A stretch of 64,000 nucleotides of DNA from Siniperca chuatsi (lineage: Eukaryota; Chordata; Actinopteri; Centrarchiformes; Sinipercidae): positions 21,024,501-21,088,500 of the forward strand of contig NC_058042.1 in NCBI RefSeq assembly GCF_020085105.1, given 5' to 3'. The translations under genes and the position numbers were made by a program. Under the pieces are notes generated by a model. That model did not search any database. It saw only the letters and a list, made by a program, of their open reading frames with translations, and had not been told where the DNA came from. How positions within the stretch are numbered: the first letter of the stretch is position 1; every line of letters begins with the position of its first letter. Below are positions 1 through 64,000 of the stretch, piece after piece.

Positions 1-330
1 GAAGAAGAAGAAGATTAATAGTAATAGCACATAAGCAATTGATTTGGTTAAAAAAAAAGTAATAATGTGTTGTTCTTAAAATAATGTGTGATAAGTTTGG
101 CAGCAATAGCTCAGCTATTTTAGTTTTCTTTCCTTTTACATTGCCTTTGCCATATTTGTTTACATTTTTGTCAATTCAATCTCCATTATAAACAAAATGT
201 AAAATTTTATTATATCACATTAGAATGCTTCTATTTCAGAGGCTTTTGATTTTATGAAAACCAAACTTAAAAGCTCCTGCAGAAGAGGAATGATTGAATC
301 ACTGAGTAACTGACTTTCTCTATCTTCCAG

Positions 331-2518
331 GCTCGGCGTATCCTTAAAACCAGTCATATGGAGCGATTAGAGAAGAGAGTAAGGAGAGCCATCGAGAAAA
401 CACTCACCGCCCCACAAGTTCAAAAACTAGATGAGGTAAGATGCTGATTCAGCCCCTGGGTTTGTGAGATGCAAATACTGTACAAGAACTAGCAGGGACA
501 AGTCAGTGTTGCCTGGCAAGCTGAAAATCTTTTTCTGTACAGGTAGTACAGAAAAAAATCAAATAGTAACTTAAATGGGTAATCAAGAAAATGTGTTTAG
601 GTCTGAGAAGGTACGGTGACAAAGTCAGGTTTTACACAGGGTTGATGTAAATGTTTTGTCATTCTTAGCTTTACTTTTCTATTATTACATTAATTAAGGT
701 AGTTCCACTTTTGCCTTAGTTTAAATAAATCCTAAAAATTACTTGTGTGTATGCATCTGTGTATGTGTTTAGGGTGAGCATGACTTCTGGAACAAGTTAA
801 TCGAACGCTACTTGAAGCCCATCATTGACACTAAAGCACATCTGGAGGACGTCACAAGAGAACTAAAGTCACTGCGCAACAAGGTCAGCTCTCTGCATTT
901 ACTGTTTGTGCAAATGGGTCTGTTTTTTTGTGTTTATGGCATCAGTTCTCACATGAAGTGTGCATCTGTTTGGACCTTGAAATACTGACAACGTATTGGG
1001 CCAGTTTATTTTCTAATTATTTATTAAAACATTAGTCTGTTTTGGGAGCAAGCCTACTGAGGGGTCTACTACAGAAAGGGAGAGGCCAAAGACAAGTCAA
1101 ACAGAAAATTGACCCATCTATTTATGTTTATTGCTCTCCTGATTGGTGTGTTGTTGACTTCGACCACTGTCAAACCACTCGCAAACCTTCCTGAAGTGCA
1201 CATGCCATGATAACATCAGAGAAAGTGAGGGAAAAAGTTCCTCCAGCCAAGCAAGAGCTGAAAACCCAGTCACCTCTTACCATCTGTTGCATAGTGCACC
1301 TTTTAATCTGCTTAGAAATTTAGAACAAAGGAGGGATATAAGAAAAGTTGATAGCTTCCAGTAAACAGTGTAGCACAGTGGGCTTCAGGTGCTGGGAGGC
1401 CAAGGAATAATTTCTTTTTGGAATAAACAGAGCCAAGAGCTCTGTCCAAACTGTTAGTGCTTTCTACAAACGTTTGAGGTGACCCTCAAAAACGACTCTT
1501 TTGCTTTCCTTAAAATATGTTTTTACGTCAACCTATTAAAAGATATATATTACAATTACAGCCTAGATTTTAAAGGCAGATGTCAATATCAATATTTGAG
1601 AGTTTAAAAAGCCGATAATACAGTATACTGTCCAATATTCGTTTTTTTCGTAAACACAAACGTTTCTGATAAATTTTGGTTATCAAAAAATTGCGACCAA
1701 GATATGTAGTGAGCGGGACATTTGAAATAAAAAAATAATAATTTGTCAATGCTGTCTGGTGGAAAAACTACAGTACTAAATGCTGACACTGTTTCTAAAT
1801 TACCTCAGACATATCTTTGGCATTTGTCTGGTACAATTCCTTGTGACTTATTGGCCAACATATATGCTAATACCGATATATCTGTGATAAACTAGCTTTG
1901 TTATTGTATCATTCAGAAAACATCCCTTGATTGGCTTGTTTGGAATGGGAATGACAATGAGCAAAGACTCATGGGGCATTTTATATCTTTCTGGGGAGTT
2001 CATCTCAGTTAAAATTTCTGTCCATTTTGTATGCACACTCATACTTTTCAATACAACTAACATTGCAGGCACTAAAACTGACATGTTATTTGTATTTAGT
2101 ATGAAGAAACAGTATTAAATACTCCTTCCTCCCCACAGGCAGTCTTCCTGTATTTCATCATCAACGTGCTGTGGGTGGTGGCTACCTTCTTCCTGCAGGC
2201 CATAGGAAATGATGTCATCAGCATCAAGATCCCTAAATACTATCCAAATGGAAGTCTATCTGAAGAATCCCTCAAGGTTGGGAGAGACAGACACACACAC
2301 AGACAGCCCTACATGCATGTGCTGCAGAGATAGAATTAGTTAAAAGGAGGACTGTGACATATTTTTGAATGTTTGTCAGTAATGCTGTAACTCCTGCTAA
2401 AAGTAATCACCATTACTGTCATTTTGTGTTGACAGGTGGAGCCAGTCAGTTTGATGTTCCTGTTGTCTTTTGCTATTCTTCTCATTATCCAGTTTCTGGC
2501 CATGTTATATCACAGGTG

Positions 2519-2549
<31 letters not shown>

Positions 2550-5500
2550 TTTTTCTCATCACTTCAAATTCAGTTTTTACTTTTTTGCAGCTGTAAAATC
2601 AGACTATATATTTGACAGCTTCATGGCTAACTCACAGACTGACCTTGAAAACTAAGCAGGAAAACATCCTAATTTTCAGAGAGTGGAGGTTTGATTCAGT
2701 GGCAAAGAAATGATAGCAAAGTTTTTAAACTGGTACTGAATATTTTCCCCCATCATGAGCAGCATTAATACATTTATGGAGAATTATAATTACATCTTCT
2801 GTTCTTGGAACTATTCTACATCTGTTTCTTCATTTTCCCATATTTTCTACTCGTGTTTCATCTTGGTGCCTCTCTGTTTGCAGGATCTACACTCTGATCC
2901 ATGTGGTGTCCTATCGCAGCACAGAGAAAGACTACAGACAAAGAGACAATGTAAGTAACAACACTCAAACACACACACACGTATATACACATAAAACTGC
3001 TGGGACTTTGTTTTTGTACCTTGTCAGGTACAAGACTTGCAGAGGCTTTGAATATATTAAGGTCCCTTAACATAACATTGTTAAAGAAAGAGAACCAAAC
3101 GGACTTGTCATGAAAACGGAAACAGTAAAACATAACTATACACAAATCTAAACTTCACTATCAATCACTAAAACATAATGACAGCTTGTTTAGACACCCA
3201 AACATTATGACACTATACTAATATGGCTTTTGCATCAACATTTGCAGTACACCTAAAAACTCACAGTATATATATGACTCAAGCACTGACTGGAATGGAC
3301 TGGGACTTAAAAGCAGCCCTGGAGTTTGACACAGAGCAGCCAAACACAGCTGGCATGCAAATACTACAAGGCCTATGACGGGATTCACATACAGTATGGT
3401 GTATTCACAATAGAATATGCATTTAAATATGAGTTTAATATAGGCAATTGCGCAAGAGGGGTTCAATAACATTTAATCATTACAAAAAATGCAGAAAGTG
3501 CAATAATGGGTTCCAAAAAGAAAACATATTCAATATATAAGGTATGAGCATGTAAGCTAAATAAAGCTAATGGACAGGTAAAGGATATTATTTATTCAGG
3601 CCATAGATTAGTAGTGACATGTTGTGAGGGAAAAAAAACATAAAAGGGGAGCCATGTGGCACATTCTCTCTTAAAAAAGTGTGCATGTATCTAAATTTTA
3701 GATTTGAAGTACTGTACTGTCACACATGCAAACCAAGTTTTTTCAACTGCAGAATGACATTAAGACAACAAAATTGTTTCAGTTAAAATAAAAGAATGCA
3801 TACATGACTTACGCATGTTTTTGTTATCCATCAATTTAACATAAACATTTATATAGGCTAAAATGCAAATCTTCTTACCTAGTTGCAAACAAAGTACAGA
3901 TCAGTCTTGATTAACACGGGGATAGTGATGACTTCTACAGCATTTAATTGTCATAAATTAATAATATGGTAAGTTCTGGCAGTGTGCCATCTATAAAATT
4001 AAATGAGCAGCAGGAGACCCCACACAGGACTCCCTCCAACACATGACAGCTGGCTACATATACATGCTGTTTTCCTTTGCAAGGTCGTTATTAAAGCAAA
4101 TTACTCATTATCCAGCACAACTTAAAAGAAAAGGAAGGACTATAGGCATAGGCTACAAACCGTCACAAATCACACACAGCCAAACAGGTGACTTGACAAC
4201 TAAAATGTCAAAAAAATAAACATGAAACTGGAGGGTTCTTAAAGGTGCTATTGATAACCTCTGCCAAGGTGCATTTATTTATGCTAAAGTCGCGGTGAAA
4301 AGAGGATAGGGTTAAATAGCACTGGAACAACAAGAATACGTTTTTCTTCCATTTTTATAAGACATAGCGGAACAGAGAATGGGATGGTGAAACAAAAACA
4401 TTTGACTGATTGGTGGACGCTTCAGCGCGTCATTGGAGCGCTGGAAAAGGCTGAGGCCAGCTCAACTTTGTTTTGTAGCGCGTCACTCCCATCACCTAGC
4501 AACAAGTGTCGGGAGTCAGTCTGTAGCTTCATGGCTTCCATTGAAAATTAGTTGTAGCCTGATGGTTTGTCGCCGGTAGTCTGAACACAGCATAGCTATA
4601 CTATACTATACTATACCACGTGATTCAAGCATCGTATACTATTGTCTCACAAGCCTTATTAGAAGCAGGAACCAAACGTCAGACATCTCACACAGAAATA
4701 AATTCAGTCATTTTGCACCTATATATATTATGAAAAGTGATCCTTTTATTCTGCACCTTTCTAAAAGCTCTGGGTGTTTTTGTTGTTGTTGTTTTTTTTA
4801 CATTCTTCTACATAAAAATGTTATCAACATAACCTTTAATATGTTCCAAGCCCCAGCTCTTGTGCTGGGTGTCTGAGTGTAGACAAACTTCATTAACCCT
4901 GACTATGATATCACACAAACAGCTACATTCAGGCAAACCCATTACATGCGATAAAACCACATCAACAACTGCATATACAACAGTAAAGAAGTCCATACAG
5001 ACAGCCACAGCTGGTCATTTGCCACCAGGAAAGCCACAGAGGGAGCAGGGAGAGAGGAGGGGGTGTGTTTGACTCACCTACCGGTATTTGAAGAAGGCCG
5101 CTGGCCTCCATGGTGGCAAAGTGTTGATAACCACGTCAGATAATTACATTATTTTGTCCAAGTCTTCCCATGTGTCATGTGCTCTGACTTCGCCCTCTTT
5201 CTTTACCCGGGCAGGTCCAGTTTCGGAGCAGCTCCCTTCAGTTTCTCCTCTCAATCATTTTGAGCGGTTTGATTTTAACCAGCTAAGATTAGCTAGTGAA
5301 GTAGTCACGCAAAAAAAGCAGGTAGCTGATATCATTAGCGCTGCTGGGAAACTTGATAACTAACCCAGTTTGTTTCTTTTGAACAACTTTGCTAACTTTC
5401 TAGGGTTTAATTGGAGTGAAAGAGGCCACAGTGGCTTCCATTCACAATTTTTACCTGAGTCCTGACCGCTTACTTAGTTTCCCAGTGGCTTGAAGTTTTT

Positions 5501-6240
5501 ACTTATCAAGGGATGCCATTGCCAATCTCACCTGCGTTTCTATCGGTAGACACGCTCGCCTCCATAACAGTGCAATACCATCTGTCACCACACAAGCTAA
5601 TTGACGTTTACCACACCTTCCAATCCAGAGGGCGCTGTTTCACTCATTTTACCAAACTCAATGGAAACTTTGGGATAGATAGATTTAAAGTAAAACTGAG
5701 AAATTTCAAGGAAGGTCTGACAAATAGTGAATGGCACTGAAAATATTGAAGATTGATAGATTATTTAATTAATCCCAATGAGAAATTGCATTGTTGCAGC
5801 AGCCAAGTGGGTATAGTTGTAACATTACAATATTTTAAACAGCATAAACTGCAGGGCTGTAGCGTTTAAGTTTCATATAGCTCAAATCTTCTGCAGACAA
5901 AGCAGTTTTTCAAAAGGTTTTGAATCTGTATTTTATCTATAATATATATTTCAATCATCTAAATGTGTGCTGATTAAAACAGACGCTAGATGCAACAAAC
6001 GTGGCCAAAGACAAATGAAACATTTAAAGCCAGAGACATCATCACTCATTCTGTTAACAATGTAGAAACTCTCAGTTAGGATAAGTCTCTTCATTTACTT
6101 GTCAATGCCATCCATGAGATCTTTATTTGTGTGTGTGTCTGTGCCTTCCTGTCACATAGGAGGAGGATGAGGATGATGATGGCTTGACTCTGGAGAACCA
6201 AGTTGCCAATGGACTTGTCATTACCAGTGATGACCTGTAG
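331..6240 (+). CDS. chs1: Chitin synthase, C-terminal part (5' end off the window)
   Basis: Family-2 glycosyltransferase that polymerises UDP-GlcNAc into chitin at the plasma membrane; only the part after the catalytic core is present. Six in-frame exons are seen: 331-435, 773-883, 2139-2276, 2436-2515, 2884-2950 and 6160-6240, all with GT-AG borders. The second exon reads GEHDFWNKLIERYLKPI, the charged segment typical of animal chitin synthases between the catalytic domain and the last membrane helices. Then come two hydrophobic helices: one starting AVFLYFIINVLWVVATFFLQ, and one starting VEPVSLMFLLSFAILLIIQF followed by AMLYHRIYTLIHVV. The last exon is a 26-residue acidic tail beginning EEDEDDDG and ending TSDDL before TAG. 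Exon phases close without frameshift, so the gene looks intact. The catalytic motifs lie left of position 1 and cannot be checked. Mammals lack this gene, but fish and amphibians keep it. The symbol is by family; the paralogue number is not certain. Confidence 0.85.
2951..6159 (+). other. Large last intron of chitin synthase
   Basis: This 3.2-kb intron joins two phase-0 exons. It holds a short CA tract near the donor, a single CACGTG at 4617-4622 and a more GC-rich stretch around 4420-4560. No open frame in it looks like a known protein. A further small exon of length divisible by three cannot be excluded. Confidence 0.55.
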
Positions 6241-6595
6241 TCAGAAACAAACAACTGTAAACAGTGAAACACAACAACCAGCACACAGTGGCATCGCCAG
6301 TGGCAACCAACCAGCAGGTCTCTGGCTGGCAATCAAACACTTCTTTTTCCAGTTTTCACAATGCACTAAATACAGCACATATTAATGATCAAACAGCACA
6401 GAGGATAGCCTGTCAGACAGTTTTTGTAGACAGGCTATGTCTTAACCTTAAGGTCGCAGTAAATCATCTAGTCTTCAGCTATTCTGCAGCAGCTGTTTTG
6501 CCTCCCAGCTAGTGAGATTTGAGTATAGTCCAGCTAAGGTGGCAAAATGGCACAAGGGAAATCAATTATAGAAGAATAAGCTATAAGCTATATCT

Positions 6596-7341
6596 AATAA
6601 ACTTTGTTTGACAATATAAAATGAGGAATTATTAAAATGTGAACTCAGGTTTTTACACAATGGGATCTCAGGTAGGAGTGTTTTTAATTATCAAGTGTTT
6701 TATTTGAATGTATTTGCTCTAAAGACTTGTATTTCTTCTATTTGAAGTATGGTTGAATGCATCAAGTCCACAGACTAATTGAATGTCCTTATCCGAATCA
6801 AGGGACTAAAGATAGAGGGTGTTGTATATGTTGTAGAGAGTGCACATCCCATTATACAATAATTTAGGAGGGTTACAAAAATAAATTTTAAAAATTCCTT
6901 GTTGAAGACACACTTCACATAGGTATCAGAAAGTTTACAGAATAATCAGTGTAATCTGGTCTTTTTTTGCATTTTTATTAATCACAATAGGTTGTATATG
7001 GAAGCAAATCATTTTAATTTGTTCAAGACTAATATGTATGAGCTCCTTGTCAGTTCAGGTTAAAGAACAAATACTTGAATGTTGCTCCCAGGAAACAGTG
7101 CCAAAGATTTATAAATGTGATACTTGCACATGAAATATAGTGAGGAATACTTTCAAGATTTTATTGTTAGACCTCCTATTTTATACTCTGAATAGTTTCT
7201 GGTGTAATTTACACTAATGTGTTGCCTTTTTAATATTGTGTCAAGATGCCATCAGTGTAATTATGTTTACCAATTATGTATACCAATTGTAACAATTCAC
7301 TTTACAAAGGGATAGAATTTTCTTGAAAATATTTAAATAAA
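6596..7341 (+). terminator. Candidate polyadenylation signals of chitin synthase
   Basis: AATAAA occurs at 6596-6601 and again at 7336-7341, about 0.36 and 1.1 kb after the stop codon. Either would give an ordinary vertebrate 3' UTR. The rest of the 6241-8830 spacer is AT-rich and shows no gene. Confidence 0.4.
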
Positions 7342-8836
7342 CTGCCTGGAAAACTATTGAACTGATTGAAGTAAACGTGTGGACAATCTCCTTGTATTGT
7401 GAAAGAAATATATAACTACATATCATGTCAGAAATAACGCCTTTATGTGTAAATTGTATTTAAACATATCTAAATTAAGCTTACATGGTCTGACTCATAA
7501 TTAGCAGCTCATATTCATCTTCTCATATTATTAACATGCTCTATATGAGTAAAAAGAATATTTCATGTCCTTTGGATACAAAACTGAATTTTCTTATTGT
7601 TGTTGAGACTTTGACAGAAATGTGTTTATTCAACTCTATGGTCAAAAGGTGGTTAAAAAAAATATTGGAACAGGAAGCAGACTACACCGTTAATAACAGT
7701 TTAACTTGCTTTTAATCATTTAACTTTTTTGTATAAAACGAATAATGTCAAGTAGGGCATATATTTGTTGTTGTTTTTTCTATGTAATGCAGGGATATGT
7801 AGGGCTAACTCTACAGTATTTTCCCTGGTGTGGGGTTGGAGGCCAGTGAGCAAGGTTCAACTGCTGTGCACCACAATCCGGCACCCCTGCACTGAAGCGG
7901 TATGGGGGGAAGTGGGATTTCGTGAGGTAGGTAAAAGAAGAGGGCTTAATTGAGTGGGTAGTGTGACGTTAATGTTCTAAAACCTTTTCATAATTTGAGC
8001 GCTGTACAGGGTTAGGGTAGTTTCTCCTCAGTTTGGTGTACTGGCTGTCCCAACTTTGCAACATAAACTTTTGTCGATTACATTAACTAAATTGCTAGTT
8101 ATCCATTCATGCATTTGTGACTTTATTATCTTAAAGGCCAGCTAAAGTCAAAAGCATCGAGGTTCCCGAAAGCAGTTGAAAATTGTACTTATAAAACATT
8201 TGCACTTGTATATATGCTTATTTCACACCCCTTCAAAAAGACAAAACACAACCTTAGTTGACCTTTTTTTAATGAATAAATCATTGCATTCAAATGAATG
8301 GAAGCAGTAGACACAGTTATTAAATAGAGGCAATTGCAAAGCAATCATCCAATATATTTTTGGGGAGAGATGTTTCAGCTGAGGGTAAAGCAGCAATCTG
8401 ACACTGAGCACAACTGTAAAGGTTAACACCCATTTCATCACTGTGGGTGCAGAGCAGAAACATAGTGTCTCCCACATGACAGTGTCTGCAGGACAGTGCA
8501 CCTTCACGATGACACTACACACTCAGTTATCTAGTGTAGTCGTGTAACAAACAGCAAGTTGTTATGTCAGAATGGTGTGCCTTCTATTTTGGACAAAGGC
8601 TCAAGTCTGATTGCTGCCACTGTTCCCCAAACACCCAGTACAAAAAACCCAGCTATTAAGAACAAGTAATTTCATGAGTTTCAACTAATGTGTCACCTAA
8701 AAGATGTACACACTGGGTATTACAAAATGGCTGCCAGTGGTACTGTTTCAATACACTGTACACAGAAAATCTGATCTTAAACCTGTAAGGGAATGGCTAC
8801 TTGGAAATAAATTCTCTGATAACATGTTTTGTTTGC

Positions 8837-8842
8837 TTTATT
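8837..8842 (-). terminator. Polyadenylation signal of ddx21
   Basis: TTTATT on the plus strand reads AATAAA on the coding strand, about 195 nt after the TGA at 9035-9037. This gives a short 3' UTR. The 3' end of chitin synthase converges on it from the left. Confidence 0.5.
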
Positions 8843-9034
8843 TTCAGGGAGCAGAAATTGGTCATTAAATGTACTGTAAACTTGTGAATATTTGAAAGCT
8901 TACAATTCAGCTTGTATCATGATGGAGATTTCCACCAGCCATACATCAATCCCTCTCACTGACAGCCAATAAAAAAAAATCACTGCCAGCCCAGATGAAT
9001 GACAGTCAGTCTTATCAGTCCACAGGTCGGCACT

Positions 9035-12000
9035 TCAATAATCAAAAGCTTGGCTGAAGTTGCGTTTGTGTCCTCTGTTGTTGCCATAGCCACCACCGCC
9101 ATTCCGGAACCCGTTACCACGGCCACCGTTTCCCCCGAAACCCCGCCCCCTTCCACCTCTGAACCCTCCTCCTCTGTCACCACGGTTACCGCTTCCAAAG
9201 CCTCTGTCGCCACGGTTATTGAACTGCTTCTCCTCCAGCTCTGGGAGCTCTGCGGCTACAGTCAGTTGCCAACGGCGACCGTCCTTCCAGTTATCCTGTT
9301 GAACGATTGAGCGGGGTGAAAAAGAACGTTAGTAGGGCTACCGCAGTCTGCCAACTTCAACAAGAAAACACTGTCAAAAATATTTATAGTTGACTTTGGA
9401 TTATTCATTTTCACAAATTTAATTTAATCTTGAAAACACTATAAACAGTCTATCACATATCCTGAACAGATGGGAGATTTCGCTGTTGTTCTCACCTGCA
9501 TCTCCTTGACTTTGTCAGCTGGGACATCAAAACAAACTCCCTGTAATAAACAGAAAAAGGGTGAGAAGGTGAGTGTTTCTGTCTCCCTCTGTTTTAGAGA
9601 GGAGTCAGTCTGCTGTCAGCTATCAGAATAAGAGCCAGGCATGGTCACACCTACAAAAAAGGTTTCACACATTTAATTTTTCCTAACCGATGTTTTGCTG
9701 TTTGCCTGTTGTGGATAATTAGTTGTGTACTAATGTCTACTGTGGCTGTAGTAGCTGAATTCACATATAAACTAAACAAACAAAGTTTTTTAAAAAGAAA
9801 ATACACGGGTTCTTCTCTCAATTTGCCTTTTGATTTACCACCAGGTTTCCCATTTAATTTTAATTTGCCAAGTCTATTACAATCATTTATGAGGCACTGT
9901 GTGGGCCTTTTTTGTTGTTGCAAAAACTACTAATCCAAGTGGGATCTAACAAAAGCACTCATTGGCTATCACCTCGACCCAATTATTTGTAGCCTACATC
10001 CATGCTCAACTTTATAACTGTATACACCAAATATACTCTTTCTAGTACAGCGATTACTCAAAACCCTATTCTTAACCTTAAGCTAATAAAAGTAGAATTT
10101 GACAAGCTGAACCTAAAAAGTTCCACAATGGCTCCCATACTAAAACACAATGCGATCTGAAATTGAAAAAACAAACAGGAAATGTAACAAATATAATTCC
10201 TTTAACGCATATATAAACGCCAGCAGCACATCACATATGTACATGTTTGTGCGTGTACATACTGTTCTGCCTTTGAGGAAGGTCATTCCACGAATGTGGT
10301 TCTCAATCTCGTCTCCAAGCTGTTCTTTGATGGTTCTCCAGGCGTAACCCAGATTATGCATCTCCTGAGAACACACCAACTGCATAGTGGTGTAACCCTG
10401 TAACAACAAACGGAAACAATAACTAAGGTGGAATTAGCGTTATACAGCACATAAAAGCACAACAAATTCATGACGGTATCTAAATCACGGAGGACAAGTA
10501 CAACATGTTTAATTGCATAACAGGGATAACAGGTCATATCAGGTGGGCCTGTGTGTGTATACCAGGGCTGTTGCAGTTTGAATCATCCTGCAGTTGTTGT
10601 CTAACCCTTGCAGGGTGCATGGTACAACTTCTGCAGTGTTTCAGTTAACACTGCAACCCTAGATGAACATATATGAAGCTACTTTGTCAGGCAATGTTGT
10701 ATGTGAGCGTGAGCAGTAGCCGCTGTTATACCACTTTTTTTGTCTTTTGTTTTGGTTTTTGTGAATATATTTGTGTGTAGGTTGTTGACGAGAATAAAAC
10801 CAAACCAAAACCAAACTTACAGCATCAGAGTTGAGCAGTGACCTCTGCTCTAGACTTGTGGCTCCAGAAATATGGGCCAGGGCTGCAGCTAGCGCATCAA
10901 CTGCTCCTCTTTCCTCGATCAGTTTCTCAGCTGACGCTCTGAAGTACCCGATAGCTGTGACTGGAACAGAGTCCAGAAACCTGGACATAATAAAGAAATA
11001 AAATAATACCAAATCAATCTGACACGTATTTGCTTTCTTCCATACATCCAAAACAAAATATATATGGATCCACTTGGCTCTCACTCTCCAGAATTACCTA
11101 CCTGACAGCATCCTTGCTTGATGACTTGATGATATCATTGGCAGTGGGAACGCCAACTCGTTTGAATGTGATACCCTGGAATAATACCAAATCAAATTTG
11201 TTTAGTTTGATACTCAATATAGAAACATGTAGAGTCACACAGATTGCATAGAACGTCCAAAAGCTGTGTCTTTGTCAATAAAATGTGCAATTTTACACAC
11301 TATTTCTGACTACCGGGAAAAGTCGACTTTCAGTCTGGTTTTCTATGTAGAGCAGCAGCACCTTCTTCAACTCTGGCCTCTCCAATGAAACACTGTCACC
11401 CCTCTACATTTCTGTATTTGCTACTTTTGATTCTCCACTTCCCTTCTGTGCCTTCTCGTCCACTTCCATCCCATGTGTAACACAGAAGTGACTGAAAGCA
11501 TTGTTTTTTATTTTTGCATAGCTGCTCAAACAAATAAACTTGTTGCTCTTCTTTGCCCTTCTGTGATCTACTCCTTTGACTGAATTTAAAAAAAAAAAAC
11601 ACATACTGCTTTGTTTTCTACGTAGCGCAGCTGGTCCTCTTCTTTCCTCTGGTAGAAACAGATGCAGACTCCAGTCCTGCCTGCTCGGCCCGTACGTCCC
11701 GAACGATGGATGTATGACTCCACATCCTGAAACCAACCACAGACACAGAAAAATGTTCAGAGAAAGTAAAAGGTGACAGGCCTTTATGAATCATAATTAG
11801 TTTTGTTTTTTTAAGTGTGCAGTGAAGATTAATCCACTATGAGTTGATTCTTCATTTTTCATCAATCAACCTGTGCTTAAAAGTGTACTGCAGCTGTTTC
11901 CATTTTCAATTCAACTCAATCTGAAGCATGCAAATGCTAATTTTCAAATGTAATTATCTTATGTGAATGGAATCTGCACCTTAAGATCAGAAATTATTTA

Positions 12001-13034
12001 TAAATCTAAAATATAACATCTACATAGCAAAGAAATGGCACGTCCAATAAATGCGAAAATATACTCATGTTATAAAATTCTTATTGATACCTTGGGTGGA
12101 GAACACTGGACCACCAGGTCGACTTCAGGGATGTCTAATCCACGGGCTGCAACGTTGGTGGCAACGAGAACCTCAAAAGCCCCCTTCCTGAAGCCCTTCA
12201 GCGTCAACTCTCTCTGTTTCTGAGGAATATCACCATGGAGGGACTGGGCACTCTGAAAACATATAAACAAAATGAAATGAGAAAATGGTATTGTTCTCGG
12301 GGATCTGACACATTAAACATGCTGCAACAAAAAAAACTGAAAATACAAGCAGAAAACATCAGTTTTAAGAAGCGACAGCCCTGGCTAACAAATGTAACTG
12401 TCACAACTCCCCAATATTACAAAACTCTCAAATGATTGTTATGAAGTTATGTGATATATGAAATGTCAGTTGATCATTTTACAAATTAAAAAAGGTGTAA
12501 TGTATTGCTGTTGTATGAATTAGCTATTCATAAACTGTAAGTCTACCTGTTTGATGGATGCATTCATGGAAAGTTCGTTGGCCTCTTTCTTTGTCTCACA
12601 GAACAAGATGGTTCTGCCGTGGCTGCCGCTGTAAACCTGGATCACATCGCCTATCACGGCTGCACGCTGTGACCAGTGGCAAGCTATGGCCAGATGCTAG
12701 AGGAAAGGACAGACAGAGACAAAAAGATGAACACACAGAGAGAGAGAAACCAGGGAGCAAGAAGAGACATTTTCATTAATCCAGCGGGCAGATTTTAACT
12801 TGTACTTCATTATAATTCCACTGGTGTTGATGATGATAAATACAGAAGTCTTAACAGCAAATTAACTTGCTGGGCTTTCCTGATGGAAATATATGTGAAC
12901 AGTCTGAATTACTTTAACTGTCCCTGCTTACAGGCAACTTTGAGAGAACTAAGCCTAAGAACTAAGATTGCTGTAACGCTTGTTAAATTGCACCCATCAC
13001 ACACCCTTTACCTCTTTCACCTCTGCCAATTAAT

Positions 13035-13075
<41 letters not shown>

Positions 13076-13237
13076 TACTTCTACAGTTGTTGCAGCTCTC
13101 TGTGTTTTCTTGCCAATCAGGTCAACATGTTTGCACTCCGGTCTCATGTATTTCTTAGCCACCTCGTAGACCCAGGGGGGGCAGGTGGCCGAAAACAGAA
13201 GAGTCTGTGGGTTGGAGTCAGAGTCTGGAGAGGAGGA

Positions 13238-13285
<48 letters not shown>

Positions 13286-13291
13286 CCTTAT

Positions 13292-13322
<31 letters not shown>

Positions 13323-13419
13323 GACCATACTGATCATTTAATGTACTTTAACATATATGATACACAAACCAACATCCTAAAACTCCACAAATATGAACAC
13401 ACACATACTCATTTTCACA

Positions 13420-13483
<64 letters not shown>

Positions 13484-16233
13484 TTTACTCTACCTTTCTT
13501 ATATGATGAAGCCAAAATCTCTTCAACCTGTTCTGCAAATCCCATGTCCAACATTTGGTCTACTTCATCCAGAACAACATGTTTCACTTTAGAAAGGTCG
13601 AGTTTATGGTTCTGGATGTGGTCTTTGATGCGACCAGGTGTTCCAACCAAAATATCGATACCATTACGGATAGCATCGACTAGACAGGAGGAGAGGAGTG
13701 GAGAGAGTTATTATTATTAATGTGTAAAGTATGTTGTTAAAACAACAGACCAAAACCACCTCAAAAAACAAATAACGAGCCTTGAGTTTTCTATCTATTT
13801 CAATAGTTAAACCTGAAAATACTTTATAATAAACGTTAAACATTAAGTAGCCATCAATGAAAATAAATGGACTCTTAATGATTTGAACTATTTCAGAATT
13901 CTATTTGTTTTTGCATAAGACTTACTCTGTGGGTTGTAGGAGCTGCCTCCATAGAAACAGGTGATAGCCAGTCTCTTGATAATGTCTTTGAAGTCCTTAG
14001 CGACCTGGATAGCTAACTCTCTGGTTGGAGTTAACACCAGGACCTACAGACAGACAGAAAAGAACCTCAGCCATACACAAACATAACCAGAGAGCAACTG
14101 ATACTGGGACTCTGACTGATGTTAGTTTTCGATGATGGTTGAAAGTGTATGTGTGTGTGCACCTTGGGAGCCCGGCCTCTGGTGAGCACCAATGAATCCT
14201 TCTGGAGCTTCTCCACCAAAGGGATGGCAAAGGAGAAAGTCTTTCCTGTTCCTGTTCGGGCTTGGGCAATTACGTCCTCTCCATCATATACAGGATTAAA
14301 TGTCTTCACCTGAATGTCAAACAGGTGAGAGACTCCCCGGGCTGAGAAAGTGATAGAGAGAGAGGGGACAGAGAGTGAGGAAGGAAAGAAAGTGGGACGA
14401 CAGGACAGGGAGAAAGTTATTTAGCACACCCCAAAGCACCTCAGCAGCTTCAAAGCCCAGTTAACACTCCAAAGTACTTTTTCAGTACAAAAAGAATGTG
14501 CTTATTTCATAATGGTGATCACCAAATTTCAAATTCAAAATGTTTACTTCTCAAACACTGACACAAAATGTCAATCAATACTACAATCTTGAGCCACAGA
14601 GGGAAAAACTATGGTATAAAAACGTAAATGTGATGTTTACCTTTTAGTTTATCGATGGTGACTTGGGAGATCCTGAAGTTGGAGAAGGCCCCTTCCCTCT
14701 GCTCTGGTGTCTCCTCCTAAACAAATAAACAGAGTCAGTCTATATGACTGTTATCTTACCCTACAGCTCACTTCGAAGAGTGTCTGAAACAGCTCAATTA
14801 TTTATTTTAATTACCACAAAGCGGAGTCATCATACAGCTAGTATCAACACAAACATTCAACTTCTCCTGAGGGGAAAAACTGTACCGTTTCTTTTTCACT
14901 GTCGCTAGCTGAGTCTTCACTTGACTGGGACGGTGTCTGGATGGGCGTCTGAATGGGGGTGTTTGGGGTGGAATGTCCGTTGGTTGCTTCCTCTGCGATT
15001 GCCTTCTTTTGCTTCTTTCTTTTCTAAATCCCAAGATAAAAGTGGAGACAGTGTTACACAAGGAGCAGAGTAAGACCTCATCTACAAAGCCAGAGAATAT
15101 GCATTTAAGTTTTAAGCAAAATTCTAATCTGCCACCAATCACCTCTATAGCCTTTTCACCATTTACCACGAGAGATCGTCCAATGACCCACAAAACAACT
15201 TGATGGATAATAAATATAGTTTGTTGTCCATTTAGTTCCAAGACTAGACAAAGGAAATCTGGTAACTAAATATTCAAACTAACACAGCACTGACCTCTGT
15301 GTCTCCTTCAGTGTTCTTCTTAATCTTCTGCTTTGGTGTTTCAACACCATTATTGTTGCCATTGATGTCTGTGGCCTCATCTATGTGGCCGTTCACTTGG
15401 TCCGCTGCCAGCTTGTCTTTTTTCTTTTTCTTCTTTGGTGCTGGAGGTTCACAGTCTGGGTCCACCTGCTCTTCCTGGTCCTCCAGCTGCTTCTTCTTCT
15501 TCAGTTTCTTGCCCTCCTTGGTCTTGTTCTTTATTAATTTTTTATTAAAACAGAAATGATAAAAGGCATAGGTTTTAGTTAAACCAAATACTGAGCAACG
15601 ACTAAAAGTTTTAAGAAACTGGCACCTTGGCAGCTTGAGTAATTTAAAGTTTGCTGTTATCTCAGCGTATTGATAAATATAATTAAAAGATAATTAATTA
15701 TATGTGGTTATGTAAGGTACAATACATCGAAGTGGTTAACAAACACCACATTCTATTTGTTACAATTATTATTAGACTTTTTAAAGTGAATCAAATTTAT
15801 TTTTTGTTTATGAAAAAAAAAAGAACTTGTCAGTTCAACACCACATAATGACTTTATTTTGACTTCTCGTAATTATTATAACTACAACTGAATGATTCTG
15901 GAATAAGTTTCTCATTGAATTTTGGTTATTAAGTACATATATTATTTCGTATAAAATAACAGAACTCATGGCAATTCATTTTTAAAATTGTATTTACAAA
16001 AATTAACAAGTACAAAGTACAAAAATTAAAGTACACTGTATTTGATTTTGCACAACCAAGGATGCACTCAGATCATGTTCATGTTTTTAATTCGTGTCCT
16101 CATGAAGTGTATCGCTTTTGATCAACTAATTGATCAAGACAAAATTTATCAACAACTGTTTTGAGAGATGTCTGCATTTTTAAATATAATGTAACTAGAT
16201 GACACTCTAGTTTGTGGTGCTCAAAGCGCCAAA

Positions 16234-16325
<92 letters not shown>

Positions 16326-16401
16326 TATATATATACACACACACACACACAAAATGCATGGATTGTCTCATTCTGGTAATACGCCTGTTTCCTTTTGTCA
16401 T

Positions 16402-16458
<57 letters not shown>

Positions 16459-17529
16459 CTTTATTTTACATTACTTTAACATTTGAAAAACTCAACAGCA
16501 ATGTCTGTTTCCAGAAATCATGACCCGGTTACTCAAGATAATCCACAGACCTTGTTGTGACCAGTTTCATGTAGGAACTACTTTCTTTCTATTGATACTG
16601 AAACTCTGCAACTCACACCAAAACAATCTAGATGGATAAATAACACTACAGGTAAGAGGAAAAATATGTACTTTTGATTTTGGGGTGAACTGTCCCTTTA
16701 AGTTCCTTTAACTGTAAGTGGAGCTTGAGTTGGGGATGCTTTGTGAAAAATATCAATCACCACCAATAAAAATAATCATTAGTAACAGCTATAGTTCATT
16801 TGAATTGTTTGTTTTACTGTTATGAGAAGGTTGTTTGTATACTTGACTAACAGCTGACGAGCCCAGCTGTAGAACACGTCATCAGGTCGCGCCCACAGCG
16901 CAGATACACACAGATCTAAGCAGTCTCCTAAAGGCTTCCACGTTGTCAACCCGTAAATCCGTGTGATCTATAGATCAGCTCGCTAACTCACAAGCATGCC
17001 ATGCGATCTTCTAGCTAGGCTAAGTGGCTACATTAACAATGTATGCAATCATTACGTTAGCAGTGGATCAAATTCACTTTGGGACAGCTTTCCAGAGTGA
17101 CTTTGTAACATCTGTCCAGGAACTAAAGATGAAACATTGCCTTTTGGCTGACTCTGGCGCATTTACAGCAATGTGCACTGTGCCTGTTAAATAAACCAAA
17201 TAAATAAATACATAATTCATACAGCTATTGATTAACGTTACAGTGTTAATATTATTTCACTACTTGTGTCGCGGCATAAACCTATCTTACGTTGCTTTCC
17301 TAACAGTTAGCTAGCCGGTTAGCCGAGGTTTCAGGTTAGCACGTTCAGCCACATGTTGTCAAACATGGAGCAGCCGGAGCAGGACGTCGCACTAGCTACA
17401 CGGATTATTTAGTCTGTCCAGGGCGACACGACCTACGCAGCTCACCTTAAGGGGTTTAGCCTCCGCGACAGTGTCCACATCTTCCTCCATGGCCTGATCT
17501 TCGGTTTCAAAGATGATTTTTGTCGGCAT
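9035..17529 (-). CDS. ddx21: Nucleolar DEAD-box RNA helicase DDX21
   Basis: ATP-dependent RNA helicase of the nucleolus, acting in rRNA transcription and processing. Sixteen coding exons, high to low: 17446-17529, 15295-15528, 14886-15023, 14641-14716, 14163-14341, 13926-14043, 13494-13679, 13079-13224, 12547-12696, 12091-12252, 11607-11726, 11102-11175, 10821-10980, 10263-10397, 9496-9540, 9035-9295. All phases close, giving about 755 residues (human is near 780). Residues 29-152 are a lysine-rich, low-complexity tail suited to nucleolar targeting. Helicase motifs seen: ARTGTGKT (205-212), PTREL (243-247), TPGR (290-293), DEVD in place of DEAD (314-317), SAT (350-352), ARGLD (473-477) and [11 protein letters not shown] (498-508). 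DEVD is usual for DDX21/DDX50. A GUCT domain follows (about 560-650), then an [11 protein letters not shown]-type glycine-arginine tail ending NFSQAFDY. The long RGG tail favours ddx21 over ddx50. The start ATG is in the first exon, 84 nt before a clean donor. Confidence 0.93.
13044..13070. repeat. (CA)n microsatellite at a ddx21 splice donor
   Basis: A CA tract of about 27 bp, read as (TG)n on the ddx21 strand, begins eight bases after the exon that ends at 13079. It is one of four tandem tracts around exon 8. Confidence 0.9.
13243..13481. repeat. Compound CA / ATAC / CA microsatellites filling a ddx21 intron
   Basis: The intron between the exons at 13494-13679 and 13079-13224 is only 269 bp. 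It is dominated by (CA)n at 13243-13283, (ATAC)n at 13295-13322 and (CA)n at 13423-13481. The last tract starts about 12 bases downstream of the 5' splice site on the gene strand. Confidence 0.92.
16231..16457. repeat. Compound (AAAT)n-(AT)n-(CA)n microsatellite in ddx21 intron 1
   Basis: (AAAT)n at 16231-16265 runs into an (AT)n tract to about 16316, then AAAT/AT units and (CA)n at about 16335-16350. A second AT-to-CA transition lies at 16404-16457. The AT tract can fold into hairpins or cruciforms. Such tracts are usually highly variable between individuals. Confidence 0.9.
16671..16706 (+). repeat. Fragment of a small inverted-repeat element (GGGTGAACTG end)
   Basis: The stretch with GGGGTGAACTGTCCCTTTAA closely resembles the right end of the full-length element at 63264-63511. 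Only one end is present here. Confidence 0.5.
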
Positions 17530-18992
17530 TTCTCTTCCCTGTTGGAACCCTCACCGTAGACACACAGGCTAACCCACGGGCACGCGGATAGAAAGGAACG
17601 CGCAAGCCTGCGCGCTGAAGAGTGTTCACGAGCCAGACTCAGAAATACAAGTGATAGAAAAGCGCTACAGGGCACAACACGCAAGAACATTAATTACCTC
17701 AAGACGGTACTGTCCAAAATAGATAACTGCGAATTCTACACTATGTAGAAGAACTAAAAGGCAAGGTGTGATTTCTAAAATAAAATCAATAACTTTTATA
17801 AAATTTGACAAATAGTTAATTCTACTATGCCTCACATGAGAATAATTATTGTAAAAAAAAAAATAGTGTGGTGTGGAATAATGTGTGTGTGACAGAAATA
17901 CTGAGGAAAGCTCAACTAAACAAGCCTAAAGATGTTTCCTTTTCTCAGTTGATAAACTCATTACAGCAGAATCAAGGCAGAAAATCGCACTACAGTCAAC
18001 ATCAAAACGGTAACGATAATAAGTTCCCAGCAGATGGCGCACTGTGTCCTGTTCTGTAGTGCTTTGTCCTTCACATTGTAGGTATGCTCACCAGTGTGTA
18101 AGAGGCCTTTTGATGATCTGTTGCATAAAGTGTAACCATGGAGTTGCTATAATAAGTCTACTTGTCTTTACACTTAAAATCCACCTGAAATTAAATTGCA
18201 AGTTTTTTTTCTGTGCTATAAAAAGTTACAAGCTTGGCAGGTCAATATATAGTCATGCCCCTGTCTCTCAGACTCGAAGTTAATGTTCACCTGCAACTCA
18301 AATAGGGAACTTAAAGTTTATTGTCATCTTTGTTTTAGCTTGCAGCACATCTGTTTGTGTGTTTGGACTGAGATATTTGGGATCAAGAACTTTGTTGAAA
18401 CTAATATTACTGAATGACCACATGCTAGATAATTTAAGTTGTTTAAGGCAATATTTGCATTCTTTTCGAGGACCAAGGTTAGACTGCGTTTTACCTGTCC
18501 TCAATGTAATATTTCACTTTGCAGCAATAGCTTTTTTCACATCAGACATGTGAAAATAACGGTGTTAATAACATTACCATCCTAGCTTGATTTGAAACAA
18601 TGCAATTTTGGTAAATTATGTAGATGTAGATCTACATAATCAGTGAATAAAGGTAAAATAATCTCCAGAAATTGTCTAAAAACTTGCCCACGGTCCAATA
18701 AATATCTTTTCTGCCTCTTCTGGACAATGAGAAGTGTGCAGATAATTTGTTTGCTAATCACAAGTGCATTTCAAATGAGCTCCTTCATGTGTTATTTCAG
18801 TTTTGTAACCAGTTGGACACCAACATGTTTCACATGTGAAATTTTATTTGGGGATTTGGAAGCAAAATTATTAATTTGTAACTGAAACCTCAGTTAAATT
18901 TGCTTAATGAAAAATAATATCACATTTTGGATAAAGAGCAAATCTGTGTTGTGCATAAAAGATTGATTTTAGATCATTTGGACGAGTGGACT

Positions 18993-19061
18993 CACGTGTC
19001 TCCACAGTCCACGTGTGCACACAATGTCCACTGTGCGAGCGTGTGGTATGCGTGTCACGTG
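18993..19061. promoter_or_regulatory. Cluster of three CACGTG E-boxes
   Basis: Perfect CACGTG palindromes sit at 18993-18998, 19010-19015 and 19056-19061, with several GCGTG/CACGC cores between and after them. CACGTG is the site of MYC/MAX, USF and CLOCK/BMAL-type bHLH factors. The cluster is about 1.5 kb upstream of the ddx21 ATG. A regulatory role is inferred only from density. Confidence 0.35.
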
Positions 19062-20861
19062 CAGCACGCACATGCACGCCCAAGAGGGACAATGATGTAC
19101 TACTTTTGTCTTGTAACCTATTATGTGATGAAATGGCCTGTAGTTTTGTCCCAACTTCTGTTGTCTTATCTGCTTGTACTGTAGGCTATGTGGCCTGTAT
19201 ATCTTGTGCTTTTTATTTTTGACAGAGATGACAAAGTTCGAGAACACAAGATCTCACATTTGGCCTTTTCTGTAAAAATTAAGGTGCAGCAAAGCAGGTC
19301 TTGTCTTGATCTTGCAGGAGTAAAAACCTTCCATTGGGCCAGATGTCCTCAGGTCCTCTCACACTCTGTTTAATTCTTCTTCAATAAAACTCTTGAGTCG
19401 AATAGAGTCCAATGCAATGTAGATTTTACTGTAATAGCAAAACAAAGTACACGTAAAACCGAGTTGGTTCATGAAGCAACTGAACAGGCTCAGTTGTGCA
19501 TTCACTTATATTTTCAAAACATGCTCCTCCTGGGGGGTTGTTAGGATGTTCCCTATTGGTCCATAATCAAAACACGGAAATCAATGACAGTCTCTGATTG
19601 GTTATGAATTATTGTGCCATTACAACAAGTGTGAGGGTTCCATTACACAAGGAAACTTCTGATTAAAGACATGAAAACATGATTACCTCAACTGTCCTTG
19701 AATAAATTGGATAAAGATAATGGTATGGTTGTTTTTTTTGAGAAACTAAAACAGGAGGATCTGGGCAGAGAGATATGACTCCTGGGAAGAGCATCTTTTC
19801 TGTCTCTTAATTAGACAGAAAGAGTTTATCACAAAACTTCCCAGGCTCTGTTCAACGAAATACAAACTTTTGTGTGTTTTTTTCTGGATCATAAATTCAA
19901 TGTTTCTTTGATTAAAATGTAGCACATCATAACTCTGCAATAAACGAGCACCCTCCGACCTTTGGTAAAACACATCGAAGCCCATAGCAGTTGGTATTAC
20001 GTGTGTACAGAGAGCATGCACATTTTCTTCTCTCAATTGTCATGTATGTCCATCAACTGTAGACACTTATTATAATCTATAGTACGTTCTAAAATATAAA
20101 AAAATAGAGGCTTTGTTACAAAACTATATGTATTAATCAGGAAACATTACTTGCAACCAAAGAATGAGCTAATTGATGCACTAGGAACACAGGGAAGGGG
20201 AAGGTCTGCCCTTTGTGCTCCAGAGTGGATAAGCAATTGGGGTGCCAGAGGCAGAGAGCTTCTTCACATAATGGGCACCCTTCCACAGGAATGTAGGTGC
20301 AGTACAAGCAGGCTGGTGCTTTCACTGAGCAACACAACTTGAATGATAATTGAACATGATTGTCTATATTTGTCCATATCAAGGAAAATATTTTCCACAG
20401 TCTCACACTGTGTTCAACTGAATATGAGTCATTTTGGATTCCTGTACTCCAACTGAAAGAGGGTGCTCCGACAAACTGCAGTATCTCTGTGAGGTTTTTT
20501 CTCTTGTCTCTTTTTTTTTAATTGCACACATTACTCTTATGGCTTTGTCCTTCAATGAATTTACTTGGCATTTCATGTAGCTTCCTGATGGTGATGATGT
20601 CAGTCCAACATTGTGCTCCCTCCCTCTGCCCTCTTTCTCTCTCTTAGAAGCTGCTTGATTTTACTTCATGCTCAGTAGAACCTCCACCTGTGCGTTAGTA
20701 GGTTATGGAAATACCTAATGCACTGCCTGTTAGGTTACATTGGAAATGCATGTCCAGCCAATGCTCTTAGTTTAGTGTTTGTTTTTCTGATGTTCAATAG
20801 TGTGGCAGTTACAGATATATTGGACAATATCCTATAAATTATCCAGAGAGCTGATATGTTG

Positions 20862-21140
20862 CGCTACATTTCCAGGATCCATATTTGTGGTAGTTTAGGT
20901 GTTATCACTTCCTGGTTTATTTTGGTGGTATTCTTCTTCCCTTGTGTATGTTGTGTTTTTACTTCCTGTCTGTGTTTTCCCTCCAGTTTTGATTCTTGGT
21001 CCGCCCTTGATTGTTTGCACCTGTGTCTCGTTGTCTCACCTCCCCTAGGGTATTTAGTCTGGGTCTTTTCTTTGTTCAGTGTTGGATCATTGTTGTACAT
21101 ATGGTGTTGGTCCTGCCAAGCGTATTTACTGTGAGTTTGT
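20862..21140. repeat. Probable interspersed repeat, LTR-like
   Basis: A T-rich block with runs such as CACCTGTGTCTCGTTGTCTC followed by a TATTTAGTC TATA-like box. The composition resembles dispersed fish repeats and differs from the surroundings. No matching second copy is in the window and the ends are not defined, so the class is uncertain. Confidence 0.3.
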
Positions 21141-21566
21141 ATCAGATTCTTTGTTCTCCCGTGGACCTATTTTGGATTTTGCCTGCTCCCCTATGAACTG
21201 TATTCCCACCTTGGACTCACTCCCCTGCTTTCACCTATACTAGCCGGTACTTATCTGCCTTTTGTCTGCTCACTACCTGTCTGCTTACTGTTCTGCCCAT
21301 ACTTGCCTGCATACCACCCCACAATAAACACGGTAGTCATCTGGCTACTTTTCCCTGAGACTGCTTCCTTATCATCTGCTTTTGGGTCCACATACCTCCA
21401 TGCAGCACCCCTTACGACAATATTTTGGTCAGTTTTGCCTTTCTCGTCCTTTTGGGGTAAGACTTTTATCTGTTCTTTTTTACTACACTACAACTTATTA
21501 TTAAGGGAATAAAAGGTAAAACCATTAAATGAAAAAAAATCTTTCATCTATCTATACATATATACA

Positions 21567-22240
21567 CAGTGCATCCAAAAACTATTCACAGCGCTTCACT
21601 TTTTACACATTTTATGTTACAGCCTTATTCCAAAATTGATTAAATTCATTATTTTCCTCAAAATTCTACAAACAATACCCCATAATGACAATGTGAAAGA
21701 AGTTTGTTTGAAATCTTTGCCAAAAAAAAAAAAAATCACATGTACATAAGTATTCACAGCCTTTGCTCAATACTTTGAAGCACGTTTGGCACCAATTACA
21801 GCCTCAAGTCTTTTTGAGTATGATGCTACAAGCTTGGCACACCTATTTTTTTTTTTTGGGCAGTTTCTCCCATTCTTCTTTGCAGGACCTCTCAAGTTCC
21901 ATCAGGTTGGATGGGGAGTGTCGGTGCACAGCCATTTTCACATCTCTCCAGAGATGTTCAGTCGGGTTCAAGTCTGGGCTCTGGCTGGGCCACTCGAGGA
22001 CATTCAAAGTTGTCCCGTAGCCACTCCTTTGTTATCTTGGCTGCGAGCTTAGGTTCGTTGTCCTGTTGGAAGATGACTCTTCGCCCCAGTCTGAGGTCCA
22101 GAGCGCTCTGGAGCAGGTTTTCATCAAGGATGTCTCTGTACATGGCTGCATTCATCTTTCCCTCGATTCTGACTAGTCTCCCAGTTCCTGCTGCTGAAAA
22201 ACACCCCCACAGCATGATGCTACCTCCACCATGCTTTAGC
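21567..22240 (-). mobile_element. Truncated Tc1-like transposon (CAGTGCATCC-end family)
   Basis: A terminal inverted repeat starting CAGTGCATCCAAAAAC follows a TACA-rich flank at 21567. The minus strand then reads the C-terminal part of a Tc1 transposase. The clearest frame, 21958-22215, has [12 protein letters not shown], the [15 protein letters not shown] region with the second catalytic aspartate, then a frameshift after KEWLRDN. The N-terminal half and the far inverted repeat are missing, with homology stopping near 22240. This is a dead copy. It differs in end sequence and transposase from the element at 22560, so the two are separate insertions. Confidence 0.85.
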
Positions 22241-22559
22241 TCAAAGTACCGCTGAGCTGAAGTACAGCCTCCCAGCCATTAGCGTGGCTGAGGACTCTTA
22301 AAAGAAAGCTAAAAAAACAAAACGTATCTCTTCACTTTAGCCTTTAACTAGCTATGACTTTCCTGATACAGGCATGGAAATCTTTTTGCACTTTGCTTCA
22401 TACTTGTGCTATGCTGCACTTCTTTTAAAGTGTTGTATTTTACTTGATTTTATGCATTCTATGTACTCTATTGTTTTTTTTTACTTTATTGTTCAGTGGG
22501 TTTTATTTTCCATCTTGTGTTATGCATTCCTCATTTTTATCTTATGTTCACTCTTATTA

Positions 22560-23845
22560 CAGTGGCTTGCAAAAGTATTCATACCCCTGGAACTTTTTCA
22601 CCTTGTCACTTCACAACCACAAATTTAAATATTTTTTAATTTGCATTTTATGTGAATATGTAACACAATAGTACATAATTGTGAAGTAAGAAAATTATAC
22701 ATCATTTCCAGATAAAAAAAATACAAAACTGAAAAGTACAGTGTTCAAAAGTATTCAGCTCCCTTAAGTCAATACTTTGTGGAACCGCCTTTTGCTGCAA
22801 TTACAGCTTCAAGTCTTTTGGGGTATGTCTCCACCAGCTTTGTACACCTACAGACTGAAATTTTTGCCCATTCTTCCTGGCAAAACAGTTCAAGCTCTGT
22901 CAGATTTGATGGAGACCGTTTGTGAACTGCAGTTTTCAGATCTTGCCACAGATTCTCAATTGGATTTAGGTCCGGACTTTGACTGGGCCATTCTAACACA
23001 TGAATATGTTTTGCTTTAAACCATTCCATTGTCGCTTTGGCTTTATGTTTAGGATCGTTGTCCTGCTGGAAGGTGAACCTCCGCCCCAGTCTCAAGTCTT
23101 TTGCAGACTCCAACAGGTTTTCTTCCAAGCTTGCCCTGTATTTAGTTCCATGCATCTTCCCATCAACTCTGACCAGCTTCCCTGTTCCAGCTGAAGAAGA
23201 GCAGGCCCACAGCATGATGCTGCCACCACCGTGTTTGACTGTGGGGATGGTGTGTTCAGAGTGATGTGCAATGTTAGTTTTCCTCCACACGTAGCGTTTT
23301 GCTTTTAGGCCAAAAAGTTAGATTTTGGTCTCATCAGACCAGAGCACCTTCTGCCACATGTATGCTGTGTCCTCCAAATGACTTCTAGCGAACTGTAAAC
23401 AAGACTTCTTATGGATGGTTTTCAACAATGGCTTTCTTCTTGCCACTCTTCCATAAAGACCAGAATTGTGTAGTGCACGACTAATAGTTGTCCTGTGAAC
23501 AGATTCCCCCACCTGAGCTGTGGATCTCTGCAGCTCTTCCAGAGTCACCATGGGCCTCCTGGCTGCATCTCTGAGTGCTATTTTTGTTCGTTCTGTAAGT
23601 TTTGGTGGACGGCCATGTCTGGGTAGGTTTGCAGTTGTGCCATACTCTTTCCATTTTCGGATGATGGATTGAACAGTGCTCCTTGAGATGTTCAACAATT
23701 GGGAAATCTTTTTATATCCAAGCCCCACTTTAAACTTCACCACAACTTTTTCTCTAACCTGTTTGGTGTGCTCCCCAACACTCTCTTAACAAACTTCTGT
23801 GGCCTTCACAGCACAGCTGCATTTATACTGAGACAAGATTACAAG
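22560..23845 (-). mobile_element. Tc1-like transposon (CAGTGGCTTGC-end family), 5' truncated
   Basis: The left terminal repeat begins CAGTGGCTTGCAAAAG at 22560, directly after a TA at 22558-22559, as expected for Tc1/mariner TA insertion. The minus strand carries almost a full transposase from about 23.77 kb down to 22769. Seen: an HTH segment with YKKISQLLNISRSTVQ, WSDET with the first catalytic Asp, DNDPKHKA with the second Asp, and SPDLNPIENLW with the Glu. One in-frame TAA at 23318-23320, just after WSDETKI, splits the frame. There is no proper start codon, since an in-frame TAA lies upstream of the conserved N-terminus, and the right inverted repeat is absent. It is therefore inactive. 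Confidence 0.9.
22769..23743 (-). pseudogene. Tc1 transposase, split by one stop codon
   Basis: Two open stretches, 23318-23743 and 22769-23290, are in the same frame (453 nt between their first codons). They are separated by a single TAA at a position where Tc1 proteins carry a sense codon. The HTH/paired-like DNA-binding half is in the first stretch and most of the DDE catalytic half in the second. All three catalytic acidic residues are kept. The protein's own start is lost. Confidence 0.88.
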
Positions 23846-23894
23846 ATCCGGAAGTCATTCTCAATTGGAAGTCAATTGAGAATGACTTCCGGAT
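23846..23894. repeat. Perfect 22-bp inverted repeat with 5-nt loop
   Basis: Left arm 23846-23867 and right arm 23873-23894 are exact reverse complements around GAAGT. The arms begin ATCCGGAAGTC and end GACTTCCGGAT. The hairpin lies exactly where the Tc1 copy loses its 5' end. It could be a fold-back junction from aberrant repair or the remnant of a different element. Confidence 0.85.
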
Positions 23895-24680
23895 GGGAGC
23901 CGAAACGTCTTGATTCTGAAAACAGTGTCCAGATGACTACGACTGAAACCTTTTCTACGATTATATGTAATACTAAATACACGCAGGTTAAAAATGAATC
24001 TCACTCTGCCCTTTATGAGCGATGCATCCTGAATATGTCCCGTTACGTATTCTCTGTTGTCTTCCTGGTAGAGATGCTTTTTAAGGTAACGTAACTGTAG
24101 AGGTCTATGGTCATTGTGAAATGGCATTAGTATTAACTGAAATGTTCTATTATTACAATCCAATTACTTCATGGCTTCTGAGCTGTTGAATGAACTTTCC
24201 AACCCCTGCTGGGTTGCGATCAGATATTAGAAATAAAGGGAAATATATATATATAATTAAACAGGAAAGATAAAAATGAAGAAACACTGCCAAAACAGAT
24301 AGTAGAAGCAGAGAAGATCTAACATTCATTTAAGTGTGGACTGGGGTATAGCCAGAAGCCTTAAAGTTTTAAACTTTTAATAATTTAATAATAATAATTT
24401 ATTTGTGTGTGTATAAATGGATGTTTGTTTTCTGTTTGCAAGGGTTGATACCAATGCATATGTTCATGTACTGTTTGTGTGTAAGCATCCCACCTTATTT
24501 CACATTTCATATTTTGTACTTTGTGTCTGGAGGTACATGCGCTGCTTCTAACAAACATCTGTTTATGTTTGTGTGAAGCTGGCTGTGGAAGCTCTAATCA
24601 CCTCGGTTAAACCCATCGGGAACATCGTTCTCATTTCCTTCGCCTTCTTCTTTTACTTTGGCATCCTTAGGGTGCAGGTA

Positions 24681-24702
24681 ACACACACACACACACACAC
24701 AC
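24681..24702. repeat. (CA)n microsatellite
   Basis: A short CA tract starts right after the GT donor of the calcium-channel relic's first exon. Confidence 0.8.
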
Positions 24703-24830
24703 CTAACCTAACCTTAAACCAAGTCTTCACTGTAAAATGTAATGATTTATGTTTTGTCCTCAAAAGGAAGGCAAGTCCCCACAATGTGACTGTGTAAACA
24801 GATTTATGTCCCGACAACATGAGTAATACA

Positions 24831-24834
<4 letters not shown>

Positions 24835-24877
<43 letters not shown>

Positions 24878-24927
24878 ACTCACTCACTCACTCACTCACT
24901 CACACTCACTCTCACACACACACACAG
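24835..24927. repeat. (CT)n-(ACTC)n-(CA)n compound microsatellite
   Basis: (CT)n at 24835-24872 changes into ACTC units to about 24911 and then CA units. It lies in the intron of the calcium-channel relic. Confidence 0.9.
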
Positions 24928-25689
24928 CTTTATTTTACCCTGACTGACAATCAAACTATTAAAATGAACAACATGACCTCTGGCCAGCCTTTAGCCAAGC
25001 ACTCATAGTAAACACCTCTGTTGAGAATATACTCCTTTTTTTTCTTGGCATTAATAGTGTAATAGCCTCCTAGCTTTAATCCAGTTGAGATGATGTCAGG
25101 ACAATGATAAAATAACACTACAGACACTCTCTGTCTTTATCTCACATAAACACTGTAGTTATAATCAGAGGGAAGTTCTACTAATGCGTTGGTCAGGACA
25201 CGAGAAACATCACCAACAAGGCTGACTGCCTGTCGGCCAACTATTGCTGGATACGAAAGGAGTACAACTTTGACAACCTGCGTCAGATACGTACTAACGC
25301 ACTGAGGAGGAGAAAGGGAGAGGAAGAGTTGTTTTATCTTTGGGACAATACTGACACATTGTTTGTTTTAAGGGTTAGGGTAGAATTAGGTTAAGGTTAG
25401 GAGGGGCAAGGAAATGCATTATGTCAATGACAGAAAGAAGTACAAGGATATGTGTGTGTTATAAGTTTGCAGAGGGTAGGGGATCGGGATAAGAGGTATA
25501 TGTTTTGAATGAATGTGATATGAATGCACGTGTCTGTATCTTGTGTATGTGAATGTGTTAATGTTTCATGTTAGCCTGACACCATCCCAGGATAGTATAT
25601 ACTATTTTATATATCAAGGTAATATATTTGTTGGTACGCGATTGTAAGCAAAACCTCATGGTGGAAAGCCAACCTGTTCTTATTCCCTC

Positions 25690-26290
25690 TGCAAGGATAC
25701 AGACGCACATGGAACCCTTTAGCATCTGTAGGCGACAACTTGAGAAACTACTTGGTTTGGTAGACTAGTAGGAAATCGCGTTACATAAGTACATAAGTTA
25801 ACTTTTGGTTTCAAACAGGACACGAACCCTGGTCTCCTGGGTGAAAGTCCTGTGTTTGTTTGATCCATCCATCCATCGCTTGACAAACTATGTCACTTGA
25901 CTACCTTTAGGCTCTCTGGCAGCCCTGTGCGTCCCATACAAATGGTACCTTGTGTGTCTGTATACAACGGCGAGTGGTGTGACAAAAAGTAACGCTCCTC
26001 TGTCAGTCATGGTTTCAAACCCACCCCATATTGGATAAACGGCTGTGATTGGCTCAACTGAATCCAGGATGGGTGGAAATCTGTTTGAATGGGAGAAGGG
26101 CCAAACGTACCTGCAAGAGCAAATGAAACATGAGCTCAGCAGATTCCTCTGGTTCCCAGGCTGGGGTCGTGTGGCAACATGTAACAAATACAGAGCATGA
26201 AAACATTTGGCTAAAAAGCTACTTTTAAACAGGGAGTGCATGCTTCATCAAGACGGCAGGTTGTGGTCATCATACTGCACCTTTTCCTCC
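25690..26290 (-). repeat. Interspersed repeat with tRNA T-arm-like segment
   Basis: On the minus strand, around 25818-25850, the sequence contains AGGGTTCGTGTCCTG, close to a tRNA B-box/T-arm, preceded by CACCCAGGAGACC. The region around it has an open frame of 117 codons (25888-26241, minus) with no recognisable domain. The organisation fits a tRNA-derived SINE or a non-autonomous element of fish. No complete tRNA fold is present. Confidence 0.35.
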
Positions 26291-26490
26291 TCCAGGGGGA
26301 GACAGGTGACGCAACCACACTACATACTAACTGTATAGCCTGCATTGTCATAGTATACTGTTTTTGCAGTTAGTTTACAATAATCATACACTATACCGTT
26401 TTCTATCAGGAAATGATAAAATACATGCACTGATGTACAACAATAACACTGCGACCTTGGAGTGCTGTTGCCAAGAAAAAGATTAAAAGA

Positions 26491-26830
26491 TTTATTATAA
26501 TAATAATAAACTTTATTTACACAGCACTTTTCAAAATCAAAGTTACAAAGTGCTTTACATGGTTGAATCAGGGTTAAAACATTTCAGGACTGAGGCAAAT
26601 ACAATCAGACATTAAAAACACAGCAATACAATGAAATAAAATAAAATAAAACCCCAATAAAGAGAATTACTAATAATAAAACAGATTCGATATGTTGGCA
26701 ATACAACAGAGTACTAGAATTAATAAAAGGCTTTTTTGAAAAGATACGTTTTGAGAAGTGATTTAAAAGATGTCACTGATTCAGCAAGCCGAGGAGCCAT
26801 GACTGCAAAAGCCTGGTCTGTTACACTCTT
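26491..26830 (-). mobile_element. LINE (L2-type) 3' end, copy 1
   Basis: The minus strand reads the tail of a LINE reverse-transcriptase frame (FAVMAPRL, then AESVTSFKSLLKTYLFKKAF), followed by a 3' UTR and a terminal (TTA)n tract at 26491-26510. The last 100 bp are almost identical to 51234-51361 in the opposite orientation. Only the 3' end is present, as usual for 5'-truncated LINE insertions. Confidence 0.75.
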
Positions 26831-26919
26831 TGTTGTTGTTTTCCCAAGACCTTCCTCGAGCTGTCTCACCCTCCAAAATTAGTTTCACTGTTTTTATAAT
26901 ATATATATATATATATAAT

Positions 26920-27410
26920 AATACAATTTTATTTATAGAGCACTTATCAAAACAACAACAAAGTACAAAGTGCTTCACAACAAGAGAAATAAAATACTGC
27001 AGTGAATGACGAAATATAAAGAAATAAAATACATAAAATACACAAAAGCAATCAAATAAACAGCCAGTTCGGGTAAAGTCAGGATATGCTTTCAGATAAA
27101 AATGTGTTTTGCGAAGAGACTTAAACAAAGACACTGACTCATACAACCTAATTTCTTCGGGCAAGTTGTTCGAGAGCCTCGAGGCCCTGATAGCAAAAGC
27201 TCTGTCCCCCTTTGTTTTTATCCTGGACTCAGGTACAGACAGAAGACCCCTGCCCGAAGATCTCAAACTACGTGAAGGTTCAAAAGAGATTACAAGGTCT
27301 AAAATATAGTCTGGAGCCAGGCCATGAAGAGCCTTAAAAGTAATCAACAAGATCTTAAAATCAATCCTAAAACAAACAGGGAGCCAATGAATAGAGTCTA
27401 AAACAGGTGT
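26920..27410 (-). mobile_element. LINE (L2-type) 3' end, copy 2
   Basis: The minus strand carries LITFKALHGLAPDYI, then SRSLRSSGRGLLSVP and TKGDRAFAIRASRL, the C-terminal signature of L2-like LINE ORF2 proteins. It is followed by a 3' UTR with the typical stretch about tables of short AGTGCTT-type ends. It belongs to a subfamily related to but different from copy 1 beside it. The frame runs on past the conserved part into unrelated sequence and is not a host gene. Confidence 0.78.
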
Positions 27411-27452
27411 TTTTCAGCTGCAAACTCTCTTTATACATCCCTGACCCGCAGG

Positions 27453-27460
27453 TTACGTCA
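27453..27460. promoter_or_regulatory. CRE-like site upstream of mpc1
   Basis: TTACGTCA, reverse complement TGACGTAA, is a CREB/ATF-type variant about 225 bp before the mpc1 ATG. The single match is weak evidence. Confidence 0.25.
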
Positions 27461-27683
27461 ACTTCTTTTATACTGTCTTTTCCCAACCCAGTTCTCTTCA
27501 TATATCCTTGATCCAGACAGATCCAGACCGTCTGACGTTGCGCTGCGTAATTGCGACAGTGTCGTAAAGCGCCAATGTTGTGGAAATTCGACCAGTCGTC
27601 CTCTGAGTTAAGCTGTCAGTCGCCCTTCAACACGGAAAGAGCACTCTTCTCGGCCAAAACAGACACCAGCCTATCGTTAAACC

Positions 27684-30561
<2,878 letters not shown>

Positions 30562-31244
30562 TGGGTGAAGCCGATGCAAAACGTTCACTGCAGAGTGGCA
30601 CCATGCTGCTTCAACAGACGCCTAAACTTGGACATCAAAACCCATGCATCGAAAAACATCTTAATCTTATCATTGAAACCGTAGCACTTGCACCATTTTT
30701 TAACCTGATGTTACTCTGATCGATCACCCTCATGAAGTTTTAGTCACACAGAAAAAAGCTGATGCTTTCCTCCAAGAAGTGCTTCATTTTTAGATTGTTG
30801 CAATATTCAACATGACACACAAAAATATAATGTGGGTGAAAGTACACTCAGCTAACCTGCCTGACAGTTAGATGCCTTGCACACTGGATCCACTGGCTAT
30901 TGCACACTCTGAAACTTGGCTAAAGCAGTCATTGTTCATAAATCATCTCATTTCAGGTCAACAGCATTAATATTTTTATTACTTTCATACCTGCTAAGTA
31001 ATTGAAATGTTAATGATATTTCACAGAGAACTTAGCCTGAGGTCAGTTTGTGCAAATATGTCCACACCATGGTCCATTATCACTGGCTAAGCATATGGAC
31101 TTTCATTCATTAACCTTTGCTTAAACACCTTTGTTTTTTGTGCCCTGGAGCTTATTATTATGCTGTACAATGAAAACATGTGTGGATGATGATCCAATTT
31201 GACAATTATTTGACAATTATTAAACAAATGTTTAAATAATACAC

Positions 31245-31250
31245 AATAAA
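31245..31250 (+). terminator. Polyadenylation signal of mpc1
   Basis: AATAAA about 0.68 kb after the mpc1 stop. Another AATAAA lies near 31462. Confidence 0.4.
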
Positions 31251-31895
31251 TACTTATGTCTTTTTATGTGGTGAAGCTGCATAATTAGGATCAGACTGTC
31301 TAGGTTATAATCCTCCATGACTGGGCAAGACAAGCTGCTTCTGTCAGTGCTAACCCAAAATGTAATGTGTGTTGTCATATGTCATTCACATTAATTTATT
31401 GTCATTGTATAATTCACATTATTTCCCCCTGATTAATGATTTGACTCTCTGGGTTTGTTAAAATAAACCAACTTGAACACAATTCAGCAAGCGAGTGATT
31501 TATTTGCAAAGATTGTTTTTCATGAAGTTCGGCTTTGCAATTGTAGTTTTAATTTGGTTCTTGTTAGGGATCAGGTAACCTTTACAATGTCAGGCACAAT
31601 ACCAGGCACCATGGTAATATCAAGGAGGTCACTGCTCATATTTACACTCAACACTACTCAACCTAATGCCCTTGTTAAATTAACACTAAACACATCTTTT
31701 CATCAAAGTTATAAAGTACAAACCAAATGAACTGGAAATGAATGGGGGTTATTACACATGTTATATGTTTTATGTATACACCAGCTTAAGCTTTCATGTG
31801 AAAACAATTGCTCAGAGCTGGATAAATATATATTAAACTTTTGTTTATTTCACCACCAATTTCAACAATCAGGAGCCATTCAACATTGTCAAAAC

Positions 31896-32149
31896 CAGCG
31901 GGGGGGAGTAGGATTCAGATCCTTTACTTAAGTAAAAGCCGTAATAGGCCTTATTTTCACTTCTTTACATGCTGTTGCATAGCGTAACCAATAACAGTGC
32001 ATCATATTTTATAAACTGCTTATATGTTTTGTATGCAAAGTAGCAAGTGAGTAAAAAGTACAATATTTTCCTCTTAAATGTAGTGGAGTAGAGCTATAAA
32101 GCAAATACTTAAATAGTGCAAGTACCTGAAAATTGCACTTCCACCAGTA
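31896..32149. mobile_element. MITE of the AAGTAAAAG family, copy 1
   Basis: About 250 bp with ends resembling CAGTGGTGGAAGTA and its complement (left GGGGAGTAGGATTCAGATCC, right GCACTTCCACCAG). CTTTACTTAAGTAAAAG lies near the left end. A longer relative is at 44190-44700. It is non-coding and non-autonomous. Confidence 0.6.
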
Positions 32150-32440
32150 GTCGTAACTGATACCTTGGACACACAAAGATTCAAGTAAATATAATTTAAA
32201 TGCAGCTGAAATATTTTTTGGAATAAATGGATGTTGTACTCGCTGACTTTCCAACAACAACCTAAAACCTTACTGGGCAAGAATGTAAATGGGTGTTTGA
32301 TTTTTGGGATTTTTGATGGGGAAATAATAATGAGAGAAAATGACATTGAACGAGATAACCAAACTAACTAATTCCAGGAGATGGCAGTAATGCAATAATA
32401 CGGACCCAGTTGCAGTTAAACGAGAAAGAAGAAGACCAAC

Positions 32441-35400
32441 ATGGCGTCCCTTAACAGTGACGAGTGGAGAGCTATCTGCGATAAATTCACCAACGCCCAA
32501 AACCTTACTGATGTAGAATCACGAAATGACCCGGAAAATGACCCGTTTCGTTCCAAATACAAGGCCAGGGAGCTCCTCAGAGAGATATACTGCTCGCTGA
32601 AGAGTTTCGAGGCCGGCGAAGGTGAGGAGGACGGCGGCGGAGAGAGCGGCGACCAGCGGCCGACAGAGCCGCCGACAGAGCCGCCGGTGGACGGGCAGAG
32701 GGAGGATGTGTTCGGTCAGGGCTTCAGCGGCGACTCGCCAGCCGGGCTGCGGGCCGCTAAACTCGGGGCTGTGGAGTACTATCTGGGCGTCAACCATGTC
32801 GACACAGAGGAGCTGTCAGCCGGGCAGGAGCATCTGATGAACTGCATGAAACTGCTGGAGAGATGCAGAGTGTCGTGCGAGAATGTGTCGCTGTTTATCC
32901 ATGTCAGGGTAACGTTGACGTTATAACTTACTCCTTAATAATGCAATTAAGCTAACTGCCCGTTAGCTTCCCGTTAGCTGTCAGTTTTCTCAGACATTCC
33001 AGCACAAGTCGTCTACAAACAGGCCGTGGCTGTAGCTAAAGTCAAGCTCAACCAACATTTCTAAATAAAAATAATTTTGAAAGATATGACATGACAGATT
33101 GTGACTGAGATGCTGCTACGAAACGAATCGACCATCACGAAGTAATTGACTATAATATTGTTAAACCCTAATACAACTGACAATGGCATCATCAACAACG
33201 CCATTCCTTGACGTTGGAGGAGCATTGTGGTCCAGTGGGGAAGCAGTTTGTACCACCACTCCCCTTTTACATACATTACAGCTTGCGTATCAAACGGTTG
33301 ATGATTTGCCATAATTATTAACAAGAATCACAGTGATTATAAAGCCCTGTAAACAGAGTAAATTATTATTGCTTATGTATTGGCTGTTTGTGTTATCAGA
33401 ACCAGTTGGGCATCCTTTGGGCAGGCCGGGATGAGACAGAGACGGCTCAGGGATTCCTTGAAACAGCAGAATCCATCTATCAACATTATATGAATGAGGT
33501 AAGGTTGGTTTCCTGTGTGACTGTTTACTTGAAGGTACATTGATTGATTGATGACAGGGCAGGAGAGACTGTAGCAGAAGAAAGCCATCGGTGCTACATG
33601 AGGAGTGGGGAGACAGACAAACAGTTTTCTTCCCAGGTTACTGTCCGACTGATTATCTAGCTTCTTTATTGTCTCATAACCCGTCTATCATCTGCCTATC
33701 ATGATCATGATATAGAGTGTCACATAACCATAATTTACCTGTTTGTCAGGACAGGAGCATTGCATTGTTGTATTTTTAATAAAAAGTAGGTGTACATGCC
33801 ATTGGCATTGCATTTTTTTGCATTGTCTGAATTTCTGAGGGCGCTACATTATCCCTAAAATTCATTGCTATTCTCAAATTAAGATGAAATGTGAATACAG
33901 TGCACTAGGTAGCAGAAAGCGAGCAAATAAGTATGCCACCTAATTGTTGGTCGTTAATGTGTGTCACTCGCTGTAACTGTGTTGACACCAGCATTCAAAA
34001 GACAAATTGAACTGAGAAGTATTAGTATCTTGCAACAGCAGGACTGAAAATTACAATGGTCAAATCCTCTTCATCAGCATCCGTGGTTGTTGTGTTTTCT
34101 TTTTTTTCAGGATGGGAGTCCTCCCACTGATATGTCAGAGTACTTCACTACTGAGGAGAAGCTCCTGACACATCAGGAAAGGACCAAGAGGTAACTTGTA
34201 AACTCCAACATCCCTATACAGAAGGCCCACACACATATATGCATTTACAGACTTACTACCTGTTTATTTGAATACTTTTGTCCCAAAATTGGTGTGATAG
34301 TGGTCATTCATGCAGCAAACACAGGCACATGTTTATGTTTCTTTACTATGCTCTGCCTTCCCCATATACCCATTCTCCCATTCACTCTCCAACTTTCCTT
34401 TCTCAGGTTTGAGTTGGCCTACACCCATACCATGTACTACCTCGCTCAAGTCTATAAAAACCTTGGTGAGTCGGATCTTGTTTCACTCAAATAAGTAGAA
34501 CAGTATATACTTATTGGCTCGTGTAAATACTTAAAAACGTGTAAAACGTAAAATGCACTTAATAATATTTAAACATAGAGAACTTAAATTTCTCCATAAT
34601 CCATTAACATCCACTTTTATCTAATAAGGAGTCTTTTGAAGTTGCATCATATCCATCAATTTTTGAGGATGCTTATGGATTCTAATATGAATTGGATTCA
34701 TGTTTATCTATGTAAATATAATGAAGCTGAGGCTTATTATGTTAATATATTGCTTTATTTGATGATAGTAATAATAATATTATACTTTGTCTCCCAGGTC
34801 AAACTGAGCGTGCTGCCACCTACTGCCACAGTACCCTGCAGAGACAGTTAAAGCTAAATCAGTTCAGCCCAATGGAGTGGGCTCTGAACGCTGCTACACT
34901 TTCACAGTATTACATCACTAAGGTAGGGCATAGATTGATGAAAACTGATTGAAAACTTTTGATTTAAAGCCTCAAATAAAATGTCAAATCATTTTGATTA
35001 CATGGCAAGAATTTTGGTTGTAGTAATCCGATACATTTTTGTAAGATCTACTCTAGGTGTTCAATAGCGTTGTCACAGCAGTTTGTTTTTAGTATAAGTA
35101 ATGAGAGGTGTGTCTGTGCGTGTGTGATTTCTAGGGCCGATACATGGAAGGCAGACATTGCCTCTCAGCAGCTACTGTCATCTCAGGTTTGGCAGGAGAG
35201 GTTCCTTCTGAGGCTGCAGCACAGGAGAGTAAGTATCTCTCAAAATCGTAATAATTGACATTTCTGTACATATCAAAATAAGCATACTGATTTTCTTTGT
35301 ATTCTGTAGCCCTAATCATCTACAGTGAGTCAGACATCTTACCTCCCTTCCTCTATCTGACTCCTTCCCCCTCACTCCCTCTCACTTCATCCAGATACTT

Positions 35401-36428
35401 CTATCATTCCTTCCCTCTCCTGGCATATCTTAATATCTTTTTCTCTTTGTGTCTGACCCAGGTGAGACAGAGAGTGAGCGCAGGGAACAGCTCAGACAGA
35501 AGAGAGCAGAGATTGCGAGATGTTGGATCAAATACTGTCTCAACATCTTGCAGGACGCTAAGAAGCTGCTAGAGGTACTGCATGGTTGTATGTGTGTGGG
35601 CACTTATGTGTGGTTGTGGGTGTTTCTAAAATCTTTATACTCAAGTACAAGTCACATGACCAAAGATGATGCAAAGTTGATCATTTTAACTTGTCTGTTT
35701 TTGCTTCAGCCAAACCTTGATGTGCATGTTTTTCATGTACAGTATCTGTATATCTGTGTGTTTTAAGTTTCTGTTTACATGTCCACATTCTTGTGTGTAT
35801 CTGGGCTTAGATCTATATAATTGTATTGTGTTTGTGACCAGGACAACATTGGGGAGCTGGATACTGATCGCCAAGAAGAGTTGAAGAGAGCGAGAAGAGT
35901 TGAGGAGGAGGAGGAAGAGAAGGGCAGGAAGAGTGCTCTGCTGTTTGGCTCTGAAGATACCTTCGACTCCATTGCTAGTCTGGAAGAGAAGGTCTATATA
36001 CTGTGCCTGATACTACTGCTAGTGCTACTAGTAATGGTTTTTGTCATAATTGTTAGTGCATCATGTTGAACTGCTGCTTGTTATCAAAAACCACCATTAT
36101 TTCTGTGTCAGAAGCTTCTCTTTATTGATAATATGTTATAACAGTAGCTATTTTTTAATATTATGTTTTAGTAATACAAGATTTTGATGTGATAGTATCA
36201 CTCCATGTATCAAAAGCATAACCGATTGAGAACAAATCTGACAATAAATACAGATTTCAAATTACTGTATCATCAGAGGGCGCCATTGTAGTAGATGAGA
36301 TCAAACTCCCTGCTTTCTGTTTTCCAGGTGCCCTGTTTGCTTCCACTGGACTTTACTGAGGCCAGAGCTGTATTTCTGGTGGGACAGAATTATGTCACAC
36401 AGGTATGCACAACACACACACACACACA

Positions 36429-36499
<71 letters not shown>

Positions 36500-38265
36500 A
36501 AACTGGGTTGGACCCTCATACTTAGACACTCTTATATAAGTAAACAGACACACACACAGCAGTGGAGCCCAGTTGAATTATCCCATCTAGCTGAGTTATT
36601 CAAGTTACCATTCCAGCAGATAAGTGAAAAATTAATTTAATAAGAAAAATGTGAATAAAAAAATCAGGCTATGAAATTAAATGTTCACCTCCCAGTGCAG
36701 TTTGTGGGCTGTGAAGGCCATGGAGATATTGAACAAATAAATGGGACTGGACTTGACTTGACACTTCAATGAATGTACCAAGCAGATAGCTACAGATGTT
36801 TTCATGCTAAATTCCTCAACAATATTGTTGTCTTAAATGTTCACCTCAAGAAGCAAATGTACACTGTGATGTCGTGAATATGATGTTATTCTGATATATG
36901 ATGTTAAGCTGGTATTAATGGCAGTTTCCCTCTGAAGAATTTTGGATTGAAGGCCAATGAGAGAAATTGTGTAAGGAGCTCAAAACCTGGTTTTCTGAGC
37001 AAGTAAAAAAATGTGATCTGAGTGGATGAGTCCTTTATCCTTTTTCTCCATCCTTTCACTCACTCTCACAGGCCAAGGAGTACTTTCAGATGGATGGCTA
37101 TGTGACGGACCACATAGAGATCTTGCAGGATCACAGTGCTCTTTTCCTGGGCCTGGCTTTCTTTGAAGAGGATCTGGAGCGGCGCTGCAAAATGCACAAA
37201 CGACGAGTTGACATGCTAGAGCCAATCTGCATTGGTACTGCACTAACTTTGTTCTTGAGTTGCAGTTATTTTTGTATTTTTTTGTCTCTGAATAATTTCA
37301 TAGGATTGAGTATGAAAAAGACGAAACAAAATAACTTGTGCGTGCAAAGTGACATAATCGATTAAATCTGACTTTCTCTGACTCTCTCTGTTTCTCTACA
37401 GACTTGAATGCCCAGTACTACCTATTGATCCGCAGACAGTTGATGTTTGAGTTGGCTGAGATCTACAATGAAATGATGGACTTGAAACTGACACTGGCCA
37501 ACAGACAAGCAGATACACAGTCTCTAGATAGTCATGCCATTAAGAAATTCAACCATCTCTGCTCTGCCTCTGCCAAGTGAGTGTATATGTGTTTGTGGAC
37601 ATACATGTGTGTGTATGCATCTACATTTATTCAATCTAAATTATTTGAAATCCTCTGTTCTCCTCTTCAGATACTTCCAGATGTTCCTAGACTCTCTGTG
37701 TTCTCCAGAGGGGAAGCTTCCAGAGCACCTGGAGGAGGAGGTGCTCAGACCGGCTCTGGTAGCCCGCTTTAGAGTGGCCCGACTCCACAGCCGGCTGATC
37801 TGCTCTTCACCCTCTGCTCAGCTGGACAACCTCAACAAGTCTCTGGAAAACTACAAGTATGAAGATATATTTCTTAATTTATGGTGATACATTCAAACAC
37901 TTTCTGGGCTGCATATTGAAAGATCTACAGGATTACTCTATATTATGACAGTAATAGGTAACAGAATGAAAGACAGCTGTATTTGGTGGAATAGAAAGGA
38001 TTTTGTTGAAAGCAGTTAAAATGAATGGAATATGGGGGGAGTGCTCTAAAGTCTACATGCTCCCTGCTGCCATGTTGTTTATCTTTATAATGTGTTGCTC
38101 ATCACTTTCATCCTGCACCTGTCTAGATACGTGGTGCAGTATTGTGAGGCTCACCCCGAGGCAACAGCTGCTGTGGAGACAGAGCTGGAGCTGAGTAAGG
38201 AGATGGTCGGTCTGCTCCCTCTCAAAATCAACCGCCTCAAAGCAAGGATGGCTGCAAACAACTGA
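32441..38265 (+). CDS. kifbp: KIF1-binding protein (KBP)
   Basis: Cytosolic TPR-like helical protein that binds kinesin motor domains and blocks microtubule attachment. Human loss causes Goldberg-Shprintzen syndrome. Thirteen coding exons: 32441-32908, 33400-33498, 34111-34190, 34407-34465, 34798-34922, 35135-35228, 35462-35574, 35842-35991, 36328-36402, 37072-37234, 37402-37576, 37671-37856 and 38127-38265. All phases close, giving 641 residues (human 621). The extra length is mostly an acidic, glycine/glutamate-rich insert near residues 50-85. Family segments seen include MEWALNAATLSQYYI, AEIARCWIKYCLNIL and KKFNHLCSASAKYFQMFLDS. An acidic EEEEEE stretch is in the eighth exon. Translation starts at ATG in AACATGG, in a 468-nt first coding exon. 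It lies between mpc1 and srgn, all on the plus strand. Confidence 0.95.
36412..36498. repeat. (CA)n microsatellite at a kifbp splice donor
   Basis: Nearly 90 bp of CA units with one GA interruption begin about 10 bases after the exon ending at 36402. Confidence 0.92.
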
Positions 38266-38796
38266 AGGACGCCGCTGTTCACTGACTGACCTGTTGGTTG
38301 ACCAATAGTGTTAAATCCAAATAAGCCAGTCAATCTAAATTTACCGCCGTATAGTCAAAGGACACTCCCAACAATTATAGAAACTGGATGGCATATTGAC
38401 TTTCTTGCTTCTTGCTTTGTATTGGCGGTGGCCTTTTTCTTTTGTGCAGTCAGTGGGCATGCTGCTTTCACAAGTCTTTTGAACACATTACATGCTGCAC
38501 ATATGTGCTTTCCTCTGTAGTAGTAAAATGTGTGGAGCTAAGAAAATATGCTGTCTTCAAAATTAATATGAAAATGTATTTCTCATAGTACTAAGAAATA
38601 ATTGAGAATGGTTGATGATCTCTTTTATATTTTCAACTTTGAATTGAATGTGAATTGACCCAGAGCTGTTTGTCTCTTTACATCGATGCTTTCTACCCAA
38701 CCAGAGTGGTGTAAAAATATCTTTGTAGGTTTATCACTAAAATGTCACTTTGGACTAAGTGAGTCCCCGTAACATCCTTATGGCAGATATGTACAT

Positions 38797-38802
38797 AATA
38801 AA
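38797..38802 (+). terminator. Polyadenylation signal of kifbp
   Basis: AATAAA 0.53 kb after the kifbp TGA, followed by a T/G-rich stretch, as expected for a cleavage site. Confidence 0.5.
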
Positions 38803-39458
38803 TTTTTGTTTTGTTTTATTTTATTTTACAATTCAGGTGTCCTCTGTGACCCTAGTCTGACTCATACTTGTTTTCTATTGTTAATCATATTGGTTTTTTT
38901 TTATTTAATGTGGCTTTATTTTCTGTAAAGCACTTCAGCACACTAAAATTCTGTTACTTCAGCTACTTTATGTCTCTGATGGTAAAACAAATGTTATGGC
39001 CTACTGTAACCAGGGTTAGTGTAACCATGGTAATAACATTAGGCAGCCAGGGGTACAGATAGTAGAGTTGATCCAGATTGTCTTACTGACAGGTTGCTGT
39101 TGCTCCTTAGAGCTGAGATGCTTGTTCTGCAAATCGTCAGAATGACTGTCCCAGTGACAGTCATTAAGTGGACTTGACCACACTGAGGCTGGTTTATTAG
39201 ACAACATAATCTGCATGATGCCAGCTCGTCCAGTTGAACCTGTGTATTTTCTTCCTGCCTTGGATGAATCACAATGTCAATGTTTTATGTACAGTAGATG
39301 CTGTATGTAATGATAATAAATGAATTAAGTAATGCACACTTACGCCACAATACCAATATGTGCTTTTTACTTGCAATGAGAGACTCTGTGTAAAATGGGT
39401 CTTTTCTCTGGTATGTCTCTGTATAACAGAAGCGCGAAGTTGATTTAATGACTGTGGT

Positions 39459-39800
39459 TCAGAATCAGAAATACTTTATTGATCCCCGAGGGGAAACTCT
39501 TTCGTTACAGCTGCTCACTATCACGTCAATGCACACTTGAGAATAGAAGGAATAGAAGTACTAAGCAAATCAAAATATAATACAGGTAAGATAAATTAAG
39601 TACAAAGTGGATATAAGTATAAACGCTAAAATAAGTGGATTTAGAGGTTGATAAGTATGTATGGTATACAATGTAATAATATAAGTAATAATGCAATGAG
39701 TACTGTCAAGTTAAGTGTAGCTTATTAAGATGATTATGAGACGGTGGATATTGCACAGCAGTAATAGAAGTATGAATAAATATCCCTGATTGAAAGGCTA
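39459..39800 (-). mobile_element. LINE 3' end (GATCCCCGAGGGGAA family)
   Basis: AATACTTTATTGATCCCCGA followed by GGGGAAACTC is the characteristic 3' end of an abundant fish non-LTR element, here reversed. The following 300 bp of A/G-rich sequence ending near a TATTGCACAG motif belong to the same tail. No coding part remains. Confidence 0.6.
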
Positions 39801-42276
39801 AAATTGTCTCAGTTTGGGGCCCAGATGAGTTTAAGAACCTATTTTCCCCAGTCTATTAAATTACTTAATGCAGAGAAATGTCTAAAATGGTGTCCATAAA
39901 AACCAAATGATCTCTTAAACTGACTGTAACAATGTGATGATGTTCTATAAAAGTTACAGTATATCTCATCTTACATCTTTTTGTCAATTATGTCTATATT
40001 GTTCCTCTCCCACAGTTGTGTCCTACATGTTTCCTTTATTGCTACAGTGTTTCGTACATTTACCACATTGTGTTGTTGAGTAAAAACTACATACACATAT
40101 GTTACAGCTGGCAGAGATAAAGGGGCATTTCATATTAATAGTAAAAAGTCCTAAGCAAAGAAACGCAATAGCTGTCCATGTTAGGGCCCTGATTTCTAAC
40201 TGTGTTTATTGAGATTATCTGAATTCTCAGATTCAGTTGCATGCTTTTATAAGGGGAAGCATTTGCAACAGAGGACAGATGTGTGAGCTGATGCATGACC
40301 GGTCTCCAGCCAACCCACGAGGCCTAACTACTCTGCTGCTTCCTCTTTGAGGGCATTATGGCTTTGTGGTGAAGCTGTACATCTGCAGGACAGAGTGTCA
40401 CTGATCTATTGGGTAGATAACTTGGCCACGACTTGTGACACCATGATGACAGGACTGATCACCATCCAAGTCCAAGTGTCCTAAGATGAAACATATCTTT
40501 CACCATGTAGTGACTTCTGTATGGATATACAGATGTCAAAGGAAAAACCGTAACAAATGAGTGGAGAAACAGCAAAGGCAGATGCTTCCATACACTTTGT
40601 TAGTTTTACCTTTTATTTGTCACCCATCTGTTTGTGTTTATTAGTCCAATATGTGGAACAGGTCTCATTGTCTCATTAAGCCTGTATTACAGTAGTTCCT
40701 TCATTAGAAATGTGTGACAAAAGTTCAAGAGAGCTGACATCAGTTTTACTAATTAATTTCATCAAATAATGAACACCAACACACCCCTTCCCACACACAT
40801 ACACACAGGCATGCAAGTCAAAATACTGATTGCAGTACGTTATATAATGGAATTTGTGGCTTCTTCATGCAATGGAAACAATTTCAATGCATCAAAACCC
40901 TGCAATTCCTGCTTTCATTTATGCTCCCACTAACCTTTCTGATGCTTGTCAAAACGTGTATTGACATACCTGCTCAGCACAAGACACTTAAAACTAATTT
41001 GCTATGAATGAGAACTTGGCCAGGAGAGCTTACTGGGACACCTTCCCTTGCACAGAATAAACATACAGATTCACAGTAACTTTAGGATTACATTAATATT
41101 CATATTTGTATATCCAAGCAGAATGTAAACTAAAACTCCTGGACGTTTTTTGTAGTTTTTTGTGTTTTTATCAAGTGCCAAGAATAACTGCAGATGTGCC
41201 TGCTGAAAAATCAGGTGGCCTGCAGTTTCTGTTGATGCTTACAATTCACATCATACAAATTATGAAGTATGTGAAGCACAGACATTAAGTGAGTTTAAAA
41301 TAAAATTACTTTATAACTTGGAACGCCTCATCCAATTGGATGAATTTAAACTTTTAATTTTGGACCTTGTTGTGATTGTTTCTGATGCTGGTTGTGTGTG
41401 CTTGTGTGTGACTGGCTGTGTTTGTTGTGTGTCTTATCTCTGTACTTATTTCTTCTGCTGTACTCAAGCTTCTCATGCAAAAGACATCTTGATCTTAATG
41501 AGATTAACTTATTAAATAAAGGTTATAATAATGATATAATGATAATGATCCTCCAGTAGACGGAAATGCTGACATACATATATTCTCTTTACAGTTTCAC
41601 AATTCCCGAAACAAAAGATGCAAAGCGAGAGGGTTTTCTTTTCCTAGGAATCTGTGATGCTTTATTTTGTTGGGAATACACATTGTGTTGTCAAACTGTT
41701 AGATCCTGATACACACTCCTAGGAACAGATAAAACAAGCCATGTACAGTTGCCAAAACTGAAGAAAAACTGCTTACATTAGCTTATTGTGATTATCAGTC
41801 ACTGCTTCACTTCCCCCTCACAACGTTTTCTGTAGAGTCCAGATAAGTGTTATGTTTTCATTATCACTTTGGCCTGTTGCAGTTTGGTGAAATGATCCTG
41901 TTGTGTTTGCATATATGTTAACGATGTGCATGTGTGTTTCAGAGAGTGTGAAAATAGTGCTGCCTCTACTGCCATAAACTCTGGTTACTCACACAATAGA
42001 CTTGAATCCCACATAATGTGACAGGGTGGAGATGGAAACCAAGTTGACTATAAAAGCAGACTTTTTATAGATGCAGTAGCATACTGGTTGCTGCAGGGAA
42101 ACACATATACAGTATATCAAACATAATATATCAGATATTAGTGATTGTATAGGCATTGTAGCATTTTAACTTGCTTGAGTATTGCACAGAAGATTAGCGT
42201 TGAGTGGAGAATTGCTGTGTGTGCAGTGATGTGTGTAAGTGGTTATATGTGCCTCATAAGTACGTCACTTATAGTA

Positions 42277-42278
<2 letters not shown>

Positions 42279-42316
<38 letters not shown>
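42279..42316. repeat. (TG)n microsatellite
   Basis: A 38-bp TG tract in the kifbp-srgn spacer. Confidence 0.9.
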
Positions 42317-42318
<2 letters not shown>

Positions 42319-44189
42319 TGTGTGTAAGGCTGGGCAGACTAGTGTGTCATTTCCTGAGAGAAAATGATAGCAACTGATGTTACCACTTCCTGCAGAATCG
42401 TACCGATGTGTCAGCTGAAACAAACAGTTCTCTCTCTCTGGGTCTTCTTCTCTTCTTGACTGACACAGACAAGACATAGGCATGAGGGCACAGAGACACA
42501 GAAGATGAAGAAGAGTAAGAAGAACACAACGACAGGAGTCAAAGAAAGGAGTGCAGTATTCAGTGCACAGAGCCCCCTCTGTCTCTTTTGTACAAGAACT
42601 CAACAAATATTTGAGGAGGTGCTGACAGTAACATGTACACACACACACACACCAAAAGGTCACTGGATCAGACTGAACCAGAAAAAAAGTCCATCCAAAC
42701 ATCATAAATCACAGTTTGTTATACACACTGTTGTATTTGTGCATGTGTGAGCAGCAGTTTCTGGTTCCACACACACAAACACACAAGGAAAGAAAGTGGA
42801 AATTTAAAAAAAAGAGACGATGGAGAAATACACACAATTTCAGATTTATTAATGATAAGAATCTGGTTTTGACTGGCTTTGATTCAATGTGTCTCTTTAA
42901 AGATTAGTGCTAATTGAGTGTTAGTTTGGCTTTGCCATGGGTTTGCCATAAAGAAAAGCTGGGCTGTATAGCATTGCTACATTCTTTCAGAAACATTGAG
43001 TTAGTGCAGTGAGATGGTGTGAGATTAAACTGCTGATTCTCACAAAAAGTGACGATCACAAAGTCATGATTTGTGTGTCAGATAACGTTAAATCACTTGC
43101 TCACGGACATTCAGCTTACTTTCTAGTTTCTAGACTTCTCCAGAATTGCATACCCCACCTTTAAGTAATGGTCCAGCTTTAAAAAACTGGGTCTGAATAT
43201 TTCATTAAATATAAAAGTGATATTTTCAATGAAGGGATGAAAGAAGCATATACAGAATATACATAATATACTGTGTGTATCACTGCATAGAGTGATTTGT
43301 TTTCTAATGATGACACCACTGAGGGGGTAATTTAAAGAAATACTGGAGGTTGAAGAGATGTTCAAGCTACCCTTTACCACTTTGAAATTATAAAATGACC
43401 TGAAGGTAAACAGTCTATTTTTTGTTTTGTTGTCTGGCCAGTTTCATTATGATCACACAACCTAACTTTCCTCATAACAGGCCATACCCCTGCATGACAT
43501 AGCCCATGGTTTATGCAATAAACTAAACAGGCCACAAGCTAATTGAGAGCATTGTTTACTATTTAGGATAACCCGGTTTTACTTGAAAAACTAAATAAAA
43601 GCCCAACCTTGCAGATGTTTTCTGGTCCTCGCTTATTTTGTCCTCGTCTTTTTTTTGATAGAAGAAAAGAAAGAGATTGAAAAAATCTTACTCTGATGAA
43701 TGTGTGTAGGGACAGAGACTGATTCAATCAATGTCTGTGTTTCTAATATATTTATCTCCTTTCAAAAACACCTGCATTAGAAATATTAGATGTTTTTTTC
43801 TGAATTAATTTCGTAATAGAAGTTGGTCCAAGGTTCATTCTCTGGTGTGAAACTGTGACCAACAACTCTAACAACACACTGAATTCTTCTTAATCTATCA
43901 TAATATCACCATCACTAAAGCTTCCTTAAAATCACATGCACATTGCACAACATGCTTTCAACATGAGTTACAATGGCATACTTTTTTCGTTCATGTCTTC
44001 CTCTTCCTCACAGCCCAAAAAGCATCCTGAGTAACTTCTGAGTCATCATCAATTAATCGGACAAATACACTTCATCTGCCCGAGGCACCGGGACATACCA
44101 GGTGTCCACACTTGAAATATCTCAACATTTATGAGCTCAGTCTGACATTACAGAAAGAAAAACACACAGATTTACACAAACATGAGACA

Positions 44190-44700
44190 AGTGGTGGAGG
44201 AAGTATTTTGATCTCCTACCAAAGTAAAAGCAGCAAAAACTCAGTATAAAAATAATACATTACAAGTCCTGCATTGAACATTTTACTTGAGTAAAAGTGC
44301 AGAAGTATTAGCAGCAACATAAAGTATCAAAAGTCAATTACTCATTATGGCTCTGTTCAGAGTGTTATATATATATATCATCTATATATTACTTATTGTA
44401 TATCATTTCAAGTGTAAGCAGCAAGGGAGAGCTAATTTGAACTACTTTATACACTGTTTGGATTGTTTAATCTACAAAATACATCATATTTTGTAAGCTC
44501 TTTTATATGTAAAAATCCTTTTTGCAAAGTAACTAATAACTGTAGCTGGCAAATAAATGCACAGTAGCAGAATAAAAAGTACAATTCTCTCTGAATTGTA
44601 ATGGAGCAAAATATAAGGTAGCAGAAAAGGCAAATACTCAAGTAACGTATTAGTACCTCAAGGCTATTATTAAGCACAGTAAATGTACTTGATTACATTC
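44190..44700. mobile_element. MITE of the AAGTAAAAG family, copy 2
   Basis: It begins GTGGTGGAGGAAGTATTTTG, contains ACTTGAGTAAAAGTGCAG near the left end and ends with CAAATACTCAAGTAACG and AGTACCTCAAGG-type sequence. It shares these blocks with 31896-32149 and has an internal AT-rich expansion. Non-coding. Confidence 0.6.
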
Positions 44701-44824
44701 AACCTACAAACACAAGCATACGTACATATATCTGCAAGACATGTGGAGACACATGAAAGACAAATACACACAATGAAAAACAGGTGCAGACACACATAAG
44801 CATGCACCAAAGCACAATATATAT

Positions 44825-44826
<2 letters not shown>

Positions 44827-44874
<48 letters not shown>
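44827..44874. repeat. (CA)n microsatellite
   Basis: A 48-bp uninterrupted CA tract. A second, 22-bp CA tract lies at 45218-45239. Confidence 0.92.
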
Positions 44875-44875
<1 letters not shown>

Positions 44876-45398
44876 CCAAACATTTACACATTATGTAAAG
44901 AGAGGACCCTTCAATGGTAGCCTACTGTGCTATATGTATCTCAGGAGATCAGGCTGTTGCTGTGGAGTTTAGGTTGAAAAGTATTTTAACACTAACAAGT
45001 GTGTTTGGGCCAGGTACCAGTACATCCCCATATAATAATTGCTTTTCCTTGTGTTACCCACAGAGGTTGATAGTGTTGTTGTGGCAGTTTGTTGATGCTG
45101 AATGATTGTATTTCTCTGTCTCAACCTCCTGTTTTTATGTTTAGCCTTGTGAAGCTGGAAGAAAGCAAAGCAACAAAAAGAAAGTAAAGGGGTGATACAC
45201 AACCATCTCTCTCTCAGACACACACACACACACACACACGAAGAGAGCATGAAGTTGTTGGGGGGTTTTTTGCAATGAAGGGAGAACAAATTTAATGGAA
45301 CCTAACTGAATTCATGTAAAAGCAGAAGCTCTCAAAGATACTATCGTCTACTTATCTCAATAGAAAATGAGCCCGCAGCCAATTAAGACAAATTGTCG

Positions 45399-45420
45399 CT
45401 TCCTCTCGGTCGCTGTTATC
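45399..45420. promoter_or_regulatory. PU.1-like and GATA-like motifs upstream of srgn
   Basis: CTTCCTCT at 45399-45406 (AGAGGAAG on the other strand, an ETS/PU.1 core) and TTATC at 45416-45420 (GATAA reversed) lie about 0.33 kb before the srgn ATG. Serglycin is a blood-cell gene, so the pair is plausible, but both motifs are short. Confidence 0.25.
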
Positions 45421-45740
45421 AGAAATACAGATTGAATCTTGGCTGCTATCTTCTGATACTGTTTCCTCAGTTCAAGTGTGCAGTTACGCAAACACCGACC
45501 TGATATCTGATATTTGAGGCAGCTAATGCAAAAGTTTCCACTGAGGACGATGTTCAGTCACTTTCTACACAAGAAGACTTCAGGAAACCATGACGTACTC
45601 AGAGGGCTGACCGCTTTTCGGGGGAGTTCGACTGTCTGAGGCAGCTTACACTCATTCTTCACCACGCAAAGAAGCTTCACTTTGGAAAGGAGCGCCTTCA
45701 TATGTTCTTGGTGTTTTGTTAAAAAAAGACAAAGCTGAGG

Positions 45741-47970
45741 ATGAAACTGATTCTGTTCTTCGTTATCTCCTGCCTCGCCTTACATAACGGAAAGGGTAAG
45801 TCGACAGTTTATTATTATTATAAAAGACTTTGTGACTCTTGTTACGCAGATACAGGTCGCAGTAGACTTCATATGGACTTTTGTTTTTAATTTTAAAGAC
45901 GGTTGTAGTGGAAACAAGTAAAATCATTTCACACCTTGACAGCTTAAGTGCTCTCCCGGGACATCCTCACAATAACAGAGCAGTAAGTGACACAAACTGG
46001 GGTCTGAGAGCCATCTGGGGTCTTTGATTGACAAGCAAAATTAGGAACTGTTCCACTTCACCGGTATTTGTGTCAGCATAATGTGATAACCGTAAGCAGC
46101 CTGACTCATCTGTTAACATCAGGTTTCTCTGTCCTCACTGCTGGGTATATCTCCCCACTTGTACAGTATGCCTCAGAAAACACAACTTCGAAGTCTAAAA
46201 TTGCACAACTAAGATATTCTGTTGTGGGGGGGGAACAAGGGTCAACACCTTGAGGTTTATGAGGGAAAATGTGTGGGAGCCCCTGCCTGGTTTAGTGCAT
46301 GTTAAATCGGAAAGAGCAACGGCGTTTCAGTTTCCGTGTGAAGTTTCGATGTGGCTTGTTGAAGACTTTGTACATGTAAGGGGGCTTTTTGGAAGGAAGG
46401 AGACTGCCAGGGGAAACCTTAATAAATAAAAAAATAACAATCCTTTGATATGCTTTTGCTGAATTATGTCTGGTACTCAGTGTTTTTAAATCTAATATTA
46501 TAATAATATAATAGTATAGTATTTATTAACCCTTAATTAAAGGGTTAATTACTCTGGGGATATGTGTTTTCTGTTGGTTATATGTGTATACCACTAATGA
46601 GGTTTTGTCATAGCTAATTTCTCAAGGAATATATTAATGCAGGTATAATCTTATTTAAAAGAGGAAAAAAGTAAAAAAAAATAAAAAAAAAAGCCTCTTG
46701 CTGGTTCATCTATTCTTCTTGCAATTATTGGATTTTGCCAATTACTATAGGCCTAAATAAGAGCAGCAGCTAAATTAAGACTTTATTCAGTAGAATTAAG
46801 ATTAAAAATGAAATTATATTTTATTGTAGGTGTCACATGACATGCGCAACCAAAAGCTATACAGCCACTTGACACCAACACCTACACTCGATCAACAGCT
46901 TCATATCAGGCCAGTTACCTTTATAATCCGTGACTCTCTTACTGCCACTTTTACTGGCACAAGATTCAAACTACTTGTCACAGGAAGTCACCCATCTAAA
47001 TGCATCCACAAATTTACAATAAAATGATATTGATACAACTGTCAGATATTAATAGCCTGTTTGATAGATGGTGCTGAATTACCTTTGACAGTAGTATCAG
47101 TGTGATGCAGAAATGTCACACCAGCTTTTCAGGAGGAAAACATTAAAAAATACTTCCCCAGTGTTTGAGATTTTACAAGAGTAATTATATTTTTTTAAGT
47201 TTTAAACAATGCCAAGAGTCCAGCTGTGTGGCCATAACAGGAAATAGGAATTTTGGCACAGCAAATTTTGTTTGATGCAGCATTCACAAACCCATAACAG
47301 AATCCCAACATCAATCATCGAACAGTCAAGATTCCCCAATTGGATGATTAACATGAAATTTGTTTTGCTTTGTCTCACATAGAGGGGTGGCTCATGTTAT
47401 ATTGCTTGCTGTAGCAATGAAACACTTGATAGCCACCAGCTAGTTTCTTTACACTGGATATTGGTGTAAAATAACTGTTAATGCTTTTAGCATCAGATAC
47501 ACTCCATGATCGACTTTCTGCCATGTGTTGAGAAAAAGCCGTGATGCTGTTACTTCCTATTCTAACACATTAGTGAAGAAAATAAACAGCTCTGAAGCCC
47601 ATTAGGCCAACTGTAACTTCACCCTGTTGCACAATCATGTTGTAATCTCCTGAAATCCTCCAAACATGGAACTAGTAAACCTCAGTTGTCACACTAAACT
47701 GATCCAGATGAGTAACCAGATGTTGCCCAAGAACTCTCTGCCTCAGTGAATTATTGCATGATAAAAGAAACATAACTGAAACATCAATGACCCTCTTTCT
47801 CTCTTTAGGAGCACCTAAGACTGCTGCGTATAAGTTTGTGAGATGTAACCCTGAGGGCAACCAGGCCAACTGTAGGACTCACCAAAGTCCAGAAATGGCA
47901 TGGAGTCCAGACCTACCAGCGAAACTGCCTGCTTCAACTGCACAGTATCTGTAAGTATGCATGTGTTGTG

Positions 47971-48020
<50 letters not shown>

Positions 48021-48817
48021 CTCTATGAGAGTGTACAAGCTTGGGATGTGATGGTTTATTTGCTCTGTGAGTTTCTCAGAGCAAGGTAAGAGTGTCTCAG
48101 TAGCAGTGAGTTCACTGTCAAAATGAGTCTGGAAAAACAAAACATCCATCTCTGTTACACAGATAAATGCAGACTTTAAATATAGAAATGCTGATGCTGC
48201 ATTGGATCTGTTACCTTGGTTAACACAACTCCAGCAACACAAACTCTGTACGTGTGTATCTCCATGTGTATTCATGTGATGTGTGTGTGTGTGTTTGAGA
48301 GTGTATAAGTGTGAGGTAGGTGGCCAAGAAAAGCCAAAATAGAAGACAACGTGGAGGGATAACGAAAGACAGAGGGACTGTCAGGGAGAGGGCAGGGAGG
48401 TTAGAGCTGGAATAAGAACGACCTAAAGAGTTCATGGTCTTAGTTTCATATTGTCACAGAGTACAGAAGTAGGAGTATATGTAATTTAAAGCAGTAGACA
48501 TTGATCTATGGTCACTTTTGTTTTACTTCCCCATAGTTTGGAATGAAGGTGAGGAATGTTTCTCTGCACTGAAAGATAATTTTATACAGATTGTTTGAAT
48601 TTAACATTATTTTAAGGTAGATTTTAGTATGGTATATTGGGAAATTAGAGGTGGTTTATGGGTATATTGGGAAATTTGAGGTGGTTTATGCCAAAAACTT
48701 AAAAATACTTACAAACTCATTGTATCTAATGAGCTGTAAAGAGTAAAAGTACAATGAAAACTTACTTCTGGTCATAAATATCAACCTGTTAACTCATATA
48801 CATGTCATCTTAATCCT

Positions 48818-48863
<46 letters not shown>

Positions 48864-51800
48864 GGGACTGCTTAGCTCAGAGTGCTTTCTGGAAGCATAC
48901 TTAGTACATAGTCACTCCAGGGCATCTTGCTGAAACAGTCTACTAAGATAGATACCATGTTATGGTTTTATGTTTCTGTCACATTTTCTGCTCTTTTCCC
49001 ACTCTACACCGTGCATATACAGCATGTATGCAGTTCTACATTTGAAAATTAATCTCTGAGATGGGTGTAACCTAATGGGTGTACTTTGCCTAATTTTCGC
49101 AGTTCTTTAGACCGCAACAATGGGCTGAAGGAATCTTTTAGTTCCTTGAAAAGTAGTTCCTGGGAATAAAAGTTCCTGGTACTTTGGGTGGAAACTCAGC
49201 TTTAGATGTCCTTTTGGCCGAGCAGTGCGTGTAATGATGGCATCTGTGGTTTTAATATGATCAGAGTCATACTGTGCCATATGTCATCATATCTGCTATC
49301 ACTCATTGCTGTCGACTAACCTAAAAAATGCTAAACAAAACAAAAAGCCATAATATTTCAGAATAATGTTTGTCTGTCTGTGATCCACCTGTTGGGAAGC
49401 TATCAATTAAAAGTGAATTAACACTTTTATAATTAATTTTTAATTAATAATTGCAGATTTTACTTGAATCCCAAAGGGAGGGTTCTTGAGCAATTGTTTT
49501 GATCATTAAAGCAAGTCAATTGAGCCACATTTAATATGAGGGCTTCATTCAAAATTGAAATATTTCAGTATATTTGTCATGGCAAGTTTTTAAATAAGCT
49601 TAAAAAATAGATGGTGCTCGGCAGAGCTCATATCTCCTTTAGTGCTATTCAACTATCAACAAAAGTTTTATTTATTTTTTTATTTTCACAATAGTTAATA
49701 AGTTAAAATTGGCTAGGCTGTTATGTCAAACTGTGCTTCCATGTCGTTAAATCTGACCAAAAATGTGTCTTAATATACACGTACACTTACTATAAATAAA
49801 CACACCCTTTGACTTCTTGTGTGCAAAGTTCTTCAGTTTTTCGTTGCACCATGACCAACTTCTTTACAGTTTTGAATACTGTGAAAAACAAAAAAACATC
49901 TAACTCTTCTGGCAGAAGTAAGAGTTGTGAATATATTATATTTTTAATAGTTTCATCTTAAAATGAATTCAAGGCATCCTTTTTATTAAGAGTCTCCATT
50001 TAGTTTACCTTGAACTTCCACTTCAGGAATTAATGAGCCAATAAAGAATTACGTGTGTTTGTGTTTAGCACATATGGTACGTGTGAAAGAATTTAGGTTT
50101 TAATGTGTGTGACTGCTGAGAAAGTCTGTATCACAGTCTTGGTCTTAGCCCTCAGTTTCCTCTTTTAGGGTTCCTTCCTGAAATCGATCCTATTATTTAA
50201 TGACCTTAATTTTTTTTTTTAAAGGAAACTTTTAAAAAATGAATACCACAAATCATATTTTATCCAGCTGCAGTCCATCTACAATGTTGTTGAAATCACA
50301 CAGTGATTTGAATGTGTTTAATCAGCTGTAGCATTATATAGAAATAACAATGTAAACTCACAGATAAAACAAAAATCACTGACATATTACAAATTCCACA
50401 GAAAAACTCATGTCAAATTTTCTAATGCATATTTTCTGTATCTGATGTGTACAAAGAGGTATAGAAAAGGTAGATGACAGAGATATTTGCTTTAGTATCA
50501 ATGTACATGGATTACATACTATAGGCTACTCCATTGAGCCACTACCATCCAATGATTTTACCTGGTCTGATCAATAAAATTGTTTAAAAGTCCAACTGAG
50601 AATTAGATGACGCGGTTGTGAAGCTTCTACAGACAATTCTTTTAATGATTTGGGATTACAGAGCAGAAATACACAGGAAAAGAGAGGCAAGGAGTGCAGA
50701 TGACAGAAGGTAGCAAGTGGAAATGATGGTTGGAGTGATCGAAAGTAGCTTTGAAAAGGAGGATTATTCTTCTGGAATGTCTGTGTTGTTTGTCTGAGTC
50801 TTATCTGGCGTCCTACATCATTTCAGCTTGCTTAAAAACACCAGGCCCTTAGCAGCAGCCCTCCCCCTTTGCAGCCAGCCTTCAACAGGAAGCCAGAGGG
50901 AAGTGTTGAGAGGAAGTGGCTGTGACGCTTGGTGGGCTGCTCCTTCTGGTCTATTGTTTTGTATCCGTGTATATGCGACACTAGTCTGATACTCATGTTT
51001 GAGAAGTACCAGATTACATATAAAAAGGATACAGTAACCTAGCAATTAACCTGGAAACTTTAATTTCTTACTTTGATTTATTTCAACAACCCTGTCGGCC
51101 TACAAAGCAGAATATAATTAACAACACAGTCAGCTCAAGTCAGATTAAATTAATTCTGTTTCTAGGTCTTGATTGTCATAAATCTGTTCATATGTTTTAT
51201 TATTAGTAATTTTATTTTACTTTGTTTTATTTTGTTTCATTGTATTTTAATATTTTTCAGTCCTGAAATGTTTTAACCCTGATTCAACCATGTAAAGCAC
51301 TTTGTAACTTTGATTTAGAAAAGTGCTGTATAAATAAGGTTTATTATTATTATTATTATTATAATTATAAAAACCAGGAGATCACTATTCAGCAGGTATA
51401 AGAGTAGAATTATTCCAAACAAGGGTTTTACTTTATAACCATCAACAGCAGCAGGTTAAGAGGTTGAGAGTATCGGGTGTTAATATGTGTTGATGTTTTA
51501 TCCTACAAACTATTTAAAGGCCCTGCACATGCAGGTGTTCTCACTTATTCTGGCTAATTAAACGTGTACTTGCTGAAGTTAGGCTGAGCTATGTTGGAAT
51601 TAGGTGAGCGCACCAAACTTCATGAATCAATAAAAATGATAAAGGTGTAATGCAAAGCTAATAGGAGGATCAGAGAGATGTCACCCGTCTGGGCACATCC
51701 ACACAGTGCTCAGACCATGTCTAACCAGGCAAAGTGAAAACACCTGTGTATGCCTTTAAGCCTGTGATATCATGTGCCTAATTGATGCACACCTGGTATT

Positions 51801-53144
51801 TATTAGCTGCTGTTTCCTAACACCTCTACCTGCTCCTGATAATCATTTAAACGTAAAACCAAAAGCTTAAAACAGTAACTATGCCTCTGTCCTTTTTTGG
51901 AGTAACAGCTTCAACATGAAAAAACATAAACAAAGCAACACCCCAACTCTGGCCCTAAAAGCCTCCCTTCACTCGAAATGTGTTTTTGTGGTTGTTATTG
52001 TCACTGTGCATAATGATATATGTGCAGTAGGGCTGCAACTAACGATTATTTTAAATATCGATTCATCTACCAATTATTTTCTTTATTAATCGTTTGGTCT
52101 ATAAAATGTCAGAAAATAGTGAAAAATGCCGTTATAATTTACCACAGCCCAAGGAGAAGTATTCAGATGTCTTTTAAAATCATATATGACGAAGAGAAGC
52201 ATTAAATCCTCATTTAGGAAGCTGGAACCAGTGAATGTTTGGCATTTTTGCTTGAAAAATTCCTATAATTATGAATCGATTATCAAAATAGTTGACGAAT
52301 CATTTTCTGACGATCGACTAATCGATTAATCGACTGATTGTTGCGGCTCTAATTTACAGAGTTTGACACAGAAATTCATCTGCTGAAGGGAGAAAGTTTC
52401 TCTGTGTTTAAGACATGTATGTATGAGGAACTTACAAACTTACACAAGTGTGATGTGGAAATTTGAAACCTCCAGGACACATATGCTAAGAATGGACTGT
52501 ACAGTGAAGGAGGAGACATCGTGCAAGTTAGACTTTTGAAATGACAAATATTTGCATACTCATAGATTCTGGGTTTAAAATGAGGTAAAATTAGTGAATG
52601 TGCGTTTGCAAGTAGTTCATTGAACTTCTTTTGTGGAAAAAACATATCACAGACAAACAATCCGCCATGAACACTTTTCAATATCTGACTCTCATTCTGT
52701 TTCCAGAGAGGCAGAGCCTGTGGAGGATGAGAGTCCACTGAGGGAGGAGGAAGAGGAGGAGGAGATGAAAGAGGAGGAAACACAGATGAGTGAAGAGGGG
52801 GAGTCACCTGTGGTTTACCTGCAAGAGGAAGGTTCTGGAGATGAAGGCTCAGCAGGTGAAGATAAATTCATGGCGGATCGGGCCTTCATGACTGCTGAAA
52901 GTGAGCCAGGCTCTGGCGAGTCCTGGACAGGTAATTTTGGGGGAAAAGGTCTTGATTTGCATGGATTCAATAGTTTTCTAGGTCCTCGTTTTTTCTGCTC
53001 CATGTAGTCTAATCTGTCCTTGTTTTTCTGCTTGTAGGTTTGGGTACGAGGAGCAAGAGCCGGTTGTTCCCAAGCAGGTCTTTGGCTGGTGAAGCAAAAC
53101 CAGCAGAGGAGGAGCTGATAGAAGACCACCTTCTGCAGCTGTAG
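45741..53144 (+). CDS. srgn: Serglycin
   Basis: Core protein of the proteoglycan that packs proteases and mediators into secretory granules of blood cells. Four exons: 45741-45795, 47809-47950, 52707-52930 and 53038-53144, with phases closing to 175 residues (human 158). Exon 1 is a signal peptide, MKLILFFVISCLALHNGKG. Exon 2 has the family core KFVRCNPEGNQANC, with the conserved cysteine pair. Exon 3 is very acidic (runs of Glu) and has two Ser-Gly dipeptides in acidic context, EEGSGDEGSAGED and SEPGSGES, the expected glycosaminoglycan attachment sites. Mammalian serglycin has a long SG repeat, which is missing here. The last exon ends HLLQL before TAG. Intron 2 (4.75 kb) is full of repeats, and a further in-frame exon in it cannot be ruled out. 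Gene order kifbp-srgn-vps26a supports the identity. Confidence 0.88.
47973..48018. repeat. (TG)n microsatellite at the srgn exon-2 donor
   Basis: About 46 bp of GT units, preceded by GTTGTGTTGTG, begin some 20 bases after the donor at 47951. Confidence 0.9.
48631..48690. repeat. 30-bp tandem duplication
   Basis: Two adjacent 30-bp units, 48631-48660 and 48661-48690, both beginning GGTATATTGGGAAATT and ending GAGGTGGTTTATG, differ at one base. It lies in srgn intron 2. Confidence 0.92.
48819..48860. repeat. (TG)n microsatellite
   Basis: About 42 bp of GT units in srgn intron 2. Confidence 0.9.
51234..51361 (+). mobile_element. LINE (L2-type) 3' end, copy 3
   Basis: A 3' UTR block including TGAAATGTTTTAACCCTGAT and GTAAAGCACTTTGTAACTTT, ending in a (TTA)n tract at about 51341-51361. 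It is nearly identical to the 3' end of the copy at 26491-26600, in opposite orientation. It lies inside srgn intron 2. Confidence 0.75.
52029..52350. mobile_element. hAT-like MITE with AGGGCTGCAAC ends, copy 1
   Basis: The left end AGGGCTGCAACTAACGATT and right end GACTGATTGTTGCGGCTCT are imperfect inverted repeats. Internal blocks (AATCGTTTGGTCTATAAAAT, GTCAGAAAA, GAATGTTTGG) are shared with the element at 62710-63033. No clear target-site duplication is visible. It ends about 355 bp before srgn exon 3. Confidence 0.7.
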
Positions 53145-53926
53145 ACTACTACCACATACACATACATAGGCCTACACACACACACACAAGGCTAGCATCT
53201 ATTTTATTTCCACCTCATCTATTCAAATAGTAAAACAAACATTGCATCACCTGGTGGTGGAAAAACTTGGTAGCTCAGAGGCAAAAGCCAAATATATATT
53301 TTGTATTTTTATGTATTTTTAGTGCTATTGATGGGAATTATTTTCCTCAGGAGCAAATGAACAACTGTAAACAATGACAAAGTAGCTGCCAAAGTAGAAG
53401 AAGAATGGTCTGCATAAATGAGACATATAGAAACTTCAATTTAGTTTAAGATGGCAGTGACCCGTATTTGTGCTTTTTTGTGGAAAAGATGTTGAAAGCT
53501 GGAATGTGCTTTGATAATATAAAAAATTAAATATGCTTTCAAATAATTGTAATACCAGTGCAATAAGATGATGCCTTTGTCCACGCATTGCTCACTCTGT
53601 GCAACTGTAGTTCCCACCATTTTTTGTTTTGGAGCTATGAGGCCTGTGTTCCTTTAAAACACACAAAAACAAAGACTTATCTATATTATTTGATCCCTTT
53701 GTCTCAAATGTTGTGACACTTTACACTCACCCAGGAGGGTTATGGAACCTATTCTGGGAACTTCTGGTCTGCAAGGCTGAACAAGAGATTCTTGCAAACC
53801 CCTCAGGAATGGATTTTCGCAATGTTAACCACTGTGAGCTGGAACATATTCAAAATATGTATTGTGCACATGCATGCATTTCAACATGCTCTGCGTTGTC
53901 TAATTTGTATTTGAAATTCTTCTATC

Positions 53927-53932
53927 AATAAA
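53927..53932 (+). terminator. Polyadenylation signal of srgn
   Basis: AATAAA 0.78 kb after the srgn stop, followed by GT-rich sequence. Confidence 0.5.
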
Positions 53933-54539
53933 GGATTTATAACAACAGTATTCAATGGTGTTTTCAGTATATTTTGTCCAAACTGTTCTGTTACCTGTTT
54001 ATTATATCTCCTCAGTCAGCTGGGTAGTTTTTGAATCTCAGGTTTGGATGAACAGGGTTTAATGATTTTATCCTCTCCTGCTGCAGCCTTCACTTTTATA
54101 CTTGCTAAGGACATGAGAGACTATCTTTGGATGCTTTATAGCTATGTAATTTCCTTTTTTATTGCATATAAATTGAAACTATAAATTGACTTTACAAATC
54201 TACTTTTCTAACATAAAGAGAATGTGTATGTAATGCAATACTTATCATAAATACTTATAAAAATAGTTATACATGGTTGTGTACATTTTACATTACTGAT
54301 AAAAAAAGATTAATATGACATTAAACGTTTAGGACAACAGCAGCACAAAGCCAATATAATTGAAGTACAATAGATTTTGTCTAAGCTCCTGATTTAAAAC
54401 AATTTTGCACAATAAACAATACAATTAATGCACCAAACAGAATAGTCAGTGGAAAAGTTCTAAGGTTTTTTTGAACAGCATGACCAAATGGTGAGCCACT
54501 GCTTAAAGTCTGCTAAAGACAGAAAAATTGCCAGGCCAG

Positions 54540-54850
54540 TATTATTCCAATATTATCTAATCACACATGGGCATATGTTGTATCAGCGTATATGATGGTC
54601 GATAAGTAACCAGAAATCGCAGTAGAGAAATGCCAACGCTCACCAGAGAACACTGATAAGGTTCATTTTCAACTGTAAAATGTCCCACACAGTACATATT
54701 TTGGTCACAATTTTTAAAAAGGGATCCCTATCAAAAATGTTTATGTTGTGCATTTGTCTTAAAGACAATCAGCCAATATATCATGGCATTTTTTTCTCAT
54801 ATACTGATATTAGTGTCGGCTTCAGAAATCCAGTACTGGTCAGGCTCTAA
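54540..54850. repeat. Probable MITE with CCAATATA / GATATTAG-type motifs
   Basis: The block with AGCCAATATATCATGGC and ATACTGATATTAGTGTCGGC, ending CAGTACTGGTCAGGCTCTAATA, resembles a common non-autonomous fish element. A weaker relative may lie at 1570-1900 (TTGGCCAACATATATGC). Boundaries are approximate. Confidence 0.35.
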
Positions 54851-54986
54851 TAAAAGTGGCTATTTTCAAAAGGATTCTGTAGTTCTCACTATTACTATAC
54901 TATAAGATTATCATATTATTATTAGATAAAATTATTATTAACTAATTTAGAATAGAATTCTAAATTAAAGTAATTATTATATTATT

Positions 54987-55097
54987 GTACCAGCAGATAT
55001 ATCTGCTTTATGAAGTGATATTAGAGTTACCCAATATTAACGTTACCATCACTTCTTCTGTCATCAAATAGGTTTTTCTGAAGAGCTTAACCTGTTT
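54987..55097. repeat. Palindrome-bearing dispersed repeat, copy A
   Basis: Contains AGCAGATATATCTGCT (54992-55007), a perfect 16-bp palindrome, then AGTTACCCAATATTA, CTTCTTCTGTCATCA and TCTGAAGAGCTTAACCTGTT. The same blocks occur in the same order at 57151-57276. Confidence 0.75.
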
Positions 55098-55281
55098 CCA
55101 TTATGAAATAATGAAAGAAACAAAATAATTAGGTAATTTAATGTCAGCGATTTTAATAACAAACTCACTTAATATTTTTTCTGATTTTCATAATGTGAGT
55201 AGTGTGTGTGGTGTCTTCAGGAAAAATGCCAACCTGTGCCTGCGTCCCATCTTACCTCTCTGCCCCGCCCGCAGACACACA

Positions 55282-55299
55282 TGACCCGGGTCACATGAC
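55282..55299. promoter_or_regulatory. M-box/CLEAR-like E-box and 12-bp palindrome in the vps26a promoter
   Basis: TGACCCGGGTCA (55282-55293) is a perfect palindrome and overlaps GTCACATGAC (55290-55299), a TFEB/TFE3/MITF/USF-type E-box with extended flanks. It lies about 90 bp before the vps26a ATG. Factor binding is inferred from the motif only. Confidence 0.4.
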
Positions 55300-55387
55300 G
55301 GTAAGACTTGATACTACCTCCTGGTTCAGACAGACTGGCTACACGGAGCGAGGCTAGCTGTTAGCTTCAACTGTCTACACGGCCGAG

Positions 55388-58300
55388 ATGGTGAGTGTAA
55401 AAACAAGCACCAGCTGTTTGGACTACACTGAAATGAACTGGGGTATGAATTCATAAAAACCCAGCATTAACACGGACCCCCAGCTTCACTTGACAGTCGC
55501 TCTTTAACATTTAAACCTGACAGGGAAGCTAGCTGGGTTGGTCGAATTAGCACTTGTACGAGGCCGTCTCTCTTTCTCAATGATGTTTTTGGCTAGCCAA
55601 CGGCCCAGCAGCTTTGGGTAATGGTGATAGTAACTAAAAGTGTTGTTTAATAACTGAAGTAATTTTAGCTTGTTTATGTTTTCGGTAACTGGAGCTGCAA
55701 GGGGACTAAGAGAAGTGTTAATGTTAGCTAGCATTGCTGGTTAGCGCGATGTAACGTGAATGTAAAGTTGTAACGTTACCGTATGACACATGCAAGTTGA
55801 ATTACAGCAACAACGTAAGCTACGCATTTTTATGTTTAAAGGATATGCTAGGAAAAGCGTCGATCACATATGTATTCAATTAGTTGAGGACAAAGTTGCT
55901 TAAATTGTAAGTTGATACCCACTGACTTTGATGTACTGTTGCTGTGTTTACCATTTTGTTTGCTCCTGTGTAGATCACTGGGTTGATTTGGGGCTTTCTA
56001 CTAGGAGTGTCCTATATTATATATGCATCCAATACAATGAATCAAAGCATCCCACTCGTGTCCAGAGTGATTGGTCTCTCCTGACATCTTGATGACTGGG
56101 CTGATTCTTCCAGATTTGCTGCTCCTGCATGCCGAAACATGTGTTTGTGCCAGCTCAGAGGGAAATAATGTGCAGCTGGTGATTGAGTTTGTGTGGAAAT
56201 AACACATAGCACACCCATCAGTCCCATCGTGTGCACACACATATACACATGTAGAGATGTTAACTTAGCAGCTTTAGCAGTGTTTGTGATTATTGCATGA
56301 GATAGCTACATCCCATTGTCTGTCATCAGAGTCCATGCAGATGTGTGTTAATAATCTCTTAATATTCTCGGCTCAGTCTGTTGTGGTGCCTGTAAACTAG
56401 AAAGCAGCCTCAGTCCTGTCACAATTATCTATACTGTCAGGCTGAAAACTGTGACAGACATTGTTTTTCAGTCTCCTAGATCAAGATAGCCATATAGCAT
56501 GTTGGTCATTGATTTGCCAGTCTTGTCTGTTTTTTTTTATTTGTTTAGTTTCGTTAAGTTGTCATTTGTTCTGGACCTCTTTTGACTTGTCACCTACAAC
56601 ATTTCCAGGTTGAAGATTATAAAAAAAGATTGAAAAAAATTAGCAGTTCATGCTCTTCAGGATTAATAAAGCAAAGAGCTTTTTCGTTTGTTTCTGTGCA
56701 TATTACATTGTTTTCTATGATGCACTTTGTGTTTTCAGAGTTTCCTAGGAGGTTTGTTTGGGCCGGTATGTGAAATAGATGTACTGCTGAACGATGCAGA
56801 GAACAGAAAGATGGCAGAGTTGAAGACAGAAGATGGGAAAGTGGAGAAACACTACCTGTTCTACGATGGAGAGTCTGTGTCTGGCAAGGTAAACTTTACA
56901 TTATTCATAAAGTGGGTTCATTAAGGGGCTCTTACACACATGAAGCATGATTTAAATTTGCTGTCATTTTATTTATTAGTTTATTACAGTACTCAGTCAG
57001 CAGATACTGGGCTTCTCAGCCATACCCCAGTCTATTTTGGGATCCTCTTTTTAACTGAGCCCACTGGGAAATTAAGTTTCTTTTTATGTGTGTGCAAGAT
57101 TTGCTCTGACTTTGGGAGGAAGTGAAGCTTCTATGTTTAGGATCCACAAATGTATCAGCTGATATATCTGCTTTATTAAGTAATATTGCAGTTACCAAAT
57201 ATTACTTTCAATTGAGATATTTGCTTGATTGGCTGTTCGCCTTCTTCTGTCATCATCTGAAGAGCTTAACCTGTTTGGACCAGCACTTGTACCAACCAAA
57301 ATGTATGTAAATGCAGTAGCAGCAGATATGTAATAACAATGGATAGCTGTTGTCAGGGATATTTGTTTGTGTTCTGTAAAGAGAGGATATTCTAGTTGTT
57401 CTGCCAAAGTCAAATATATTTGTAAATTGGTAATATTGTCAAACTATCACTGTGACAACATGCTTTTTGGTTCATATGATACATGATCTCATCAAATGTT
57501 TCCTCTCCAGGTGAATGTAAATGTGAAACAGGGAGGAAAGCGACTGGAGCATCAGGGCATCCGCATCGAGTTTGTTGGACAGATAGGTGAGCACGATTAA
57601 AATGGTGCATTTATCACTCTCTATTATCACTCTATTTTCCTGTCTTTTGCACAAAGTATAAAGTGTATAGAGACTTAATTGTTATATGATTATGATGAAC
57701 TCTATTGTTGCTCGGATGTTAGTAGGATGGTGCTGATGGATATATTCTGTTTAACACTCAAAACTTCTAAGTTACCATATGCAACTAGCTCCATGAAATA
57801 TTTGAAATGCTAAGTGAGTGCATGGGGCTTTATAGCTGGAAAACTACTTGTCAACAGTAGGCTGTTGATTTTCTCATGTGGCTAAAAGGTTTAACAGAGC
57901 ATGTGGTCGTCATGTGCAGCCTACCATAGTGGAGCTAAACCCTCCTCCAACTGTATTTGCAGTAGGAGGAGGGTAACGAGAGCAGTGTGTTGAAAGAATA
58001 CAATCCTTAAATAAAACCAATGTATTAAGCTTTTTGTATTGTGTTTTTAAACTATGTTGAATTATACACCATGCAGACCACTATAAATCCACTCTGCTGA
58101 ATTTCAGAGCTGTTCTCTGATAAGAGCAACACCCATGAGTTTGTGGACTTGGTGAAAGAGTTGGCTCTACCTGGAGAACTCGCCCAGAACAGGAGCTACG
58201 ACTTTGAGTTCATGCAGGTGGAGAAGCCCTATGAGTCCTATACTGGAGCCAATGTCAGACTGAGGTATATTTATTACACAGTTTAACATAAGGCAAACTG

Positions 58301-61300
58301 CAGGTTCTATTATTGTATTAATCTCATGGGGTGTATAAATACATGAGTTGTAGTCCCACTTGATGTTTTTGATGGGCGGGGGACGTCAGTATCTAGTATC
58401 CAGGTTCAATCTTATGGGTTCAAACAGTCTGCAGGGGAGCTTTTCTCTCGCTTATCTTGTGCTGTTACCTCACTGGAGGGGGACAGTAAGAGAAATTCCC
58501 TACAGGGATCAATAGATATATTGCTGTTATTGGGACTGGTATCAGTAGTGCTGAAATGATCCATTATTTGATTAGTGTATTTACATTAAATAAATTGAAT
58601 AATTGATCAATCATTTTTGTTATTTATCAATTAAAAATATCAAACACAAATGTGACTATTTTAAGATTTTCTCTTTCGGTTTTTTGAGTGTTTGTCAGAC
58701 AGCATGACAAATTTTAAAATGTGATGCTGACTTCTGAAAACTTTTTTTCGGTCATTTTATATCTTGTGATCGATCAGTTAATCAAAATTTAGTTTATTGG
58801 CGAATAATTAATAAGTAACTTTTAGTTGCAAATTTGATATAGTTGTCACAGATTGAATTACCTTTGGATGACAGCATGTGTTGCATTGTTTCAGGTCTGA
58901 CTTGTAAAGCTTACATTGTCTGTGTTCTTCTTGCAGGTATTTCCTCCGGGTGACAATAGTTCGTCGTCTGTCTGACTTAGTGAAGGAATACGAGCTGATT
59001 GTCCACCAGTTAGCCACCTACCCAGACGTCAACAACTCGATCAAGATGGAGGTCGGCATTGAAGACTGTCTGCACATTGAGTTTGAATACAACAAATCCA
59101 AGTAAGTTCAATATCACTTTAACTTTTCTGTTGAAATCTTTATTGCTTCCTCAGCAAATCCAGATAAGACCTGCCCTTCAGTCAGTTTGAGCAGCTTCTC
59201 TTCATGTTTCTCTTTGTTAGATACCACCTTAAGGACGTGATTGTTGGGAAGATCTACTTCCTGTTGGTCAGGATCAAGATCCAACACATGGAGCTACAGC
59301 TCATCAAGAAGGAGATAACAGGCATAGGTAAGAATCCTAACACAGATCAAACACACAGATGGTGTGTAAGTGCAAATGGCCAGCAGCCTGACTCTGTGCT
59401 AACTTTGTAGTTGATCACCTTTTGAGGTTTCTCGAGCTGTAAAATGCTGCAGTTGGTTTACTCTTTTGTAAACTGATTAAGTCCCAATAAGAGCATAGAA
59501 ACTTCTGTCCGCTCTGCTCCACTTTACCATATTCTATCCTACTCGCTTAATGTAATTGTTGTCCTCCTTTTCAGGTCCCAGTACTACCACAGAGACAGAG
59601 ACTGTTGCAAAGTATGAGATCATGGATGGAGCTCCAGTTAAAGGAGAATCAATCCCCATCAGGCTGTTTTTGGCAGGTAAGTTCTCTTTTCTTCTCTTCT
59701 CCTCTCCTCTCTTGTTACAACTTAAGAATATGGTAGACAATGAACTGTTGGTAATATGCTGAGTGTTGATCCTCACCAGTTGACATAATGTAACCTTATA
59801 TCAACAGGGTGTCAGTTTCCCTGTCAACTTCTCCCTCATTAAAACACTGAAACAGCGTATCACATCTTCTGTTTCTTTACAGGATATGACTTGACAGCCA
59901 CCATGAGGGATGTCAACAAGAAGTTCTCTGTACGCTACTTTCTTAATCTGGTGCTGGTAGATGAAGAGGACAGAAGATACTTTAAACAACAGGTGACAAC
60001 ACTTTGAACATAGTATTCTACATCAGTGAGCTGATATCTGTAACTGTTTCTCCAGCACACTCAGACACACATGAAAAATGAATATTATCCACATTGTGTC
60101 TGTCTATATATACACAGATCTTGTATGGCTGTTTGACACAACCATACAAGCTTATTTTGTCGGAACCAAAACCGCCGTAATATATTGACACTGGTGATGA
60201 AAATTTTCAAACAATACTCAGCCCTACACACGGTTTTCTCTCATGGAATTTATACTGTAGTTTCCATTCAAGTTGTCGATTACAGCAAGAGAAGACTTTC
60301 TGCATGCATTAGATCACTGTAATAGATTGCTCTTGGAGACAGACAGCAGAAGGTGTTTGGCTGCATTGCATAATATTTACACATGTAGTACATTGTCTCC
60401 CTGGTTACTGTGTATATTTTATTATTTGTAACATTAATATCTGTGTCTTGGTGCTTTGCTACAAACTTGTGTGTCACACGTGCAGGCCTGCAGCAGCAGA
60501 ATTACCATGCAGTTTCTAAGATAGTTTAGTTTCTGTCTATGTTTTAGTCTGTCATTTGGTATGGTAAATCATTAATGGTGTACTGTTGAGTTTTTGACCA
60601 TCAGTAGCGCTATGGAGCAATGTTTTTATGAGTGGGTCCCTTTTTTTGCACGTGGACGCACATGCCCTAACACGATGGCAGCACGATTTACATCCTGTCG
60701 TTGGTTTCATGCTGACCAACAGTTGGTGGTGGCAACGAACCAAGAAACATAACAATGGCCAAGAAAGGCAGTGAAATAGACTATGCAGGATTTAAAATAT
60801 TTGGCTCAGCAAATGTTTTATGAGGATGGAAATGCATTTAATGCATTTCTTAGATACAATGAGTTTTGGTGAGAATAAACGGCTGTAAACATTAACTTTT
60901 GTTTGTTTACAAGGAAATTCCACAGGGCACCTTCAACTACCGGTTAGCTCTGTAACTTAATGTATTTGCTGGTGATGTCTAATGTTGGAGGTTATCAGTT
61001 ATTTAGGTTAACATTTTTTATTTAAACAAATTTAGTCAATCAGCAACTGTTTTATTGAAAATACATAAAATGTTAACAAAAGCTAGCCAGCAGCTAAGCT
61101 AGCGCTATTTAGCACCAACAGACACATGTATTAAAGTTATCCAGATGCGGGTGCTGTTTGGGTTGTTGTGCCAGAGTCTGTACAGAGTCCCAACAGACTT
61201 TCTTATGCTGGTTCAGCAGATCAAGAAAAACACAATTAGAAATATGGCAAGAAACACAGAAAAAAATACTGGAAAATCAAAAAAATCACTCATCAGAAAA

Positions 61301-61653
61301 AAAGCAACATGTATAATAGTAACCTACGTTGTGTGCGTAGCCTGTGTACATCACAAGACTAATGTAACGAATGCGACCTTTTCTTCTACAGATCTTTTGG
61401 CCGAGGAGAACCTAATTATTATTGAAAGAAGCTAGAAACAAATGTCTAAGTTACATACTGCTGTGGCGGGTGTGCCAACAATGAGTGAGTTTGTGATTGA
61501 GTTTTCATTTATTCATTCCTCTGCCCCTGTCTTCAGGAGATCGTTTTGTGGAGAAAAGCTCCGGAGAAGCTGAGAAAAAGAAACTTCCATCAGCGCTATG
61601 AGTCGCCTGAGCCCCGAACCCAGCCAGTTAATGCAGAACAGCCAGAGATGTGA
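55388..61653 (+). CDS. vps26a: Retromer subunit VPS26A
   Basis: Arrestin-fold subunit of the retromer cargo-recognition trimer (with VPS35 and VPS29), which retrieves receptors from endosomes to Golgi and plasma membrane. Nine coding exons: 55388-55390 (ATG only), 56739-56888, 57511-57586, 58108-58264, 58937-59101, 59221-59327, 59575-59676, 59883-59992 and 61537-61653. They close to 328 residues, one more than human VPS26A. Highly conserved segments seen: [85 protein letters not shown] and [20 protein letters not shown]. The C-terminus ends NAEQPEM. The vps26a-type tail and near-identity favour vps26a over vps26b. The start codon alone forms the first coding exon, cut right after ATG by GTGAGT, with 1.35 kb to the next exon. 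Confidence 0.96.
57151..57276. repeat. Palindrome-bearing dispersed repeat, copy B
   Basis: In vps26a, between the second and third coding exons. It shares GATATATCTGCTTTAT, AGTTACCAAATATTA-type sequence, CTTCTTCTGTCATCA and TCTGAAGAGCTTAACCTGTT with copy A at 54987-55097. It carries an extra 30-40 bp in the middle. Confidence 0.75.
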
Positions 61654-61994
61654 GGGCGATGCTATGAACTGAAAATACACACAGACACACCCAACTCTTC
61701 ACTGCTGAACAGCCAGGCTGAGGGCTACCCCACTATCTCCCTGGACTGAGAAATGTCTGTATACATGAATACACATAACATACCTTCAGACATCCCCCTC
61801 ATCACTTCGCAGCTTCAGATGTGAGCTGTCCGACCACCATCAATCTCCCCCAGGACTGAAACACACTCGCATACAGACGCACAAGCATACAATCCAAGTG
61901 AATGGCTGAATGCTAAATGTCAAGGCAAGAGTGCAAATCAAACTGACCCAAGAAAGGAACAGTGAGGCAGCCTATTTGATCTTGGCGTCTCAGA

Positions 61995-62000
<6 letters not shown>

Positions 62001-62042
<42 letters not shown>
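62001..62042. repeat. (CA)n microsatellite in the vps26a 3' UTR
   Basis: A 42-bp CA tract about 350 bp after the stop codon and before the first AATAAA, so probably transcribed. Confidence 0.9.
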
Positions 62043-62044
<2 letters not shown>

Positions 62045-62709
62045 CTGAAGCCATACAGTCTCAGTTTGCTGAATGCAAAATAAAACAGAAGCAAAGATGG
62101 AAAAGAGGAGATGGCTACAAACGACCACCACACCATTTATCCCTTTCTTCTGCAACAGGAGCTTCTTTTGTTTGCATATTTGGACAGCGGTTATCCTGGA
62201 CTTTCTCTGGCATCCTCACTCCCACACTCCCTACAAAATGACGCTCTCTAGAGTCTAGCTAGTGATTGAAAGTATTCAAGGCATGCAGGATCGGCCTGAA
62301 CGAAGGACGTGAGAGTCTAAGCTATGAGTCAACACACGCTCTGTGTTTATTCACAATACCCGAGTTTAAGCTATGATGATGCCACTGTGCTTTTCGTTCA
62401 CCACCCAGCTGTTGTGCAAAGTATGCAAAGTATGATTCAACAGTCCACAGACTGCTCTTTCCATGCAAATGTCAGCTTAATTGGGAAATTAAGAGTTTAG
62501 TGCAACAAATGTTCATCTTAACATACCTTTAATCCTATATTTCATCTTCTAATGTGGCTGTTTTGTATAAATGAAAACATATTCCACTCTTACATGTTTC
62601 CATTTCTAGTCCACATCTCATTTCATACATGCAAGAATATATTTTTTTTTTCAAGATGGACATTATCATTTCAATGTAATTTCATACAATAATTTAATTA
62701 AATAAAAAA

Positions 62710-63033
62710 CTTTTAGAGCTGCAACCAATGATTATTTTCATTATCAATTAATCTGCAGATTCTCAATTAATTGATTAATCGTTTAGTCTGTAAAATGTCA
62801 GAAAAATCTGCTACATCTACATATGTGTTGTTTTGTCTGACCAGCAGTCTAAAACCCTAAAATATTCAATTTACAGTTACGTTATAGAGAGTAACGCAGC
62901 AAATGCTCATTTTGGAGAAGGTAGAACCAGAGAATGTTTGGAGTTTTTCCTTTAAAAAACGAATCGATCATCAATATAGTTGCCATTTAGTTTTCTACTT
63001 GATTGACTAATCAATTAATTGCAGCTCTAAAAG
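62710..63033. mobile_element. hAT-like MITE with AGAGCTGCAA ends, copy 2
   Basis: The ends CTTTTAGAGCTGCAA and TTGCAGCTCTAAAAG are perfect 15-bp inverted repeats. The interior shares TTAATCGTTTAGTCTGTAAA, ATGTCAGAAAA and GAGAATGTTTGG with 52029-52350. Non-coding. Confidence 0.78.
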
Positions 63034-63263
63034 CATCATATAGTCAAGGTCTCTGCTTGTTAAAGATTCTTGAGCTCAATACAACATTTCAGTCTCTTGT
63101 TAAGATGAATATTTGATGCAGTTTTCACTGATGTCAGGTTACTACAGGATTGCCTCCAAATTTAAAGATTCACTCTGCTTTTCTATAGTCAAGATGTTTC
63201 TCTGGCACGAGGCATTGTTTGATCTTTAAAGTGCTGTTTATTTATGACTTCCAAAGTTATTTT

Positions 63264-63511
63264 AAGGTTTGGTTCACCCGAACTACAAAAAAAGGAAAAA
63301 AAAAAAAGATTCACAGCCCGATATGTGTACTAGCTAGATCAACGGGGAGTTAAATTTCAGTGCTTTGAGCACCACAAATTAAATTCCATTGACCTCCATT
63401 TTATTGGGGTGGAAGAACTTTCAGAGAAAGAAATCTCAAAACTTGGGCACATTCAATCTGTAAGGCTAAATAGAAAATATGTTTACTTTTAATTTGGGTG
63501 AACTGAACCTT
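63264..63511. mobile_element. MITE with GGTTCACCC / GGGTGAAC ends
   Basis: The ends AAGGTTTGGTTCACCC and GGGTGAACTGAACCTT are imperfect inverted repeats with 2 mismatches in 16. A TTTTAA-like direct repeat may flank the element. About 248 bp and non-coding. A fragment of the same family is at 16671-16706. Confidence 0.7.
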
Positions 63512-64000
63512 TTAAGTTCCCGTATCAGGGCTGGTGGCAGTTGACTCTCACTGCAGTCGATGTAAGAAATAGATTTTCTTCAATTTCCAAAATTCAAAGC
63601 TTAAAAAATGGCTGAAAGTTGAGGAAGTTTTCTGGCTACTTAAACCTGAAAATACATGTTTTGTCTTCACCACAAGTAGCAGTTTCCATTTCCATTTTAA
63701 ATGATTCGATAGAAAAATCAAGTGATGCTAGCCATGATCAGCAGACTGTAGGTTCACTGTTCTAGTCAGTTTCACTTTTTCTTTTGCATAGGGTGAGGCG
63801 TTTTTTGAGTCTGTTGGTTCGGTATAAGTAGATTACTAATGTTAATAAATGGCTCATGTCTGCTATTGTAAGCACTGGAAGGGATGCAGTATCAATACAC
63901 TGTCAAATCCAACAATGTTCCACTGTGATGCTCAGACCGACAGGTTAGGTCCTGCTTTAAAGACACACATACACACACAGTTGGGTGATGTTACTGGTCT

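Follow-up and report, generated by a model that had tools for sequence, protein, structure and literature searches.

Gene content of the window

The window, meaning the whole stretch of 64,000 nucleotides that was analysed, begins within what is very likely a chitin synthase gene (chs), of which six 3' exons are visible, and continues in the order chs, ddx21, kifbp, srgn and vps26a (Table 1). All six exons proposed by the initial annotation were found at their positions, in frame and with clean splice sites: acceptors are AG throughout, donors are GT in 5/5, and the joined exons form an open stretch of 582 nt coding for 193 aa plus a stop. The first exon (E1) takes over its frame from exons that precede the window, and the join between E4 and E5 (2515/2884) mends a split codon with the frame kept. 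With 193 open codons and canonical borders, the gene was aptly called intact-looking as far as its six visible exons go.

Table 1. Annotated features by position in the window
Feature	Position	Strand	Content and supporting matches
chs E1	331..435	+	35 codons, AG/GT borders; charged helical stretch past the catalytic/channel region
chs E2	773..883	+	coiled-coil-like helix running into the first membrane segment
chs E3	2139..2276	+	membrane segment 1 of the terminal pair; loop with NGS sequon (hydropathy, sequon)
chs E4	2436..2515	+	second terminal membrane segment; 19-residue mean hydropathy 2.7, the highest
chs E5	2884..2950	+	basic stretch past the last membrane segment
chs E6, likely last exon	6160..6240 (stop included)	+	acidic C-terminal tail (SDDL at its end); stop codon
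candidate poly(A) signal	6596..6601	+	first AATAAA downstream of the chs stop, 356 nt away
ddx21	9038..17529 (approximate)	-	tail to tail with chs; Pfam DEAD, Helicase_C, GUCT
kifbp	32441..38262 (approximate)	+	PDB 6zpg, E 1.1e-24; Pfam KBP_C
srgn (serglycin), probable	47712..53004 (approximate)	+	Pfam Serglycin for the first piece, at 22.7 bits (E 1e-4), short of the cut-off of 30
vps26a	56721..60004 (span of pieces tested)	+	PDB VPS26A, E 1.5e-27, vs VPS26B, 6.9e-16; Pfam Vps26

The top PDB match of ddx21, among the best 60 of 121 matches, is nucleolar RNA helicase 2 (E 1.8e-46), which we take to be DDX21. Its GUCT part scored 102.9 bits (E 7.9e-29) with nucleolar RNA helicase 2 and 53.0 bits (E 2.7e-13) with DDX50. 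Both ends of the ddx21 span were assigned by eye, and the first-exon and acidic pieces gave no Pfam match. Taken alone, the piece assigned to this gene at 10662-11093 matched nothing in Pfam or PDB; joined to the next two exons it gave a GUCT match. The second, acid-rich piece of srgn (52624-53004) had no serglycin match in Pfam and was likewise assigned by eye. The presence of ddx21, kifbp and vps26a adjoining chs, together with the weak serglycin match, bears out the vertebrate host that had been proposed, and we infer that this host is a ray-finned fish.

Transposon-like sequences were also noted in the window. A Tc1/Sleeping Beauty-type transposase lies in two adjoining open frames at 22772-23785 on the minus strand (Pfam HTH_SB, HTH_Tnp_Tc3_2, DDE_3), and a second Tc1-like, transposase-looking piece in two frames was recognised by eye at 21846-22278 on the same strand, the tested piece having no Pfam transposase match. 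The longest stop-free stretch of the window (26784-27413, minus strand, 210 aa) resembles, on visual inspection, the final part of a retroelement polymerase and gave nothing in Pfam up to E 0.1. The tRNA search returned 0 genes, and Rfam returned 0 matches at gathering score over the whole window. A SCARNA7-like Rfam match at 2513-2645 on the minus strand (searched in 1-8500) was rejected, its 25.9 bits lying far below the cut-off of 65; it overlaps a CA repeat and is probably due to chance. In the long chs intron, 3 weak pairs of inverted repeats were seen, none of them clear.

Coding evidence and the end of the gene

The joined chs exons have a GC content of 0.51/0.29/0.56 at the three codon positions, compared with 0.38 in the introns, and the 3-base periodicity is intact. 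Random non-coding joins of the same size equalled the spread of codon-position GC in 0/20000 cases for the six-exon join and in 0/20000 for exons 1-5, and random pieces equalled that of E6 alone in 103 of 20000. When pieces of matching size were drawn from the chs introns, 12 of 200000 draws contained no stop. A codon score was trained on 908 codons from the neighbouring genes, and with it exons 1-5 together reached +0.21 bits per codon in their own frame, the two other frames giving -0.27 and -0.20. None of these coding figures is a clean p-value, the exons having been chosen beforehand, and they serve as support, not as strict tests. When exons were scored singly, the exon's own frame was the best in 6/6 and was positive in 5/6. 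E3 and E5 each scored +0.21 in frame, E1 scored +0.31 with its other frames slightly positive too (+0.14, +0.03), and E4, which encodes a membrane segment, scored about zero (-0.02) with its other frames lower. A tblastn search for second copies of the chs exons within the window produced 9 rows, 5 of which are the gene itself; the 4 others, at E 0.46-6.7, were dropped as candidates for extra copies.

These observations bear on whether the locus might be a decayed copy, in which the last six exons are good while the catalytic part further left has been lost or broken, as in extra copies. The catalytic part would indeed lie left of the window, and extra chs copies are known from salmonids (PMC1971071, PMC7853315, in excerpt). 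However, the unbroken reading frame of 193 codons, the canonical exon borders and the undisturbed periodicity all argue against decay, which we consider quite improbable.

The initial annotation had placed the last exon about 3.2 kb beyond its predecessor, at 6160, and the intron between E5 and E6 indeed measures 3209 nt. Alternative endings were sought in a loose scan of 2951-9000 that asked for an acceptor and an open frame, and seven candidate terminal exons were returned, 6160-6240 among them. E6 outscores its six rivals, with +0.62 bits per codon (a score raised by its richness in GAG/GAT) against -0.04 to -0.45, in agreement with the proposed placement. The last exon would be misassigned if the transcript read through after 2950 or ended in another terminal exon, in which case the acidic SDDL tail would not be made. 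Such an error could be suspected from the 3.2 kb that separate E5 and E6, from the six other candidates that pass the loose filter, and from the read-through past 2950 (a retained intron), which stays open for 39 codons. The codon scores of the seven candidates speak against it, as do the GTAAGT donor at 2951 and the AATAAA 356 nt beyond the stop, and we regard misassignment as unlikely. The stretch 6160-6240 is likely, although not proven, to be the last exon of chs.

Family identity and protein layout

With high confidence, we read the six exons as the 3' end of an animal-type chitin synthase gene from a ray-finned fish. On the basis of layout and apparent similarity, their assignment to the end of a chitin synthase is very likely. 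The 193-residue end presumably resembles the ends of insect chitin synthases, and its two C-terminal membrane segments stand behind a coiled-coil-like stretch, an arrangement expected of metazoan type II chitin synthases and described for the insect enzymes. The earlier reading of a chitin synthase end is supported in its layout, which is like that of the insect enzymes; none of the databases searched gave a match to the family. Searched with the chs protein, PDB gave 4 matches with E values of 10 or less, the strongest at E 0.039. In Pfam the chs piece gave four at E 1 or less, the strongest at E 0.0045, and each of them stayed under its cut-off, at 12-17 bits against 26-32. The matches from both searches were treated as chance. 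No SAM domain was matched in Pfam up to E 1. The SWGTR motif, which in this family follows the fifth membrane span past the catalytic part, is absent from the 193 residues and would lie upstream of 331, and the motifs EDR and QRRRW of the catalytic Chitin_synth_2 domain do not fall within the window, the catalytic exons being expected to its left. A 128-residue part of the protein gave 6 pattern matches in viral contigs and 90 in prokaryote genomes, with 0 confirmed in either collection, and no matches in plasmids, as expected for an animal gene. Among the collections searched, animal chitin synthases are to be expected in Pfam and PDB alone.

A multi-pass membrane protein of another family whose end is built alike could in principle account for the same exons, and the family libraries do not confirm the name chitin synthase. 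Yet no rival family rose above its cut-off among the four Pfam matches, and the layout matches that of a chitin synthase, so that we consider a different membrane protein very improbable.

Both the two membrane segments and the acidic tail described by the initial annotation can be seen in the translation, by hydropathy and sequence respectively. The segments cover approximately residues 73-92 and 121-143, limits that were placed by hand from hydropathy. Hydrophobic residues follow one another at a spacing of 3-4 (L59, V62, L66, L69 and A73, where E3 starts), a coiled-coil-like heptad spacing as judged by eye. A basic stretch follows the second segment and leads to the acidic tail ending in SDDL. 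PDZ-binding C-termini of class I have the form S/T-x-hydrophobic, and those of class III the form D/E-x-hydrophobic. As a sequence pattern alone, SDDL matches only the class III form, D-x-L. By inference, the TSDDL tail may bind partner proteins.

The loop of 28 residues has 3 lysines and arginines, fewer than the 23 residues ahead of the first segment (6) or the 23 past the second (5), and the sole N-glycosylation sequon (NGS) falls in the loop between the segments. This distribution of charge and the position of the sequon fit a loop that lies outside with both ends in the cytosol. We therefore think that the loop between the membrane helices would be outside and that the helix and the tail would be cytosolic. 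According to excerpts of the literature, the C-terminal part of insect enzymes crosses the membrane seven times: five spans adjoin the catalytic region, the fifth is followed by a coiled coil, and the remaining two lie close to the C-terminus (PMC6355952, PMC5573318). The excerpted planthopper study places the coiled coil on the extracellular side (PMC6355952). In the available part of a review, earlier chitin synthase models are said to have taken interface helices for membrane helices, the structures behind this view being those of fungal and oomycete enzymes (PMC12653383). Were one of the five spans an interface helix of this sort, the coiled coil would be cytosolic. In the same part of that review, dimerisation is associated with the fifth membrane helix (PMC12653383), and the visible end of chs may therefore aid dimer formation.

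With this in mind, one may outline how the enzyme would work. Chitin synthase would join GlcNAc from UDP-GlcNAc at its cytosolic face, and the growing chain would be pushed outward through the enzyme's own membrane channel. The visible part of chs would lie beyond this channel and comprise the charged coiled-coil-like helix, the two last membrane helices and the acidic tail. Holding the subunits together would fall to the coiled-coil-like helix and the final pair of membrane helices, and the tail, in the cytosol, would serve in transport or in anchoring at the apical membrane.

The locus and its relation to known chitin synthases

The order of the STOX1-VPS26A region in human presumably agrees with that listed for cattle. 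The cattle list, in the excerpt available, runs TET1, CCAR1, STOX1, DDX50, DDX21, KIFBP, SRGN, VPS26A, SUPV3L1, and we assumed it to be in map order (PMC12111605). In the present window the order of ddx21, kifbp, srgn and vps26a is that of the cattle listing, and chs flanks ddx21 at the end that faces DDX50 and STOX1 in this list (PMC12111605). An excerpt on horse lists the same genes, although not in the cattle order, and is therefore uninformative on order. In the open-access literature we found no publication naming a linkage between chs and ddx21, no joint mention of chitin synthase with ddx21, and no publication matching a search on chitin synthase loss in amniotes versus fish. One publication, on expression in salmon skin, mentions chitin synthase together with nucleolar RNA helicase 2, and among 4 publications that mention at least three of chs1, ddx50, kif1bp, vps26a, figla and hkdc1, none includes chs1.

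It may be, though somewhat less likely than not, that chitin synthase had its ancestral vertebrate location beside ddx21, kifbp, srgn and vps26a, and that the interval between STOX1 and DDX21 is where mammals lost it. On this reading, the mammalian STOX1-DDX50-DDX21-KIFBP-SRGN-VPS26A region would be free of chs, remnants could be sought between STOX1 and DDX21, and a comparison of amphibians, reptiles, birds and mammals could date the loss. A later move of chs is also conceivable, because the salmonid copies linked to the MHC show, in the excerpts available, that the gene has appeared at new places (PMC1971071, PMC7853315). Chitinous gut membranes occur in ray-finned fish and are absent from mammals, and their loss has been proposed to have opened the mucus to microbes (PMC6109156, in excerpt). 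A fixed chs locus would allow the mammalian loss to be traced in genomes.

As in insect chitin synthase 1/A, a coiled-coil-like stretch is followed here by two C-terminal membrane segments (PMC6355952, PMC5573318, in excerpt). Insect CHS1 carries an alternative exon of 59 residues that bears one membrane segment, according to the excerpted report (PMC6355952). Within the window, the tblastn search gave no further copy of E3, the exon with the first membrane segment, and there is therefore no sign of an insect-type alternative exon.

Type II chitin synthases are present in Danio and Xenopus (PMC3942024, in excerpt). Among teleosts, excerpted work distinguishes two subclades of chitin synthases, I and II, and reports expression of one in the gut and pyloric caeca (PMC10234404); in tilapia there are chitinous gut membranes, and chs is expressed in the gut epithelium (PMC6109156, in excerpt). 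The statement of the initial annotation that the role of chitin synthase in fish is still poorly described was thus too strong, since published work describes the genes of teleosts and their subclades as well as expression and chitin in the gut (PMC10234404, PMC6109156). The present gene, as an animal-type gene in a ray-finned fish, is like the teleost chs1 and subclade I and II genes (PMC10234404); the motif by which that excerpt tells the subclades apart, CATMWHXT, falls outside the window. The gene is thus unexceptional within a family already described, and what it adds, modestly, is a mapped locus.

This locus can be set beside those of two other fish chitin synthases. In salmonids, MHC-linked chitin synthase/CHS2 genes lie between RXRB and SLC39A7 (PMC1971071, PMC7853315, in excerpt), unlike the present chs, which lies beside ddx21. 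In tilapia, chs1 has a figla-like gene on one side with csmd1 beyond it (PMC9316214, in excerpt), whereas here the 3' neighbour is ddx21. With one side of each locus compared, the tilapia chs1 locus and the present locus may be the same.
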